Source: Flavobacteriales bacterium (lineage in GTDB: Bacteria > Bacteroidota > Bacteroidia > Flavobacteriales_E > Vicingaceae). Taken from it: DNA of 64,000 nt. The notes under the pieces are model-generated. The model searched no databases, was not told where the DNA came from, and saw only the letters and a list, made by a program, of their open reading frames with translations. Position 1 is the first letter of the stretch, and each line of letters starts with the position of its first letter. The stretch is taken from positions 62,001 through 126,000 of the forward strand of contig NVUQ01000002.1 of NCBI GenBank assembly GCA_002401955.1. Reading direction: 5' to 3'. Made by a program: the position numbers and the translations under genes. Positions 1-64,000 of the stretch are shown here, piece by piece.

Positions 1-1
1 T

Positions 2-61
2 GATAATGGAAAACCAGCTACATCACCAAATTATAAATATGTAATTAATTCCGATGATTAA
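2..61 (+). CDS. C-terminal end of an unidentified ORF (partial)
   Basis: Frame 2 is open from the window edge to a TAA at 59-61 and gives 19 residues ending in NSDD. The stop codon touches the first stem-loop repeat, much as the recombinase stop at 1147-1149 lies inside the next element. It could be the tail of a real gene lying left of the window or a chance frame. The function cannot be told from so few residues. Confidence 0.35.
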   Translation, partial: DNGKPATSPNYKYVINSDD

Positions 62-240
62 CTTGGACATTAGCTTAGACATAGTGTCTAAGCTAAGTTT
101 AAAAATGAGTGTATATTCTTCAGCTTAGACACTAACTTAGACCCTATGTCCAAGTTAAGTTGAAAAATGAGTGTGTATTCTTCAGCTTAGACACTAACTT
201 GGACACTATGTCCAAGCTAAGTTGTAAAAAGAGTATGATT
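62..240. repeat. three tandem 62-bp stem-loop repeats upstream of the recombinase
   Basis: Copies start at 62, 124 and 186; the third is cut short near 240. Each unit has a direct half-site (CTTRGACA), a four-base spacer, a second copy of the half-site, a short loop and the inverted half-site TGTCYAAG, then an AT-rich tail. In copy 1 the hairpin AGCTTAGACA/TGTCTAAGCT (72-81 with 85-94) is perfect. In copies 2 and 3 the arms have changed (CTTAGAC or CTTGGAC with GTCCAAG) but still pair, using G-T or one mismatch. The block lies between an ORF end and the tyrosine recombinase start, so it may be a recombination or regulatory site for that enzyme; this is inference. Confidence 0.85.
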
Positions 241-321
241 TAATAAGAAAATAAATAACCAAAATAACATGAAAAAAAAGCAAGAGCGTACATAGGTAAA
301 GACGCTAATACAATTGAAAGT

Positions 322-1149
322 ATGCATAAGCATCTTTCTTATCGTAATTACAGTAAATACACTGTAAGAAACTATGTAAAAGAGATCAATCATCTTTGCT
401 GCTTTTACCAATGTAGCCCGAAAACTATTAGTGAAGAGCAAATACAGAATTACCTTTATCATCTTGTTAAAACAAAGGCGTTTGGACCAAATAAGATAAC
501 ACTTGCAATGGCAAGTTTCACTTACTTTTATCATAACATCGTTGGAGCACCCGAAAAAGTAAAACAATTAAGAAGCCCAAGAATTCCAGATAGAGTACCA
601 TTTATCCTTGCACCACAACAAGTTTATCAATTTATTGAATCGCTTACGAAGTATAGAGATAAGATAATAATCCAGTTGCTATATTCTACAGGGATTAGAG
701 TGGGGGAGTGCGTAAATTTAAAAAGACAAGACTTAAACACAGACAGGATGGTAATAAGAATTGTTAAAGGTAAAGGACAAAAAGATCGTTATGTTCCGTT
801 GAGTCCAATGATGTTAGAACAATTGGAGCTGTATTACACAGCGTATAATCCTGAAGATTATATTTTCACTGGTAGAAAAAAAGGAGAACCAATTTGCAGA
901 GCTACAGTTAATCGTATTATTAGAAATGCTAACTATGTACTAGAAACAAAAGAAACGATAACACCACATACGTTTAGACATTCCTTTGCAACCATGTTAA
1001 CAGAAGAAGGCGAAAGCCTCTATAAAATACAACAGATCTTAGGGCATAAAAGTATTTTATCAACAACACGTTATATCAAAGCTGCCAAAACTGAATTGAA
1101 ATCTTGTGTAAATCCATTAGATAAGGTTTATGAGGATAATTCTATTTAA
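322..1149 (+). CDS. tyrosine-type site-specific recombinase (XerC/D-like)
   Basis: This 275-residue protein has an N-terminal SAM-like core-binding domain (about 5-85) and a C-terminal catalytic domain (about 90-265). The catalytic set is complete: Arg126 (STGIRVGE), Lys149 or Lys151 (KGKGQ), His216 and Arg219 (HTFRH), His242 (LGHKS) and the nucleophile Tyr251. It lacks the extra segment that marks integron IntI enzymes. It most resembles the short recombinases that accompany IS91-type elements in Bacteroidota, but no IS91 transposase is visible here. ATG 322 is the first usable start in frame and places the SAM-like domain normally. Stem-loop repeats lie just upstream, and the stop codon falls inside the left terminal repeat of the structured element. 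Confidence 0.9.
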   Translation: MHKHLSYRNYSKYTVRNYVKEINHLCCFYQCSPKTISEEQIQNYLYHLVKTKAFGPNKITLAMASFTYFYHNIVGAPEKVKQLRSPRIPDRVPFILAPQQVYQFIESLTKYRDKIIIQLLYSTGIRVGECVNLKRQDLNTDRMVIRIVKGKGQKDRYVPLSPMMLEQLELYYTAYNPEDYIFTGRKKGEPICRATVNRIIRNANYVLETKETITPHTFRHSFATMLTEEGESLYKIQQILGHKSILSTTRYIKAAKTELKSCVNPLDKVYEDNSI

Positions 1150-1197
1150 CATAATAATAAAGGTGTTGTGCGTAAGCCCGAAAGAAATGCGGGCCAG

Positions 1198-1215
1198 TCC
1201 CGATAGCTATCGGGA
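1198..1215. repeat. 18-bp perfect palindrome, first copy
   Basis: TCCCGATAGCTATCGGGA is its own reverse complement. It sits in element copy A where copy B has an unrelated short stretch. The same palindrome recurs at 1721-1738, so it behaves as a small dispersed repeat that entered copy A. Confidence 0.85.
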
Positions 1216-1720
1216 GATGTGAATGTACAAATGCGTAAAAACAAATAAAAGGGGCTTGTCCTTTTGTTTGCGGAGCAAACAATTACTTTAGTATTGTTTT
1301 AGCATTTATCAGAGCGCGTGGATAGCATATCTTGAGGCTTTACACAAGGCTCGCTCAAATATCCACTGGATATTTGCCGTAGTTATTTTGCATCAAGGCA
1401 AAAAGAACTAATGAACAAAGCCAGTTTACGTAGTATAGAAAAATACAAGTTAAAGCCTTATTAAGGCAAACGTATTTTTTCGTATACAAGTAAACTACAA
1501 TCATAAAATTTTTTGAGCGCTGGAAAAAGAATTAATTTTTAAAGATGTTGAGCCTTGAGCGGCAATTTTATACTTCGGTTCGTTCCTCACTCAGCACAGG
1601 CGCCATTCCTAATTATAAGGACAAAATGATAAACCTTATAAAAAACAAAGTTCCTGAGAATCGCGTATTTTAAAATTTATGTACGATTGTACATTATACG
1701 AGAATTTTAAGAAGCGTTGG

Positions 1721-1738
1721 TCCCGATAGCTATCGGGA
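1721..1738. repeat. 18-bp perfect palindrome, second copy
   Basis: This is the same palindrome as at 1198-1215, again at a place where copy B of the element lacks it. Finding it twice in one copy of an otherwise shared element suggests insertion or gene-conversion-like spread rather than ancestry. Confidence 0.85.
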
Positions 1739-1920
1739 GTGCGATCTATTTACTTTGCTGCCAAAGAGCAAAGCAAACGAGGCACGAGTGCAGACATAAT
1801 AAACATTATAAGATCTAAACGACTACAAACGATTATATGCTGTAAAGCTGCAATATATGCTATAATACCTTTAAATAACAAAACTATCGTTTTGTCTTAT
1901 AATGTATTGCATTATGTTAC

Positions 1921-2320
1921 TTTGCTTTGGACTTTAAGAATTTATTCTTAAAGGACGGAAAGAAAATTTTATTTAATCAAAAGGCGTAAGTGTTGGAAGT
2001 TTGCGCTTCACTTCAAGCAAACTTTACAACTCTTACAATACCGCTTAAGTAAAGCGATAAATAGGTAAAGTGTAAACACTACAAAAAAGTATAAGAGGTG
2101 TTGTAGCTTTACTTATTTAGATGCTGCGTGAGGGATAGAAGCAAATTACCGTGTAATGCGTATAGCCCGACCTTTAGGACACGCCCTAATAAAATAACTT
2201 TGCCTTAAAATACAACTTACATCATCTCACTTTAGAATATTAATTCTTAAATTGCTGGGCTTATAAAACAACTTACTACATTTAGTAGGGCTCAGAATTA
2301 ACAGTGTTAAAATAGAATAG
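1921..2320. other. hairpin-rich non-coding stretch between element A and the OLD gene
   Basis: I see no credible gene here. The stretch holds a perfect hairpin CTTTAAGAAT/ATTCTTAAAG (1932-1941 with 1944-1953), an AAGTTTGC/GCAAACTT pair near 2010-2035 and a TACTA/TAGTA pair near 2275-2288. It also has a GAGGGATAGAAGC...GCCCGACCTTTAGGACACGCC block (about 2130-2190) that resembles non-coding repeats I associate with Flavobacteria. Copy B has no counterpart of this stretch. It is probably more mobile-element debris. Confidence 0.5.
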
Positions 2321-4120
2321 ATGAAATTAGTAGATATTGAAATAGAAGACTACAAGTCTATTAAAAAATTAGATTGGAAATTATCTAATGGTTTGACCTG
2401 TCTAGTTGGACAAAATGAAAGTGGGAAATCTAATATAATCGAAATTTTAGACTATTTAAAATTTGCAAATTTAGATGAATTATCTACAGAAATTCACACA
2501 AATAGGTCAAGTGATAGGTATGTTGAGCAAGAGCTGCCTTTTATTAAATTAAAGTTCAATTTAAATAATGTAAGTAGAAAACTTTTAAGGGAACAACTTG
2601 ATCCTTATAACGCAGATAAAGATGTTCTTAATGAAATTAAGGACCTCACTCATTTTACAATACAGACAACACCCAACGAAAAATTAGATGAAAAAATTTA
2701 TTTTGAAGATAAAACTCATTCTTATGGCATAGATTATTTTGTGCCAAACGCAGGTCACTTGCCTGCGGCCCTTGAAATAATTGAAAACATCCAAACAAAA
2801 GTTGTGAAATTAGAAGAAGACTATATTGATCAATTTGAATTAACATTAGATCAATTAATTGCTAATTCAGTACCTGATTCTGGATTGGTTAAACTTATGA
2901 AATTAGCAGGTGTATCTGATTTCACTAAGCTTAGTAAGGATCCTAAACGATTAGCTATATATTTAAAAAGAATTAGTAAAAATCTAAACACGAAATTTAC
3001 TAGAAAGTATTACTCACAAGATGATAGTGTCCAGCTTAATGTTGTGCATCATTCAGGAAAAGTTTCATTAGAAATTTTTGATAATACTGATACAGAGTAT
3101 GATATTCACGAAAGAAGCGATGGATTTAAATACTTTTTCGGACTACTGATTGAAGTAGCATCATTGAGTAACGATTCTTCAGATATAATCTTTTTACTAG
3201 ATGAACCAGGAAGTAAATTACATCCTAGTGGACAAAGAGATCTACTTAAGTATTTAGAAGAATTATCTGAAAAATTCAGAGTAATTTATACAACTCATTC
3301 ACCTTTTTTGATAAATCGTTTATATCCTAACCGAGTCAAAGTAATTGAGAGGAGTAAAGCACAAGGCACAACTTTTAAACACAAAGGTTTTTCAAAAAAC
3401 TGGCATCCTATGAGAAGTGCTTTGGGGCTTAACCTAAGTGATAGTTTTTATTATAGTGAGAAGGCGTTAATTGTTGAAGGACCTGAAGATATTATATATT
3501 TGGGTTCACTTATTAATTTATTTAATGATAAAGAAGAGATAAAAGTTAATACTGATATTTTCTCCTTTATTGATGCAGGTGGCGAAGGAAACTTACCTGC
3601 AATGATACAGATCATGATCGAAGAGGAAAGACCTATAATGGTCTTAATGGATTCTGACTCAGAAAAAACCTACAATAAAATTGAAAAGAAAAGGAAAACA
3701 CTTAAGAGCGGCCAACTAGTTCTTAATCAAATAAATGATTTTAAAAACGATAGTATTTCTATAGAAGACTTATTACCCAAAGATTTATTAAAAAAAGCAA
3801 TTAATGCTTATGCTAAAGAATTAGTTGAAGATCATAGTCTTATCTTAGTCGAAGGAAAAAGCAGTGAATTAAAAGGAAAATTATCTGAAAATTCCGTTTA
3901 TAAGAATAGTATTGCACCTTTTATTAAAGATAATTTCACTAATCCTTCTAAAGAAAAAAGTGATTGGGAAAAAGAAAAAGTTCCAATCTCCAAAGTTGGT
4001 ATTGCTAGGCATTTTGAAAAAGAACTTTTCAAAGAGGATTATTTAGTATTGAAAACAGACCTGGTAAATTGTTTGAAGTTAGTGAAAACTGTAATTCAAA
4101 AGTTAAAGCTAAAAGATTAA
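2321..4120 (+). CDS. OLD-family ATP-dependent nuclease (AAA ATPase plus TOPRIM)
   Basis: This 599-residue protein has an SMC/RecF-like ATPase domain and a C-terminal TOPRIM nuclease domain. The Walker A loop is GQNESGKSN (30-38). Walker B is FLLDEPG (291-297), and an H-loop His lies in YTTHSPF (about 326). The TOPRIM part shows the acidic LIVEGPED (Glu386), a glycine-rich AGGEGN (419-424) and DSDS (Asp444, Asp446). This order matches class 1 OLD proteins. The next gene is a Crp-type regulator rather than a UvrD-like helicase, so it is not a Gabija pair. OLD proteins act against phage in known cases; defence is inferred here from family and from the element-bounded setting. The 3' end stops 14 bp before the next start. 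Confidence 0.9.
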   Translation: MKLVDIEIEDYKSIKKLDWKLSNGLTCLVGQNESGKSNIIEILDYLKFANLDELSTEIHTNRSSDRYVEQELPFIKLKFNLNNVSRKLLREQLDPYNADKDVLNEIKDLTHFTIQTTPNEKLDEKIYFEDKTHSYGIDYFVPNAGHLPAALEIIENIQTKVVKLEEDYIDQFELTLDQLIANSVPDSGLVKLMKLAGVSDFTKLSKDPKRLAIYLKRISKNLNTKFTRKYYSQDDSVQLNVVHHSGKVSLEIFDNTDTEYDIHERSDGFKYFFGLLIEVASLSNDSSDIIFLLDEPGSKLHPSGQRDLLKYLEELSEKFRVIYTTHSPFLINRLYPNRVKVIERSKAQGTTFKHKGFSKNWHPMRSALGLNLSDSFYYSEKALIVEGPEDIIYLGSLINLFNDKEEIKVNTDIFSFIDAGGEGNLPAMIQIMIEEERPIMVLMDSDSEKTYNKIEKKRKTLKSGQLVLNQINDFKNDSISIEDLLPKDLLKKAINAYAKELVEDHSLILVEGKSSELKGKLSENSVYKNSIAPFIKDNFTNPSKEKSDWEKEKVPISKVGIARHFEKELFKEDYLVLKTDLVNCLKLVKTVIQKLKLKD

Positions 4121-4134
4121 TAAAAGAGGCAGAG

Positions 4135-4716
4135 ATGTACCAAAAATTAAGAACATCATTCGAGCAATACACAAAGCTTACAGATGAAGAATTTGATTCG
4201 ATCAAAAATGAAATGACATTAAAGTCCTTTAACAAAGGAGATTACTTTGTAAAGAGTGGTCAATTATGTAAGCACATAGGCTTTTTAGTTAACGGTATTT
4301 CAAGAGTTTACTATTTGGAAGACGGAAAAGAAATTACCTCATATTTTAATTATCAGGATAGAAACCCTTTAGTTTCTTCATTTGTTAGCTTTTTAACCAA
4401 TGAACCATCTTATGAAAACATTCATATTATTGAGGATGCAGAAATGCTCATTATATCAAAAGAAAGCTTAGATAAGCTCTATGAGAGTAGCAACAATATT
4501 CAAAAATTAGGAAGGTTGATGGCTGAACATAACTATGTTCTTTCAATGGAAAGGATATATTCTTTACAACATCAAAGTGCACAGCAACGCTATGAACTAC
4601 TTCTTAAAACTTATCCGAATTTACTAAATACAATTCCTCACCATTATATTGCTTCTTATCTTGGGGTTACTCCAGAATCGATGAGTAGAATAAGAAAAAG
4701 CATAGCAGGTAGTTAA
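4135..4716 (+). CDS. Crp/Fnr-family transcriptional regulator
   Basis: The protein has 193 residues from ATG 4135. A longer frame opens at 4069, but it would overlap the OLD gene and adds residues unlike the family. An N-terminal cyclic-nucleotide-binding-like beta barrel (about 10-120) includes the segment NKGDYFVKSG. A C-terminal helix-turn-helix ends in YLGVTPESMSRIRK, the form usual in short Bacteroidota Crp-like regulators. The purine-rich AGAGGCAGAG just upstream may serve as a ribosome site. It follows the OLD gene by 14 bp and so could be co-transcribed with it. The ligand is unknown. Confidence 0.88.
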   Translation: MYQKLRTSFEQYTKLTDEEFDSIKNEMTLKSFNKGDYFVKSGQLCKHIGFLVNGISRVYYLEDGKEITSYFNYQDRNPLVSSFVSFLTNEPSYENIHIIEDAEMLIISKESLDKLYESSNNIQKLGRLMAEHNYVLSMERIYSLQHQSAQQRYELLLKTYPNLLNTIPHHYIASYLGVTPESMSRIRKSIAGS

Positions 4717-4784
4717 TCTTACCATACATCAATGCACACCATTAAATAGACCCATACATTTGTTTGTATAATTAATACAGGCAA

Positions 4785-5417
4785 ATGGTAGATACATATT
4801 TAAATAAAGAGTGGTTTAACCTTAGCTCAAAGTATTGTGACTATCATAAGTCAGAATGCATCTTAAATGAGCTTAAACTAGCCTATAATAACCACAAAAG
4901 AAGTTATCATAACCTAACGCATATTGAAAACATGCTCGTTCTGGCGGATAAAGAAAAACAGCATTTAATTGATTATGATGCCATAAGGTTTGCTATTTGG
5001 TTTCATGATGCTGTTTACCGAGTTACTAATTCTAATAACGAGGTAAAAAGTGCAGAAATGGCTCGTTGTACTTTAATAGAAATGGGGGTACCTACCGAAA
5101 CTAGAAAAATAACAATTCAGTTGATATTGGCTAGTTCAAATCACACATCAAAAGAGGAGGGAAGTAACTATGATTTTAACTTCTTCTTAGATGCAGATTT
5201 ATGGATTTTAGGACAACCATGGAATGACTATACCACATACGCCAAAAACATTAGAAAAGAATATTCCATTTACCCTAACACCATTTACAACAAAGGAAGA
5301 AAGAAGGTTTTAAATAGCTACTTACAAAGATCAATAATATACAAAACGAATTGGTTTAGGAAGAATTATGAACAACAAGCAAGAAAAAATATAACCAAAG
5401 AAATAGAACAATTATAA
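4785..5417 (+). CDS. predicted metal-dependent HD-superfamily phosphohydrolase
   Basis: The 210-residue protein carries YHNLTHIENML (His42, His46) and FAIWFHDAVY (His74, Asp75), the metal-binding signature of the small HD family often labelled predicted metal-dependent phosphohydrolase. A later acidic stretch (FFLDADLWILG) supplies a further conserved Asp. It starts 68 bp after the Crp-type gene and is followed 8 bp later by an unknown gene, which suggests one transcript. The substrate is not known for this family, so no specific reaction can be assigned. Confidence 0.82.
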   Translation: MVDTYLNKEWFNLSSKYCDYHKSECILNELKLAYNNHKRSYHNLTHIENMLVLADKEKQHLIDYDAIRFAIWFHDAVYRVTNSNNEVKSAEMARCTLIEMGVPTETRKITIQLILASSNHTSKEEGSNYDFNFFLDADLWILGQPWNDYTTYAKNIRKEYSIYPNTIYNKGRKKVLNSYLQRSIIYKTNWFRKNYEQQARKNITKEIEQL

Positions 5418-5425
5418 GGTGTAAA

Positions 5426-6037
5426 ATGAACAACTGGACTGAATATATAGAAAGCCTATTTATCAATATAGAATTTGACGATGTGCAGGTAACCGAAACA
5501 GATTTTTACCATTACACAATCTTTAGGAAAAATGGTACATACATTTCATTTGATCTCATAGAAGATCAAATGAAAATTAGGAAAGTAGAATGTGGTAAAT
5601 ATTCAGTTCTCAGCGATAACCATTCAGATTACGAAATAAGCAGTGTAAAAGGAGTGTTTAATAAAACAAAACCACATTATATCGATTACCTGCAAACTTC
5701 ATGGGATGGTGAATGTGGGAATAACTATGAACTCGACTTTGGCACCGAAAACAAAACTATATTAAATCATTTTTTACAAATCCCTATACATATTGGATGG
5801 ATAGAGGAATATTACAAGTACAGAGATGATTATTATAAAATTGAACTAAAGGTTAATGTTCCTTGCGATTACCTAAAATACAAAATTATTCTATTGCATT
5901 TTGTTGAGCAGGATATACCGCTTTTAGGGGATAGAACGAATAGACTAATTAGAGCATGGTTTGCGGATCTGAAGATTAATTCTAACAATAGAAAAATTGA
6001 AAAAGAAATAGTAGAAGCTATAGAGTCATTAAGATAA
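5426..6037 (+). CDS. hypothetical protein, 203 residues
   Basis: I do not recognise this protein. It is soluble, with no signal peptide or membrane segment, and rich in aromatic and charged residues. A short AAGGTGTAAA precedes ATG 5426, and the gap from the HD gene is 8 bp, so it is probably co-transcribed. The next gene begins 27 bp downstream. Small soluble orphans beside defence-like genes in an element-bounded island may be immunity or accessory proteins, but nothing in the residues shows this. Confidence 0.7.
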   Translation: MNNWTEYIESLFINIEFDDVQVTETDFYHYTIFRKNGTYISFDLIEDQMKIRKVECGKYSVLSDNHSDYEISSVKGVFNKTKPHYIDYLQTSWDGECGNNYELDFGTENKTILNHFLQIPIHIGWIEEYYKYRDDYYKIELKVNVPCDYLKYKIILLHFVEQDIPLLGDRTNRLIRAWFADLKINSNNRKIEKEIVEAIESLR

Positions 6038-6064
6038 AATAATACGAACTAAAACAATTATAAA

Positions 6065-6424
6065 ATGGGACTATTCGATAAATTATTCAAGAAAACAGAA
6101 CAACCTGAAGATCGTTTTAAAGTAACTATTAACGATGAATTCATTATGGTTGAACATCCACAACGAAAAACAGAAAAAGTAATATGGAAAAATATAACTG
6201 AAATTAGAATAATAACCACTGACGAAGGCCCTTGGATGCCTGATGTATGGTTGGCTCTATTCGGAAAAGAAGAAGGTGATGGTTGCCTAATACCGCAAGG
6301 GGCTGAAGGATGGGAACAAGTTTATAATATAGTATCAGAATATGAAGGGTTTGATTTTGAGCAATTTATTAATTCAATGGGATGTGCTGAAAACGAACAA
6401 TTCCTTGTATGGAGAAAAGAATGA
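6065..6424 (+). CDS. small hypothetical protein, 119 residues (possible PH-like fold)
   Basis: It begins MGLFDKLF, followed by a predicted beta-rich region with conserved-looking blocks: WKNITEIRI, TDEGPWMPDVW, CLIPQGAEGW and YEGFDFEQF. Proteins with similar blocks occur widely in Bacteroidota as uncharacterised stand-alone genes. There is no signal peptide. It sits at the end of the plus-strand run 2321-6424 and is convergent with the VanW-like gene. A role as an immunity-type protein is possible but unproven. Confidence 0.7.
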   Translation: MGLFDKLFKKTEQPEDRFKVTINDEFIMVEHPQRKTEKVIWKNITEIRIITTDEGPWMPDVWLALFGKEEGDGCLIPQGAEGWEQVYNIVSEYEGFDFEQFINSMGCAENEQFLVWRKE

Positions 6425-6474
6425 GACTTAAATATCAAAGTGAATTCCATTTTTTGCTAACTTAATTAGCAATG

Positions 6475-7329
6475 TTACGGATTAATAGGCTCTGAAAGTA
6501 ACGGTTCATACATCATTATAGCATGATTTTCTGTTACTAATTCTTCTTTAACTTCTTTCCCTGATATTTTATCAGATACTTTCCTTTTGATACGATTATG
6601 GCGAGTATATCCACCCCAAGGAGCGTGATGAATTAAATGATCAGATTCGAATACTTCATATTGATGCCTATTTTCTTTTTTTGAATTGAACTCTCCATTC
6701 AAGTATGTGTCAGACAGCCAAAGGTTCAATTGGAAGTCACTATCAGTTTCATTTTTAAATTGAAGATCTATATAATTAAATGAGATTGTAGCACCACTAC
6801 CAAATGGTAATGTTCGGTTTGTATCAGGAAAAACATCAAAACTATGTCTCCATCTTTCCTTCACTGTAAGAGGTGTATGCAATAGCATCCAATAAATTAA
6901 ATTACCAAGTTGACATAACCCACCACCATAACCAGATTTTACTTGGCCACTTTCGAGTACCATTCCTTTTTTGTAACCGTTTCTTTTTGATGGATTACCA
7001 ATAAGTTTCCATAAAGAAAATGTTTCTCCAGGTTTAATGACAATCCCATCTATATTACTAATGGCCATTTTCAGGTTATGAATCTTATCGTACTGAAGAA
7101 CCATGTCAACATCTTTAAGTTGTCTAAGAAGTATTGATTCATGACTAAAAAAATGGAAAGGAAGTTTTTGTTTTGACCTATAGCTAGAATAGGTCTCTTT
7201 TCCAGATAATTGGAGAATAGTACGCTTTGTGATGTAAAATCTTTTCCCAAGATAACGTCTCAATTTACTTCTTTTCTTTGGTTTTGATATGTTTCTTGGA
7301 GAGATTATAATTTTGTAGATTTGTTTCAA
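6475..7329 (-). CDS. VanW-family protein
   Basis: The core matches the VanW family closely: KPGETFSLWKLIGNP, SGYGGGLCQLGNLIYW, ERWRHSFDVFPD and LPFGSGATISFNY. VanW occurs in some vancomycin-resistance clusters and in many unrelated genomes; its biochemical role is unknown. The start is uncertain. The frame remains open to 7461, with ATGs at 7461 and 7386, but both lie inside the divergent lipoprotein gene beginning at 7340. A TTG at 7329 gives 284 residues, the usual family length, and avoids overlap. Its promoter would then lie inside the neighbouring gene. A VanX-like dipeptidase is encoded nearby on the other strand. Confidence 0.82.
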   Translation of the reverse strand: MKQIYKIIISPRNISKPKKRSKLRRYLGKRFYITKRTILQLSGKETYSSYRSKQKLPFHFFSHESILLRQLKDVDMVLQYDKIHNLKMAISNIDGIVIKPGETFSLWKLIGNPSKRNGYKKGMVLESGQVKSGYGGGLCQLGNLIYWMLLHTPLTVKERWRHSFDVFPDTNRTLPFGSGATISFNYIDLQFKNETDSDFQLNLWLSDTYLNGEFNSKKENRHQYEVFESDHLIHHAPWGGYTRHNRIKRKVSDKISGKEVKEELVTENHAIMMYEPLLSEPINP

Positions 7330-7339
7330 ATGTAAAACT

Positions 7340-8836
7340 ATGAAAAAGCTAGTATACACTCTATTATTCTTTGTTTCCATTTTCATACTCGAATCTTGTG
7401 GGTCTGAAATAGAACAAGAAACAAGTAAAGAAACTCCTAAAGAACAAAAAGTTACGGACAATGAGGTTAATACTTTTGAAGAAGAGATTAAACCTATTAT
7501 TGAAGGAGTAATCCGAATCGATGGGTTTTATGCCACATCAACATTAATTCCACATAGGGATTATGGAGTAGGAAATCTTTTTGATGATAATGAAGATACT
7601 TATTGGTCTGCAATGGAAGGAGCTGGTAAAGATGAAGGTATTATGCTCTATTTTGATTCTTATGTTCATATTGAAAAAATTTTACTTAAGTATCCTAATT
7701 TAAATAATACAGGGGAGATTCAACAAATTGCAATTTATGGAGATGGTAAAGGTTTTGGAGGTTATAGTTCTGATGATATTTATGTAAGGGATGTACTAAA
7801 GTCAATCTTTATTAAGATCAATGATATTGATTTTAAAGGAAATAAGAATGCTATTTGTGCAATCAGTGAATTGCAATTTATCGATTCTCTAGGGCAACAA
7901 ATACCAGTTCAGATACCAACTATTGTTAACGGAGAAATAACTGCGACATCCACACTAAAACCCAATCAAGCTTATAATGCAGCGAATGTTTTTGATTCTA
8001 AAAAGGAAATTTCATGGGCTGAAGGATCAAAGGGAAAAGGTGAAAACGAGACGCTAACAATTAATTTAGATGAAGAAGTGACGATTACAGAATTAAAGAT
8101 CTGGAATGGGTTTCAACGATCATCAAAACATTACCAAGCTAATGCACGAGTTAAATCTTTCACTTTTGGACAACTCGGAGATGTTTATGAAGTTAAAGAT
8201 CAAATTACACCTCAAATTATAAAATTAAAGACCCCAGTTAAGGGTAAAGAATTTATATTAAAAGTTATAGATGTATATGGCGGAGACGAATATGAAGATT
8301 TAGTGATCAGTGAAATAAAACTCTATGATAATGACGGTTGGATTTGTGTGAGGACTCCTTTTGAAGAAGAAATAAAGAAGAAATTAATAAGTGAAATAGA
8401 AGATAATATTGCAATGTCTAATGTTATAGATCGTAATCTTAACTATCAGAATAAGAAAGAGAAACAAACTGGGAAAATGGAATCAACACACTATTATACA
8501 AAATCAATGGTGTTAAGATCAAACCATACATTTGTGCTTTATGAAAGTGAGTCAGAGGAGTGGGTTGATTATACAAATGTAGAAACGGATAAAGACGATC
8601 CTGATTATGGATATGACAATAAAGAGACTATTTCTGAAGGTAATTGGGAATTACTTGAAATGAATGATGGCTCAGCAAAAGTTAGAATATTTGGAAGACG
8701 CTATAGTCCAACAACAGATAAAGAACTTTATAAAGGTGATATAACATCCGATAACCTTAAAATATTTCAAGACTATCTAACCATTACTAAGAATTCAATT
8801 AAGGGAAAAAGATTTATTGATGAATTTACTTATTAA
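7340..8836 (+). CDS. lipoprotein with tandem discoidin-like (NADase-type glycan-binding) domains
   Basis: This 498-residue protein has a lipoprotein signal, MKKLVYTLLFFVSIFILESC, with the lipid-attachment Cys at about residue 20. Two galactose-binding-like modules follow, at about 55-175 and 195-330. Each begins with ATSTL and an N(V/L)FD motif and ends in an (I/L)SE(I/L) strand. The second fits the NADase-type glycan-binding domain well (SWAEGSKGKGENETLTI, KVIDVYGG). The last 150 residues are unrecognised. It probably sits in the envelope and binds a carbohydrate. Its end overlaps the next gene by 17 bp, which indicates an operon with the dipeptidase and the GT-C-like gene. Confidence 0.78.
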   Translation: MKKLVYTLLFFVSIFILESCGSEIEQETSKETPKEQKVTDNEVNTFEEEIKPIIEGVIRIDGFYATSTLIPHRDYGVGNLFDDNEDTYWSAMEGAGKDEGIMLYFDSYVHIEKILLKYPNLNNTGEIQQIAIYGDGKGFGGYSSDDIYVRDVLKSIFIKINDIDFKGNKNAICAISELQFIDSLGQQIPVQIPTIVNGEITATSTLKPNQAYNAANVFDSKKEISWAEGSKGKGENETLTINLDEEVTITELKIWNGFQRSSKHYQANARVKSFTFGQLGDVYEVKDQITPQIIKLKTPVKGKEFILKVIDVYGGDEYEDLVISEIKLYDNDGWICVRTPFEEEIKKKLISEIEDNIAMSNVIDRNLNYQNKKEKQTGKMESTHYYTKSMVLRSNHTFVLYESESEEWVDYTNVETDKDDPDYGYDNKETISEGNWELLEMNDGSAKVRIFGRRYSPTTDKELYKGDITSDNLKIFQDYLTITKNSIKGKRFIDEFTY

Positions 8837-9524
8837 GCTCTTTAGCATATCGATTCTATTTACTGCTTGTGAAAATCACTCGCAAATAGAAGTATTAAAC
8901 AACGAAGTTGTGGAAACTCCTTCTATAATTAATGAAGAAGAGGTCTTTACTGAAGTGAAAGTCGATACTAAATCTTGGAATGATACAGACTTTGTTAATA
9001 TTCTTGAATTGAGTGATCAATTTGTCCTTGACATGAAGTATGCTACTACAGATAACTTCATTGGTGAAAAAGTATATGACTGCCCAGACTGTTATCTAAG
9101 GTATGCTGTTATTCAATCTTTAATTATTGCTAATAATGATTTTATAGATAATGGAGTTCGGATTAAATTTTTTGATTGTTATAGACCATTAGATATACAA
9201 AAGAGAATGTGGGAGATATTGCCAGATGGCAGGTATGTGGCTAATCCGAATAAATCAGGATCAATACATAATAGAGGAGGAGCAGTAGATATAACACTTG
9301 TAGATTCAACTGGTAAAGAATTAGATATGGGAACTTCATTTGATCATTTTGGTAAAGAAGCTCATCACGACTATGAAGTACTAAATGACACAATTAAGAA
9401 GAATAGAAATCTATTGAAAGAGGTTATGGAAAAAAACGGTTTTAAATCGTTGAGAACAGAATGGTGGCATTATTCATATCAATCACATTATAACCTTTCT
9501 AATTCACCAATTAAATGCGAATAA
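8820..9524 (+). CDS. D-alanyl-D-alanine dipeptidase lipoprotein (VanX/DdpX family, M15D)
   Basis: The 234-residue product from ATG 8820 has a lipoprotein signal with Cys17 (LFTACENH). The M15D metal-binding and catalytic set is complete: SIHNRGGAVD gives His150 and Asp157, EWWH gives Glu214 and His217, and CYRP gives the substrate-binding Arg122. The family hydrolyses D-Ala-D-Ala. In Bacteroidota such lipidated members probably serve peptidoglycan recycling or turnover in the periplasm rather than vancomycin resistance. TTG 8817 directly precedes the ATG and is less likely. The gene overlaps the preceding lipoprotein gene by 17 bp and the next gene by 10 bp. Confidence 0.9.
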   Translation: MNLLIKLFSISILFTACENHSQIEVLNNEVVETPSIINEEEVFTEVKVDTKSWNDTDFVNILELSDQFVLDMKYATTDNFIGEKVYDCPDCYLRYAVIQSLIIANNDFIDNGVRIKFFDCYRPLDIQKRMWEILPDGRYVANPNKSGSIHNRGGAVDITLVDSTGKELDMGTSFDHFGKEAHHDYEVLNDTIKKNRNLLKEVMEKNGFKSLRTEWWHYSYQSHYNLSNSPIKCE

Positions 9525-10969
9525 GGAATTATATTGAATATTCGTTATATCCTTTATTCTTTATCATTTCAGTTTTAATAAGGTGGGCTTCTTTAACTCA
9601 AACCAAATTCGCAAACGGATGGGATAGTTATTTTTACTTGGTTCAAGTAAAATCTTTATTTGAGGAGGGAGCAATGCATACTCCAAATATTACTATCGTT
9701 TACCCCTTGCTATATGCATTTAATCTAGGAATAGATGATTACATTATTAGTTATAAGGTCTTATCGGTTTTATTTTCAGGTTTATTTATACTAGGTGTAT
9801 ATCGTTTAGGATTATTGTGGTCTAAAAACCTTTTACTTACCATATCTGTTTCGCTCTATCTTCTTTTTAGTCCACATTTAACTTACTTTACCTCGCAGTA
9901 TTTGAAGAATCTTATAGGGATGGTTTTTCTTGTTTGGTCGTTAACTTATGTCAAAAAAAATACAATTAAACATGTTTTGCTACTCATATTAAACATCTTT
10001 GGACATCGGCTAACATTTATTTTATCTCTAATTTTTACTATCACTTACTTTAATGAAAAAAAACTCTTAAAAACGATATTACCTTTATTCTTGTCTTTTA
10101 TAACCTTACTTGGTGTAGGTTATTTTATACCGGGAATAATGAGTTTTGCTGATCTGTCTAGGTTTTCTGGTGCTTTTACCACATCTTTTCATTTTTCACC
10201 AATTACATTTTTACAAGAATTTGGTGAAGAGTTGGTTGTGAAGGGGTGGAAGTATGAAATTATTTTTGATTGCTTACTAGTTTTAGGTACGATCACATTA
10301 GTAGCATTACAAGTTATAAAAAAGCAGTTAGATTCGATTTTATTGGCATTCCTAATTGTTATGATAGTTCTATTACTCCCTTTTTTGAGTTGGGATTTAA
10401 ACAGTTTGTCATTTAGATTTTTTCTTGTATTCCCATTATTGACTCCTATAGCTATATATAGAGTTAAGGGATTGTTGATTCAAAAAGTTTTAAGTATTAT
10501 TTTAATACCTTCTTCACTAATATTGGCTTTTGGTTGCGTAAATTCATATCAGCCTGACAAACATGATCCAAACTATAGCAAATATGCATACATGTCTAAT
10601 CAGATAGTTAATTCTAATAAGAATATTGAATTATTGATTGTTCACAAGTCATTTGCAGAGATTTTCACCTATACTACTGGAATAGATGGAATGCCATGGT
10701 TGCCAGAATATAAAATAGATAAAAATCGATTATGGAGAGTTGCTAAAGGAGTAGGTGTACAGGAAATAGAATATTTTATTGGACAACAAAAGCAGGAACA
10801 GATTCAATCTTTAGGAATAGACTATATTCTCATTAGGGAAGATCTTTGGCAAGCATTCATTGTAGAGCTAGAACAAAACTCAGAAAAAGAATTCTTAAGT
10901 CAATTAGAAACTTGGGAAAATCCTTATAAAATACGACCATTATATCTGTTAAAAGATAAAAGGAAATAG
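9515..10969 (+). CDS. polytopic membrane protein, GT-C glycosyltransferase-like
   Basis: The 484-residue protein has about ten hydrophobic helices up to residue ~350, then a soluble tail of ~130 residues. The first loop carries GWDSYFYLVQVKSL, an acidic motif placed as in GT-C lipid-linked sugar transferases. The architecture (helical bundle plus C-terminal soluble domain) also fits that fold. Donor and acceptor cannot be told. It overlaps the dipeptidase gene by 10 bp, so the three genes 7340-10969 form one operon with an envelope theme. Element copy B starts 4 bp after its stop codon. Confidence 0.65.
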   Translation: MRIRNYIEYSLYPLFFIISVLIRWASLTQTKFANGWDSYFYLVQVKSLFEEGAMHTPNITIVYPLLYAFNLGIDDYIISYKVLSVLFSGLFILGVYRLGLLWSKNLLLTISVSLYLLFSPHLTYFTSQYLKNLIGMVFLVWSLTYVKKNTIKHVLLLILNIFGHRLTFILSLIFTITYFNEKKLLKTILPLFLSFITLLGVGYFIPGIMSFADLSRFSGAFTTSFHFSPITFLQEFGEELVVKGWKYEIIFDCLLVLGTITLVALQVIKKQLDSILLAFLIVMIVLLLPFLSWDLNSLSFRFFLVFPLLTPIAIYRVKGLLIQKVLSIILIPSSLILAFGCVNSYQPDKHDPNYSKYAYMSNQIVNSNKNIELLIVHKSFAEIFTYTTGIDGMPWLPEYKIDKNRLWRVAKGVGVQEIEYFIGQQKQEQIQSLGIDYILIREDLWQAFIVELEQNSEKEFLSQLETWENPYKIRPLYLLKDKRK

Positions 10970-10973
10970 CTTT

Positions 10974-11756
10974 CTATTTAACATAATAATGGTGTTGTGC
11001 GTAAGCCCGAAAGAAATGCGGGCCAGCGTTTGGGGTGAATGGACAAATGCGTAAAAACAAAAAAAAAGCTTGTCCTTTTGGCCCGTTTTTCACGGGGCAA
11101 TTACTTTTGTATTGTTTTAGCATTTGTACAGAGCGCGTGGAGAGCATAGGCTTATATGTCCACAGGACATCTAACGCTATCTTGATTTTTTGGTTCTTTT
11201 GCATCAAGGCAAAAAGAACATATAAACAAAGCCAGTTTGCGCAGTATAGAAAAATACGAAATGAAGCCTTATTAAGGCAAACGTATTTTTTCGTATACAA
11301 GTAAAACTACAATCATAAAATTTTTGAGCGCAGGAAAAAGAATTAATTATTAAAGTATATGAGCCATTGTGCGGCAATTTAACATAATGACTAATTATAA
11401 GGACAAAAGGATAAACCTTATAAAAAAATCCTAATCGCTGAGCAACGAGTTTACGAGTTCATGAGTTCCCCCTAAAATAATAAGCCACGAATAAACGAAG
11501 TATACGAGTTCACGAACACCCAAAAAAAATAATAAACAGTGAGTAATCGCGTATTTTATTTTTTCTGTACAATTATACATTCTACGAGAATTTTAAAAGA
11601 GCGATGGATTGTGTGAGCTATTTACTTTGCTGCCAAAGAGCAAAGCAAGCGAAGAATGATCGCAGACATAATGTACATTATAAGTACGAAACGCTTAAAT
11701 AAGCCTTAAATAACAAAACTATCGTTTTGTCTTATAATTAATATTATGTTAAATAG
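10974..11756 (+). mobile_element. structured non-coding element, copy B (intact, 15-bp terminal inverted repeats)
   Basis: The ends CTATTTAACATAATA (10974-10988) and TATTATGTTAAATAG (11742-11756) are perfect 15-bp inverted repeats. The interior aligns with copy A at 1142-1920. No long credible gene is present; frames at 10974-11304 on both strands are not protein-like and shift against copy A. Paired arms replace those of copy A: TTGGCCCG/CGGGGCAA (11078-11085 with 11093-11100) and ATGTCC/GGACAT (11157-11162 with 11166-11171). B carries an extra ~85 bp with ACGAGTT direct repeats near 11450-11530 and an internal TTTAACATAATG near 11388 that repeats the terminal sequence. I see no clear target-site duplication. 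Confidence 0.85.
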
Positions 11757-11774
11757 GATGAAATAAAGAGTATA

Positions 11775-12164
11775 TTATATAGGCTTTAACCACTCCAATG
11801 CCTCTTCTATAGATTGAAAAACTTTAGTTGGTTTTTTACGCTTTACTATCTTAATATAAAATTTAAGTAATAAACGTTGCGATAAACTATTAATAACATA
11901 AGCAATGGCAATTAAATCAGGCGAACGTTCTGCAGCTTTAATTCTGGCCTCACTAGAAATGGAAACGAATTTTCCATATTGCGTAATCACTTTCATGGGT
12001 TTTGCATAAGGCAAATCATTATAAGCCTTTTCTATAATTAAAACATCATCTTCCTCTATTATACATTTGTCTTTATAAAAGATGAGTAAAATATTTTCCT
12101 CGAGAATGCTAAAAACAAACTTCTCATGCTCGCATAAGATATTTCCAAGTTCTGGAGATGACAT
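11775..12164 (-). CDS. SpoIIAA/STAS-like protein
   Basis: This 129-residue soluble protein belongs to a small family with four members in the window (also 12353-12688, 32735-33157 and 33388-33807). The shared layout is an N-terminal beta hairpin, a central block (KPMKVITQYGKF in this copy), an (A/S)EAR-type segment followed by SPDLIAIAYVINSL, a helix QRLL(L/I)KFY and a final KPTKVFQSIEEALEWL. This fits the SpoIIAA/STAS-like fold used in Bacteroidota proteins of about 120-140 residues. No function is established. It ends 18 bp from the right end of element B. Confidence 0.7.
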   Translation of the reverse strand: MSSPELGNILCEHEKFVFSILEENILLIFYKDKCIIEEDDVLIIEKAYNDLPYAKPMKVITQYGKFVSISSEARIKAAERSPDLIAIAYVINSLSQRLLLKFYIKIVKRKKPTKVFQSIEEALEWLKPI

Positions 12165-12314
12165 AAAGCAAATATAAAAAAATGTGAATAAGTGAAAAAA
12201 CGATACGGTTTATATTTTATTATCAAAGGCACTTAATAATAGATTAAACCTTTTAAAATAATGGTAAATGAAATTTTATGGTCAAATAATTCTAATTATT
12301 CAAACCTAAAAGTG

Positions 12315-12343
12315 TTATACAAAAAAAGTTGTTGGGTGTTTTA
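12315..12343. repeat. short dispersed repeat (pairs with 51796-51824)
   Basis: This intergenic stretch contains GTTGTTGGGTGTTTT next to TTATACAAAAAAA. Its reverse complement nearly matches 51796-51824, which has CAAAACACCCAACAA followed by TTTTTGTATAA. Both copies lie outside genes. It is probably a small dispersed repeat of this genome. Confidence 0.5.
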
Positions 12344-12352
12344 TAATTGATA

Positions 12353-12688
12353 CTATAATTCATCTAACCAATCAAGAGCTTCAGGAACAGTTTCAAATAC
12401 TTTGGTAGGTTTATCTCTCTTCCACATTTTAACGTAAAAACGAATAAATAATCGTTGAGCTAATCCATGTATTACATAAGCAACGCCATCTAAATCAGGT
12501 GAATGTTCTGCGGCAAATTTTCTACAATCAGAACTCATCGTACTGTAACGACCTAAATGTTGTAAAACTTTGCGTGGTTTAGGATCTAATAAATCAAATT
12601 GAACCTGTAACTCTTTAATATCTTCAATTTCTAGCACTATTCCATCACTATAAATAACATGCAAAACGCCATTATCTAAAATTCTCAT
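12353..12688 (-). CDS. SpoIIAA/STAS-like protein, paralogue of 11775-12164
   Basis: The core GRYSTMSSDCRKFAAEHSPDLDGVAYVIHGLAQRLFIRFYVK and KPTKVFETVPEALDWL tail match the neighbouring paralogue closely. An open frame extends upstream to 12868, but the only ATG that avoids the divergent TruC-like gene is at 12688, giving 111 residues with the whole conserved core. A TTG at 12739 would add 17 residues but falls at the predicted transcription start. A TAnnTTTG promoter box lies at 12752-12745. Function unknown. Confidence 0.68.
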   Translation of the reverse strand: MRILDNGVLHVIYSDGIVLEIEDIKELQVQFDLLDPKPRKVLQHLGRYSTMSSDCRKFAAEHSPDLDGVAYVIHGLAQRLFIRFYVKMWKRDKPTKVFETVPEALDWLDEL

Positions 12689-12744
12689 TTCAGAATTTGT
12701 GTTATAAATAACCACTTCTATGTCATCAGATACCTGCAACTTAA

Positions 12745-12752
12745 CAAATATA
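12745..12752 (-). promoter_or_regulatory. predicted -7 promoter box (TATATTTG)
   Basis: On the minus strand TATATTTG matches the Bacteroidota -7 consensus TAnnTTTG. Transcription would begin near 12740 and leave a leader of about 50 bases before ATG 12688. This supports the shorter start chosen for the STAS-like gene. Confidence 0.5.
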
Positions 12753-12769
12753 ACTATTATTGTAATTAA

Positions 12770-13492
12770 ATGAATACCTCTACACAACCTTACGTAAAAA
12801 GTATAGAAATTGTTTTTGAAGACGAATTTCTTGTTGCAGTAAACAAACCAAACAACTTTATTATACACGAATCACATTATGCACGTAATATTAGAGAAAC
12901 TACCCTTATCCAATTTTTAGAAAATCAATTAGCTTATAAAGTCTATCCTGTTCATCGGTTAGATCGTAAAACCTCTGGAATTATACTTTTCTCAAAAAAC
13001 AAACAACACATCAGTCAATTTCAGGATCTATTTACCAACAACACTATTAAAAAGACCTATTATGCAATTGTTAGAGGTTTTAGTAAAGAAACGGGTATTA
13101 TCGATTCTCCAGTTAAAAATGATGATACTGGTGTTTATAAAGATGCGTTAACCAATTACCAAACAGTTAACCAAGTTGAATTAGATATTCCAGTTCATCC
13201 TTATGATAATTCACGCTATAGCTTAATTAAATTAATGCCTCAAACAGGGCGTATGCATCAATTGCGTAAGCACATGAATAAAATTAATCACCCCATTGTT
13301 GGTGATTATAAATATGGAGATCGCTTTCATAATAGAATGTTTGAAACCGAATTTAAGTGTGACTATATGTTTTTACATGCTTACAATATTCAATTTACTC
13401 ACCCTTTTACAAAAGAGAAACTAGTGTTAATCGCTAAATTTCCTTCCGATTGGAATAAGCTTTTCAAAGAATTTAATTGGAGCTTTAAATGA
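12770..13492 (+). CDS. truC: RluA-family pseudouridine synthase, TruC-like
   Basis: The 240-residue protein contains the catalytic HRLDRKTSG with Asp65, the early AVNKPN motif and LMPQTGRMHQLRKHM. Length and blocks follow E. coli TruC, which makes pseudouridine 65 in tRNA; there is no S4 domain, unlike most RluA/RluD proteins. The exact target here is inferred by resemblance. The next gene overlaps its stop by 4 bp (ATGA), so it is co-expressed with an S4-domain RNA-binding protein, which may act on the same or related RNA. Confidence 0.85.
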   Translation: MNTSTQPYVKSIEIVFEDEFLVAVNKPNNFIIHESHYARNIRETTLIQFLENQLAYKVYPVHRLDRKTSGIILFSKNKQHISQFQDLFTNNTIKKTYYAIVRGFSKETGIIDSPVKNDDTGVYKDALTNYQTVNQVELDIPVHPYDNSRYSLIKLMPQTGRMHQLRKHMNKINHPIVGDYKYGDRFHNRMFETEFKCDYMFLHAYNIQFTHPFTKEKLVLIAKFPSDWNKLFKEFNWSFK

Positions 13493-13854
13493 GGTTAGAT
13501 AAATTTATATGGACCACTCGCCTATTTAAAACGCGTTCTATTGCTAGTAAATCATGCCTTGCAGAAAAAGTAAAGCTTAATGAAGCCTTTGCTAAACCGA
13601 GCAAAACTGTTTCTATTGGTGATGTCGTTTCTATTAAAGTTATTCCTATTTGGAAAACCTATAAAGTGATAGACATCCCTAAATCTCGTGTTGGAGCAAA
13701 ATTAGTTTCTAACTACCTTTTAGAAACTACTCCTGAAGAAGATATTGCCCAGTTAAAGCAAATTCAGGAAGTTAATCGTCAAAATAAGTTTTCAGGAATT
13801 AAAGGTCGCCCCACTAAAAAAGTGAGGAGAGACTTAGATGATTTATTGGACTAA
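13489..13854 (+). CDS. S4-domain RNA-binding protein (Hsp15-like)
   Basis: The 121-residue protein opens with MRLDKFIWTTRLFKTRS, the start of an S4 RNA-binding domain (about 1-60), then has a basic tail with KGRPTKKVRRDL. The layout matches Hsp15/HslR, which binds free 50S subunits carrying nascent chains in E. coli. It is coupled to the TruC-like gene by a 4-bp overlap. It is convergent with the AraC-type gene with only 2 bp between the two stop codons. Confidence 0.85.
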   Translation: MRLDKFIWTTRLFKTRSIASKSCLAEKVKLNEAFAKPSKTVSIGDVVSIKVIPIWKTYKVIDIPKSRVGAKLVSNYLLETTPEEDIAQLKQIQEVNRQNKFSGIKGRPTKKVRRDLDDLLD

Positions 13855-13856
13855 TT

Positions 13857-14717
13857 TTAAATGCTACGGTATTCTTTTGGAGTAATATTTTCCTTCCCTT
13901 TAAAGAATTTACCAAAATGTGATGGATCATCAAAATTTAAAAAGAAAGCAATTTCTTTTATGCTATGATTAGAATGTTTTAATAATCGTTTAGCCTCTAA
14001 AATTATTCTGTTATGTATCATTTCTAAAGCAGTTTTCCCAACAATACTCTTAGTTAGAACGCTTAATTGTTTGTCGGTAACACCTAATTTATCGGCATAA
14101 GAACTAACCTTATGGTTTTTCTCAAACTCACTTTCTAATAAACGCCTAAAATTCTGAAAAGTATTATTTTTATGAAGCTCCCCTCCTCCCCCTTTTTCTT
14201 TATCAAACAAGCGTGTACAACTTAGTAATAGTAGATTTAAATACGATTGTATGGCCGATTTTTTATGATCTTGATTGTTATCATACTCATTTTTCATCCC
14301 ATTAACTATAGTAATCATCTGATTATAATCAGCTTCGTTTAGGTCAATAACAGGTTCAGTATAATTGTTGTTTAAAAAAGGAATGCTAAATAAGCTATTC
14401 GTATTTTGATTGTTTAAATAGAAAAATTCTCTACTAAACAGTATAATGTATCCACAAGAGCTTTTTTCCCTATTTACCTTATGTACTTGCCCTGGAGATA
14501 CAAAGTGAACACTTCCGTCTATTATTGGAATCCTATTGAAGTCAATTTCATGAAATCCTCCACCCTTTTCAAAAATAAATATCTCGTAATAATTATGTCT
14601 ATGCGCAACCGATGAGTCGTAATCACTTCTAGTAGTTAATTCAATTAACCTAAACCGCTCATTGGTTTCCTCGTTGTCTACAGAGAAGTTATGTATCGGT
14701 ATAATATTGGCACTCAT
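13857..14717 (-). CDS. AraC-family transcriptional regulator
   Basis: This 286-residue protein has an N-terminal cupin-like sensor region (about 20-130, with HRHNYYEIFIFEKG) and a C-terminal double helix-turn-helix (about 185-286). The latter includes YADKLGVTDKQLS, IILEAKRLL and IAFFLNFDDPSHFGKFFKG, the standard AraC signature. The ligand is unknown. It diverges from the FISUMP lipoprotein gene at 14903 across about 185 bp, so that gene is one possible target. Confidence 0.92.
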   Translation of the reverse strand: MSANIIPIHNFSVDNEETNERFRLIELTTRSDYDSSVAHRHNYYEIFIFEKGGGFHEIDFNRIPIIDGSVHFVSPGQVHKVNREKSSCGYIILFSREFFYLNNQNTNSLFSIPFLNNNYTEPVIDLNEADYNQMITIVNGMKNEYDNNQDHKKSAIQSYLNLLLLSCTRLFDKEKGGGGELHKNNTFQNFRRLLESEFEKNHKVSSYADKLGVTDKQLSVLTKSIVGKTALEMIHNRIILEAKRLLKHSNHSIKEIAFFLNFDDPSHFGKFFKGKENITPKEYRSI

Positions 14718-14902
14718 TTATTTAATTTAATGTATAATGAAGATACAAAATTCTTGTAATATTTTCATTTCAAAAATGATTCATTATTGGAAATCAACCA
14801 CTTAGTTGAAATAAAAATGTACCATAAAATGGAAAAAATGTCATATCACAATCAAACAAGTTTTAAGGTACTTTGTTATAGATTAATTTAAAACTCAATA
14901 TT

Positions 14903-15856
14903 ATGAAAAATAAAAAAACAATTTTACCCTTAACATTAGGATGTATTTTATTGGCTGCAATATCTTGCTCTAAAGAAGAGGATGTGGTAGAACCAGTTGT
15001 AGAAACGCCTACCACAACAGCACTTGCAAACACTGCTCCAACCGCACCAGTATTTAATGTTGCCCCTGCAAATTTAGCTACAGGAATAAGCTCGCCTTTA
15101 ACAATTTCATGGCTAGCTTCTACCGATGCCGATGGAGATGCCATTACCTACAATGTATATTTAGGCACTAACTCATCAAGCTTAACTTTAGTTAGCTCAT
15201 CTCAATCAAGTATTAACTACACAACTGCAGATTTAGACTTAATGTCTACTTATTACTTACGTATAGATGCTACCGCAGGATCTCATACTACACCAAGCGA
15301 AACTCGTAATTTTGAAACTTCAGATGTTGGTTCATTTACAGATCCACGTGATGGACATCAATATGGGATCAAAAAACTAGGAACCCAAGTTTGGATGACT
15401 GCAAATTTAGTTTACAATTCTACTGGGTCTTACAGTTATGATAATAACGCTAGTTATGATGTAGTTTATGGCAGACTATACGACTGGTTAGATGTACCCA
15501 ATGCAGTTCCTGCTGGATGGCACTTACCAACTGATACAGAATGGCAAACACTTGAAACTTACTTAGGAATGCCTTCTGGAGATTTAAATATCAATGGTTA
15601 CAGTCTTTCTAGAGGTACCGATCAAGGAATACAACTACAACTTGGCGGTGGTTCAGGATTAAATTTTCCTTTAGCAGGATATAAATCAGGAAGCACTTTT
15701 TCGGCTATTAATAACAGAACGTATTTATGGGTAAATACTGATGCTGGTGGTGGTAACATCTTTAGAAGAAGAATAGTTGGCGGAGATGCTTCGTGTTACC
15801 GATTTACCAACCCTTATGCAGGTTATGCAATAAGTGTAAGACTAGTAAAAGACTAG
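14903..15856 (+). CDS. lipoprotein with fibronectin-III-like and FISUMP domains
   Basis: The signal ends at LLAAISCSK, giving a lipid-attachment Cys near residue 23. A fibronectin-III-like domain (about 45-135: SPLTISWLASTDADGD, YYLRIDAT) comes next. A Fibrobacter succinogenes major paralogous domain (about 145-317) follows, with the typical KKLGTQVWMTANL, YGRLYDW and PAGWHLPTDTEW. Such proteins are surface or outer-membrane lipoproteins of unknown function, often in multiple copies. The next secreted-protein gene follows 42 bp later and may share its transcript. Confidence 0.85.
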   Translation: MKNKKTILPLTLGCILLAAISCSKEEDVVEPVVETPTTTALANTAPTAPVFNVAPANLATGISSPLTISWLASTDADGDAITYNVYLGTNSSSLTLVSSSQSSINYTTADLDLMSTYYLRIDATAGSHTTPSETRNFETSDVGSFTDPRDGHQYGIKKLGTQVWMTANLVYNSTGSYSYDNNASYDVVYGRLYDWLDVPNAVPAGWHLPTDTEWQTLETYLGMPSGDLNINGYSLSRGTDQGIQLQLGGGSGLNFPLAGYKSGSTFSAINNRTYLWVNTDAGGGNIFRRRIVGGDASCYRFTNPYAGYAISVRLVKD

Positions 15857-15898
15857 TAAAAGACTAGTAAATTATTAATCAATTAAAAAAAACAGATT

Positions 15899-17179
15899 AT
15901 GAAAAATATTACAATAATTGCTTTAGGACTTATGTTAGCATTAACTAACAACCACGCTAAAGCACAGTGGGTTGAGATCAACTCAACACCAACCAAAATA
16001 ATAGATAAATTCAACTTTATAACAGACGATATTGGCTATGCTTTAATGTCCAACAAATCAGAAATACATAGAACAACAAATGGAGGGAATGCATGGACTG
16101 CTATAACTACTCCGCCAGCTATAACTACATTTTTTGATTTTAGTTTCCCTAAAGATAGTGTTGGTTTTGTTGTACATAGAGATATGTCTAACGCCACCAC
16201 TCCAAGTATGATTTATAGAACCATGAACAATGGTACAACATGGCAAAACATTACGCCTGCCTCAACCAACGCAGGTTCTGGAAATGCTTTTGTTCAATTT
16301 ATTGATGAAAATGTTGGGTTTTGGGCTGTAGGTACCATCCTGTATAGAACAATAGATGGTGGTACTAATTGGGATACCACCTCAATTAGTTCGAACATGA
16401 ATTATTTTCAGATTCAATCGATGGACTTTTATGATGCTAATAATGGTGTTATTGGTATTCATGATGGAACATTTATGTATTTAGGAAGTATGTTTGCAAC
16501 TACAGATGGTGGGCAAACATTTACTCAAACTGACCTAACAACCAGTGGTTCTGTAGTAGGAATGGTTGATCAAGCTTCTGCTACTACTTCTTATGCCGCC
16601 AGTGCAGGTTGGGGTTCTAGTAATTTTTTAAAACTGTACAAATCAACTAATGGGGGTGCCTTATGGGATACCCTAAACATAAATACCTCTATACCTACTG
16701 ATGGTCTGTTAATGTTTGATTTTACAGATAGCATTAACGGAACTATTGCAGTTGAAGGCGTTAGTGGAGGAGTGCATTTATATAATACTACGGATGGAGG
16801 GCTATCCTGGGTATTTAATGATTCTATCATTGGCTACCCTTACGATTTAGAGCTAACAGCTAATACAGGGTATTTAACTGGTAATACGAATAGTTTTTAT
16901 AAATGGAATAATACCTCTGTTGGTATTGATTCTCCAATAGAAAAGGATGTAAATCAAATGGTGCTCTACCCTAACCCGGTAGCATCAGGATCAGTATTAA
17001 ATTGGGATTCTGAAGTAGATTATAATCAAGCCTTAATTATGGATTTATCTGGTAAAGAGGTTTTTAATGAACTTGTTTCAGGTAAAAAATTAACTATTCC
17101 TGATTTAAATTCTGGTTACTACTTTATTAAATTAAGTAATGTAGAGTCTCAAGAAACAATTCCTTTAATTGTTAAATAA
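15899..17179 (+). CDS. secreted beta-propeller (BNR/Ycf48-like) protein with T9SS sorting signal
   Basis: The 426-residue protein has a signal peptide ending at NHAKAQ. Repeats of the sialidase/photosystem-stability type, such as HRTTNGGNAWTAI, YRTIDGGTNWD and NTTDGGLSW, indicate a beta propeller. The last ~75 residues (VLYPNPVASGS to the terminal PLIVK) are a type A T9SS signal. It is therefore exported across the outer membrane. The ligand or enzymatic role is unknown. A strong terminator follows at 17201. Confidence 0.85.
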   Translation: MKNITIIALGLMLALTNNHAKAQWVEINSTPTKIIDKFNFITDDIGYALMSNKSEIHRTTNGGNAWTAITTPPAITTFFDFSFPKDSVGFVVHRDMSNATTPSMIYRTMNNGTTWQNITPASTNAGSGNAFVQFIDENVGFWAVGTILYRTIDGGTNWDTTSISSNMNYFQIQSMDFYDANNGVIGIHDGTFMYLGSMFATTDGGQTFTQTDLTTSGSVVGMVDQASATTSYAASAGWGSSNFLKLYKSTNGGALWDTLNINTSIPTDGLLMFDFTDSINGTIAVEGVSGGVHLYNTTDGGLSWVFNDSIIGYPYDLELTANTGYLTGNTNSFYKWNNTSVGIDSPIEKDVNQMVLYPNPVASGSVLNWDSEVDYNQALIMDLSGKEVFNELVSGKKLTIPDLNSGYYFIKLSNVESQETIPLIVK

Positions 17180-17200
17180 CGAAAAGCAAATGATATTTGT

Positions 17201-17234
17201 AAAAGGGATAAAGGCAACTGCCTTTATCCCTTTT
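17201..17234 (+). terminator. rho-independent terminator, usable from both strands
   Basis: AAAAGGGATAAAGGCA (17201-17216) pairs perfectly with TGCCTTTATCCCTTTT (17219-17234). It lies between the convergent genes ending at 17179 and 17289 and has T-rich flanks on both sides. Confidence 0.9.
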
Positions 17235-17288
17235 CTATTTTTGTTATCCTCAACTTGTCTAACCGATCTTTAGTATTATCAGAATCAT

Positions 17289-19532
17289 TTAGTTTCTTTC
17301 AATTTCTCCTGAATTACCTACTATAAATACACACCTAAAGCCTAGCCATTTTGTAGGTTTTTGATAGTTAAAATCCTTTTCAACCGTAGTCTCCTCTTCA
17401 GTATGGATCCAAGAACCACCTTTAGCAATTCCTTTTTCAGAAGTCATTTCTGCAACATTTCCCATTATATTATAAACTCCATAGTTGTTCGGCCAATATA
17501 ATTTTACGGGACCTGTTGCGTCTACCCCATTTTTTTTAATTGACTCTTCCATTGATTCATTTCGAGAAAAATTTGTTCTGTATTTCCCTTTATATTTTGA
17601 ATTTAATTTTTTAAGTAACTTTTCTGAATATCCCACTTCTGCAACACTCTCCCATTCTTCTTTAGTTGGTAAACGATATTCGAAATTATTAGGATAAATT
17701 GGTCTGCCAGTCTCTTTTTCTTTGATAGCATAATACTCTAGTACTCTTTCTGTTCGCCATTTACAGAAATCCTGAGCTTGCTCATAAGAAATCCCAACAA
17801 CTGGATAATTATGATATGCTGGATGCCAAAAATATAGCTTAACAAAGGATTCATTATTTTCCCAAACTGTAGTATCGGGTAAAGAGCATTTATACTCCTT
17901 GGATAATTTGCCATGTGTTTTTTCTTGCCAAAATAGATATTCCCTCCACATAAAATTAGTTACCTCAGTTTCATCCATATAAAGTTCATTACTAATTCTC
18001 TTAGTCCCAAAGGGTTTAAATTCTTTAGTTCCTATACGTTCCTTAGCCCTTCCTAAATAAGTCATAACTGGTCTAAACCCTACATCAACAGATGGATTTG
18101 TCAAGCCTTTAAAACGATCGGCCCCTTCAATTATTTGTAATTCCTGACCAATACTACTCCAACTCCCACCTTTAGTTGCGGGTTCATTATTTTTATCAAA
18201 TACCATTTCAGCTGCATTTCCGCTCATACAATATAATCCAAAACCGTTAGGGTTATATGAGCTTGTTTTTACCATATGGAATCCACCATCAGCACTATAT
18301 CGGTTTTTAAAATTTTTCCCAATAAAAACATCATCTTTAGTTTGAACCGAATCAATATCCCCATTTCTATTAGTATAAATATTTTTGAAATTTTGGGAAC
18401 AACCAATTGCACCTGCAACAAACCCAGGTTTAAAATTAGCCAAGAAACAACCATTGGAATTTCTAATATGAGGACCTCCCCAAGGATAAGGACCTTTGTT
18501 GAGTCCACCTTTTGCTGCCCACTCCCACTCATAACTTGTTGGTAAACGAACATCATTAACCTTATGACCTCCACTAACTTTTGTTAAACCTTCTGTAAAC
18601 CAATTACAATACATTTCAGCTCCGTTTCTACTCATACCAACTGCAGGGTAATCATTATAAGCTGGATGAGAAAAATAATTTGCTTCCATTGGTTCATTAT
18701 ATCCCCAAGGATAATCCTTAACCCACCTAGATTGATCAGGTTTTGCTTTTAGAAATTCTTCTTTTCTATCTTGTCTTAACAAATCAAACAAAAAAGTACG
18801 GTATTCTAAATTAGTTACTTCAGTCTGTTTCATATAAAACGATTGTACCGATATCGTGTCTACATTACCTATATAAGACCCTATAGGGATGAATAGAAAT
18901 CCTTTTGGATCAGATTGATACCAAAGCGTCCTTCCTGATTTCCCCACCATTTTAGTCTTGTTTTTCTTCACCTTACCAAACATCTTCTTTATTTGTTTTT
19001 GATGCTCTTTCCATTGTTCTTCATTTAATTTCGGAAAACGATAATTATCAATGGTTTCAATAATTCCTTCATCAAGTGTTTCATTTTCAGTTAAAAACCA
19101 TGATTTGTCTATAATCTTAGATTTTCGTTTTTTGATTCTTCTTTTATTCGTGTCATTCTCCAATAATTGCGGACTTAATGCTGCTACTCTTTCAAAATAC
19201 TCAGTTATTACTTTTTCGTGTTCTTCAATAATTAAAGCTGAATCGGTTAAACTGTTTTTATTAATTTCTGCTGAGTTATTTTCTTCTATTATTGGTTCAG
19301 ATGCATTGTTAAAGAACATTCCCGTTCCTACTGCAACTGCACATATTGTAGTTATCATAAGTATCAATTTAAAGTTTGTAAATTGAGTTAGCTTACCTCC
19401 CTTTGCAACTTTACCTATAGTTATTGTAGATTTTAAAAATTGCGTCTTTGTTTCTTCAAAAGAAATTTTGGCAGGGTCATTTTTGGCTTGGTTAAATAAA
19501 TCATCTAACCTGTTGTTATTATTTTGTTCCAT
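17289..19532 (-). CDS. membrane-anchored protein with two formylglycine-generating-enzyme (SUMF1) domains
   Basis: The 747-residue product starts at ATG 19532, preceded by a clear GGAGGTGCAAA ribosome site. The frame also opens at 19565, but that would lack this site. A cytoplasmic segment of ~54 residues is followed by one membrane helix (about 55-75). Two FGE-sulfatase domains follow: about 200-500 (MKQTEVTNLEYRTFL, RLPTSYEWEWAA, NPNGFGLYCMSGNAAEM) and about 505-747 (MDETEVTNFMWREYL, RLPTKEEWESVAE). Its first 14 bp overlap the ECF sigma gene. That overlap and its single-helix topology are like an anti-sigma partner, but no known anti-sigma domain is seen. GldJ/GldK gliding proteins use the same fold. 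Confidence 0.8.
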   Translation of the reverse strand: MEQNNNNRLDDLFNQAKNDPAKISFEETKTQFLKSTITIGKVAKGGKLTQFTNFKLILMITTICAVAVGTGMFFNNASEPIIEENNSAEINKNSLTDSALIIEEHEKVITEYFERVAALSPQLLENDTNKRRIKKRKSKIIDKSWFLTENETLDEGIIETIDNYRFPKLNEEQWKEHQKQIKKMFGKVKKNKTKMVGKSGRTLWYQSDPKGFLFIPIGSYIGNVDTISVQSFYMKQTEVTNLEYRTFLFDLLRQDRKEEFLKAKPDQSRWVKDYPWGYNEPMEANYFSHPAYNDYPAVGMSRNGAEMYCNWFTEGLTKVSGGHKVNDVRLPTSYEWEWAAKGGLNKGPYPWGGPHIRNSNGCFLANFKPGFVAGAIGCSQNFKNIYTNRNGDIDSVQTKDDVFIGKNFKNRYSADGGFHMVKTSSYNPNGFGLYCMSGNAAEMVFDKNNEPATKGGSWSSIGQELQIIEGADRFKGLTNPSVDVGFRPVMTYLGRAKERIGTKEFKPFGTKRISNELYMDETEVTNFMWREYLFWQEKTHGKLSKEYKCSLPDTTVWENNESFVKLYFWHPAYHNYPVVGISYEQAQDFCKWRTERVLEYYAIKEKETGRPIYPNNFEYRLPTKEEWESVAEVGYSEKLLKKLNSKYKGKYRTNFSRNESMEESIKKNGVDATGPVKLYWPNNYGVYNIMGNVAEMTSEKGIAKGGSWIHTEEETTVEKDFNYQKPTKWLGFRCVFIVGNSGEIERN

Positions 19533-20052
19533 TTTGCACCTCCATTTTTTTGTAATCAGATTCAAACGTTAAAATCTCAACTAATTTTGCTCTTCCTCTT
19601 TTCAATCGTTGCTTTACAGCAGATTCAGAAACCTCTTGTAGATCAACAATCTCTTTTATAGAAAACCCAGAAATTTCAAACAGAATAATACATTCTCGTT
19701 GTTCTTCAGGTAACATCGCTAAAGCTTTGTGTAACAGATACACTTCCGCATCTCTTTCTGTCTTAGAATTTACATCTAAAACATCAAAACCTTGTTGTTG
19801 TGGATAAGCTTCCTCTTTCTTTTTTTTGTGATGATTAGCTAATACTCGAACACTAATTCCAATAAGAAATGATAGAAAGGCCTTTTCAGATTTTAGAGTA
19901 TCCATTTTCTGAAAAGCAATTAACAAAGTATCATTCATCAAATCATGATACTCCATTTTTCCAAATACTCTCGCCCTGCAGAAACGTTCGAACCTATCAT
20001 GAACCGGTTCGTAGAGTTTTAGAAAATTTCGCTGTTGTTTACTTTCTTGCAT
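19519..20052 (-). CDS. ECF-type RNA polymerase sigma factor
   Basis: The 177-residue protein has sigma region 2 (about 20-85, with FCRARVFGKMEYHDLMNDTLL) and region 4 (about 105-165, with LPEEQRECIILFEISGFSIKEI and a helix-turn-helix VSESAVKQRLKRGR). The length is normal for ECF factors. It overlaps the downstream membrane SUMF1-domain gene by 14 bp, so the two are coupled. The target promoters are unknown. A repeat element lies just upstream. Confidence 0.9.
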   Translation of the reverse strand: MQESKQQRNFLKLYEPVHDRFERFCRARVFGKMEYHDLMNDTLLIAFQKMDTLKSEKAFLSFLIGISVRVLANHHKKKKEEAYPQQQGFDVLDVNSKTERDAEVYLLHKALAMLPEEQRECIILFEISGFSIKEIVDLQEVSESAVKQRLKRGRAKLVEILTFESDYKKMEVQNGTK

Positions 20053-20130
20053 TAATTACAATTGGTGTTCTATAATGTAAGTGTAACGAAAAACAAAAAA
20101 GTTACATTACGTATTTGTTTTTTATTAATC

Positions 20131-20229
20131 TGTCATTCCGATTGCAGTGACGAAGGAGCGAAACAGAGGAATCTATTGAATTGTACTGCTAAATCAAAAG
20201 ATACCTCCACTATCTCGGTCGGTATGACA
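20131..20229. repeat. REP/MITE-like stem-loop repeat
   Basis: The ends TGTCATTCCGA (20131-20141) and TCGGTATGACA (20219-20229) are inverted with one mismatch, and an inner GAGGAATCT/AGATACCTC pair extends the stem. A related stem-loop with the same GTCATT start and GAAGCAATCT core lies at 55109-55185. It is non-coding and intergenic. Confidence 0.7.
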
Positions 20230-20235
20230 TAAAAA

Positions 20236-20916
20236 CTAAATCATACCTACAATCTCTTTAACTAATAAATCCATATCAACTTTCTCTATTGGGTGCTTAG
20301 AGTTATTAATAGTTGTTAATCTTGAGTTTAATAAAGCATCTGCTACCTCTAAAGTTTCTTCTTTGGTAACCATTTCATCATTATCTGCTAACATTATTTT
20401 GCAGTTATGACTGATATTTTGGTAATCACTTAATAAAAGTGGTGAACCCTCTCCCATTGCTAACATCATTTCTGCTGTTTTTGATAAAAGAGTTTTCCAG
20501 TTTTTAGAGCCATGTCTTTCTGATAGGGCTTGTGCAAATTGAGGGATTTTAGCTTCAATTATTGCTGCGTTAAGCATCTTAACTTCCTTTTTAGCAATCT
20601 CTGGAGTCCATTTAAACTTTGTGCCTAATGTTATAATTTGATTTACTTTATTTGGATAATGTTTAGCTAAATATAATGCCACATAACCACCCATACTATA
20701 ACCAAAAATATCAACTTGCTCTAAATTATTACTTGATAAATAACTTAAAGTATCCTCTGCAAACTGTTCTATGTCAAATGATTCGCTAAAAACTTCTTTA
20801 CCATGTCCAGAAAAATTAAAGCTATAAACATTGTAATTTTCTTTCAGTTTTTCTTTTAAAGCATCTAACTGATCTTTAGCTCCAATAGCACCGTGTAATA
20901 ACAATATATTTTTCAT
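20236..20916 (-). CDS. alpha/beta hydrolase
   Basis: The 226-residue protein is a short alpha/beta hydrolase with the oxyanion segment LLLHGAIG (6-13), the nucleophile elbow GYSMGG (Ser74) and probable acid and histidine near residues 190-215 (MLADNDEMV, NSKHPIEKV). It lies 4 bp after the P450 gene and is likely co-translated with it. The substrate is unknown. An esterase acting with the P450 in small-molecule metabolism is a reasonable inference. Confidence 0.85.
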   Translation of the reverse strand: MKNILLLHGAIGAKDQLDALKEKLKENYNVYSFNFSGHGKEVFSESFDIEQFAEDTLSYLSSNNLEQVDIFGYSMGGYVALYLAKHYPNKVNQIITLGTKFKWTPEIAKKEVKMLNAAIIEAKIPQFAQALSERHGSKNWKTLLSKTAEMMLAMGEGSPLLLSDYQNISHNCKIMLADNDEMVTKEETLEVADALLNSRLTTINNSKHPIEKVDMDLLVKEIVGMI

Positions 20917-20920
20917 CTAA

Positions 20921-22324
20921 CTAATCTCTTTTAATCAATTTAACTTGGTATTCGGATGGCATCATTGTAAAAGCCATTACTTCTTTTACCTCATTTGCCG
21001 GTGTTATTAATTCTACTTTAAAGTTTTTCATTAACATAGATAATACTAACTTCATTTCTAGCATTGCCAAGTTTTTACCCGGACAAAATCTAGCTCCAGC
21101 TCCAAAAGGAATGTAAGCTTTTGTATCGTGCCCCATCGGACATTTTCCTTTTTCCTGCTTTATCCATCTTTCTGGTTTAAACTCTTTTGCATTACTAAAA
21201 TTGTCATCTTGCATTCCTGCATAACGAGATTCTATCAATAATTTACTATCCTTTTTAAACAGGTATCCGTTAATTTCAACATCTTCAAGTGCCTGATTAT
21301 AAATAAGAGGAGCAACGGGTTTTATCCGCATGGTTTCCATAGCAACAGCCTCAGTATAAAGTAAAGAGGAATGAGAATTATATTTTTCTAACCAATTGCT
21401 TTTATTTAGTACTGTTTTAGCTTCTTCATGTAGTCTATCTTGAACTTCAGGATGTTGTGCCAGCAGATATATCGACCAAGCTAAAGTATGAGCTGTTGTG
21501 TCTTCTCCAGCCATTAAAATGGTTAATAAATTACCCCTAACATCTTCATCGGTTAAAGTATCTTCTTCTTCTGCGGCAACCAAAAGGCTCTCTAAAAAAT
21601 TAGTAGGGTGCTCTCTTAATGCAGGATTATCTTTTAATTTCTTCTTTCCATCAAGGATAAACTCATCTATCAACTTGTTTATTTCAAGAACAGCATTATC
21701 AAAAATTTTATCTTTTTTAGTTCTATAATAACGCCAAAATGGAAACGGATCATTCATCCGTTTAAAAATCATTGGAAATATCTTTTCTAAATGATTTTGA
21801 ATAACATCACCCTCTTGTTCTAAAGTATTCATTTTATAACCAAAAGCCAATGATGTAGTAACATCTACTGTAAAACGCAGTAAATCTTGTTGAATATTTA
21901 GTACTTGGTTTTTAGATGAAATGTTGTCCCATTTATTAAATAATCGTTCTAAAGAAATGAGAATTTCAGGATAAAATTGTTGTTGATGTTTAACATCTAA
22001 TCCTTTATTTACAATTCTTCTGTGCGTCTTCCATACATCACCTTCCGCATTAAAAACCCCATGCACCCCTATTTCAACCATTATTTCATCCATTTTAGAC
22101 ATTCGTCTAAACTTACCAGGCCTTTCTTTTAACATTGTTTGGGTAATTTCTGGATCGGTAATAACGGTTACCTTATTTGGTCCTAAGATAAGTTTGTAAA
22201 CTTTTCCATACTCCTCCGACCATTCTTCTAGCTGATTATGGAAATTAGCTAATTCAATTTTATGTATACTCCCTATAATCGGCAGCCCTTTTGGGCCTTT
22301 TAATTCTTTATAAGTTATTGACAT
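20921..22324 (-). CDS. cytochrome P450 monooxygenase
   Basis: The 467-residue protein is a full-length bacterial P450. The I-helix oxygen-activation motif is AGEDTTAH (272-279), ExxR is Glu330-Arg333, and the haem loop is FGAGARFCPG with the ligand Cys414. The sequence resembles the class II-like P450s related to the CYP102 haem domain, but no reductase is fused. No ferredoxin or reductase gene is adjacent, so electron partners lie elsewhere. It heads a two-gene unit with the alpha/beta hydrolase. The substrate is unknown, with fatty acid as one possibility. Confidence 0.93.
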   Translation of the reverse strand: MSITYKELKGPKGLPIIGSIHKIELANFHNQLEEWSEEYGKVYKLILGPNKVTVITDPEITQTMLKERPGKFRRMSKMDEIMVEIGVHGVFNAEGDVWKTHRRIVNKGLDVKHQQQFYPEILISLERLFNKWDNISSKNQVLNIQQDLLRFTVDVTTSLAFGYKMNTLEQEGDVIQNHLEKIFPMIFKRMNDPFPFWRYYRTKKDKIFDNAVLEINKLIDEFILDGKKKLKDNPALREHPTNFLESLLVAAEEEDTLTDEDVRGNLLTILMAGEDTTAHTLAWSIYLLAQHPEVQDRLHEEAKTVLNKSNWLEKYNSHSSLLYTEAVAMETMRIKPVAPLIYNQALEDVEINGYLFKKDSKLLIESRYAGMQDDNFSNAKEFKPERWIKQEKGKCPMGHDTKAYIPFGAGARFCPGKNLAMLEMKLVLSMLMKNFKVELITPANEVKEVMAFTMMPSEYQVKLIKRD

Positions 22325-22435
22325 TGATTTAATTGATCTTTTTGTAAAGATAAAGAGCCTAGTTAAAATAACACTAAAACAACTAAAATATTTTAATCTT
22401 ACATTTACTTCTTAAATCGCTCTAAATCAAAACTA

Positions 22436-22777
22436 ATGGAAATGAAAAAAACAATTTTAGTATCAGCATTAACAACTATTGCAACCATGTTTATTATTAT
22501 GATTTGCATACACATGTGTAAATCTCATTGCGGACAATCTAGATGTTCAAAAGCTTCTGTTCAATGCAGTTCTTCTTACGGGGGTAATGGCTGCGATTCT
22601 TATTCGGGCTGTACAAAATCATCATCTTGCTCTTCTAAATCGAAATGCTCTAAAGCAAAAAAATGCTGCAAATCTAAATCTTCTTGTAAAAAAGGAGAAA
22701 ACAAAACTTGTAAATGGTCAAGTAAAGATGGTGAAAAAGTAATTGGTAAGAAAGGAATTAAAGTTGAAAAGGAATAA
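22436..22777 (+). CDS. small Cys/Lys/Ser-rich membrane-anchored or secreted protein
   Basis: The 113-residue product has an N-terminal hydrophobic helix (about 6-26), followed by a low-complexity region with 13 cysteines in total among Ser, Lys and Gly. The pattern KCSKAKKCCKSKSSCKK suggests metal binding or disulfide cross-linking. I know no named family. ATG 22442 would remove two residues. It has its own terminator and reads opposite to both neighbours, so it is probably a single-gene unit. The function cannot be stated. Confidence 0.7.
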   Translation: MEMKKTILVSALTTIATMFIIMICIHMCKSHCGQSRCSKASVQCSSSYGGNGCDSYSGCTKSSSCSSKSKCSKAKKCCKSKSSCKKGENKTCKWSSKDGEKVIGKKGIKVEKE

Positions 22778-22802
22778 CACCTTTTAAATACAAAATAGAG
22801 TT

Positions 22803-22834
22803 GCCCCATTCGTTATAGCGGATGAGGCTTTTTT
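22803..22834 (+). terminator. rho-independent terminator of the Cys-rich gene
   Basis: GCCCCATTCG (22803-22812) pairs with CGGATGAGGC (22819-22828) with one mismatch and one wobble, followed by a run of six T. It lies 26 bp after the stop of the Cys-rich gene. Confidence 0.8.
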
Positions 22835-22941
22835 ATTTCATTAACTAATTTAAACTTCCTCCAAACAAGACTTACACAACGATCTAACAGATAACGAATT
22901 ATAAACGAAGAAAACTCTATTAATCTACGAGTATTTTAAAA

Positions 22942-24645
22942 TTATTCTTTGATAAACTTTCTTACTGAAACATCCTCATTTATTATTAATTGGATAAAGT
23001 ATAACCCAGACGGAAGATTGTTAATATTTAAAGAGATAGAATTAACCTTGCTATAAGTATGATTGTAAAATACTTTTCCTGAAACATCAAATAATTGCAT
23101 ATTGACATATTCAGGGTAATGGTTTAACTCAATATTTACTTCTTCTTTTGCAGGAATCGGATAAACTTGAACAGTTCCATTTACCTCCTCATTTTCAATC
23201 CCCACTGCCCAAGGTGACAATTTCAAAACAAAACCATCCCCATCACTCTGAGAACTAGTTCCATAGCAAAAAAGATTAAAATCGTTTGTAGGATCAGGAT
23301 CAAAATCAATAAAATCATTGTTTCGATTTGTAAATTGACCTACTAAGTAAGCATTTCCTAATTTGTCAACTTCAAATCCGTTAAACCAAGCAGAATAATT
23401 ACCCGAACCAGTATTTATAGGCTCAAAACCAGCAACCCAAGTTAAGTCTCCACTACCATTATATTTTGCTACATAATCTGTTGCTTCACTATATAGCAAG
23501 TAAATTCCTACGCCAGGATCAAAGTCACTATTTGCATTATAGTCTAATTTCCCATTTAAATAAATATTCTCACCAGCGTCTACATCCATACCTAAATTAT
23601 AATTATCCCCGGAAATTTGTTTTGACCAAAATAGGTTTCCCAAAGAATCGTATTTAGCAAAAAATGTATTTTTTTGATTAGAAATAATAGATAAAGGATC
23701 TTTAACCGGTGTTAAAACAAATGCTCCTGAACTTGGATCAAAATCTGCCGAATCGCTGAAGTAACCAGAAATAACGACCCCTCCATTTGATAAACTTTTT
23801 AAACCATAAGGGGTGACATAACTAATCGAACTACTCCATTCTATCTCAAATGCATCTTCAAAGACTCCATTGTTATCAAATCGAGAAACATAAGTAAATC
23901 CATTAGACATATTTACCATATGAGTTCCAGTTCCCGGGTCTAAATCAACTGATCCCCAAGATGTTGACATGCCAGAGACTAAAAAATCGCCATCATCTTC
24001 TATTGAAATATCTGCAATAGCTGTAGGCATAGTAACATTCCATAACATATTTCCATTAGAATCAAATTTTCTAACATCACCTCCTATTAAACAAAATAAA
24101 TTACCATTGTCATCCACCTCCATGAAATCAGCTAACAAGGTATCGTTTAACCACATTAAATTACCATTGATATCATATTTCGCTATAAAATTAATAGTAG
24201 ATCCCAAAGCTATATTTACTATTCCAGCATTTGGATTAAAATCGATTGAATCCCATACGGAAGAAGATTGAATGGTTCCCGACAAATAAACGTTTTGATC
24301 ATTGTCAACAGCAATACTATTCGGCTCATCATCTTTGATACCACTTAACTTAAATGCCCATATAAGGTTCTTATCCTTAGAGTATTTAGCTAAAAACAAA
24401 TCGTTGTAAGTACTGTTTGTACCATATGCATTCATAAAGTACCCTCCACTCGTACCGTCAAAGTCTGCTATATCTTCAAAGGTTCCAGCAACATAAATAT
24501 TATTTAAAGTATCAGAAACAATATTTTTTACTTTATCTGATGCATCAATATCTGTTGATCCAATTCCAAAAGCCCATTCTAACTGCTGAGCATTTATATA
24601 GCTTTGGGAAAGCAAGATGGCTATTAGGATAATTATGTTTTTCAT
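22942..24645 (-). CDS. secreted SBBP-like beta-propeller protein with T9SS sorting signal
   Basis: The 567-residue protein has a signal peptide ending INAQ. It has repeated blocks of the form (N)xYLxG ... FDP ... FxAKYD, for example FLAKYSKDKNLIWAFK, FIAKYDINGNLMW and FFAKYDSLGNLFW, which are the repeats of SBBP-type propellers. A type A T9SS signal occupies the last ~80 residues (VQVYPIPAKEE to the end). It is the last gene of a four-gene unit that starts at 28177 with an M48 protease. The function is unknown. Confidence 0.85.
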   Translation of the reverse strand: MKNIIILIAILLSQSYINAQQLEWAFGIGSTDIDASDKVKNIVSDTLNNIYVAGTFEDIADFDGTSGGYFMNAYGTNSTYNDLFLAKYSKDKNLIWAFKLSGIKDDEPNSIAVDNDQNVYLSGTIQSSSVWDSIDFNPNAGIVNIALGSTINFIAKYDINGNLMWLNDTLLADFMEVDDNGNLFCLIGGDVRKFDSNGNMLWNVTMPTAIADISIEDDGDFLVSGMSTSWGSVDLDPGTGTHMVNMSNGFTYVSRFDNNGVFEDAFEIEWSSSISYVTPYGLKSLSNGGVVISGYFSDSADFDPSSGAFVLTPVKDPLSIISNQKNTFFAKYDSLGNLFWSKQISGDNYNLGMDVDAGENIYLNGKLDYNANSDFDPGVGIYLLYSEATDYVAKYNGSGDLTWVAGFEPINTGSGNYSAWFNGFEVDKLGNAYLVGQFTNRNNDFIDFDPDPTNDFNLFCYGTSSQSDGDGFVLKLSPWAVGIENEEVNGTVQVYPIPAKEEVNIELNHYPEYVNMQLFDVSGKVFYNHTYSKVNSISLNINNLPSGLYFIQLIINEDVSVRKFIKE

Positions 24646-24655
24646 TATAATGAAT

Positions 24656-25213
24656 TTAATAATATGAAATTAGATCAAAAAATGCGATAGGACCTACTTG
24701 ATAATGATAAAATTGATTAATACCAGATGTTCCTGAAGCACCGTAAAAAACGCCATAATTAGCAGGGAAATTAAGTTGAGCCTGACCTAACCCGATTGAT
24801 AAATCGGATACATTATCTATTCCTTTTATTTTCAATCTAAAGCCATGATAATTGTAAAAATAAGACCCTAAAGGATACTCATCATTTCCTTCGTTAAAAA
24901 TCAACTGAGCATTATTATCCACAACTAATGTATTAAAGCCAAAAGTGGTAAAAGTTCCAACACCATTAAGAGTGGCATTGCTTGAAGTTTGATTGTTGTC
25001 GATATCAAACCTTATCCTAATCGTTTCAACTTTAAATTCATCATACAAAATAATAATTACAGAGTCTGCTTTAGCTAGGGTATCCATTAAAGAAACATTT
25101 ACAAATTCACCGTAAAACCCTTCACTATTTTCATTAGATGTAAGCTCTTCTTTTACACACCCACCCAAAAATGTTGTAACAATAAAAATTATTATTAATT
25201 TTAAATAATACAT
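24656..25213 (-). CDS. lipoprotein of unknown function
   Basis: The 185-residue protein has a lipoprotein signal with lipobox LGGC (Cys19), then a beta-rich globular domain. I do not recognise the family. It lies 10 bp before the propeller gene and 1 bp after the outer-membrane-protein-like gene, so the three are co-transcribed. Confidence 0.75.
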   Translation of the reverse strand: MYYLKLIIIFIVTTFLGGCVKEELTSNENSEGFYGEFVNVSLMDTLAKADSVIIILYDEFKVETIRIRFDIDNNQTSSNATLNGVGTFTTFGFNTLVVDNNAQLIFNEGNDEYPLGSYFYNYHGFRLKIKGIDNVSDLSIGLGQAQLNFPANYGVFYGASGTSGINQFYHYQVGPIAFFDLISYY

Positions 25214-25214
25214 G

Positions 25215-26114
25215 TTAAAATAGGTATATTAATTTTGTACTAAATCTAAAAAAGTTCTGTTTTCTAATAAACACATAAGAAGTTCCTTTAATCAGTTCAT
25301 CTAATTCATCTTCAGCAGAAGAACCTTCACTATTAGCATTATTAACTTGAACATTATAGCTATTGCCCATCGGGTTAGGGTTTTCTACTGATTCTGGTCT
25401 TCCACCCCCAAACCCAAATGAAAAAGTAGCACCAACATCATACATAAGGTTTTTTAACAGCTTTGTTTCTTTCCTTACAAAATAGCCAAAGGACAACAGC
25501 CCTACAGGATCTATTTTAGGTCGATCAATGCTTTCTATCGTATATGATGTTGCTGTATTAGGAATTGCGTTACCATCCTCTGAATAGTATAATTTATTCG
25601 CTTTGTATTCGTAAGTGTCATTAAGATCCTCAATAACATTAACCTTTCCATATCCAATTTCAAAATAATTTCCAGCAGGTGCAATAAAGCTTCGGGTATA
25701 ATACCTGAGCGTTATACCTGTATAGTAAGTTTTAATGTTATGGTTATTGTAGAAATTAAAAGACTCTATTCTTTCATCCAAAATCAAGTCTTGTGGTACG
25801 TTATTCATGGTATTGTAACCTCCATTTACTCCTGGCACTCGATATCCTACAAAATTATTAGCATACCATACTTTAAAACCTACACCAATTCGTCTAGACA
25901 CAGCAAAATTAAATTCAGCAAAGGGTGAATAAGGCAATGCAAAGCCGGAAGGTGTATCATTGTTCTCTCCATACCTCATAGGATTTGTAATTGCTGGATT
26001 TGGCATAATAGCTACTCCAGCGGTAATTTCAAGCCTCTTACCTTGGTAGCCAAAAAACTGGGCATAACCCGAGTAAGATATTAGAGATAAAAAGATGATA
26101 ATTAAGGTCTTCAT
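25215..26114 (-). CDS. outer-membrane beta-barrel-like protein
   Basis: The 299-residue protein has a signal peptide ending SGYAQ. It shows alternating amphipathic strands such as RIGVGFKVWYANNF, YYTGITLRYYTRSF and DVGATFSFGFGGG, and it ends in a strand with a terminal Phe (FSTKLIYLF). These features fit an outer-membrane barrel. No named family is recognised. Its start overlaps the end of the M48 gene by 4 bp. Confidence 0.72.
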   Translation of the reverse strand: MKTLIIIFLSLISYSGYAQFFGYQGKRLEITAGVAIMPNPAITNPMRYGENNDTPSGFALPYSPFAEFNFAVSRRIGVGFKVWYANNFVGYRVPGVNGGYNTMNNVPQDLILDERIESFNFYNNHNIKTYYTGITLRYYTRSFIAPAGNYFEIGYGKVNVIEDLNDTYEYKANKLYYSEDGNAIPNTATSYTIESIDRPKIDPVGLLSFGYFVRKETKLLKNLMYDVGATFSFGFGGGRPESVENPNPMGNSYNVQVNNANSEGSSAEDELDELIKGTSYVFIRKQNFFRFSTKLIYLF

Positions 26115-28177
26115 TTTTTAAGTTTTCTTGATTTGCCTAATAGCTTAAGGTATTCATAGTAGTATGAATTAATAATCATACTATTTGTGTTAACATTTAA
26201 CTTCCTAATGTCAAGAAAATCTATGTTGTCATTTTTAATGTCATAAACTGTAAAAAACAAAAAAGAGTTGTAGCTTTTTTTTGTTAATGTGTATATTCCA
26301 TATGGAATTCCAATAATAATACCTATCGTTAAACCACTTGCTAAATAATCCATTACACCTTTCTTATTAAGAACAGAGTTTATACTCATTAAAGCAATAT
26401 GCTCAGCATTATTATCCTTCATTATTCTGTTAAGTTCATCCATATTATAAAATACAATATTCGACTCATCATTCGTTTTAGACCTTAAATAATTAATCAA
26501 AACAATTCTATCGTTAAAGATTTTAACATCATCTTTTGTTATACTATTGGTTGACATTAATTTCATGTTTACTCCATTCATCTTTGCATTAGCTAACAAC
26601 GCATTATCTAATTCAATGGCTTGTTTCTCACTATTTATAGAATGTATTCCTTTACGAGTGTCATATGCATTCCATGATGGATCAATAACTATTATGTCTT
26701 TAATAGGTTTTCCAGTATTCCAATAATGTTTATAATAAGCTTTTCTTCCTTTCATCGCATATTTAAAATCTTTTGCTAAGTAAGAGAAATCATAAACTTC
26801 TGTACTCTCTTTTTTTGTTGATTCAGAAAGTTCTTCTTTTATATTATCATATGTTTCTCTATAATTAATTGTTGTTGAATCTAATTCTGACAGTAGGCTC
26901 AATTCCTTTATGATATCAATCCGTAAAGCATTGCTGTAAGCACTTGCGGTATATTTACCCTCATACTTCTTAACATATGCTAAGGCGATTAAAAAAGCAT
27001 CTCTATTGCCTACTTTTGAAATGTCAAATCCTAGTATGTTTGTATTAATCTGATTTGATTCTTTTTTAACTTTAGCAATTTCGTATAAAGTTCTAAGCTT
27101 AAGTTTCATCAGAAATTTTTGTTCTCCAAATTCCTTTTCTAACAGGTAACAATAATAAAATGCTTCACCATACCCCCCTAAGTTGAGTAATTGAGTTACG
27201 TTTACAGCTCTCGAAATATTTTTACAGTGTTTAAACCAGGGTTCTGAAATTAGAAAATCAACAGCTCCATTTTTATTGATATTTTTTTCTTTGGCATTTT
27301 TTATTCTTTCATCAATAGCAGGGTGCGATGAGAAAAGAATGGCCTCTTCATCTACACCTTCCTCTTTAACCTCTGACTTGCCCGTTTCAATTTGAGAAAA
27401 TATATCTATTGGCATTTTCTGCTGAAAATCATAGAATGAATTTATAGATAAATCCCCATCAACCACATAAGGCTTATTAGAAGCTTCTAAAATTTTAAAC
27501 GTCTGTTCAGCAGCTTCAATATTATAAGTAGTAGTATGAAAATAATTATAGCCATGAGAATCGGCTTCTAATTCAGTCTCACGCGACTTTTTAGATAATA
27601 ATTTAAACTTATTAATACCCGATAACTTTTTATAACTTTTGTCATTTTTCGAAAGATCTCTTTCTTCAACGAACGAATTAATAGGATGTTTTTTAACAAA
27701 ATGACTAATTTCATGCGAAAGAATATATGCTAATTGAGCTTCGGAATCTAATCTTGCAAGCAAACCTGTAGTCACAAAAATAACTCCTTCATTGGTAGCT
27801 AATGCATTAACCATAGGAGATTTATAGGTGTAAACTCTAACCTTTTCTTTAATTTGAGGGAAATCTTTTAAAATTAAATCCTTTATTTTATTTAAATAAA
27901 TAGTAACTGTATCATTAAAAACTATGTCTCCTGATGTAAGAATATCGTTTATGTAATAGCTCGAACTTAAAATAAATTTTTTTTTTGATTTTTTTGTAAG
28001 CTTTTTATCGTCAGCTATAAGGTTGTCTTTAAGAGCTTCTTCAAAAGTTAAATAAGTAGGGGAGACAATGTCGCCAGGTAATTCCCCTTTAGAAACGAGT
28101 TGATCAAAATGAAAACTTTGCTGAGAATAACCTCCTAAGCTAAGCAATAAAAAGATGGGGAAAATGATTTTTTTCAA
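26111..28177 (-). CDS. M48-family zinc metalloprotease, secreted
   Basis: The 688-residue protein has a signal peptide ending GGYSQ and an N-terminal M48 peptidase domain (about 75-300). Zinc ligands His155 and His159 (HEISH) and a downstream ExxxD motif (Glu202-Asp206, ELEAD) are all present, so it is probably active. The C-terminal ~380 residues are unrecognised and contain a hydrophobic segment near 615-640. It is longer than BepA/LoiP-type proteases. As first gene of a unit with a barrel, a lipoprotein and a propeller, a role in outer-membrane quality control or processing is plausible. Confidence 0.85.
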   Translation of the reverse strand: MKKIIFPIFLLLSLGGYSQQSFHFDQLVSKGELPGDIVSPTYLTFEEALKDNLIADDKKLTKKSKKKFILSSSYYINDILTSGDIVFNDTVTIYLNKIKDLILKDFPQIKEKVRVYTYKSPMVNALATNEGVIFVTTGLLARLDSEAQLAYILSHEISHFVKKHPINSFVEERDLSKNDKSYKKLSGINKFKLLSKKSRETELEADSHGYNYFHTTTYNIEAAEQTFKILEASNKPYVVDGDLSINSFYDFQQKMPIDIFSQIETGKSEVKEEGVDEEAILFSSHPAIDERIKNAKEKNINKNGAVDFLISEPWFKHCKNISRAVNVTQLLNLGGYGEAFYYCYLLEKEFGEQKFLMKLKLRTLYEIAKVKKESNQINTNILGFDISKVGNRDAFLIALAYVKKYEGKYTASAYSNALRIDIIKELSLLSELDSTTINYRETYDNIKEELSESTKKESTEVYDFSYLAKDFKYAMKGRKAYYKHYWNTGKPIKDIIVIDPSWNAYDTRKGIHSINSEKQAIELDNALLANAKMNGVNMKLMSTNSITKDDVKIFNDRIVLINYLRSKTNDESNIVFYNMDELNRIMKDNNAEHIALMSINSVLNKKGVMDYLASGLTIGIIIGIPYGIYTLTKKSYNSFLFFTVYDIKNDNIDFLDIRKLNVNTNSMIINSYYYEYLKLLGKSRKLKK

Positions 28178-28305
28178 TTTAATTTAAGTTTATTATTTTG
28201 TTAACGACCAAAGTATAAAAAAAAGTAGATATTAAAAAATGTCTGTTATTTATAATTTTGAACCCTTTTAAAACGATTACAAATCTTAACGGAAGCTTCA
28301 ACACT

Positions 28306-29049
28306 TTACTTTTTCATTAGCTTCTTTTGATATTGTCCTTGAACAACATCTACAACTACCAAGATAACAATTACAAAGTAGAAAGTGGTTTTACTCATAG
28401 GTGTAATAGGATTGCCTAAAAAACTAATGTGAGCCAAATGCCCACCCTCTGTTAAAAGCATTATTCCTACTACAAATAAGATAAATAATCCTAATACTTC
28501 ATAAAGCCTGTTTTTCTTTAAAAACTCTGACACATGGCCTGCTAGCCATATCATCAACACACCACTTATAATTATAGCTGTTGCCATTACCCAAAACACA
28601 TCTGTTAAGGCCATAGCACTCAAAATAGAATCAAAAGAGAAAACTACATTCATAATAACGATCATGGTAATTATTTTACCTGTTGAAACTTTTTTATCGC
28701 TACTAGTAGTTAAATCATGGTCACTTAACATGTGCCAAATTTCTTTAATAGCAGTATAAACGATAAATATCCCTCCAAATAAAACAATTAAACTGTGTAC
28801 GTTTGGCTTTATTGCAAACCAATCATTATGAACATCTGCAAATGGTTCTTGAAAATATTGCATCACAGAAACCAATACAAAGAGTAATACAATTCGTAAC
28901 ACAATTGCAATAGCAATCCCTAATGTCCTCACTCTTTTCTGCTCCGATTCTGGAGCACGTTTCGATTCTAATGAGATGTATAATAGGTTGTCGAAACCCA
29001 GTACAGCCTGTAATAATATTAGTAGTAGTAACGTAATAATGTTTTCCAT
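28306..29049 (-). CDS. TerC-family integral membrane protein
   Basis: The 247-residue protein has seven or so membrane helices. The family hallmarks are LGFDNLLYISL near the N-terminus and NVVFSFDSILSAMAL in the middle, with Asp residues inside helices. TerC/Alx/MeeF-type proteins are linked to tellurite resistance and, more recently, to manganese or calcium export and metalation of secreted enzymes. It appears to be a single-gene unit. Confidence 0.9.
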   Translation of the reverse strand: MENIITLLLLILLQAVLGFDNLLYISLESKRAPESEQKRVRTLGIAIAIVLRIVLLFVLVSVMQYFQEPFADVHNDWFAIKPNVHSLIVLFGGIFIVYTAIKEIWHMLSDHDLTTSSDKKVSTGKIITMIVIMNVVFSFDSILSAMALTDVFWVMATAIIISGVLMIWLAGHVSEFLKKNRLYEVLGLFILFVVGIMLLTEGGHLAHISFLGNPITPMSKTTFYFVIVILVVVDVVQGQYQKKLMKK

Positions 29050-29151
29050 AAGTCAATATATTTGATTCGAAATTACCATCATTTTTTAAATACTAGATGT
29101 CTTATCGTTATAGTTTGCTTGAAGTAAATTTTCTGCTAGCAATAATTTAGC

Positions 29152-29664
29152 TTACGCTATATGTTTTTCAAAAGCCAATCTTTCATCTCCGCTATCTAAT
29201 ATTATCACTCCACAATAATCATAGCCTCTCTTTTTCAACATGTACTGCATCCCTTTATTATCTCTATGAGTATCAATTCTCATACTCTTTACATTCATTT
29301 TCTTTAACCTGTTTTCACATTCATCAAAAACAAACTTTGCCAAACCCATTTTACGATAATCATCTCCTACTGCTAAACGATGAATTACACCATATTCAGC
29401 ATTTTCAGAAGTCATCCATTTTCCTTCTATATCTTGATATGTAGATTCTTTTTTAGTTGTAAAAACGGTAGTTCCCATTACCTGATTAGATTCGTTTACA
29501 ACAAGGTAGCTGTCCTTATTCATAATATCTAATTCAATTTGAGCTTCATCTGGATAACCATCTTGCCACTGATCTATTCCTAAATCAGCTAGATAGTTTT
29601 GAGCATCTTTTATGATTTTCATAATAGGAGAAACACTAGACAATGTAGATTCTATTAATTTCAT
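29152..29664 (-). CDS. GNAT-family N-acetyltransferase
   Basis: The 170-residue protein has the GNAT acetyl-CoA loop in HRLAVGDDYRKMGLAKFVFDECE (about 110-132) and a terminal strand with YDYCGVIILDSG. The family architecture and length are normal. The acceptor is unknown. It follows the second GNAT gene by 29 bp in the run that starts with typA. Confidence 0.85.
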   Translation of the reverse strand: MKLIESTLSSVSPIMKIIKDAQNYLADLGIDQWQDGYPDEAQIELDIMNKDSYLVVNESNQVMGTTVFTTKKESTYQDIEGKWMTSENAEYGVIHRLAVGDDYRKMGLAKFVFDECENRLKKMNVKSMRIDTHRDNKGMQYMLKKRGYDYCGVIILDSGDERLAFEKHIA

Positions 29665-29693
29665 AGCGACTTTATAATCTTAATTGTTTAAAA

Positions 29694-30221
29694 CTAAAGC
29701 TCTTTCTCATAAACCTTAACGATACAATCATTCTTTAAAAAGACTGAAACCCCTTTGTGAATGTATTCGATATCTTGTTCATCTATTTTTTGATACCCTA
29801 TTCTAGTGTACCAAGTATGCAAAAAGACTTTATCATTGTTTTCTACCTCTGTAGGAACTAACAATTCCAACTGCATTTTGGTTGATCCTGCTTTTCGAGC
29901 TTGATTTTCAGCATAATCAACTAATTTAGAGCCTATTCCACGACCTTTAAACCTAGGGTTAGCTACCAACATCTTAAAACGATGAGTTTCATCGTCTATT
30001 CGCTCTAAATGAATACAACCATGAATGTCTTCTCCAGAAATAGCCAGCAACAATTCCTTATCAAGAATAACCTTTTTTAATTTTTCGGAATTGGTTCTTT
30101 TATGACCTTCAAGCCATATATTAGATTCAGATTCATCATAAACATCATTAATCATTTTAACTAAAAAATCAACGTGTTCTTGATTAGTACTAGTTGCTAT
30201 GATTAATTGAGTTTGGTTCAC
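29694..30221 (-). CDS. GNAT-family N-acetyltransferase
   Basis: The 175-residue protein shows the acetyl-CoA-binding block MLVANPRFKGRGIGSKLVDYAE (about 84-105). It begins 1 bp after the typA stop, so it is in the same operon. The two GNATs are not close copies of each other. The substrate is unknown. Confidence 0.85.
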   Translation of the reverse strand: MNQTQLIIATSTNQEHVDFLVKMINDVYDESESNIWLEGHKRTNSEKLKKVILDKELLLAISGEDIHGCIHLERIDDETHRFKMLVANPRFKGRGIGSKLVDYAENQARKAGSTKMQLELLVPTEVENNDKVFLHTWYTRIGYQKIDEQDIEYIHKGVSVFLKNDCIVKVYEKEL

Positions 30222-30222
30222 A

Positions 30223-31983
30223 TTATATCTTTCTCATTCTTAAGCTCTCTGGAGTTACTTCTAAGTACTCATCAGCCTGAATATATTCCATTGCTTCTTC
30301 TAAAGAGAAATCAACCTTTGGAGCAATTTTCATAGCCTCATCAGTACCTGATTTACGCATGTTTGTTAATTGCTTTCCTTTAATCAGGTTAATCTCTAAA
30401 TCGTTGTCCCTAGAATGCTCTCCAATAACTTGTCCTTTATAGATAATTGCACCTGGATCAACAAAAAATCTTCCTCTATCTTGTAATCTGTTCAATGCAA
30501 ATGGAGTTACCTGTCCTGCATCTAATGAGATAAAAGAACCTTTGTTTCTTTCAGCAATACTACCTTTAAACACTCCGTACTCTCTAAAACGATGAGTCAT
30601 TACTGCGTTTCCAGCAGTAGCAGTTAACATGTTGTTTCTTAAACCAATTAATCCACGAGATGGAATATCAAATTCTAAATGTTGTAAATCTCCTTTTGGT
30701 TCCATTACCAACATATCTCCCTTACGCTGAGTTACTAAATCTATTGCTTTACCAGAGTATTCTTCCGGAACATCAATAACCAATGTTTCATATGGTTCGT
30801 GCTTAGCTCCATCAATTTCTTTGTAAATTACTTGTGGCTTACCAACTTGTAATTCATACCCTTCTCTTCTCATTGTTTCTATCAAAACAGATAAGTGAAG
30901 AACTCCCCTACCAAAAACAGTAAATTTATCTTCCGTATCTGTTGGCTCAACTCTTAGTGCTAAGTTTTTCTCAATTTCTTGATATAAACGATCTCTTAAA
31001 TGACGAGAAGTAACAAATTTACCTTCTTTACCAAAAAATGGAGAGTTGTTAATCGTAAATAACATACTCATTGTTGGCTCATCAATAGCAATTCTTGTTA
31101 ATCCTTCTGGATTTTGTAAATCAGCTATTGTATCTCCAATTTCAAAGTCCTCAATACCAACAATAGAACAAATATCACCACTTCTCGCTTTATCCACTTG
31201 GATTTTACCCATTCCTTCAAAAACGTAAAGCTCTTTAATTCTTACTTTCTTTTGAACGCCCTCTTTTTTACATAAAATGTAATCTTTATTTACTTCTAGA
31301 TCTCCTCTAAAAATACGTCCAATAGCAATTCTACCTACAAATTTAGAGTAATCTAAAGAGGTAATTTGCATTTGCGGAGTTCCTTCATTGTAAGGAGCTT
31401 CAGGTATTTCTGAAATTACTGTATCCAATAATATGGAAATATCTGTTGTAACATTGTTGTGATCTAAACTCATCCATCCTTGCTTAGAAGATCCGAATAC
31501 AGTAACAAAATCCAATTGATCTTCTGTAGCATCTAAACTAAACATCAAGTCAAAAACAGAATCTTGAACTAATTCTGGAGTACAATTTTCTTTATCCACT
31601 TTATTTACAACAACGATAGGTTTTAAGCCTAATTCTAAAGCTTTTCCTAATACAAATCGTGTTTGGGGCATTGCTCCTTCAAAAGCATCTACCAATAAAA
31701 CAACCCCATCAGCCATTTTTAATACTCGCTCTACTTCACCACCAAAATCCGCGTGACCAGGAGTATCAATAACATTAATTTTAACACCTTTATAATTTAC
31801 AGAAACATTTTTAGAAAGAATCGTAATCCCTCTTTCTCTCTCTAAGTCATTGTCGTCTAATAATAACTCTGTTCTTTCTGTTCTTTCGTCAAGTACTTGA
31901 CACTCATCAATAATTTTATCTACTAATGTTGTTTTTCCGTGATCTACGTGAGCGATAATCGCTATGTTTCTAATTGATTGCAT
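30223..31983 (-). CDS. typA: ribosome-associated GTPase TypA/BipA
   Basis: The 586-residue protein has an N-terminal translational GTPase domain with [14 protein letters not shown] (11-24), DTPGHADFG and NKVDKEN. Beta-barrel and EF-G-like domains follow, then the TypA-specific C-terminal domain ([31 protein letters not shown]). The length is normal. TypA acts in 50S assembly and stress or cold response. It heads an operon with two GNAT acetyltransferases. Confidence 0.96.
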
Positions 31984-32408
31984 CTAGAATGGTTTTAAGG
32001 CTGCAAAAGTAACGTTGTTTTTCCTATAATAATGCTATTGTGGAGTTTATTATTCTTTTTAAGAAAACAGAGAACTATTACCCTCTTTATTAAGCGCAGA
32101 AAAGAAGATAGTTTTAGGGGTAATAATTGCAAATTTCAAAAGGCATAGTTTACATATGTCAACAATTTTAGAATGTAAAATAGACGAATGGCCAGCTTAA
32201 ATATTACAGGTGTAACCAGTACGGCTCCCTCATTTTAATTTATAATATAAACAACTAGTAATCAACAGTTAATACCGCCTTATTTAAACCATAAATTCTT
32301 TAGTAGCCTAGAGTTTAAGCACTTTTTACATTTGTAAACAATGCCCTATTAGATTATTGTTTACATTTGTAACATCAATTGATAATTACAAATGTAACAT
32401 CTCTAAAT
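31984..32408. other. intergenic region with repeated palindromic operator-like sites
   Basis: No gene is seen in these 425 bp between divergent typA and the XRE regulator. They hold four exact TTACAnnTGTAA palindromes at 32204-32215, 32326-32337, 32361-32372 and 32386-32397, plus a near match (TTACATATGTCA) at 32150-32161. Two of them also contain the promoter-like string TACATTTG. Confidence 0.7.
32325..32397 (+). promoter_or_regulatory. cluster of three TTACAnnTGTAA operators and predicted promoter of the XRE gene
   Basis: Sites at 32326-32337, 32361-32372 and 32386-32397 share the palindrome TTACA(TT or AA)TGTAA. The middle site contains TACATTTG (32362-32369), a match to the -7 box TAnnTTTG, so transcription would start near 32375 and ATG 32409 would have a ~34-base leader. 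The third site would sit in that leader. This layout suggests autorepression by the adjacent helix-turn-helix protein. As a caution, half of each T-centred palindrome is promoter consensus. Confidence 0.6.
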
Positions 32409-32774
32409 ATGGAATTAGTAGATCGATTTAAGTACTTAATGAAGCTAAATAATTTAACCGCTTCTGCTTTTGCAGATGAAATTGGTGTGCAGCGATCTAG
32501 TGTATCCCACATCTTATCTGGCAGAAACAAACCGAGCTTAGAATTTATTCAGAAAGTACTAATGCGTTTTCCTAAAGTTAGTGCTGATTGGCTAATTGCT
32601 GGAATTACAAATGCTGATAAAGATCCTGCACCTCTTGATAAGTCTACTAAACCTAAAAATACAGAACAATCAACCCCCCTCTCCCAGCCTATTGCATCTG
32701 TAGGAAACAAAGAAATTAAGAAAATAGTAGTTTTTTATTCGGATAATTCTTTTGAGGAATTTACTTCAAAATAA
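32409..32774 (+). CDS. XRE-type helix-turn-helix regulator
   Basis: From ATG 32409 the protein has 121 residues. A frame reaching TTG 32379 is less likely because it would run over the third operator. The N-terminal helix-turn-helix (about 5-60) has the blocks ASAFADEIGVQRSSVSHILSG, PSLEFIQKVL and VSADWLI. A polar linker and a short conserved tail, KKIVVFYSDNSFEEF, end the protein. Its last 40 bp overlap, tail to tail, the convergent STAS-like gene. Autoregulation through the upstream palindromes is inferred. Confidence 0.85.
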   Translation: MELVDRFKYLMKLNNLTASAFADEIGVQRSSVSHILSGRNKPSLEFIQKVLMRFPKVSADWLIAGITNADKDPAPLDKSTKPKNTEQSTPLSQPIASVGNKEIKKIVVFYSDNSFEEFTSK

Positions 32775-33157
32775 TATTGTTTTAAAAGCCATCCACTCGC
32801 TTTTTCTATATCCGAAAATATTTTTTGTGGATAAGACCTCTTTTTATTTAGATTTAGAAAGAATTGAGCCAACAGCCTAATTCCCATGCCATTAACAGTT
32901 ATAGCGTGAGCTATAACCAAATCATTAACTTCATCATGACTTGTAATATATTTTCTAGCCTCAGAATCCATAGAGCTAAAAATATCTCTTGCATCGGTAA
33001 GTAATAAGAATTTATTTCCGCTAACAAGCTTTAGTGCCTCATCAACTATTTCAACAGCCTCACTTAGTCCAACCTCTACATTATTCTTGTATTTAATCAG
33101 TAAATGATTATTACCTTCAAAGGTTAAAGTTGCAAAATGTAGCTCTTTTATTTTCAT
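32735..33157 (-). CDS. SpoIIAA/STAS-like protein, convergent with the XRE gene
   Basis: The 140-residue soluble protein has an N-terminal hairpin (LHFATLTFEGNNHLLIKY), a DARDIFSSMDSEARKYI block, an IAHAITVNGMGIRLLAQFF helix and a KIFSDIEKASGWL tail. The layout matches the paralogues at 11775 and 12353 and is closest to 33388-33807. Its 3' end overlaps the regulator gene by 40 bp. A perfect palindrome lies 26 bases upstream of its ATG, so both genes may be controlled by the same regulator. The biochemical role is unknown. Confidence 0.75.
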   Translation of the reverse strand: MKIKELHFATLTFEGNNHLLIKYKNNVEVGLSEAVEIVDEALKLVSGNKFLLLTDARDIFSSMDSEARKYITSHDEVNDLVIAHAITVNGMGIRLLAQFFLNLNKKRSYPQKIFSDIEKASGWLLKQYYFEVNSSKELSE

Positions 33158-33182
33158 TTAATAGATGTAAAAACAACTGTCT

Positions 33183-33196
33183 ATTACAAATGTAAT
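33183..33196 (-). promoter_or_regulatory. palindromic operator/promoter of the first STAS-like gene
   Basis: ATTACAAATGTAAT matches the operator cluster upstream of the XRE gene and on the minus strand contains the -7-type box TACATTTG. Transcription would start near 33181, leaving ~24 bases before ATG 33157. An overlap of operator and promoter suggests repression. Confidence 0.6.
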
Positions 33197-33216
33197 TAAT
33201 GTGAAGAGTTTATTTA

Positions 33217-33427
33217 AAAGTACAGATGTGTTTTTTTAAGTTAGTGACAACTGGTTCATTGTTGGAATTACCAGCACAGATAAAGACTCTTTTCCTGATA
33301 ACAAACCTTCTAAAGCAAAAAAAAAGCAACGAATCCCCTTTCCCAGCTTATTGCATCTTTCTGAAATAAAGAAAATAGTTGTCTTTGTTATTCTAATAGT
33401 TCTTTTGAAGGATTTACTTCAATGTGA
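33217..33427 (+). pseudogene. broken duplicate of the XRE regulator (3' half only)
   Basis: From AAAGTAC at 33217 to TGA at 33425-33427 the DNA follows the 3' part of the regulator gene (32553-32774), with small deletions and frameshifts. The helix-turn-helix half is absent. Its overlap with the following STAS-like gene is again 40 bp. This fits a simple tandem duplication of about 650 bp with one breakpoint inside the regulator gene. Confidence 0.8.
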
Positions 33428-33807
33428 AATTGTTGCAAAAGCCAAGCTCTAGCTTCATCTATATCCGAAAACATTCTTATTGGGTGAGACGATTTATTGA
33501 AGCCTATATAAATTGATACGACTAAGCGAGTAGCAATATTGTTTGCTACAATAGCTTGAGCAATAGTTAATCTGTTTATCCCTTTATGATGCACAACATA
33601 TTCCTTAGCTTCAGAATCCATTGAACCAAATATATCACGAGCATCTACCAGCGATCGGAAAGGCTTGTTTTTCGCAATATCCATAGTAACATGAACTATT
33701 TCTATAGCCTCATCTATGTTTAACTTAATATCATCTTTAAGCTTAAAGAGGATTACATCATCTTGCTGAAGCATCATGGTTCCAAAATGTAGTTCTTTAA
33801 TATTCAT
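33388..33807 (-). CDS. SpoIIAA/STAS-like protein, tandem duplicate
   Basis: The 139-residue protein aligns end to end with 32735-33157: [58 protein letters not shown] and the tail NPSKELLE. It is intact although its partner regulator copy is broken. The sequence 26 bases upstream of its ATG is a decayed version of the operator. It is divergent from pyrD. Confidence 0.75.
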
Positions 33808-33832
33808 GAGATGGTTAGTAACATAATGATTT

Positions 33833-33846
33833 ATAACAAATATAAT
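33833..33846 (-). promoter_or_regulatory. decayed operator, promoter box retained, of the duplicate STAS-like gene
   Basis: ATAACAAATATAAT lies at exactly the same offset from its start codon as the palindrome 33183-33196 does from the first copy. Two changes break the TTACAnnTGTAA palindrome, but the minus-strand box TATATTTG still fits TAnnTTTG. The duplicate may have escaped repression. Confidence 0.45.
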
Positions 33847-33882
33847 AATAAAACAGGAATGAAAAAGTGTAGTTTTGCACTA

Positions 33883-34920
33883 ATGTATAAGTATTTAGTA
33901 AAACCGCTCTTATTTGCTATGCAGCCTGAAAAGGCCCATTATTTTGCCACAGGTTGTTTAACTTTTTTATCTTCTATTCCAGGAGTTCCTGCTCTAATAA
34001 GAAGTTTTTACGATTACAGACACCCAAAACTCGAACGAAAACTGTTTGGTTTAACTTTTAAAAACCCTGTTGGATTAGCTGCTGGCTTTGATAAAGATGC
34101 GAGATGGTACAATGAACTGGCACACTTAGGTTTTGGTTTTATAGAAATAGGAACCCTTACTCCAAAAGCACAAATAGGAAACCCTAAGCCACGACTATTT
34201 AGAATTACAGAAGACCATGGACTAATTAACAGAATGGGCTTTAACAATCTAGGGGCTGAAGACGCAATCAAACGATTAAAAAACAGAAAGACCGACATTG
34301 TTATTGGAGGGAATATTGGAAAAAACACTGCGACAAGTAATGATGATGCTTTAGCGGATTATGTTTTCAATTTTAATACACTCCACGATTATGTGGATTA
34401 CTTTGTGGTAAATGTAAGCTGTCCGAATGTAAAAGATCTAACCAAATTACAAGACACACCTTTCCTACTTAATCTTCTTGGAAAATTAAAGCAGATTAAT
34501 ACCGAAAAAGACAAGCCTAAACCAATCTTGCTTAAAATAGCTCCAGATCTGAATAACTCTCAGTTAGATGAAATTATTGACATTGTAGCTCAAACTAAGA
34601 TAGATGGCATTATTGCCGCCAACACAACCACTGGCAGAGAGAACCTAAAAACAGACAAAAAACGAATTGAAGAAATTGCCAACGGAGGCTTAAGCGGTTT
34701 GCCCGTTAATAAGCGATCTACCGAAGTAATTAAATACCTATCTGAGAAATCAAACAAAGCCTTCCCTATAATTGGTGTTGGAGGAATACATACTGCAGAA
34801 GATGCTATTGAAAAGCTAAATGCTGGAGCTGACTTAGTTCAGATTTATACTGGCTTTATTTATGAAGGGCCTGGACTAATTAAAGAGATTAATAAAAAAA
34901 TTGTAGCAGATTATGGTTAA
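33883..34920 (+). CDS. pyrD: dihydroorotate dehydrogenase (quinone), class 2
   Basis: From ATG 33883 the product has 345 residues and starts [19 protein letters not shown], the usual membrane-associating N-terminal helix of class 2 enzymes. ATGs at 33811 and 33859 would add unrelated residues, and a TAGTTTTG promoter box at 33870 argues against them. FMN-binding and catalytic blocks include [26 protein letters not shown] with the catalytic Ser, KIAPDL and GVGGI. It oxidises dihydroorotate to orotate in pyrimidine synthesis with quinone as acceptor. The stop overlaps the next start by 8 bp. Confidence 0.94.
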
Positions 34921-35764
34921 GCTAATTGAATGCCCTAGAGATGCTATGCAGGGTTTACACGATTTTATTCCCACAGAAACAAAAGCTGCTTACATTAACC
35001 AGTTGCTTAAAGTTGGCTTCGATACTATCGATTTTGGAAGCTTTGTCTCTCCGAAAGCCATTCCTCAATTAAAAGATACAGCAGAAGTTTTATCTAAATT
35101 AGATTTATCTTCAACAAAAAGTAAATTACTGGCTATTGTTGCCAACCAGCGAGGTGCAATTGATGCTTGTGCTTATAAAGAGATTAGTTATCTAGGTTTT
35201 CCATTTTCTATTTCTGAAACATTTCAACAACGCAACACCAATTCTTCTATTCAAGAATCACTAGAACGAGTGGCAAGTATTCAAAATTTTTGTGCTCAGA
35301 ACCACAAAGAGCTAGTAGTATACATTTCTATGGCTTTTGGCAATCCTTATGGTGATGTTTGGAACAGTGATATTGTAATGGAATGGACAAAGAAGTTAGC
35401 TGATTTAGGAGTTAAAACTATTGCGCTATCCGATACTATAGGAGTCTCCAACAAAGAGAATATCAGTTATTTGTTTGAAAATATTATTCCTGAATTTAAA
35501 GATGTGGAAATTGGAGCTCATTTACATACAACACCAGATACTTGGCACGAAAAAGTTGAAGCTGCCTACCATCATGGATGCAGAAGATTTGATGGAGCGA
35601 TTAAAGGCTTTGGAGGTTGCCCAATGGCAACAGACGATTTAACAGGCAATATGCCTACTGAGAATATGATTACCTATTTTAATGAAAACAATGTTGATCT
35701 AAACCTAGATTTACACCATTTCAGCGAGAGCTTAAATCAAGCTTTAAAAGTTTTTCCGAGTTAA
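34913..35764 (+). CDS. hydroxymethylglutaryl-CoA lyase-like protein (HMGL superfamily)
   Basis: The 283-residue TIM-barrel protein starts with [10 protein letters not shown], the metal- and substrate-binding block of the HMGL family, and contains [18 protein letters not shown] and [11 protein letters not shown] with the metal-binding His pair. Glycine-rich KGFGGCPMA carries the conserved Cys. It matches HMG-CoA lyases, which cleave HMG-CoA to acetoacetate and acetyl-CoA in leucine breakdown. The 8-bp overlap with pyrD couples two genes of unrelated pathways. Confidence 0.88.
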
Positions 35765-35843
35765 TTATTTTATTATCATAACAAGAATTAATACTTGTTA
35801 ATAATCAGCCATTCAACTTATTCTATTTTTATCCATTAATAAT

Positions 35844-35851
35844 TACATTTG
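35844..35851 (+). promoter_or_regulatory. predicted promoter box of the B12 operon (TACATTTG)
   Basis: TACATTTG fits TAnnTTTG and would start transcription near 35857, just before the riboswitch fold. Confidence 0.6.
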
Positions 35852-35860
35852 CACTATTAT

Positions 35861-36010
35861 TGGTTGCCGAATTACTTGGCATTAATAGGGAATGAGGTGT
35901 AATTCCTCAACTGTGCCCGCAGCTGTAAGCTCTGCAAGTTTTTACAATAAGTCACTGACTAAACCTCGGGAAGACGTAAAAATATGGAGTAAGTCAGAAG
36001 ACCTGCCATT
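35861..36010 (+). promoter_or_regulatory. cobalamin riboswitch
   Basis: The sequence holds the B12-box core GCCCGCAGCTGTAAGC (about 35917-35932). It is preceded by AATAGGGAAT and a CCTCAACTGT segment and followed by the closing AAGTCAGAAGACCTGCC (about 35991-36007). The order and spacing fit the cobalamin riboswitch family. Downstream, CTCGA/TCGAG (about 36017-36030) and other short stems before the start codon may form the expression platform. It should repress the five genes that follow when adenosylcobalamin or a similar cobalamin is plentiful. The exact ends are approximate. Confidence 0.93.
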
Positions 36011-36141
36011 AATATCTCGAGTAATCGAGAAAAGCTTTCGGGGTTAAAGGCGAAGTAAATCTTCACTTTATATCTTTTAATGAAACGACTTTAATCGTTT
36101 CTGAATTAATTTATTGTTTAACCTCATTTAAAACTAAAGTG

Positions 36142-37863
36142 ATGAGAAAAATTTACAAATTGGCAAGTGGCTTAGCTTGTCTTGGATTAATGTTTTCCAC
36201 AATAAACATTAACGCACAATCAGTTTCTGATTTTGAATCATTAACATTAAGCCCAAACACCTATTGGGATGGCTCTGATTTATCTGGGTTAACAACACCA
36301 AAAACTTTTACTACAGATTTTATGAGCGGTGATGCATCGTTTAACAATGTTTTTGATACAGCTTTTGGTGGCCCAGGTTATTGGTCCGAAGGATTTGCTC
36401 AATCCACCTATACTGATTCTATAACATCGGGTTCAGGAAATTTATACAGTTCTAGAGCTGGAAGTGGCAACGCTTCTCAAACCTACTTGGTAGCTAAAAA
36501 CAATACAAAAATTACTTTAAAAAATGCAGCAACAGATACTGTTGTTTCAGGTATTTACATTACCAATAGCACTTATGCAGCCAACAGCATGAGAGATGGT
36601 GATTCTTTTGCTAAAAAATTCGGTGGTGTTTCAGGAAATGATGCCGATTGGTTTTTGCTAACTATAAAAGGAATTGATACTACTGGTGCAATTACAACAG
36701 ATAGCGTTGATTTCTATTTAGCAGATTTTCGTTTTGCTACTAACTCTCTAGATTACATTGTTAAAGATTGGCAATATGTAAATCTAGCTTCTTTAGGAAA
36801 TGTAACAGCATTAACTTTTACACTTACATCTTCTGATGTTTCTGGTATCTGGATGAATACTCCAACATTCTTCTGTATAGATGACATTACCCCTATTAGT
36901 GCAACATTAATAGATTTTGAAGATTTGGGTTTCACGGTAGCTGATTCAGCATGGGATGGGGCTGATTATACTGGTGTACCAGATGATTTAACTTACAGAA
37001 CTACTTTTTCTGATTCCGATGCTGACTTTAAAAATGTATGGAATATTGGATGGGGCGGTTACTGGGAATCGGGATTTGCTTACTCAAGCAAAACAGATTC
37101 AGTAACATCTGGTTATTTAAACACTTATAGTGCTAGAACTGCTATAGGATATAACAATTCTTCTAATTACTTGATTTCTAAAAACAAAACTAAAGCTTAT
37201 TTAACTGGAACAGCCGCAAACAACACCCTTAGTGGTCTTTATGTTACCAATACAACTTATGCTGCTAATAGCATGAGAGATGGTGATTTTTTCGGGAAAC
37301 AATTTGGATCAGTTAATAACGCATCAGGCAACCCTGATGGAACAAATGGTAATGATTGGTTCCTATTAACAATTAAAGGGTATTCTGGAGGAAACATTAC
37401 TACAGATAGTGTTAATTTTTATTTAGCTGATTATCGTTTTACTAGTAGTGCTCAAGATTATATAGTAACAGATTGGCAGTGGGTTGATTTAACTTCTTTA
37501 GGGGCTGTAGATAGCTTGTCATTTATTTTAACATCTAGTGATGTTGGTCTATACGGAATGAATACTCCCGCATTTTTTGCTCTAGACAATTTAAACGACC
37601 AAACAGTTTCTGTGAATGAGTTGAATGATAAGTTGAGTTTTTTAATCTACCCTAATCCAGCTAATGAAAATGTATTTGTTAGTTTAAATAGCAATATCAC
37701 TGAATTGCAAATAATAGATGTTACAGGAAAAACTGTTAGAATTGAAAAAGATTTGTTTGCAGGAACACATAACATTAATTTAGAGAACTTAAAATCAGGT
37801 ATTTATCTTGTTAAGATAATGTCTGAAAACCAAATTAAAATAGAAAAATTTATTAAACAATAA
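36142..37863 (+). CDS. secreted protein with two DUF4465 domains and T9SS sorting signal
   Basis: From ATG 36142 (GTG 36139 directly precedes it) the 573-residue product has a signal peptide ending ININAQ. Two homologous DUF4465 modules lie at about 30-255 and 260-475. Each has YWDGSDLSGL or its counterpart, YWSEGFA/YWESGFA, TYAANSMRDGD, DWFLLTIKG and FYLADFRF/FYLADYRF. A type A sorting signal ends the protein. As first gene under the B12 riboswitch, it probably binds cobalamin or a carrier form at the cell surface. Binding itself is inferred, not shown. Confidence 0.85.
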   Translation: MRKIYKLASGLACLGLMFSTININAQSVSDFESLTLSPNTYWDGSDLSGLTTPKTFTTDFMSGDASFNNVFDTAFGGPGYWSEGFAQSTYTDSITSGSGNLYSSRAGSGNASQTYLVAKNNTKITLKNAATDTVVSGIYITNSTYAANSMRDGDSFAKKFGGVSGNDADWFLLTIKGIDTTGAITTDSVDFYLADFRFATNSLDYIVKDWQYVNLASLGNVTALTFTLTSSDVSGIWMNTPTFFCIDDITPISATLIDFEDLGFTVADSAWDGADYTGVPDDLTYRTTFSDSDADFKNVWNIGWGGYWESGFAYSSKTDSVTSGYLNTYSARTAIGYNNSSNYLISKNKTKAYLTGTAANNTLSGLYVTNTTYAANSMRDGDFFGKQFGSVNNASGNPDGTNGNDWFLLTIKGYSGGNITTDSVNFYLADYRFTSSAQDYIVTDWQWVDLTSLGAVDSLSFILTSSDVGLYGMNTPAFFALDNLNDQTVSVNELNDKLSFLIYPNPANENVFVSLNSNITELQIIDVTGKTVRIEKDLFAGTHNINLENLKSGIYLVKIMSENQIKIEKFIKQ

Positions 37864-37865
37864 GA

Positions 37866-38849
37866 TTGAAACTAGCAATTACTATATGTTTTAGTTTACT
37901 ATTATCTAGTAAATTATTTGCTCAAATTATGGCGGGGCCTTATGCTCCTCCTGTTGGGCAAAACGGTTGCACGGCTATACATAAAGACTCTTCTGTTTTT
38001 GTAGGATGGGCAACAATCTCAACTATATCTAGAGGGTGGATGGATGTTAGCAACATCGCTTTAGGGAAAGCGAATATTGGTAACGATACTTCGGCTACAA
38101 ATAAATCTGGTGTAAACGGAGTAGTTAGTTTAGGTGATAATGGTAGTGCTACTTTAACATTTAACGGGAAGATTTATGATGGGCCTGGAGCAGATTTTGC
38201 AGTTTTTGAAAACTCTTTTGATGGTTTGTTTTTAGAATTGGCTTTTGTAGAAGTAAGTTCTGATGGTATTAACTTTTATCGATTTGATGCCCAATCGTTA
38301 ACCGATACCTCTATTCAAACGAGTAGTTTTGGCAATACGGACGCCACTAACCTTTATAATTTAGCAGGCAAATACCGCTCTCAATACGGAACTCCATTTG
38401 ATTTAAATGAGTTAACCGGGATAACTGGACTTGACATCAATAATATTACACATGTAAGAGTTGTTGATGTTGTAGGGGATATCACTGAATCTTATGCCAC
38501 TTATGATGCCCAAAACAGACCTATAAATGACCCTTGGCCTACTCCGTTTGCTTCTGGTGGTTTTGATTTAGATGCTGTTGGCGTTATCAATTATACACCA
38601 ACATCAATAAATGAAGAGGGTAACACTATTTATCTTTCTATTTACCCTAACCCTGCTGTGGATATAGTTTATTTTAATGTTGATCCAGAGAAAAATTACA
38701 CTTATCGTTTAACTAATATAAGCGGTAGCATACTTTATAGTGGTAAATTACAACATCAACTAGATGTTAGCCAATTAAAAGCTGGAATTTACTTTATCCA
38801 CATCTCTTCTAAAGATCAATTGGTAGTAAAGAAAATCATTAAAAAATAA
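37866..38849 (+). CDS. secreted cell-surface protein with T9SS signal in the B12 operon
   Basis: Translation starts at TTG 37866, 2 bp after the previous stop, and a signal peptide (KLAITICFSLLLSSKLFAQ) begins at once. The 327-residue protein has a globular domain with GWATISTISRGWMDV, GPGADFAVFENSF and LAFVEVSSDGINF, followed by a type A sorting signal from IYPNPAVD. Related proteins recur next to cobalamin-linked TonB receptors in Bacteroidota, which supports a capture role. No enzyme motif is seen. Confidence 0.82.
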   Translation: MKLAITICFSLLLSSKLFAQIMAGPYAPPVGQNGCTAIHKDSSVFVGWATISTISRGWMDVSNIALGKANIGNDTSATNKSGVNGVVSLGDNGSATLTFNGKIYDGPGADFAVFENSFDGLFLELAFVEVSSDGINFYRFDAQSLTDTSIQTSSFGNTDATNLYNLAGKYRSQYGTPFDLNELTGITGLDINNITHVRVVDVVGDITESYATYDAQNRPINDPWPTPFASGGFDLDAVGVINYTPTSINEEGNTIYLSIYPNPAVDIVYFNVDPEKNYTYRLTNISGSILYSGKLQHQLDVSQLKAGIYFIHISSKDQLVVKKIIKK

Positions 38850-38852
38850 CTT

Positions 38853-40739
38853 GTGAAAGCTTTTTTATTCATTGCCATACTAGTTTTATCGTTATGGCAA
38901 ACAGCTTTTTCACAAGAAACTAAAGATACTTTAACGATTAAAACTGTAGAAGTTGTTGCAGAAAGAATTCCAGAGGCTTATAAAACCACAGAATTTGATT
39001 CTTCAGCAATTAATCAATCTGCGAACTTGTCCGAACTACTACAAGAGCACTCTCCTGTTTTTGTAAAAACTTATGGTTCTGGAGCTTTATCAACAGTCTC
39101 ATTTAGAGGTACAGGAGCTTCTCATACTCAGGTGTTATGGAATGATATCAGTTTAAACTCGCCTATGAATGGGCAAATTGATTTCTCGCTCTATCCTACT
39201 CTATTTTTCAATAATGCAGAACTGCATCATGGAGCAAGTGGCTTAATAGATGGCAATGGTGCTTTGGGGGGAAGTGTGCATTTGAGTAATAAAACCAACT
39301 ATAACAAAGGATTAAATGTTGGACTTCAGCAATCTATTGGAAGTTTCAATAGCTATAACACTGCTTTAAAACTAGGTTTCTCAAACAAAAAATGGTTTAC
39401 AGAAACTCAGCTCTATTACAACACAAGTAAAAATAATTTCGAATACATAAATATAGCATTACAAGAAGAGGCTGCAACTAATCAAAGCAATGCAGCACTT
39501 CAACAATATGGGTTTCAGCAAGCTATTTATAGGAAATTAAAAACAGGAGAGATTGGAGCACGTTTGTGGTATTTTAATAGCGATAGAATGCTGCCTCCAA
39601 CTATGCAAGCAAGCTTAAATGATGAAAACCAACAAGATGAATCTCTTAGAATTCTATTGGATTGGAAAGGCTTAGCAGGAAACCTTCAGTACAAATGGGT
39701 AAATGCATTGGTAAAAGATCAATTAATTTACACGAATAAATTGGCAAACATCAATTCCAGTAGTAATAGCTATTCAGTTAATAGTAAGATTATTACCAAA
39801 TACTACTTAAAGAATAGATTTATGCTAAGCAATAATGTTTCTGTTAAATATGAAGCTGCCAAAGCTGATGGTTATAACAATGAACACAACCGTACAAACT
39901 ACACTTGGCTACTTGGTTTAAGCAAGAACTTTAAACGCCTCAATATTGATGTGTTTAATCGATTTGCACAGATTGGAGAAAATACTCAGGTTTTTTCACC
40001 AAGCATTGGAGTTAATTACGGATTCTTAAAACAGAAACAGTTAAAACTTAAAGCCAATGCAGGAATTAATTACAACTACCCTACTTTTAACGACTTATAC
40101 TGGAGTCCTGGAGGGAATGTTAATCTTAAGCCAGAACATGCTGAAATGGCTGAATTTGGAATAAGTTATGATTACAAACTGAAACAAACCACAATGGCAA
40201 TTGAGGCTACTGGATTTTACTCCTATGTTTATGATTGGGTTATTTGGCAACCTACATCAGATAACTTTTGGAGCCCGACCAACTTAAAAGAGGTTGAAAA
40301 TAAAGGCGTTGAGTTGAGCTTAAGAATTAAAACAAACATCAACAAGTTAAAGTTAATGGCAAATGCCAATTATAGCTATACCATGAGCACCAATATGAAA
40401 GCTAAAAATGAGTTTGATAATGCTGAGAATAAACAACTTTTATATGTTCCTTATCATAAAATGAATTATGTTGTAAGAGCTATAATCAAAGGTTATACAT
40501 TGAGTTACAACTATAATTATACTGGAAAACGCTTCACTTCTTCTGACAATAACTGGTATTTACCAGCTAATTTTATTTCTGATATTAGCTTGAGTAAAAA
40601 GTTTAAAACAAGCAATAAGACTAGTTTTAGCGCTTCTTTTAAAGTAAATAATTTACTTGACCAAGATTATCAATCCATTGCTTGGCGACCAATGCCCGGA
40701 AGAAACTATTTAGGAACACTAACTTTTCAGTTTAATTAA
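38853..40739 (+). CDS. TonB-dependent receptor, BtuB-like
   Basis: The 628-residue outer-membrane receptor starts at GTG 38853, 3 bp after the previous gene, with a signal peptide ending TAFSQ. A TonB-box-like TIKTVEVVA precedes a plug domain (about 25-150: LSELLQEHSPVFVKTYGSGALSTVS, the classic RGTGASHTQVLWND). A barrel of ~480 residues ends in Phe-Asn (LGTLTFQFN). Placement under the cobalamin riboswitch and beside a YncE-like lipoprotein points to B12 import, as for BtuB. The start of the next gene overlaps by 1 bp. Confidence 0.92.
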   Translation: MKAFLFIAILVLSLWQTAFSQETKDTLTIKTVEVVAERIPEAYKTTEFDSSAINQSANLSELLQEHSPVFVKTYGSGALSTVSFRGTGASHTQVLWNDISLNSPMNGQIDFSLYPTLFFNNAELHHGASGLIDGNGALGGSVHLSNKTNYNKGLNVGLQQSIGSFNSYNTALKLGFSNKKWFTETQLYYNTSKNNFEYINIALQEEAATNQSNAALQQYGFQQAIYRKLKTGEIGARLWYFNSDRMLPPTMQASLNDENQQDESLRILLDWKGLAGNLQYKWVNALVKDQLIYTNKLANINSSSNSYSVNSKIITKYYLKNRFMLSNNVSVKYEAAKADGYNNEHNRTNYTWLLGLSKNFKRLNIDVFNRFAQIGENTQVFSPSIGVNYGFLKQKQLKLKANAGINYNYPTFNDLYWSPGGNVNLKPEHAEMAEFGISYDYKLKQTTMAIEATGFYSYVYDWVIWQPTSDNFWSPTNLKEVENKGVELSLRIKTNINKLKLMANANYSYTMSTNMKAKNEFDNAENKQLLYVPYHKMNYVVRAIIKGYTLSYNYNYTGKRFTSSDNNWYLPANFISDISLSKKFKTSNKTSFSASFKVNNLLDQDYQSIAWRPMPGRNYLGTLTFQFN

Positions 40740-41782
40740 TGAGGTTACTTCTATACATATCAACCATTCTACTCTTATTCTCATGCTCTAAAAAAGAGCT
40801 CGGCCCACAATGTGTTGAGTGTGATGATGATTTTACTGAAACTGAACTATCTGATCTATTAATTACTAATGAGGGTACTTTTGGCTGGAGTAACGGATCT
40901 GTATCATTATATAATCCTTCTACTCAAAATGTATCTCAAAATGTATTTTCTCAAGCAAACAGTGGTAACGCACTTGGAGATGTAGTTCAATCCATCACTC
41001 AAATAGACAACAAAGCTTATATCGTCATCAACAATTCCAGCAAAATTGAAGTGGTAGACATCAATAGTTTTAGTTCAATAGCTACTATTACAGGGTTTAC
41101 CTCGCCTCGTTATATTTTACCAATAAGCACCAATAAAGCTTATGTAACCGACTTATACTCTAATTCGATACAGATAGTTGATTTGATAAGTAATTCTATT
41201 TCTGGGAGCATTGCATTAAGTGGCTGGACCGAAGAATTGCTTTTGCATAATGATACAGTTTATGTTTGCGATGTAAGCAATGATAATTTACTCATTATTA
41301 ACCCAAACAATAACACATTAATAGATAGTGTTAAGCTTGGAGTACAACCCAACAGTATTGTAAAAGATCAGAATAATAAATTATGGATTATGTGTGATGG
41401 TGGATTTAATGAAAGTAATCCTAAACTGATTAAATTCAATCCTCAAACAAGAACAATAGAAAGCACATTTATTTTTCCTTCTGTTTCAGAATCGCCAGGT
41501 AATTTAAAAATAAACGCTACAGCAGATCACCTTTACTTTATTAATTCTAATGTTTATAGAATGAGTATTAATGATATTTCTTTACCCTCATCTCCTTTAA
41601 TCACCAGTAACAGTAATGTTTATTATGGTTTAGGAATTGATCCTATTAATGAAGATGTTTATGTGTCTGATGCGATAGACTATGTTCAAAACGGTTTGGT
41701 TTTTAGGTATTCAAAATCAGGGAATTTAATCCATCAATTTAATACTGGCATTATTCCAGGGGAGCTCTTATTTATTCAATAA
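40739..41782 (+). CDS. YncE-like beta-propeller lipoprotein, probable BtuG-type B12 binder
   Basis: The 347-residue protein has a lipoprotein signal with lipobox LFSC (Cys16). A seven-bladed propeller-like domain follows, with repeats such as KAYIVINNSSKIEVVDI, KAYVTDLYSNSIQIVDL and TVYVCDVSNDNLLIINP. In Bacteroides, BtuG is a propeller lipoprotein that binds B12 very tightly and caps BtuB; the pairing and order here match. Overlaps of 1 bp with both neighbours indicate tight coupling. Assignment to BtuG rests on architecture and context. Confidence 0.82.
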   Translation: MRLLLYISTILLLFSCSKKELGPQCVECDDDFTETELSDLLITNEGTFGWSNGSVSLYNPSTQNVSQNVFSQANSGNALGDVVQSITQIDNKAYIVINNSSKIEVVDINSFSSIATITGFTSPRYILPISTNKAYVTDLYSNSIQIVDLISNSISGSIALSGWTEELLLHNDTVYVCDVSNDNLLIINPNNNTLIDSVKLGVQPNSIVKDQNNKLWIMCDGGFNESNPKLIKFNPQTRTIESTFIFPSVSESPGNLKINATADHLYFINSNVYRMSINDISLPSSPLITSNSNVYYGLGIDPINEDVYVSDAIDYVQNGLVFRYSKSGNLIHQFNTGIIPGELLFIQ

Positions 41783-42483
41783 TGAAGAAGAAAGAAGCCA
41801 TAGTAATGTCATGGAGCGGAGGAAAAGACTCCTCTTATGCTTTATATCAAATCTTAAAAGAAGATAAATATGAAGTAAAATACTTACTCACTAATATTTT
41901 TAAACCAAACAAAAGAGTTTCCATGCATGGAGTTCCTGAATCCTTAATAAAAGAACAGGCAAATAGTATAGGGATACCTTTAATAACGCTTTACATTGAA
42001 GAGAAAACACACGATGAGTATGATCTGAAAATGAAGGAAATGCTTTTAAAGTTTAAATCAGAAGGAATTCAAACAGTAGCTTTTGGAGATATCTTTTTAG
42101 AAGATCTTAGAACATACAGAGAAGAACGATTGGCTGAAGTTGATATGAAAGCCCTATTTCCGTTATGGAAAAAAGACACCAAAGTATTGTCTCAACAATT
42201 TATTGATGAAGGCTTTAAAACGCATATTTGTAGTATTGATACAGCTAAAATGCCAACAGATTTAATAGGGATAGATTATTCTAATTCTTTTTTATGCCAA
42301 TTACCTAAAGAAATAGACCCTTGTGGAGAAAATGGTGAGTTTCATAGTTTTTGTTATGATGGCCCTATTTATAAAAAACCAATTGACTTTCAAAAAAATG
42401 GAATTGTAACCAAAATCTACAAACATAACCATCAAGAATATCATTATTTATTTAGTGATATACACTTAAATATACCAAATTAA
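41782..42483 (+). CDS. Dph6-type ATP pyrophosphatase (adenine nucleotide alpha hydrolase)
   Basis: The 233-residue cytoplasmic protein has the PP-loop SGGKDSSYAL (from residue 12) and the family blocks FGDIFLEDLR, ALFPLWKKDT and DPCGENGEFHSF, as in diphthine-ammonia ligase relatives. Bacteria do not make diphthamide, so another ATP-dependent amidation is likely. It overlaps the BtuG-like gene by 1 bp and is last in the riboswitch operon. A role in cobalamin or cobyric-acid side-chain amidation or remodelling is a guess worth testing. Confidence 0.88.
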   Translation: MKKKEAIVMSWSGGKDSSYALYQILKEDKYEVKYLLTNIFKPNKRVSMHGVPESLIKEQANSIGIPLITLYIEEKTHDEYDLKMKEMLLKFKSEGIQTVAFGDIFLEDLRTYREERLAEVDMKALFPLWKKDTKVLSQQFIDEGFKTHICSIDTAKMPTDLIGIDYSNSFLCQLPKEIDPCGENGEFHSFCYDGPIYKKPIDFQKNGIVTKIYKHNHQEYHYLFSDIHLNIPN

Positions 42484-42756
42484 CTTTTTCACTTCATTTA
42501 TTTTTGTTTATTTAAAAAATAAATCCATCCTATTTTATTAATAATTTAACCGATTGTTAAAAAATAACAACACCCATACACATTCATTATTGTGTCGATT
42601 AATTAGGTTTAAAACCAAGGCTTTTGGTATGGATATATTAGTTTGTAGACCAACTAGTTATTAACAATTGTTGATAAACTTTCCAAGGTTTTGTAAAGCA
42701 TAAGCATTAATTTAACGGTTGAACTAACTAAAACTAAACTAACTAAATCAACTAAA

Positions 42757-45700
42757 ATGAATAAAATTTCTTTTATTATCTTTTCTGTATTTTTCTCAAG
42801 TTTTGTGTTTGGACAAAATTCTAAACAAAAACCTATTCAACAAGATCTTCGTCAAAATTTACTGACAGAAGAATACAAAGAATTATCATCAATTGCCATA
42901 GATAACGCTCAACGGACACCAAGTGGACATATAAGGTGTATGACTGCTGAATCTGAAAAAATAAAAGCCTCTCTTTATCCGAACTATCAGACTGAACAAG
43001 ATTTTGAAGCTTGGATTAATATTAAAATTAATGAAATAAAGAAAAACCCTAACCAAGCAAAAAAGGCTGCTAGAAACATTCCTGTAGTTGTTCATGTACT
43101 TTATAACAATGCGACTCAAAACGTTAGCATGGCTCAAGTACAAGATCAAATTAGAATTATGAATGAGGATTTTGATGCGACTAATGCTGATTTTTCTAGT
43201 GTTCCTGCTGCATTCACCTCTTCTGTAGGTAGTATGGATATTCAATTTTGCTTAGCTGCAGTAGACCCTAGTGGAAACCCTACTAATGGAGTCGATAGAA
43301 TATCTGTACCCGTAAATTCCGTTTCTGATTCAGATATTGAAACTAATTATGGTTTAAATAATATGTGGGACCCTACAAAATACCTTAATATCTTTGTTGG
43401 AAATATTTCAGGTGGTCTTTTAGGTAAAGCTGTTTTTCCTGTAGGATCAGGTTTAGCAGGAATGCCCGGAGGTGGAGCTCCTGCATATGATGGTGTAATG
43501 ATAGGTTATACTTGTTTTGGAAGTATTGGTACTGCTCAGGCTCCTTATAACTTAGGAAGAAGTGCTTCGCATGAAATAGGTCATTGGTTAGGATTACGAC
43601 ACATTTGGGGAGATTCCAACTGTGGTAATGATTTTTGTAATGACACTCCTACGCAACAAGGTTCAAACTTTGGTTGTCCTAATTACCCTCAAACAAATTG
43701 TTCTTCATCTAATATGTTTATGAATTTTATGGATTATGTAGATGATGTATGTATGTACACTTTTTCTAACGATCAAAAATTAAGGATGGATGCTGTTTTA
43801 TCCAATTCACCTCAAAGAGTTGAATTACTCACTTCAACAGCATGTGTTCCTCCAAATGCTGATGATGCTGGAATATCTACCATTATAAGCCCTACTAGTA
43901 CAGTATGTGGAATCACCTCTTTTGACCCTGAAGTTACCTTAACAAATTTTGGAAACAATACAATTAGCTCTGTTAACATTGACTATTATATTGATGCCAA
44001 CACACCAACAACTTACAATTGGACGGGAACGCTAGCTCAAGCTGCAAGTGTAAATGTTGTATTGCCAACAATGTCATCAAGTATTGGTGCTCATACCTTT
44101 ACCGCTACAACTGATTTACCTAATGGTGCTACTGACGGAAATACTGCTAACGATGGCACTACTTCTAACTTTACTATTGCTAATGGTACCGGGATAACAC
44201 TTACTTTAAATACGGATTGCTGGGGTTATGAAACCTATTGGAAACTAGATGATGCTACACCTTCTCTTATTTATTCTAATGGAAACGCTGCCATCCCTCC
44301 TGGAGGTGGTCAAGCTGCAACTAATGCTGGTGCCGGAGCTCTTGCAGATCAAGCTACAATTACTGAAAACTGGTGCCTAGCCGATGGATGTTATGATTTT
44401 ACTATTTATGACGATTGGGGAGATGGATTAGAAGGTACTGCTGCTGGTTTAGGTTGCACAATAGATGGAGATTACACGATTACTGAAGATGGAACAGGAA
44501 CTGTACTTGCTAGTATGATTGCTGTTAATTTTGGAAATTCTGAAACACAAAATTTCTGTATCTCCTCATGTACTTCTAGTGCAGGAACAATGGTAACTAG
44601 CCCAACCTTATCATTGTGTGGCCCTGGTGCTCAAACTGCTACGGCAAATGGTGATGAAAATTTAGATGGAACTGATGTTATCGAATACTATATTCATGAT
44701 AATGCTGGAACAACTTTAGGAACTGTTTTAGGAACAAATAATACACCAGTCTTTTCTTATGGTGGAGCAATGGTTTACGGAACAACCTATTACATTTCTG
44801 CCGTTGTTGGAAATAATAATGGTTCTGGTAATGTTGATATAAATGATGCTTGCTTATCTGTAGCTTCAGGAACTCCTGTTGTTTGGAATAATCCAACTAC
44901 ACCAACATTTACTCAAGTAGCTTCAATTTGTACAGGTGATGCATTATCAGCTTTGCCTACCACTTCTAATAATAGCTACACTGGTACTTGGTCTCCAGCT
45001 TTAGACAATACCACTACAACATTGTATACATTTACTCCTGCAGGAGGGCAATGTGCCTCAACAGCAACAATGACCATTACAGTAAACAGCACACCTTCAA
45101 CACCTACATTTACTGCGGTAGCTGCTATTTGTAATGGTGATGCACTTTCTGCTTTGCCAACTACTTCTAATAATAGTTACACTGGTACTTGGTCTCCCAC
45201 TTTAGATAATACTTCTACTACACTATATACATTTACACCTACTGGCGGACAATGTGCTACTACAACTACAATGTCTATTACTGTAAACCAACCCGTAGCT
45301 CCAGCTTTCACACAAGTTGCTACTATTTGTTCAGGTGATGCACTTTCTGCTTTGCCAACTACTTCTAATAATAGTTATACTGGTACTTGGTCTCCCGCTT
45401 TGGATAATACCTCTACTACACTATATACATTTACACCAACTGGTGGACAATGTGCTACTACAGCTACAATGACTATTACAGTTAACCAGCCCGTAACTCC
45501 AGCTTTCACACAAGTTGCTACTATTTGTTCAGGTGATGCACTTTCTGCTTTACCAACTACATCTAATAATAGTTACGCTGGTACTTGGTCTCCTGCTTTG
45601 GATAATACCTCTACTACACTATATACGTTTACACCAACTGGTGGACAATGCGCTTCTACAGCTACAATGACCATTACTGTTAATCAGCCCGCAACTCCTA

Positions 45701-46404
45701 CATTCACACAATTAGGACCTTATTGTGAAGGAGATACCCCAGGAACTTTACCTACTACATCTAACAATGGTGCAATAGGAACTTGGGATGCAGCAATATC
45801 AACAGCAACATCAGGATCAACAACTTATAATTTCACTCCTTCTGGAGGGTGTTACATTTTGGCATCAATGGTGGTAGTAATTGATCCAGACCCAGTAGCT
45901 GGAGCAGCTTATATCCCTACTACAAATATTTGCCCTGGTGTTACTGTTCAGTTTGATGGGTCAATGTCGTTAGCTGCTACTGGTTATAGCTGGACATTCC
46001 CTCAAGGGAATCCATCATCAGCTTCATCTGGTATTGCTACTCCTGCAATTTCTTTTGGATTATCTGGTACGCATAACTTTACATTTACCGCTACTAATTT
46101 ATGTGGTACTGACACTTATAATGGTCAAATTACAGTTGATGTTTGTACAGCTATCAATACTGTCTCAAATGCAAACCTGATAAATATTTATCCAAATCCA
46201 GCAACTAATATCTTAAACATAACTGGATTATTAAATGTTGAAAATATCAGGTTATTGGATGTTACAGGAAAAGTAATCACTAGAATAAATGAGGTGCCAA
46301 GCAATAGCTTAACTATAGATTTAACTCATGTAAGTCAAGGCCTTTATTTCCTTCAAGTTAAAACGAATGGTAAGGTACAATCATTTAAAATTATTAAACA
46401 ATAA
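42757..46404 (+). CDS. T9SS-secreted metzincin metalloprotease (M43-like) with Ig-like repeats
   Basis: The 1215-residue protein has a signal peptide ending VFGQ. Its catalytic domain (about 105-360) carries HEIGHWLGLRH (272-282) and a Met-turn NFMDY (Met325), the set found in pappalysin-like M43 enzymes. A CARDB/CUB-like region (about 370-615) follows, then four near-identical 66-residue modules and one divergent module (about 715-1045), a PKD-like domain and a type A sorting signal. The modules contain TWSPALDNT and TFTPTGGQC. It is exported and probably degrades extracellular protein. The C-terminal half is shared with the next gene. Confidence 0.9.
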   Translation: MNKISFIIFSVFFSSFVFGQNSKQKPIQQDLRQNLLTEEYKELSSIAIDNAQRTPSGHIRCMTAESEKIKASLYPNYQTEQDFEAWINIKINEIKKNPNQAKKAARNIPVVVHVLYNNATQNVSMAQVQDQIRIMNEDFDATNADFSSVPAAFTSSVGSMDIQFCLAAVDPSGNPTNGVDRISVPVNSVSDSDIETNYGLNNMWDPTKYLNIFVGNISGGLLGKAVFPVGSGLAGMPGGGAPAYDGVMIGYTCFGSIGTAQAPYNLGRSASHEIGHWLGLRHIWGDSNCGNDFCNDTPTQQGSNFGCPNYPQTNCSSSNMFMNFMDYVDDVCMYTFSNDQKLRMDAVLSNSPQRVELLTSTACVPPNADDAGISTIISPTSTVCGITSFDPEVTLTNFGNNTISSVNIDYYIDANTPTTYNWTGTLAQAASVNVVLPTMSSSIGAHTFTATTDLPNGATDGNTANDGTTSNFTIANGTGITLTLNTDCWGYETYWKLDDATPSLIYSNGNAAIPPGGGQAATNAGAGALADQATITENWCLADGCYDFTIYDDWGDGLEGTAAGLGCTIDGDYTITEDGTGTVLASMIAVNFGNSETQNFCISSCTSSAGTMVTSPTLSLCGPGAQTATANGDENLDGTDVIEYYIHDNAGTTLGTVLGTNNTPVFSYGGAMVYGTTYYISAVVGNNNGSGNVDINDACLSVASGTPVVWNNPTTPTFTQVASICTGDALSALPTTSNNSYTGTWSPALDNTTTTLYTFTPAGGQCASTATMTITVNSTPSTPTFTAVAAICNGDALSALPTTSNNSYTGTWSPTLDNTSTTLYTFTPTGGQCATTTTMSITVNQPVAPAFTQVATICSGDALSALPTTSNNSYTGTWSPALDNTSTTLYTFTPTGGQCATTATMTITVNQPVTPAFTQVATICSGDALSALPTTSNNSYAGTWSPALDNTSTTLYTFTPTGGQCASTATMTITVNQPATPTFTQLGPYCEGDTPGTLPTTSNNGAIGTWDAAISTATSGSTTYNFTPSGGCYILASMVVVIDPDPVAGAAYIPTTNICPGVTVQFDGSMSLAATGYSWTFPQGNPSSASSGIATPAISFGLSGTHNFTFTATNLCGTDTYNGQITVDVCTAINTVSNANLINIYPNPATNILNITGLLNVENIRLLDVTGKVITRINEVPSNSLTIDLTHVSQGLYFLQVKTNGKVQSFKIIKQ
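44902..45892 (+). repeat. tandem 198-bp coding repeats in the metalloprotease gene
   Basis: Units of 198 bp (66 residues) repeat in frame. Copies starting near 45301 and 45499 are almost identical at the DNA level, which suggests recent duplication or conversion. The fifth unit (GPYCEGDTPGTLP type) is divergent and has a close relative in the neighbouring subtilase gene. Confidence 0.88.
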
Positions 46405-46426
46405 TAAATAGTTCTTAAAACATAAA

Positions 46427-46456
46427 TAAGAGACTTCGAATTTTCGAAGTCTCTTA
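46427..46456 (+). terminator. rho-independent terminator after the metalloprotease gene
   Basis: TAAGAGACTTCGAA (46427-46440) and TTCGAAGTCTCTTA (46443-46456) form a perfect 14-bp stem with T-rich flanks. It separates the two protease genes into independent units. Confidence 0.9.
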
Positions 46457-46664
46457 TTTAATTAATATTAACGCATGGCTTATACTCTTTTTTTTAAATC
46501 ATCGATATCAATGATGTCATTTCGAGTAATTCCCTATGTTATTTCACAACGAAGTATGAAAAAAAACGATTACATACTTTATTAATTACCCTTTACTCTC
46601 CTAAAAAAAACAATGCTTTTAAACGCTTCTAAATAAAACTTAACTATCTAACTAAACAACGATT

Positions 46665-49600
46665 ATGTCATTTCAACTAATAAAAAAAACGAACGCAATT
46701 CTTATTATTTCTATGTTATTAATTGGGAATTCTTTATTTTCTCAAACAGTTTATAACAACTATCAAGATGGAAAAATATGGTTTAAATTAAAAAAATCAC
46801 AAACGATTCATTTAACAGCATCTAAAACTAACGAAATAAAGGTTGATTTAAACAACCTAAAACTATCAACAATGCCCTATCTAAGAAGTGCTTTTACAGC
46901 ACATTCAGTAACTAGATTAGCTCAACCTTTTCCTAAGGCTTATGGTTCGGACGATTTATTAAAAACTTATTTAATAGAATTTGCAGATATAAATAATGTT
47001 GAAAATTTCATAAATGAACTAGAAAAATCTGGGGCTGTTGATTATGCTGAAAAAGTGCCTTTAGACAAGATTTCTTTAACGCCTAATGATCCATACTTTA
47101 ATTCTACTCAGATGTGGGGTTTATTTCAAGTTAATGCCCAACAAGCATGGAATGTTAGTACTGGTAGCTCTGCTATTGTTGTTGCTACTACAGATAATGC
47201 CATTGAAATTGCTCATCCTGATTTAGTTAATGTATTATGGGTTAACCCTGGAGAAATTCCTGGTAACGGAATAGATGATGATGGTAATGGTTATATTGAT
47301 GATATCAATGGTTTTGATGTTGGTGACAATGATAATGACCCTAGCCCTCCAAGTGCTGCTTTTGATCATGGAACACATGTAGCTGGAACTACAGGTGCTG
47401 AAAGTAATAATAATATAGGAGTAGCTTCTATTGGTTATGGTGTTAGTGTGATGGCTGTAAAGTCAACAAGAGATAATGCAGGTTCTACCTCAGTTACTAA
47501 CGGTTATGATGGTATATATTATGCTGCAGTAAGTGGTGCAGACATAATTAACTGCTCTTGGGGTGGTACTGGATTTTCTACAACAGGAAATAATATTGTA
47601 AATTTTGCTTGGAATAATGGTAGTATTGTCGTTGCTGCAGCGGGGAATGATGGTACAGATAATGATGCTACACCTCATTACCCTTCAAACTTCTCGAATG
47701 CAATAGCAGTAGCTTCATCAACAACCGGAGATGCTAAATCAGGATTTTCAAATTATGGTGCTAATTCTGTTGACATTACTGCTCCTGGAAGTAATATTGC
47801 AAGTACTGTTCCTTATGGAAATTACTCTTATATGAGTGGAACTTCTATGGCTTCGCCTATGGTTTCTGGTTTATTAGGTTTAATGAAATCACTCAATCCA
47901 ACAATGCCTAATGCAGATTTAATAAATTGCATGTACTCTACGGCTGATAATATTGATGGAGCTAATCCATCTTATGTTGGTGAATTAGGAAATGGAAGAA
48001 TTAATGCTTTTGCAGCAATGAATTGTGTTTCTGCAACATTAAACAGTCCTCCTGTAGCTGATTTTACGGCTAATTATACCACTATTAATGCAGGTGGAAC
48101 TATTACATTTACCGATCAATCAACTTATAACCCTGCTGGCTGGATTTGGAATTTCGACAATCAAGGTTTAGGAGGAGTAACCCCAGCTACTGCAAATAAT
48201 CAAGGACCTTACAATGTTACCTACAACAACCCTGGTGTTTATGAAGTTACCTTAACTGTTACGAATGCCTTTGGTAATGATACTGAAACTAAAACGGGAT
48301 ACATAACTGTTAATACAGCTGGTGCTTGTGAGATAATTAATCTCGATACAACAGGTGCTCCTTTTCATCTCGGATGGTCACCAGTATTATATAATGCAAC
48401 TAATGGAGGAAATCCATATGGATATGTTGCTGGAGTTAACGGGTATGATGATGTTGCAAAAGTTGATTATTTTAATGCGGCACAAACAAGTGGATTCAGT
48501 TATATGATTGGAACCTATCTATGGTTTGGAAATGCGTACACGGCTACTCCAACCAAAACAATAGATGTTAATGTTTATGATGGTACAGGCGGAACTGTAG
48601 GGGCAATTATTGCAACAAAAACCTTAGACATGACTTATGTTATGGCAAATACAAACGCACTAGATTATATTGAATTCGATAACGCTGTTACACTTCCTGC
48701 TTCAGGTGAAGTTTTTGTAGGAGTTGACATTAGTAATTTATCTTATGCAGCTGGAGATTCATTAGGGCTTGTAACTAACACTGCTGGAGAATCAACACCA
48801 AATACCGCATGGGAACAATGGAATGATTTAACATGGCATGATTATGCATCTGCATGGGGAATTAGTCTAAGTCATTATATTATGCCATGGCTAACAAATG
48901 ATACCACATCAATTTCATTATCTGCTTCTAGTACTTCATTGTGTGAAGGAGATATAGTAAATTACGATGCAACTGGTTCTACCTATGGTGATACTTTACT
49001 TTGGACTTATAGTGGAATAACACCTGTGAACTCTAATAATATAACCGACAATATTCTATATAATTCGGCAGGTTCATTTACAACCTATCTAGAAGTTGTA
49101 GGTGGTGGTTGTAGCCGTTACTTAATTGATTCGGTAACAATAACTGTTAATGCCGCACCTAGTATAACTATAACTGCTCCAAATGACACAATATGTCAAG
49201 GAAATTCTGTAACACTAACAGCAGCTGGTGGATCAAGTTATTTATGGTCTCTGGGCAGTCAAACAACTCCATCTATAATCGTTTCTCCTACAAGTACCAC
49301 AACTTACAATGTAGATGGAACAATGGCTGGATGTACAGGAAATGCTTCTAAGACTATTTACGTTGAATCTGCACCAACAGCTAATGCTGCATTTACTCCA
49401 GGAGGATCAGTATGTGTTGGTGATAATGTTAGTTTTGACGGAACCACTTCTACAGGGGCAGCTACTTATAATTGGAGTTTCCCTCAAGGGACTCCTTCTA
49501 TAGCTTCATCTACTAGCCCTTTACCTATTGTTAGTTTCGGTGCGGCTGGTACGCATAACTATTCATTACAAGTAATAAATTCTTGTGGGAATCATACCTA

Positions 49601-51731
49601 TAACGGAACTGTTACAATAGCCCCTCCTACTATTCCAACATTTACTCAGTTAGGGCCTTATTGTATTGGTGATGCTCCAGGAACTCTTCCTGTTACCTCT
49701 AACAATAGCTTTACGGGTACTTGGAATGCTGCTATTTCTACAGCAACTAATGGAACAATTACTTACACTTTTACTGCTGATGCAGGCCAATGCGCTGCTA
49801 ACACTACTATGGATGTAGTTGTAGACCCTAGCGTTACCCCTACTTTTACTCAAGTTGCTGCTATTTGTAATGGAGATGCACTATCTGCATTGCCTACAAC
49901 ATCTAATAATTCTATAACAGGAACTTGGTCTCCTGCTTTAGACAATACTACTACTACAACTTACATGTTTACTCCTGCTGCAGGGCAATGTGCGAATACA
50001 GAAATTATGGTTATTACTGTTAACCAACCTGTAACTCCTACATTTACTCAAGTATCACCAATATGTACTGGTGATGCATTATCTGCTTTGCCTACTACAT
50101 CTAATAATGGTTATACTGGAACTTGGTCTCCTGCTTTAGATAACACTACTACTACACTGTATACATTTACACCATCGGGTGGACAATGTGCCGCAACAGC
50201 AACTATGACTATTACTGTTAATAGTACGCCTGCAACCCCAACATTTACGCAAATACCTGCTATTTGTAGTGGTGATGCACTTACACTACCTACTACTTCT
50301 AATGATAGCTACACAGGTACTTGGTCACCAGCAGCAGATAACACTGCTACAACAATGTATACATTTACTCCTACTGCGGGGCAGTGTGCTACTACAACTA
50401 CAATGACGGTTACAGTTAATCAACCAGTAGCTCCAACATTTACTCAGGTAGCTGCTATATGTAGCGGTGATGCACTTTCTTTACCAACTACATCTAATAA
50501 TAGTTATGTTGGTACTTGGTCTCCAGTTATAGATAATACTAGTACTACACTATATACATTTACCCCTACTGCTGGGCAGTGTGCTACTACAGCTACAATG
50601 ACAGTTACCGTTAACCAGCCTGTTACACCTACATTTACTCAGGTTGCTGCTATTTGTTCAGGTGATGCTCTTTCAGCTTTGCCAACAACATCTAATAATA
50701 GCTACACAGGTACTTGGTCTCCAGCTTTAGATAATACAACTACAACCCTGTATACGTTTACTCCTACTGCAGGACAATGTGCTGGCACAACTACAATGAC
50801 CATTACTGTTAATCAGCCTACAACTCCTACGTTTACCCAAGTAGCTGCTATTTGTACTGGAGATGCACTTTCTGCATTACCTACTACGTCTAATAATTCT
50901 ATAACAGGAACTTGGTCTCCTGCTTTAGATAATACAACTACTACAACTTACATGTTTACTCCTACTGCAGGACAATGTGCAAGTACAGCTGTAATGGTTA
51001 TTACTGTTAACCAGCCAGTAGCTCCAACATTTACTCAATTAGGACCTTATTGTGTTGGTGATGTTCCAGGAACTTTACCTACTACATCTACCAATGGAGC
51101 AACAGGTACTTGGGATTTAACTATTTCTACTGCTAGTGTTGGTTCAATTACGTATACATATACTCCTAGTGGTGGTTGCTTTACAACAGCCACTATGGTT
51201 GTTGATGTTACAGGTTTGCCAGTTGCTAATTCAAGTTACACTCCAAACACTAACATTTGCCCTGGAACAACTGTTCTATTTGATGGTTCTACTTCAACTG
51301 GAGGTACTGGATATAGCTGGTCATTCCCGCAAGGTGCTGCTAACCCTACGAGTTCTGGGGTTGTTAATCCACCTGTAGTTTTTGGAACCTCTGGAACGCA
51401 TGATTATTATTTAACAGTAACCAACAATTGTGGTTCTGATACCGATACTAATCAAATTACAGTAGATATTTGTACGGCTGTTAATACTGTCTCAAATGTA
51501 AATCAGATAAATATTTACCCTAACCCAGTTAAAAATATTTTAAACGTTGTTGGATTAAACGATGTTAAAGAAATAGCATTGTTAGATGTTACTGGTAAAA
51601 GAGTATTTTATTCTAAACAGATTACAGACAATAACTTAATTATTGATTTAACCGATGTGAGTAAAGGAATGTACTTCTTACAAGTTCAAACTGAAAACAA
51701 CCTAGAATCATACAAAGTAATTAAGAATTAA
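46665..51731 (+). CDS. T9SS-secreted S8 subtilisin-like protease with PKD and Ig-like repeats
   Basis: The 1688-residue protein has a signal peptide ending NSLFSQ and a propeptide-like region (about 30-140). The S8 domain (about 150-455) has Asp177 (TTDNA), His235 (FDHGTHVAG) and Ser394 (SGTSMASP). PKD-like domains, a jelly-roll-like region and Ig-like modules follow. An array of eight ~66-residue modules occupies about 990-1515, six of core type between two divergent GPYC-type units. A PKD-like domain and a type A sorting signal end the protein. All catalytic residues are present, so it is probably an active exoprotease. Its C-terminal third parallels the upstream metalloprotease. Confidence 0.92.
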   Translation: MSFQLIKKTNAILIISMLLIGNSLFSQTVYNNYQDGKIWFKLKKSQTIHLTASKTNEIKVDLNNLKLSTMPYLRSAFTAHSVTRLAQPFPKAYGSDDLLKTYLIEFADINNVENFINELEKSGAVDYAEKVPLDKISLTPNDPYFNSTQMWGLFQVNAQQAWNVSTGSSAIVVATTDNAIEIAHPDLVNVLWVNPGEIPGNGIDDDGNGYIDDINGFDVGDNDNDPSPPSAAFDHGTHVAGTTGAESNNNIGVASIGYGVSVMAVKSTRDNAGSTSVTNGYDGIYYAAVSGADIINCSWGGTGFSTTGNNIVNFAWNNGSIVVAAAGNDGTDNDATPHYPSNFSNAIAVASSTTGDAKSGFSNYGANSVDITAPGSNIASTVPYGNYSYMSGTSMASPMVSGLLGLMKSLNPTMPNADLINCMYSTADNIDGANPSYVGELGNGRINAFAAMNCVSATLNSPPVADFTANYTTINAGGTITFTDQSTYNPAGWIWNFDNQGLGGVTPATANNQGPYNVTYNNPGVYEVTLTVTNAFGNDTETKTGYITVNTAGACEIINLDTTGAPFHLGWSPVLYNATNGGNPYGYVAGVNGYDDVAKVDYFNAAQTSGFSYMIGTYLWFGNAYTATPTKTIDVNVYDGTGGTVGAIIATKTLDMTYVMANTNALDYIEFDNAVTLPASGEVFVGVDISNLSYAAGDSLGLVTNTAGESTPNTAWEQWNDLTWHDYASAWGISLSHYIMPWLTNDTTSISLSASSTSLCEGDIVNYDATGSTYGDTLLWTYSGITPVNSNNITDNILYNSAGSFTTYLEVVGGGCSRYLIDSVTITVNAAPSITITAPNDTICQGNSVTLTAAGGSSYLWSLGSQTTPSIIVSPTSTTTYNVDGTMAGCTGNASKTIYVESAPTANAAFTPGGSVCVGDNVSFDGTTSTGAATYNWSFPQGTPSIASSTSPLPIVSFGAAGTHNYSLQVINSCGNHTYNGTVTIAPPTIPTFTQLGPYCIGDAPGTLPVTSNNSFTGTWNAAISTATNGTITYTFTADAGQCAANTTMDVVVDPSVTPTFTQVAAICNGDALSALPTTSNNSITGTWSPALDNTTTTTYMFTPAAGQCANTEIMVITVNQPVTPTFTQVSPICTGDALSALPTTSNNGYTGTWSPALDNTTTTLYTFTPSGGQCAATATMTITVNSTPATPTFTQIPAICSGDALTLPTTSNDSYTGTWSPAADNTATTMYTFTPTAGQCATTTTMTVTVNQPVAPTFTQVAAICSGDALSLPTTSNNSYVGTWSPVIDNTSTTLYTFTPTAGQCATTATMTVTVNQPVTPTFTQVAAICSGDALSALPTTSNNSYTGTWSPALDNTTTTLYTFTPTAGQCAGTTTMTITVNQPTTPTFTQVAAICTGDALSALPTTSNNSITGTWSPALDNTTTTTYMFTPTAGQCASTAVMVITVNQPVAPTFTQLGPYCVGDVPGTLPTTSTNGATGTWDLTISTASVGSITYTYTPSGGCFTTATMVVDVTGLPVANSSYTPNTNICPGTTVLFDGSTSTGGTGYSWSFPQGAANPTSSGVVNPPVVFGTSGTHDYYLTVTNNCGSDTDTNQITVDICTAVNTVSNVNQINIYPNPVKNILNVVGLNDVKEIALLDVTGKRVFYSKQITDNNLIIDLTDVSKGMYFLQVQTENNLESYKVIKN
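49634..51214 (+). repeat. tandem ~198-bp coding repeats in the subtilase gene
   Basis: Eight in-frame units are readable, homologous to those at 44902-45892. Two units are one residue pair shorter (DALTLPTTS and DALSLPTTS in place of DALSALPTTS), as expected from slippage or unequal exchange. The outer units are of the divergent GPYC type. Confidence 0.88.
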
Positions 51732-51747
51732 GAATTTATATAAACAC

Positions 51748-51780
51748 AAAAAAGGGTCTTCAAATTGAAGACCCTTTTTT
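51748..51780 (+). terminator. rho-independent terminator of the subtilase gene
   Basis: AAAAAAGGGTCTTCAA (51748-51763) pairs perfectly with TTGAAGACCCTTTTTT (51765-51780), giving a strong stem with a T run. Confidence 0.92.
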
Positions 51781-52109
51781 ATACCAATTTAATTTCAAAA
51801 CACCCAACAATGGTTTTTGTATAATGCCGATAGATAATCAAAGCCAGAGAATGAGAGTAACGAAATTATAGGGCATTTTGATTACAAATCGGTATTAGAA
51901 CACTTTACATCGTGTATTTATTAACGTTTATTTTTCATTTAAGATTTAATTCTAGAATTAAACTCTTTAGAGCTAACCTCAGAGGTGCTTTAGATATCAA
52001 ATTTTTACTATTAAGATTATTTGCTTAGTCCCTAAGAAATGAATGTAATCCAAAAATATTAGTTAAAGAGTTTTGTCTAAAAAGGTTCCCATATAAAGTT
52101 CAATTTAAA
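51781..52109. other. non-coding stretch after the subtilase terminator
   Basis: I see no gene here. Near 51796-51824 lies the partner of the short dispersed repeat at 12315-12343. The motif CCGATAGATAATCAAAGCC and the words CAAAATGCC/GGCATT near 51826-51881 may be remains of another repeat. Confidence 0.45.
51796..51824. repeat. short dispersed repeat (pairs with 12315-12343)
   Basis: CAAAACACCCAACAA followed by TTTTTGTATAA is the near reverse complement of the intergenic sequence at 12315-12343. Both copies lie outside genes. Confidence 0.5.
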
Positions 52110-52265
52110 TTATGATACAAAGTAACCCCCATAAAAATAGAGTTCTTCTTGTGGCCAACCTGTTCCGACTCCTAATTTTTGTCCAGAAGTTACAGTAAGC
52201 CTTGCTGAAGTTTGACTAATCCATTGTCCATAACTGAATATATTTAATGTAAAACTAGCAAACAA
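52110..52265 (-). pseudogene. orphan C-terminal coding remnant
   Basis: On the minus strand this 51-codon frame is open and ends in TAA. It reads like a beta-rich protein tail, with IFSYGQWISQTSARLTV and GVGTGWPQEEL. An in-frame stop lies three codons upstream of TTG 52263-52265, and no good start exists. It begins just after the methyltransferase stop, so it is probably the leftover 3' end of a deleted gene. A short real gene with a TTG start is the alternative. Confidence 0.4.
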
Positions 52266-52266
52266 T

Positions 52267-52881
52267 CTAGTTAGTTAGGATCTTTTTATTAAGATTATCT
52301 GCTTTAAGATGATAAATTGCTTGCTTAAAGAAAAATAATATTCGATTATACTTACTGTCAATTAGTTGATAATTAAATTTTAAAAAAGTATCCTTCCATA
52401 AAGTATCATTTTTATTCGTTCTTGGGCAAGGGGAATAACCTAAATTTACAACGGAATCTGTAACTAATGTTAAATATTTCTGAAACTTATTGTTGTAAAT
52501 ATCTTCATTAATAATAATTCTTTTTGCAACTCTTCCTACCTCCTTTAATATTTCTTCAGGATTTTCTGTATGGTGTAAAACAGAAAGCAATAAGGCTACA
52601 TCAAATTTTTTATCTTCAAAAGGCATCCTACTTCCATTATAAACGATTGGTTTTACAGTAGAATCGAACTCTTGACTAGCTATGTCTAAGGGTATTACTT
52701 TGTATCCTAGTTGCATAAGTTCCCATGAAACTAAACCATTTCCTGAACCAACATCTAAAATAGTATCACCCTCCTCAAGAAATTCTAAAAAAGGAGAAAT
52801 CTTATTTTTAACCCATTTCTTTCCCCATTTCTTAAAATAAATTTTCTTTAAAAATGTTTTGTTTAAAATATATAGTATCAT
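52267..52881 (-). CDS. class I SAM-dependent methyltransferase
   Basis: The 204-residue protein has a SAM-binding motif I ILDVGSGNGLVSWEL (about 42-56), an acidic loop after strand 2 (VIPLDIAS) and the motif FDVALLLSVLHHTENPEEIL, typical of Methyltransf_11-type enzymes. The C-terminal third is basic and unassigned. It is isolated between gene remnants, and the substrate is unknown. Confidence 0.85.
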   Translation of the reverse strand: MILYILNKTFLKKIYFKKWGKKWVKNKISPFLEFLEEGDTILDVGSGNGLVSWELMQLGYKVIPLDIASQEFDSTVKPIVYNGSRMPFEDKKFDVALLLSVLHHTENPEEILKEVGRVAKRIIINEDIYNNKFQKYLTLVTDSVVNLGYSPCPRTNKNDTLWKDTFLKFNYQLIDSKYNRILFFFKQAIYHLKADNLNKKILTN

Positions 52882-53092
52882 AATACCTAAATTAATAAAA
52901 AATCAGTTTTATTTAGAATAAATTTTGGTTCTGAACCCCATTTTCCTACCTGAAAATTCAGAATTCCAACAACTCAACCAAAAATAATAGTTGTTTTCAG
53001 TCTCAAAATTAAAGAAATAAGTAAGGTTTATGTATTTTATATATTTATTCATTTTAAAAATTTTACTTGTCCCTTAAAAAGGGTGTAATTAC

Positions 53093-53341
53093 TTAATAAC
53101 TCCAACTCGATTGTTTGGCAGTAATCTTCCCTAAATCAATCATTTTCTCAATGTCCTTTTTTTGAAACTTATCAATCTTTACGCTCAAGTCTCTTTGGGG
53201 GCGAATAATTTTAAATTTGATTCTTTTCTTTCCTGAGTGAACACCTCTTTTAATGATGTCAGATATTTTTGGAACTTGACAATTAATATCTTTCATTCTC
53301 GCAATATCATTGTTTACCGTTTCATTTACTACAATCTCCAT
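53093..53341 (-). CDS. doubtful small basic protein
   Basis: The frame continues to an ATG at 53362, but ATG 53341 gives 82 residues starting MEIVVNETVNND. It is rich in Lys, Ile and Asp, with KRGVHSGKKRIKFKIIRPQRD in the middle. I do not recognise it. It lies among remnants of other genes, so it may itself be a fragment. The coding call rests only on the open frame. Confidence 0.3.
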   Translation of the reverse strand: MEIVVNETVNNDIARMKDINCQVPKISDIIKRGVHSGKKRIKFKIIRPQRDLSVKIDKFQKKDIEKMIDLGKITAKQSSWSY

Positions 53342-53378
53342 AATTCGAGATGCCAGGTGCATCAGTTTACCAGTGTGA

Positions 53379-53564
53379 AAGTTCTTTTTGGATAGTGTTT
53401 GGACTCAATTAGAATTCAATAAAAATCCTCCATCATTAGAAGCGTTGTTTGACTTAAAGTACACAAAGAAATCAAGCTTCAATATTGTCAATGATAAAAC
53501 CGTTAAGATTAAGAAGGACATCTCTAACATTTACATTTGGGGCGTAAACTGTACTAAGAACTAA
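53379..53564 (+). pseudogene. truncated 3' end of a lost gene
   Basis: Just after a TGA at 53376-53378 a plus-strand frame of 61 codons is open to TAA 53562-53564. It reads as a normal protein tail (LEFNKNPPSLEALFDLKY, KTVKIKKDISNIYIWGV). It has no start codon of its own. Its stop lies one base before the ATG of the next lipoprotein gene, spacing that is typical of an operon. The 5' part of the gene appears to be deleted or frameshifted. Confidence 0.5.
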
Positions 53565-53565
53565 C

Positions 53566-54201
53566 ATGTATAAATTACTTACATATCTAATCATTTTGAT
53601 TACTTCTACTGGATGTTCGCTAAAACAACATACCCTTGTAGAAGGGGAAAGTTTTAACAATTTGGAAATTGGAACAACAAAAGAAAGTGACATCACAAAA
53701 AAATATGGCTGGAGGAAAAATAACTATGGTATTGCCCCAGGAACCTTCATGAATTACGAAGGTAAAAAGATAAGTTTTGGTGTTACTAGCGAAACTACTA
53801 ATGGTGTCTTACATCTGATAGGATTTAAACCCAAACGTTACAGAACGAAAACATTTGACGGTCTTAAACTGAACAATAACACAACTATAAATGATATAAT
53901 TACAGTTTATGGTACTCCTTCTTACAGGTATGCAGATGGCATTAATATAGAGAGGTATGATAACGGCTATTTATATAGCGTTGAATTTATTATAGATTAC
54001 CCAAAGAAAGGCATTATGTTTCTAATTGAACCAGAAGCAATTTATAAAAATCAAGATTCTCACTTGTTAGATGATTCAACACTGATAGCTAAAACGGTTG
54101 GAGTGGATTCAATATATTTTCAGCAAAGGATTTCCTATGTATACATCTATAGTGATTCATTAAGGAAAAGTGTAGGTAAGACAATTCGAGTCTATAATTA
54201 A
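53566..54201 (+). CDS. lipoprotein of unknown function
   Basis: The 211-residue protein has a lipoprotein signal ending ITSTGC (Cys17). The mature part has a repeated theme: FNNLEIGTTKESDITKKYGW and GLKLNNNTTINDIITVYGTP both look like the LxxGxxxxDVxxxYG unit of SmpA/BamE- or YjgM-type lipoproteins. It is otherwise unrecognised. The start lies 1 bp after the stop of the truncated upstream frame, so it was probably the second gene of an operon whose first gene is now broken. Confidence 0.72.
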   Translation: MYKLLTYLIILITSTGCSLKQHTLVEGESFNNLEIGTTKESDITKKYGWRKNNYGIAPGTFMNYEGKKISFGVTSETTNGVLHLIGFKPKRYRTKTFDGLKLNNNTTINDIITVYGTPSYRYADGINIERYDNGYLYSVEFIIDYPKKGIMFLIEPEAIYKNQDSHLLDDSTLIAKTVGVDSIYFQQRISYVYIYSDSLRKSVGKTIRVYN

Positions 54202-54269
54202 TATTTGAAACCAACTAATAACCTCCTCATCTTCCCCCACTCTAAGACTACCCTACATCACATAAAAAA

Positions 54270-55031
54270 CTATTTGCTTTTTTTATCCAATAGATACTCC
54301 TTTAAAATCTCTTGAAGTATTTTAACATCAGCCTCTTTATTACGAACTAATTTATTCTCTTTATCGCACTCAAATTCATTATAGCCTATTTCTACTAAAT
54401 GAATTCCCTTATTCTCTAAGAATTCTACTTTTCGTTGAGCATACTTTTTTCGTTGCTCACTTCTCTTAACTCCACTAATTGTATTTTTTTCTTCTTCAAG
54501 CGATGTAGTATCCTCAACTTCAAACAACTCAATCACCATCTTTAACTTGGTATAATAAGCATCTACAGGCAAAGCTGTTCTTGTTTCTCCATCTTTATGA
54601 TAATCACCTAATAGAAACTTAAATGTATACTGATGTGCAGCTTCTTGATTTAACAATTCATTGCATAAACCGATAAGGTAGTACTCATCACTATTTACTC
54701 TCTTTAACCTTGCTTTTTCTTTGTTAGATTCTGGTAGTGCAACATCTTTAGACACATATTGAGCACCTTCTCTTACGATATACCAATAGGTATCTATTCC
54801 TCTTCTTTCGGCATGTACTGTAGGAATTTTATCCAATGCTTTCTCCTTATCTAATGCTCTTAAAACATTTCGCAAAGGCAACCCTTTCTTTTCATCTTTG
54901 TAAAAAACACCCTCAGCAATTAATTCTGGCATCAATTTTTTAACAGCTATCCATTCTACTTCGGGATTATTCTTAAAATAAGCAGCAATTACTTTATTGA
55001 TACTTGCTATCATCTCCTCATTCATACTCAT
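54270..55031 (-). CDS. winged-helix protein with possible PD-(D/E)XK-like C-terminal domain
   Basis: The 253-residue soluble protein has an N-terminal winged-helix-like region (about 5-95: IAAYFKNNPEVEWIAVKKLM, GLPLRNVLRALDKE, DTYWYIVREG). The C-terminal domain (about 150-250) contains LPVDAYYTKLKMVIELFE followed by a basic stretch YAQRKVEFLENKGIHLVEIGYNEFE. The latter has the Asp, Glu and basic pattern of Vsr/DUF559-like nucleases, but I cannot confirm a catalytic lysine. A DNA-binding or DNA-cleaving role is possible. ATG 55025 is an alternative start. Confidence 0.6.
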   Translation of the reverse strand: MSMNEEMIASINKVIAAYFKNNPEVEWIAVKKLMPELIAEGVFYKDEKKGLPLRNVLRALDKEKALDKIPTVHAERRGIDTYWYIVREGAQYVSKDVALPESNKEKARLKRVNSDEYYLIGLCNELLNQEAAHQYTFKFLLGDYHKDGETRTALPVDAYYTKLKMVIELFEVEDTTSLEEEKNTISGVKRSEQRKKYAQRKVEFLENKGIHLVEIGYNEFECDKENKLVRNKEADVKILQEILKEYLLDKKSK

Positions 55032-55108
55032 CTTGTTTTAACTATTTATAATTCTTACTGAAATCTACCCCACTCTAACCCATAAAAAAAAGTAACCAAT
55101 AAATTCTA

Positions 55109-55185
55109 CGTCATTGCGAGATACGAAGCAATCTCATTTTTACATTAATTAAGATTGCTTCATTCGTTCCTCATTCGTAATGACG
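55109..55185. repeat. REP/MITE-like stem-loop repeat
   Basis: The ends CGTCATTGCG (55109-55118) and CGTAATGACG (55176-55185) are inverted with one mismatch. An inner perfect pair GAAGCAATCT/AGATTGCTTC (55125-55134 with 55152-55161) completes the stem. It is related in form to 20131-20229. Confidence 0.75.
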
Positions 55186-55200
55186 GTCCTATTTAAAATG

Positions 55201-55229
55201 AAAAAAGCTCCAACTACCGTTGGAGCTTT
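55201..55229 (-). terminator. rho-independent terminator of the tRNA gene
   Basis: AAAGCTCCAAC (55204-55214) pairs perfectly with GTTGGAGCTTT (55219-55229). Read on the minus strand, the stem is followed by a T run, just after the tRNA 3' end. Confidence 0.88.
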
Positions 55230-55234
55230 CTTTG

Positions 55235-55308
55235 TAGCGAGAAAGAGATTTGAACTCTTGACCTCTGGGTTATGAATCCAGTGCTCTAACCAACTGAGCT
55301 ACCTCGCC
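55235..55308 (-). tRNA. tRNA-Met (anticodon CAT)
   Basis: The minus strand folds as a 74-nt tRNA: acceptor GGCGAGG with TCTCGCT (G-T at pair 1-72), D-arm GCTCAGTTGGTTAGAGC, anticodon loop TTCATAA, variable loop AGGTC and T-arm AAGAGTTCAAATCTCTT. CCA is not encoded. The CAT anticodon and the paired 1-72 end suggest elongator tRNA-Met. A tRNA-Ile2 whose C34 is modified to lysidine has the same gene anticodon and cannot be fully excluded. Confidence 0.93.
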
Positions 55309-55441
55309 AAAATGAGGTTGCAAATATAGTAGTTTTGTCTTTTTAATAACAAAAGGAAAGGTTTTTTTTTATTTATAAGTTAGCTCCTACATAAATTCAT
55401 TTTTTTTACTATCTTGCAGAAAGTGTTAATACTGTGATACT

Positions 55442-55825
55442 ATGAGCGATAAAGTGAAATATGAGATAGAATTTGTGATGAAATCATCAGCAAGTTTATT
55501 ATTTAAATACTTAGCTACACCAAGTGGTTTAAGCGAATGGTTTGCCGATAATGTAAACTCTAGAGGAGAAATGTTCACTTTTATATGGGATGATTCTGAA
55601 GAACAAGCTAAATTAATCACAAAAAAACGCGATCAATTCATTAAATTTAAATGGTTAGAAGATGATGATAAAGACACTTATTTTGAATTTAGAATAGAAA
55701 TTGATGCCATTACCAAAGATGTTGCTTTACTAATTACCGATTTTGCTGATGAAGATGAAGTAGAGGAATCAAAATTACTTTGGGAAAGTCAAGTAGGCCA
55801 GTTACATGGGTTAATTGGTGGCTAA
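55442..55825 (+). CDS. START-like domain protein
   Basis: The 127-residue protein starts MSDKVKYEIEFVMKSSASLLFKYL and continues with PSGLSEWFADNV and FIWDD, the pattern of the SRPBCC/START-like family common as a single gene in Bacteroidota. The C-terminus LWESQVGQLHGLIGG fits the family's final helix. It should form a small hydrophobic pocket; the ligand is unknown. It stands alone, downstream of and divergent from the tRNA gene. Confidence 0.85.
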   Translation: MSDKVKYEIEFVMKSSASLLFKYLATPSGLSEWFADNVNSRGEMFTFIWDDSEEQAKLITKKRDQFIKFKWLEDDDKDTYFEFRIEIDAITKDVALLITDFADEDEVEESKLLWESQVGQLHGLIGG

Positions 55826-55845
55826 TCTGTTACTCTAACAACTAT

Positions 55846-56604
55846 TTATTCCATATTTTCTCCTTCTGCAATAAGCGATTGTACTACTCGCTCTATCATC
55901 TCATCCTCCTCATTAGTTTTTGGATTATAGCGCACTTTTAAATCGGCTCCATACAGTTTTCCTACTCCTTGATATATAAATGCTTTAAAACCTCCTCGCA
56001 TTTCCTTAATAATATCATAAGTAGATTCTCCTGTTTCTCTATCAATTAATTTTACCAATACCCTACCCGATGTTTGAGACATTTTTTTAATTACATCTTC
56101 AAATTCTTCTTTAAGCGCTTTTTCTCGCTGCCTCATTAACTTCCTTCGCTTTCGTTTAGATTTTACTTTTGAAAGTTCTTCATTATATGTTTTAAGCATG
56201 TTAGAAGCTGTTTTGGCGTAGGGATACACCTTTTTTACGTGCCATCGTAATCTCCTAAATTTTCTATCTTTCTCTACATCACCATAAGGTTTAAGATCTA
56301 CTACAGTAAAGGTTGTCATGTTATAGATGTATAAGGTATCCCCATCTATAACAACCATTTTTAAAACGCCTCCTTTTTGAGTCGTTTCTTCATAAACTTG
56401 AACCGATGTGTCTACAGCACTATTTTGGTAGCGAACATAGTTAAGCATAGAATCTACCTGCCCCTTTGCTACCAAAGTTTTAATATTAGACAGTATCTCT
56501 TTTTTCTTTTCCTGGAGTTCTTTCTTTGTTAGCTTCTGAGCATTAACATCGCAAAAAAACAATGAAGCAAGAATGATTAATAATATGTGGATTTGTTTTT
56601 TCAA
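55846..56604 (-). CDS. DUF4294 domain protein, exported
   Basis: The mature part matches the DUF4294 family, with VDLKPYGDVEKDRKFRRLRW and VKKVYPYAKTASNML (about 100-145). A basic KSKRKRRKLMRQREKALKEEF helix and SGRVLVKLIDRETGESTYDIIKEMRGGFKAF follow. No ATG precedes the signal peptide. TTG 56604 starts it directly (KKQIHILLIILASLFFCDVNAQ), while TTG 56634 adds ten residues. The function is unknown. It follows the ABC-F gene by 15 to 45 bp. Confidence 0.82.
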   Translation of the reverse strand: MKKQIHILLIILASLFFCDVNAQKLTKKELQEKKKEILSNIKTLVAKGQVDSMLNYVRYQNSAVDTSVQVYEETTQKGGVLKMVVIDGDTLYIYNMTTFTVVDLKPYGDVEKDRKFRRLRWHVKKVYPYAKTASNMLKTYNEELSKVKSKRKRRKLMRQREKALKEEFEDVIKKMSQTSGRVLVKLIDRETGESTYDIIKEMRGGFKAFIYQGVGKLYGADLKVRYNPKTNEEDEMIERVVQSLIAEGENME

Positions 56605-56649
56605 ACTATATTGATTACTCAATAAAGATACCAATCTATCTTAAAACGA

Positions 56650-58533
56650 TTAAGCAAATTCGGATAGTTCTAACCAACGGTCGGTTTTAGTATCCAATTC
56701 TTGAGTAACTTTTCCAAATTCTTTGGTTATTTTCATGAGTTCTTCGTGATCTGCAATGGTTTCGTTTAACTGATTTCCTAATTCTTCTTTTTTCACTTCC
56801 AACAACTCCAAATCTTTTTCTAACTGTTCAAATTCTAATTTTTCCTTATAAGAAAATTTAGTTTTTGATTTTGAGTTTTTATCTTCCTTAGTAGAATCAA
56901 AAGATTTAACAACTGGTTTTTCTTTTTTCTCTATCGTTTTTTGGGCTGTAGCAACTTCTTTCACTTTAAACCTATAATCATTATAGTTTCCTAAAAAATC
57001 TTTGATTTTTCCATCTCCTTCAAAAACAAATAAGTGATCTACCAACTTATCCATAAAATACCTATCGTGAGTTACTATTATAAGGCACCCTTGAAATTCC
57101 ATTAGAAAATCTTCTAACACATTTAAGGTTAATAAATCCAAATCATTGGTAGGCTCATCTAAAATTAAAAAATTAGGGTTTTTAATTAAAATAGTCAGTA
57201 AATAAAGCCTCCTCTTTTCTCCTCCACTTAGCTTTTCAACTAAATTGTAATGCATGTGTTTAGGAAACAGAAAACGTTCTAACAACTGAGCTGCTGTTAT
57301 CTTTCTACCTTTAGACATTGGAATAACCTCTGCAATATCTTTAATGGTTTCTATTACTTTCTTATTGTCCTTCAATTTCATACCACTTTGGGTATAATAA
57401 CCAAACACAACGGTTTCTCCATGCTCTATTCTTCCGCTATCTAATGCTTGTTTTTCTAAAATAAGATCTAAAAAAGTAGTTTTTCCTACTCCGTTTTTCC
57501 CAACAATTCCAACTCGTTCTCTTCTTTTAAATATATAATTAAAATTATCTAATACATTTAAGTCTCCAAAGGCTTTATTGGCATTATGAATTTCAAGAAT
57601 TTTACCTCCCAGCCTACTCATGTCAATCTCCATAGCAACCTTGCTATTGTCCTTCTTTAAATGAGCTGTTTTTTCAGTTTTATAAAAAGCATCTTCACGA
57701 GATTTAGCTTTAGTCCCCCTGGCTTTAGGTTGCCTTCTCATCCATTCCAACTCTTTACGATAAAGGTTTTTGGCTTTATCTACATTGGCTTCAAAAACCT
57801 CTTCACGCTCTTGTTTTTTCTCTAAATAATAACTGTAATTCCCTTTGTATTTATAAAGAGTTTCATCATCTAATTCAATAATTTCATTACAAACTCTTTC
57901 TAAAAAATACCTATCGTGGGTAACCATTAAAATGGTTGTATTTTCTTTAGTCAGATAATTCTCTAACCATTCAATCATATCAATATCTAAATGATTGGTA
58001 GGTTCATCAAGAATAATAAAATCTGGATCATCTATTAATACCTGAGCCAATGCAATTCTTTTTTTCTGCCCGCCTGAAAGCTCGCCCACATTTTGCTCTA
58101 AATCATGGATATTTAACTGACCTAAAACTTGTTTAATTCTCACTTCATAATCCCAAGCATTGAGTAAATCCATTTGCTCAAATGCTTCTTGCATTTTTTC
58201 ATTATCATCAGGATTATCAATTGCCTTTTCGTAAGCTAATATTGCTTTTATTTGATCAGAATCGGCATCAAAAAGAACTTCAGAAATTGTTGATTCTTCA
58301 TTAAAAACAGGCATTTGATCCAAAATGCCAACTTTAACATCTTTTCTAAAAATAACGTTTCCGGAATCGTAACCTTCTTTACCTGCCAAAATATTTAAGA
58401 ACGTAGATTTTCCTGTTCCATTTTTAGCTATAAATGCTACTTTTTGACCTTTTTCTATACCGAAAGTAAGGTTCTCAAATAATACTCTAATCCCGAAAGA
58501 TTTTGTTAGGTTTTCTACTGATAAATAATTCAT
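56650..58533 (-). CDS. ABC-F family ATPase (Uup-like)
   Basis: The 627-residue protein has two ABC domains and no membrane part. Walker A loops are AKNGTGKST (about 36-44) and GKNGVGKTT (about 343-351). The signatures are LSGGQKKR and LSGGEKRR, each followed by an (I/L)LDEPTN Walker B. A basic linker (ELEWMRRQPKARGTKAKSR) and a C-terminal coiled coil (about 545-627) match Uup. ABC-F proteins act on ribosomes; Uup has also been linked to transposon excision and branched DNA. The specific role here is not determined. Confidence 0.93.
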   Translation of the reverse strand: MNYLSVENLTKSFGIRVLFENLTFGIEKGQKVAFIAKNGTGKSTFLNILAGKEGYDSGNVIFRKDVKVGILDQMPVFNEESTISEVLFDADSDQIKAILAYEKAIDNPDDNEKMQEAFEQMDLLNAWDYEVRIKQVLGQLNIHDLEQNVGELSGGQKKRIALAQVLIDDPDFIILDEPTNHLDIDMIEWLENYLTKENTTILMVTHDRYFLERVCNEIIELDDETLYKYKGNYSYYLEKKQEREEVFEANVDKAKNLYRKELEWMRRQPKARGTKAKSREDAFYKTEKTAHLKKDNSKVAMEIDMSRLGGKILEIHNANKAFGDLNVLDNFNYIFKRRERVGIVGKNGVGKTTFLDLILEKQALDSGRIEHGETVVFGYYTQSGMKLKDNKKVIETIKDIAEVIPMSKGRKITAAQLLERFLFPKHMHYNLVEKLSGGEKRRLYLLTILIKNPNFLILDEPTNDLDLLTLNVLEDFLMEFQGCLIIVTHDRYFMDKLVDHLFVFEGDGKIKDFLGNYNDYRFKVKEVATAQKTIEKKEKPVVKSFDSTKEDKNSKSKTKFSYKEKLEFEQLEKDLELLEVKKEELGNQLNETIADHEELMKITKEFGKVTQELDTKTDRWLELSEFA

Positions 58534-58602
58534 ATAATACTCTTACTCTAAATTACGCAAAACATCCTTCCACTTCATTCAGAACAGACTGGCTCGTTTG
58601 CA

Positions 58603-61600
58603 TTATATTTTAATTCCTAAAATGCAAACATCGTCAATTTGCTCAAGGTTTCCTTTCCATCCGTCAAATTCTTGCTTAAATATTTTTTCTTGCTTATCCA
58701 TCTCCACAAGAGCATTCTCCCGTATAAATTTTCGAAATTGAGCATACTTATATTTTTTACCCTTCTTACCCTTCTTACCTCCAAATTGATCAGCATAACC
58801 ATCAGTAAACAGATAAACAACATCTCCTTTTTCTAATTGAATTTTATGATTAGTAAAGCCTTTACCATCTTTAACAACATAATTACCTATCGGCTTTCGA
58901 TCTCCTTTAATTTCAATCATTTTTCCTGCTCTAACTATCCAAAGTGGGTTGTATGCTCCAGCATAATTTAATTCTCTTGTCTTCATATTCAAAGAACATA
59001 AAACGATATCCATTCCATCTCTCACTACTTCTTTACCTCCCAGTTTTTGACGCAGGGTTGTATTCACCAATTTATTTAAAAAATCTAACACCTCATTTGG
59101 TTTGGATAAATCTTTACCATACACTGCTTGGTTTAATCCTCCATGCCCTACAATACTCATTAATGCTCCTGGCACACCATGACCTGTACAATCTGCCACA
59201 GAAAAATAAATTAATTCTCCTACTCGTTCAACCCAATAAAAATCTCCAGAAATAATATCTTTTGGTTGATAGAAAACGAATGAATTTGGCAATAAGGTTC
59301 TAACAGAATCATTTGTAGGCAATATTGCTTCTTGTATTCTTTTAGCATATTTAATACTATCGGTAATGTTCTTGTTGTTTTCTTCGATTTTAGAATAGGC
59401 ATTTTCTAGCTCTTTGTGTTGCTCATAAAGCTCAGTAGTTCTCTCTTTAACTTTATTTTCTAATTCTTTTTTAGATTTATTTAATCGTTTTGTTTTCATT
59501 TTTACATAGCCGTAAATAACCGAAAAAACAACAATTAATACCAATGCATAAAACCAATAAGTTCTCCAAAATGGAGGTGTAATGGTAAACGAATATTCTA
59601 CTGGGTTTTCATTCCAAACGCCATCGTTATTACATGCTATTAACTGAAAAGTATATTCTCCATGCGATAAGTTTGAATAAGAAACATATGTTTCTGTTAA
59701 CTCAGGAGTCCATTCTTCATTTAAACCTAACAATCTTAATTTATATCTTACTTTTTTAGGATTAGTAAAACTAATTCCTGTATAATCAAACGTTAAATGG
59801 TTATTGGTATAGGATAAAACCATGTTGTTTTTTAAAGGAGTATCTTTATACTGAACCCTCATTCTAGTAATATGAGTTTTAGGAGCTATACTGTTTTTTT
59901 TATCGTATTTTTTCTGATACTTTACAGCTCCGCCAATAGTCCCAAACCATAAATCTCCATTTTGATCTTTTAAGGCAGCATTCGAATTAGTTTCCATTCC
60001 AATAAACCCTTCTTCTTTTCCATAAAACTTAATCGCAGTTATTTCAGATGTTTCTGGATTTATAGTTAACTTATCTACCCCCTTGTTTGTTCCAACCCAA
60101 AGGTTCCAATCATCATCAAAAATCATTAAATAAGGAGTATCTGAGTTTAATCCATCTTTAGTAGAATAATTGGTAAACTTTTCTCCATCGAACATTGAAA
60201 TGCCTTTACCTGTACCCAACCATAAGTTACCATATTGATCAGGAATAATAAGGGCAACATATTTGTTAGGCAAACCATCTTTCTCCTCATATTTCTTATA
60301 AATTCCATTTTTTAAATAAACCAATCCTTCTCTAGTTCCAAACCAATAATCATTATTTTTATCTTGATAGAAATAAGAAATTCGTTTTCCATATAACACA
60401 TCTGTTTTTTTAAATGGAGAATAAATTGAATCATTTTCAGGATTATAACAAGTTACTCCTTGGAATGTTGAGAACCACATTATACCCTTTTTATCTTCAT
60501 AAATACGCATTGTTGCATTTCCTAAAAAGCCTTCTCTATTAGAGATTAATTCATAATCACTTCCATCATATTTATACAAACCTTTAATTCCTCCTATCCA
60601 TATATTGTCTTTAGTATCATGAAATATTGACCATATAGAATTGGTTTTCACTCCAGAATCAGGACCTATTTCTTCAATAAAATTGAGTTCTTTATAAGTA
60701 ATCAATGATCTATCTACACTTGCTTTCATTCGGGAGGAGAATTTACCTGTTGCAAACCAATAATCTCCATTATTATTTTGGGCAATTCCTCTAATGCTGT
60801 TACTACTCATTCCATAAAAATTAGTGTAAGCCTCAAATTTCTTTCCCATAAATTTCGAAATCCCTCCTGAACTACTACCTAACCATATATTCTCTTCTCT
60901 ATCTTTAAAGATAACCTGTGTTCCAGAGGAGTAAACATTTTTACATGCAGAAAAAGTTTCATTCATCTTATACCCCAACTCCGTGTTATGATCAGTATTA
61001 AATATCGCGAAATATGGGTATGAAAGATACAAGGTCCCATCATCATCAAAATATATAGACCTAACATGTAGTTTTGCTGCTCTTGCTCCTAGTTTTGTAA
61101 CAGGTAAAATCTTTGAAACTTCATTGTTTACATAAGTCAATTTAGCCAACCCATTAGCTGTTCCTATCCATATATTCCCATCATTATCTTCTTTAATGGT
61201 TAACACCTCATTATTTGGAATTCCATCCTCCAATGAGTAAAAAGTAGTATTATCAGCTATTTTAGCTACTCCATCAGCATTTGTTCCTACCCATAATTGT
61301 CCTCTTGAATCATAAAATAAGCACCTTATCTTTTTCTCATTAAATTGAGGATAAATTCTACTTACAGCAATAATGTTCTTTTTATTCGATAAAGGATTAA
61401 CATCAGAATTACCAAACTTAACAGAACACAAACCTTTTGCAGTTCCAAAAATCATTTCTCCATCCCGCTCCAACAAAGTCATTACTCTATTTGAAGCTAA
61501 ACCATCTTTTTCTGTAAAATTGATTACAAATGGTTCTACTTCGGAAGCTGTATAAACCGTTACTCCTCCATTTGTAGCAAACCAAATATTCCCATAACAA

Positions 61601-61860
61601 TCTTCTTTTATGTCAAATACGTAATTATTGATTAAACCTTCGCTTGTTGTAAAATCTCGAAATTGATGTCCATCAAAATAAGCTGCACCACCATGTGTCG
61701 CTACCCATAAGTATCCTTTTTGATCTTGTATAATTGCCTCAATGGTTGTTTGAGGAAGCCCCTCATCAAGGCTGTATGATTTAAAAGCATAATACTGTCC
61801 GTAAGATGTACACGCCAAGAAAGCAAATAATAGAAATAATATTTGATGTTTCAAATTCAT
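58603..61860 (-). CDS. large sensor: reg_prop beta propeller, Y_Y_Y domain, membrane helix, coiled coil, SpoIIE phosphatase
   Basis: The 1085-residue protein has a signal peptide (about 1-21). Many two-component-regulator propeller repeats such as GNIWFATNGGVTVY, GQLWVGTNADGVAKI and GNLWLGTGKGISMF (about 25-660) form two propellers. A Y_Y_Y domain (about 695-765), one membrane helix (about 772-792), a coiled coil (about 795-850) and a SpoIIE/PP2C domain (about 860-1085) follow. The phosphatase keeps GDFYW, DCTGHGVPGALMS, DGMDIVLC and FTDGYADQFGG, so it is probably active. It should sense a periplasmic signal and dephosphorylate a cytoplasmic protein, perhaps an anti-anti-sigma or STAS protein. 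A decayed SpoIIE gene lies upstream. Confidence 0.92.
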   Translation of the reverse strand: MNLKHQILFLLFAFLACTSYGQYYAFKSYSLDEGLPQTTIEAIIQDQKGYLWVATHGGAAYFDGHQFRDFTTSEGLINNYVFDIKEDCYGNIWFATNGGVTVYTASEVEPFVINFTEKDGLASNRVMTLLERDGEMIFGTAKGLCSVKFGNSDVNPLSNKKNIIAVSRIYPQFNEKKIRCLFYDSRGQLWVGTNADGVAKIADNTTFYSLEDGIPNNEVLTIKEDNDGNIWIGTANGLAKLTYVNNEVSKILPVTKLGARAAKLHVRSIYFDDDGTLYLSYPYFAIFNTDHNTELGYKMNETFSACKNVYSSGTQVIFKDREENIWLGSSSGGISKFMGKKFEAYTNFYGMSSNSIRGIAQNNNGDYWFATGKFSSRMKASVDRSLITYKELNFIEEIGPDSGVKTNSIWSIFHDTKDNIWIGGIKGLYKYDGSDYELISNREGFLGNATMRIYEDKKGIMWFSTFQGVTCYNPENDSIYSPFKKTDVLYGKRISYFYQDKNNDYWFGTREGLVYLKNGIYKKYEEKDGLPNKYVALIIPDQYGNLWLGTGKGISMFDGEKFTNYSTKDGLNSDTPYLMIFDDDWNLWVGTNKGVDKLTINPETSEITAIKFYGKEEGFIGMETNSNAALKDQNGDLWFGTIGGAVKYQKKYDKKNSIAPKTHITRMRVQYKDTPLKNNMVLSYTNNHLTFDYTGISFTNPKKVRYKLRLLGLNEEWTPELTETYVSYSNLSHGEYTFQLIACNNDGVWNENPVEYSFTITPPFWRTYWFYALVLIVVFSVIYGYVKMKTKRLNKSKKELENKVKERTTELYEQHKELENAYSKIEENNKNITDSIKYAKRIQEAILPTNDSVRTLLPNSFVFYQPKDIISGDFYWVERVGELIYFSVADCTGHGVPGALMSIVGHGGLNQAVYGKDLSKPNEVLDFLNKLVNTTLRQKLGGKEVVRDGMDIVLCSLNMKTRELNYAGAYNPLWIVRAGKMIEIKGDRKPIGNYVVKDGKGFTNHKIQLEKGDVVYLFTDGYADQFGGKKGKKGKKYKYAQFRKFIRENALVEMDKQEKIFKQEFDGWKGNLEQIDDVCILGIKI

Positions 61861-61905
61861 AAACTAAGGGTGTACAATGTAATAAAAATCAAGGGAATTC
61901 TAAAA

Positions 61906-62413
61906 TTACACACTAAGGGCTATAATACAAACATCGTCAAGTTGTTCTAGATTTCTTTTCCATGTTTTAAACTCTTTTTCTAATGCCTATTTTTTGTTTA
62001 GAGAAATCTTTAGCACTAATTCCTAATATTAAATCTCGATAGCGTTTATACATGTATTTTTTTCCTTTTTCACCGCCAAATTAATCGGCATAACCATCAG
62101 AGAATAAATAAATTTTATCTCCCTTAATTAGATTTATTTTGTGAGTAGTAAATGGTTTAATATTAGAAAACTGCCCTATTGGCTGCTTATCTCCTTTAAT
62201 CTCTACCAGTTCTTTTCCTTTAATGTGAAACATAGAATTTATCGCTCCAGCATATTCCAACTTATTATTTTCTAAATCGAAACTACATAAATATATATGC
62301 ATTCCATCTTTTTCATCAACGGTAAGGTTTATTAATGAATCAATAGTGGTATTATCTGCTTTAGAAATAAAAACAGAAATCGTAAAAAATAAAACTATTA
62401 AAAGTTTTTTCAT
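61906..62413 (-). pseudogene. decayed SpoIIE-phosphatase gene
   Basis: The frame opens with a signal peptide (ATG 62413) and then joins the second half of a SpoIIE domain (DEKDGMHIYLCSFDLENNKLEYAGA, IKGDKQPIGQ, YLFSDGYAD). An in-frame TAA near 62080 stands where the intact homologue at 58603-61860 has Gln (GYADQFGG). After it the homology goes on (FGGEKGKKY), then shifts frame and ends with LEQLDDVCIIALSV at 61906. The first half of the phosphatase domain is deleted. It overlaps the TPR gene's stop by 4 bp, so it was once its operon partner. Confidence 0.85.
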
Positions 62414-63435
62414 CTTTGATTTAACACTCTTTCCAATACTAATGCAGCTTCAGTATATTGTGGATTTAACTTAAGAGCATATCGTAAATCTGTTTCCGCT
62501 TTTTCTAATTCATCTCTCTGCTCATAACAAAGAGCTCTATTGTAATAAGCATCTATGTATTTAGGTTCAATTTTTATAGCATTGGTATAATGCTCTATAG
62601 CTACATCATACACTTTTAAATATTCATGATGAATAAAGCCTAAATTAAAATGAGGTTCTCTGTATTCATGAATACTTAAAATTTTATAATACGTTTCAAT
62701 AGCTTCATTGTAATCTCCACTTTCTTGACAAATCATACCAAAAGCATATAGTGCTTCTAAATTATTTGAATCTATTCTTAACGCATTTTTAAAGTATTCT
62801 TTTGATAATGTATTCGGTTCGTCATAATGCAACAACCCTAACTGAATGTAAGCTTCAAAGTAATCATTTTCTTGTTCTACAGCTGTTGCAAAACTAGATA
62901 TAGCACGAACAGTATCTCCTTTATCATTAAATATCATCCCCTTTAAATAATATGCCTCAGCGCTATGTACATCCCTTTTTAAAACGGCATCAGCATAATC
63001 TAATGCTTGTTTATGATTTCTAGAAATTAATGCTAACCAACCCAATTCTATTCTAGCTGTAATGTTTTCATTATCGATATACATACATTGATCCAAGGCT
63101 TCTTTCGATTCTTTTAATTTATCCTGTCCTTTTAACAATTCTGCTTTTAACAAATAGTATTCTGGAATCAATGAATCCACTTTAATGGCTCTATCTAAAT
63201 CATTAACTGCAGAAGTAACATCTTTGTATTTTACATACAGTTTTGCTCTTCGTAAATACAATGTTGAATTATTAATGTCTTTTTTAAGCAAATCGTTTAT
63301 TGCTCTAAATTCTGTAGTTTTCTCAGACACAGTTGTATCTTGGATTAACATTTCATCATTCACCTCATTTCCAGCATCGTTTCCACAAGAAAACAAAACC
63401 ATTGAAAGCCCTAATATTATTACTATTCTATACAT
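62410..63435 (-). CDS. tetratricopeptide-repeat lipoprotein
   Basis: From ATG 63435 the 341-residue product has a lipoprotein signal with lipobox LFSC, then about eight TPR units (for example AEAYYLKGMIFNDKGDTVRAI and IDAYYNRALCYEQRDELEKAE). A frame reaching TTG 63468 is rejected because it would run through the recA terminator. It probably scaffolds protein contacts in the periplasm. Its stop overlaps the start of the decayed SpoIIE gene by 4 bp. Confidence 0.85.
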   Translation of the reverse strand: MYRIVIILGLSMVLFSCGNDAGNEVNDEMLIQDTTVSEKTTEFRAINDLLKKDINNSTLYLRRAKLYVKYKDVTSAVNDLDRAIKVDSLIPEYYLLKAELLKGQDKLKESKEALDQCMYIDNENITARIELGWLALISRNHKQALDYADAVLKRDVHSAEAYYLKGMIFNDKGDTVRAISSFATAVEQENDYFEAYIQLGLLHYDEPNTLSKEYFKNALRIDSNNLEALYAFGMICQESGDYNEAIETYYKILSIHEYREPHFNLGFIHHEYLKVYDVAIEHYTNAIKIEPKYIDAYYNRALCYEQRDELEKAETDLRYALKLNPQYTEAALVLERVLNQR

Positions 63436-63441
63436 AATTTT

Positions 63442-63476
63442 AAAAAAAGAAACCTTTCGAATATTCAAAAGGTTTC
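63442..63476 (-). terminator. rho-independent terminator of recA
   Basis: On the minus strand GAAACCTTT and AAAGGTTTC arms (63468-63476 and 63449-63457) enclose the palindrome GAATATTC, followed by seven T (63448-63442). It lies 25 bp after the recA stop and rules out the long start of the TPR gene. Confidence 0.9.
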
Positions 63477-63501
63477 AAAGGTAATTATTTATAATGAAGA
63501 T

Positions 63502-64000
63502 TTATTTTTCAGCTAAAGCATCTACAATTTTTTGTTCAATTTCTTCCATTAATTCAGGATTATCTAAAAAGATCTCTTTTACAGCATCTCTTCCTTGTCC
63601 AAGTTTAGTATCACCATAACTAAACCAACTCCCTGCTTTTTTCACGATATCCATATCTACTCCTAAATCAATTATCTCACCTACTTTAGAAATTCCTTTA
63701 CCGTACATAATATCAAACTCTGCTTTTCTAAAGGGTGGAGCAACTTTATTTTTAACCACTTTTACTCTTGTTCTGTTTCCAATTACTTCATCGCCATTTT
63801 TAATTTGAGAAGATCTTCTAATGTCAATTCGTATAGAAGCATAAAATTTAAGTGCATTACCTCCTGAAGTTGTTTCTGGATTACCGAACATCACTCCAAT
63901 TTTTTCTCTTAATTGGTTAATGAATATCACACAGCAATTTGCTTTTTTAATTGACCCCGTTAATTTACGAAGTGCTTTAGACATTAAACGTGCTTGTAGT
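63502..64000 (-). CDS. recA: recombinase RecA, C-terminal part (5' end beyond the window)
   Basis: The frame enters from the window edge ([15 protein letters not shown]) and ends at 63502, giving ~166 residues of the C-terminal half. RecA hallmarks include [28 protein letters not shown] (DNA-binding loop 2 region), ASIRIDIRR and [20 protein letters not shown]. The family mediates homologous recombination and LexA cleavage. The ATP-binding half lies outside. A terminator follows directly. Confidence 0.97.

Follow-up and report, generated by a model that had tools for sequence, protein, structure and literature searches.

A conserved structured element at the ends of tandem modules beside dif in a Flavobacteriales genome, and its possible role as an Xer docking end

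Integron cassettes form tandem, directional arrays, and their attC sites fold as single strands. Insertion at dif or dif-like sites has been described for several other kinds of elements. IMEX of the CTXphi type are inserted at dif by XerC-type exchange and carry two nearby inverted dif-like sites, attP1 with a 12-bp centre and attP2 with a centre of 5-7 bp, which lie 90 bp apart (PMC4246890). The gonococcal genetic island and LME-1, also IMEX, are located at dif between a normal dif and an altered site; as described in the account cited, they are single islands, and inverted sites or a structured end are not among the features given there (PMC9765430). In the Acinetobacter dif/pdif islands, modules bounded by Xer sites form linear arrays at plasmid or additional chromosomal sites (PMC12907356). 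The Bacteroidetes microvirus proviruses (BMV), ssDNA phages of ~6 kb that carry capsid and replication genes, were probably inserted at dif-like sites by an Xer-type reaction, and three of the seven contain an extra dif-like site (PMC3091885).

The window analysed here, a 64,000-nucleotide stretch of a draft Flavobacteriales genome (83% complete), contains a chromosomal dif at positions 11,727-11,754 of the plus strand, consisting of the XerC arm TTGTCTTATAA, the spacer TTAATA, and the XerD arm TTATGTTAAAT. This is the only exact match to the dif pattern in the genome; its arms resemble those of E. coli dif, GGTGCGCATAATGTATATTATGTTAAAT (PMC3025954), and the 6-bp spacing is common to both. The GC skew of the contig flips from plus to minus at this site, and the flip at dif is clean in the relatives G016 and G030. 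The pattern was found in 31 of 60 genomes (once in 30 and twice in one), and the reversed pattern, used as a control, gave one match in the whole genome set. XerD is encoded in the genome with a score above the cut-off. On the XerD side, dif is followed by a conserved chromosomal flank (12,770-13,854, plus strand) containing genes for an RluA-family pseudouridine synthase and a small protein with an Hsp15 match below the cut-off; a search for the chromosomal flank to the left of the arrays gave no clear find.

The preliminary description of this DNA reported two copies of a hairpin-rich non-coding element, A (1142-1920) and B (10,974-11,756). Both are present at these positions on the plus strand and share 79% likeness over positions 1-407 of B, with further aligned pieces. 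The start of copy A overlaps the end of the 322-1149 gene, stop codon included, copy B begins 4 bp past the stop codon at 10,967-10,969, and the perfect 15-bp inverted repeats reported at the termini of B were also found. The location given for the element was thus correct, but its extent was incomplete, since the conserved unit runs beyond A to approximately position 2235. The part at 1142-1911 in copy A and 10,974-11,756 in copy B is referred to below as block1; its length is 639-936 nt where contig ends do not truncate the copy. Upstream of A and B, the same contig has two further copies, C and D (D being split), and it carries all of the long block1 copies of this genome. The reported lack of a common protein frame extends to 20 copies, in which the longest open runs differ in frame and place, and a protein-coding role of block1 was ruled out on this ground.

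Copy B terminates precisely on dif, whereas copy A terminates on a dif-like site and is followed by a second conserved end, designated block2 (1912-2235, plus strand). This attP-type junction (1892-1922, plus strand) consists of a XerC arm, the 9-bp spacer TGTATTGCA, and a partial XerD arm. Block1 was found on the left of both junction types, i.e. those with block2 and those with the chromosome on the right. The spacer is 9 bp at all 10 junctions of the former type, as identified with a junction expression that includes letters added specially for the broken arm of copy C, and 6 bp at all 14 of the latter type, of which only 10 are free of selection for this spacer, the other four lying in loci fetched with the 6-bp-spacer pattern itself. 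A further locus (L069), outside this tally, also combines a 9-bp spacer with block2. At the level of sequence, it is established that block1 is the right-hand end of ~10-kb modules (block2, cargo, and block1), that these modules stand one after another beside the chromosomal dif, all with the same orientation and on its XerC side, and that the 9-bp spacer travels with block2 and the 6-bp spacer with the chromosome. The junctions fit an exchange at the spacer edge next to the XerC arm, which would make the 9.8-kb stretch between successive XerC-side points (1903-11,737, plus strand), as deduced from the junction table, one complete module of several stacked at dif, with block2 as its left end and copy A as the right end of its left-hand neighbour. 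The far part of block2 matches the Flavo-1 RNA of Rfam (RF01705) in several relatives, with no match within the window itself; Flavo-1 is unspecific to dif, since it occurs in 38 of 100 genomes with up to 27 matches in one.

A wider search yielded further copies: the unit at 1142-2235 was matched in 29 of 149 genomes, including that of the window, and relatives of block1, some of them weak, were found in 24 genomes. Block1 reaches dif at 21 of 28 loci of the host family (27 genomes), at one of them weakly, and at none of six loci outside it; the other seven host-family loci lack block1. At 18 of the 28 host-family loci and one of the six others, a dif-like site in inverted orientation lies on the XerC side at a distance of no more than 125 nt and scores above at least 295 of 300 shuffles. 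Of 395 genomes in the class, 8 matched a strict pattern running from the inverted site I3 (see below) to the right-end site, namely 7 of 15 in the host family and 1 of 380 others; no controls matched. Flagellimonas hymeniacidonis 176CP5-101 and a Croceivirga MAG contain the same element, again ending on a dif-like site. Among plasmids, phages, and viral contigs, no match to a free form or vehicle was found, although absence from such collections is weak evidence.

Inverted dif-like sites are located inside block1. Site I3 lies on the minus strand at 1793-1816 in copy A and, with a 6-bp spacer, at 11,665-11,688 in copy B. Site I2, with a 7-bp spacer, lies at 11,377-11,410 in copy B (minus strand; local alignment score of 48 vs. 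32 for the best of 200 shuffles) and is degenerate in copy A; in G005, G006, and G010 it reads TTTTACATAA, although dif there has the TTAAA form. I3 is present in 18 of 20 aligned copies, the remaining two being cut by contig ends, and its distance to the right site, start to start, is 58-98 nt in 17 copies and 197 nt in G010. The I3 base opposite the variable base of the XerC arm matches in 18 of these 18 related copies (6 C-G and 12 T-A). When 17 plus strands were folded as DNA, I3 paired with the XerC arm in all 17, with the XerD arm in 15, and with both arms in 15, including copy A, and the spacer was partly paired. The junctions with 9-10-bp spacers would be the form that matters most for the folding model, and among the four that could be folded, both arms are predicted to pair in two (A and G017a), the XerD arm being unpaired in G016a and G018. 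The XerD arm of copy C is broken, the fold of G010 is no better than those of shuffles (z -0.2), and at the right end the folds of the two strands are of about the same quality and do not point to either strand.

We consider it somewhat probable (approximately 0.55) that block1 is the docking end of Xer-exploiting modules stacked at dif and that this end folds as single-stranded DNA. Among the three roles initially proposed, a substrate for strand-specific recombination fits best, as block1 terminates on dif and has inverted dif-like sites within it. In the free form that we infer, block1 would be joined to block2 via the dif-like site with the 9-bp spacer. The widened-centre site of CTXphi is unusable as a duplex, and by analogy the 9-bp-spacer site would be used poorly in duplex form; in a single strand, the inverted I3 could pair with this site and thereby make the Xer arms double-stranded. 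The folded site could then be joined to dif by XerC-type exchange, carried out by host XerC/XerD or by the module-borne Xer-like recombinase, and dif would be reconstituted at the outer edge of the array, so that the next module could insert there.

The 5' half of block1 contains a structured domain, located at 1170-1517 in copy A and, with a pseudoknot, at 10,999-11,328 in copy B (both plus strand). After C, G029b, and G035 had been set aside for inserts or likeness, 17 of 20 copies were aligned, and in this alignment the 5' half has 53 pairs, which are 97.1% paired and of which 13 are altered on both sides. The covariation score of 0.239 (0.131 in shuffles) was reached by none of 500 shuffles and dropped to 0.066 or less once the pairing partners were slid, and the earlier claim that selection kept a folded strand is supported for this half, within the limits of shuffles that ignore relatedness and of a structure derived from the alignment that was scored. 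Of the two covarying stems originally cited, TTGTTTGC/GCAAACAA vs. TTGGCCCG/CGGGGCAA is real, and several other stems occupy that tip in relatives; the change from ATATCC/GGATAT to ATGTCC/GGACAT carries little weight, because it is sited in inserts absent from most of the 17 aligned copies. A class-wide pseudoknot pattern matched 7 of 395 genomes, a figure that does not represent the prevalence of block1 because the pattern was spaced one base off; the same pattern exposed dispersed relatives of the 5' domain.

The 5' domain may be an extra structured part, functioning as ssDNA or RNA. It is rather unlikely that block1 as a whole acts chiefly as a gene for a structured RNA, or as the 3' terminus of a transcript, located beside dif and merely carried by the modules. 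The plus strand is favoured by the covariation (53 G-U vs. 9 A-C), which agrees with the large structured RNA first suggested, and the pseudoknot, the pseudoknot-bearing relatives of the 5' domain dispersed in G082 (nine copies) and G329 (three copies), and six short matches that cover the pseudoknot and lie on further contigs of this genome point in the same direction. Against this, a search of 20 copies gave no conserved plus-strand promoter (1 of 20 positive), block1 matches no Rfam family, Flavo-1 included, and an RNA gene does not explain the inverted dif-like sites in the 3' half or the exact end on dif.

The last gene of the left module (322-1149, plus strand) encodes an Xer-like tyrosine recombinase of 275 aa (Pfam PF00589 and PF13495). 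Its score against NF040815 (XerA/integron-integrase-like) is 204 bits, below the cut-off of 220, and that against TIGR02249 is 154 bits, with an integron-integrase cut-off of 265; its best solved relative is 4a8e, called XerC-like in the entry. The gene is rare, being found in 3 of 149 genomes at E 1e-60, including that of the window. It is unlikely that this recombinase runs an integron-like array in which dif would be the docking site and block1 would serve as a giant attC. Modules in tandem and in the same orientation, arm ends resembling the GTTRRRY consensus, the kinship of the recombinase to XerA and integron integrases, and the presence at four loci of a dif or dif-like site 2.6-8 kb downstream of the recombinase gene on the same strand are consistent with such an array, but two other loci lack such a site, the gene is absent from most genomes with block1, the score falls under the integron-integrase cut-off, and each module holds many genes.

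The cargo of the complete module (2321-10,969) encodes an OLD/Gabija-like ATPase-TOPRIM protein, a cNMP-binding protein, VanW, an NADase-translocation-type protein, an M15 peptidase, an EpsG-like protein (weak match), and unnamed products. One ORC-CDC6-like protein and no Rep, relaxase, or capsid family were identified among 39 proteins scanned with Pfam. PADLOC matched 7 of 10 chosen proteins from the array of the window's genome; the idea of a defence island only was ruled out, as 8 of 10 proteins from relatives had no PADLOC match and the cargo of G016 includes RND efflux genes.

It is very improbable that block1 is a resident accessory of dif, with module movement being rare, for example a decoy or topological filter of the kind represented by plasmid cer sites: its presence at 21 of 28 host-family dif loci and the Xer-like sites inside it would suit this role, but some copies (A, C, and those in G016 and G017) form the ends of internal modules at a distance from dif, and block1 is missing at 7 of the 28 loci. 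A MITE-like element or other transposon, the remaining early suggestion, was rejected, because the sequences of the 15-bp inverted ends are those of the XerD arm of dif rather than of transposition ends at scattered sites, and the left arm is inverted only in some lineages, its orientation being the opposite in many relatives.

Extending the docking-end reading, we tentatively raise the possibility that dif in Flavobacteriales is a cassette docking site, where single-strand multi-gene modules with a large folded end and an RNA-like 5' part are joined by Xer into a directional array. Modules would enter as single strands, e.g. by natural transformation or conjugation, the folded end would bear several dif-like arms, and the array would grow at the replication terminus. 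If this is right, Bacteroidota would gain a terminus-anchored form of gene capture that is integron-like but run on the chromosome-separation site; the clustering at dif of genes for restriction and other defence-like functions, and of efflux genes in one relative, would be explained; and the Xer reaction on a folded single strand, as described for CTXphi, would have a second home. The locus would also place the unexplained Flavo-1 RNA in one genomic context and give a concrete position to a dispersed structured repeat that has no Rfam family.

Compared with integron cassettes, the window modules have an integrase under the family cut-off and, instead of short attC sites behind single genes, a very long site (639-936 nt) behind multi-gene cargo. 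They share with BMV a likely Xer-type insertion at dif-like sites but are not small phages of that kind. Linear arrays of modules bounded by Xer sites are common to the Acinetobacter islands, from which the window modules differ in being located at the main dif, in one orientation, and with a conserved end. As in the gonococcal genetic island and LME-1, integration is at dif, with a normal dif at one end and an altered dif-like site at the other. Like CTXphi-type IMEX, the window element shows insertion at dif, a fit to XerC-type exchange, and two inverted dif-like sites that differ in the width of their centres, wide in one and short in the other, and lie near each other and also near dif. 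It differs from CTXphi in belonging to another phylum, in having no phage gene family among those scanned, in its 9- and 6-bp centres, in its large multi-gene cargo, and in the long structured domain beside the site.

The hairpin-rich element of the preliminary description is present in two copies in the window, A (1142-1920) and B (10974-11756), both on the + strand, which are 79% identical over the first 400 bases and share later pieces. As described, copy B has perfect 15-bp inverted ends, and no reading frame is shared by the 20 copies compared. The only other long copies in the same genome lie upstream on the same contig and in the same orientation, i.e. C (from contig position 41184) and D (from 51529), the latter being split within a GATAGCTATC palindrome by a transposase gene with a DDE_Tnp_1_4 domain (contig ~51640-53270). 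Conservation extends past copy A to about 2235, and we refer to 1142-1911 as block1 and to 1912-2235 as block2. A CCCGATAGCTATCGGG palindrome and short GAGTTCACGAACACC-type repeats (1197-1216 and 1720-1739; 11448-11549) vary in position between block1 copies. The far part of block2 corresponds in several relatives to Flavo-1, for which an expression study reported no real functional clue (PMC9723704). Matches to the 1142-2235 query were found in 29 of 149 genomes (E 1e-6; own genome counted), and a profile built from 14 copies matched loci in 24 genomes, some weakly, including Flagellimonas hymeniacidonis and a Croceivirga MAG.

Copy B terminates on the dif site, its right end reading TTGTCTTATAA-TTAATA-TTATGTTAAAT; dif of Escherichia coli is given as GGTGCGCATAA-TGTATA-TTATGTTAAAT (PMC3025954). 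This end is the sole exact match to ATAA-N6-TTATGTTAAAT in the genome, and matches with two mismatches allowed were no commoner than in the control. TATAA-N6-TTATGTTAAAYA was found in 31 of 60 genomes, singly in 30 and twice in G036 (L155 and L156, both without block1), whereas the reversed control gave one match over all 60. The GC skew of the window's contig is positive at 24-72 kb and negative at 76-96 kb, with the copy B end at 73.76 kb, and has the opposite sign in the stretches 8-24 and 96-104 kb. Among the other genomes sampled, G016 and G030 agree cleanly, G066 agrees gradually, and G023 is noisy; no switch within 8 kb of dif was seen in the latter two. The XerD-side genes are common to several genera. 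Two neighbouring - strand genes, alike by eye, adjoin dif in the window (11775-12868), the first encoding a DUF7793 domain, and a cobalamin riboswitch (RF00174) is located at 35844-36024.

In total, 34 dif loci were examined, 28 from the window's family, Vicingaceae (27 genomes), and 6 from other families. A match to the block1 profile extends to dif at 21 of the 28 family loci (weakly in G030, 3.5e-5) and at none of the other six. No such match was obtained at either G036 site or in G025, G028, G034, G013 (~200 nt of context), or G035, whose block1 is 15 kb away and broken in its right arm; these loci were used as dif sites without block1.

Junctions were listed for 22 loci with the expression XerC arm-spacer-XerD arm, permitting spacers of 3-10 bp, and block1 was recognised by I3, an inverted dif-like site near its right end. 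With block2 on the right, the spacer is 9 bp at all 10 sites, as it is at L069, which falls outside the expression. With the chromosome on the right, it is 6 bp at 14 of 14 sites, four of them from loci fetched by the 6-bp pattern. Four further sites combine a 9-10-bp spacer with another right partner. Block1 stands on the left of both junction kinds, and at six sites a sequence other than block1 lies left of block2. Together with the block1-free dif loci, these junctions make up the full set of four that recombination should yield if it takes place at the XerC-side spacer edge. Because exchange would fall at this edge, 1903-11737 would constitute one module (block2, cargo, and block1). Modules of this genome carry genes for type I restriction, Mrr, RhuM/Fic, an OLD/Gabija-like protein, and a methylase accompanied by HD-CE and ORC-CDC6-like partners; RND efflux genes are among the cargo in G016. 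The last gene of the module left of 1903-11737 encodes the module recombinase, and remnants of the 3' part of this gene persist in the array upstream of the window, at contig positions 26817-26879 and 53412-53480.

A second inverted dif-like site, I2, lies in the middle of block1 and scores 40-48 in 15 of 20 copies, compared with at most 36 in 200 shuffles; in the other five (A, C, G018, G020, and NORP67), the top match either scores lower or falls at another position. I3 is present in 18 of 20 copies, the remaining two being cut by contig ends. On the XerC side, the 125 nt next to dif contain an inverted dif-like site that beats at least 295 of 300 shuffles at 18 of 28 family loci and, outside the family, in G050; scores on the XerD side were 14-25 (raw, no shuffles). 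G050 has a strong inverted site at dif (L139/L157) and no block1 match, and this genome suggests that the inverted-site habit may extend wider than block1. A block1-like match with the strict I3 pattern occurs at L222 in a 6.9-Mb genome of another family (G342). In DNA folds of 17 + strands, I3 pairs with the XerC arm in 17 and with the XerD arm in 15, and the spacer is partly paired. Fold z values against simple shuffles range from -2.8 to -6.6 (G010, -0.2), and the two - strands tried folded about as well. Among four folded junctions with 9-10-bp spacers, both arms are paired in A and G017a but not in G016a and G018, and the predicted fold of the joined (block1-block2) form is only half convincing. 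The variable XerC-arm base matches its I3 partner in 18 of 18 copies, all related. By eye, Flagellimonas L059 has a dif-like site with TTATGTAAAATAG and three inverted places with ATTTTACATAA, and Croceivirga L058 has ATTTTACATA at two of three inverted places. Counting against co-change, I2 of G005, G006, and G010 is TTTTACATAA, yet dif there has the TTAAA form.

The earlier proposal that changed stems retain pairing was supported for the 5' half in a structural alignment of 17 copies, which gave 53 pairs in 6 helices, including one pseudoknot, with 97.1% standard pairs and 13 pairs changed on both sides. The covariation score is 0.239 versus 0.131 in shuffles (equalled in 0 of 500) and at most 0.066 in slid-partner controls, for a structure that was obtained by RNAalifold on the very alignment tested and then hand-edited. 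Both-side-change cells number 66 versus 24.6 in shuffles (reached in 0 of 500), the bulk of the changes dividing only a few lineages; of the weaker statistics, the both-side pair count was equalled in 14 of 500 shuffles and the pair-type count in 496. The hairpin tip shows several alternative stems among copies. G-U pairs outnumber A-C in this half (53 versus 9), and a wider fold of 18 copies contains 26 covarying pairs on either strand, with energies of -102 (+) and -88 (-) and G-U : A-C ratios of 123 : 32 (+) and 51 : 37 (-). Because of the lower energy and the G-U excess on the + strand, this is likely the folded strand. Pseudoknot-bearing relatives of the 5' domain are dispersed in G082 (nine copies; L240, L241, L236, and other loci) and G329 (three; L235, L237, and L239), and contigs of the own genome other than that of the window carry six short matches, all falling on the pseudoknot. 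An Rfam search of five dispersed-repeat loci gave no match, none of the Rfam families sought fits the 5' domain, and no conserved + strand promoter was found in 20 copies (1/20). The domain could act as RNA or as single-stranded DNA, the same doubt that is voiced in the account of the STAXI motif (PMC2864571).

The phage CTXphi is described as integrating as a single strand, neither dif-like site being suitable in the duplex form; its inverted pair, 90 bp apart with centres of 12 bp and 5-7 bp, folds into a usable site (PMC4246890). The block1 layout is similar, i.e. a 9-bp site plus an inverted 6-bp site with XerC-side exchange, and the substrate of module joining would be a single strand. 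Either the XerD encoded in the genome or the module-borne protein could be the acting recombinase; the latter has Xer-type relatives of known structure, is encoded upstream of dif or a dif-like site at L057-L060, and is rare among the genomes searched. Literature searches combining dif with Flavobacteria, Bacteroidetes, integrative mobile elements exploiting Xer (IMEX), and islands, with subscription journals largely outside their scope, found no paper describing such arrays in this group, the nearest case being microvirus proviruses reported at dif-like sites (PMC3091885). The modules probably work like IMEX, sharing the two sequence features tested, with movement and use of the host Xer being putative, but they differ from IMEX in the stacking of cargo modules and in their long structured end.
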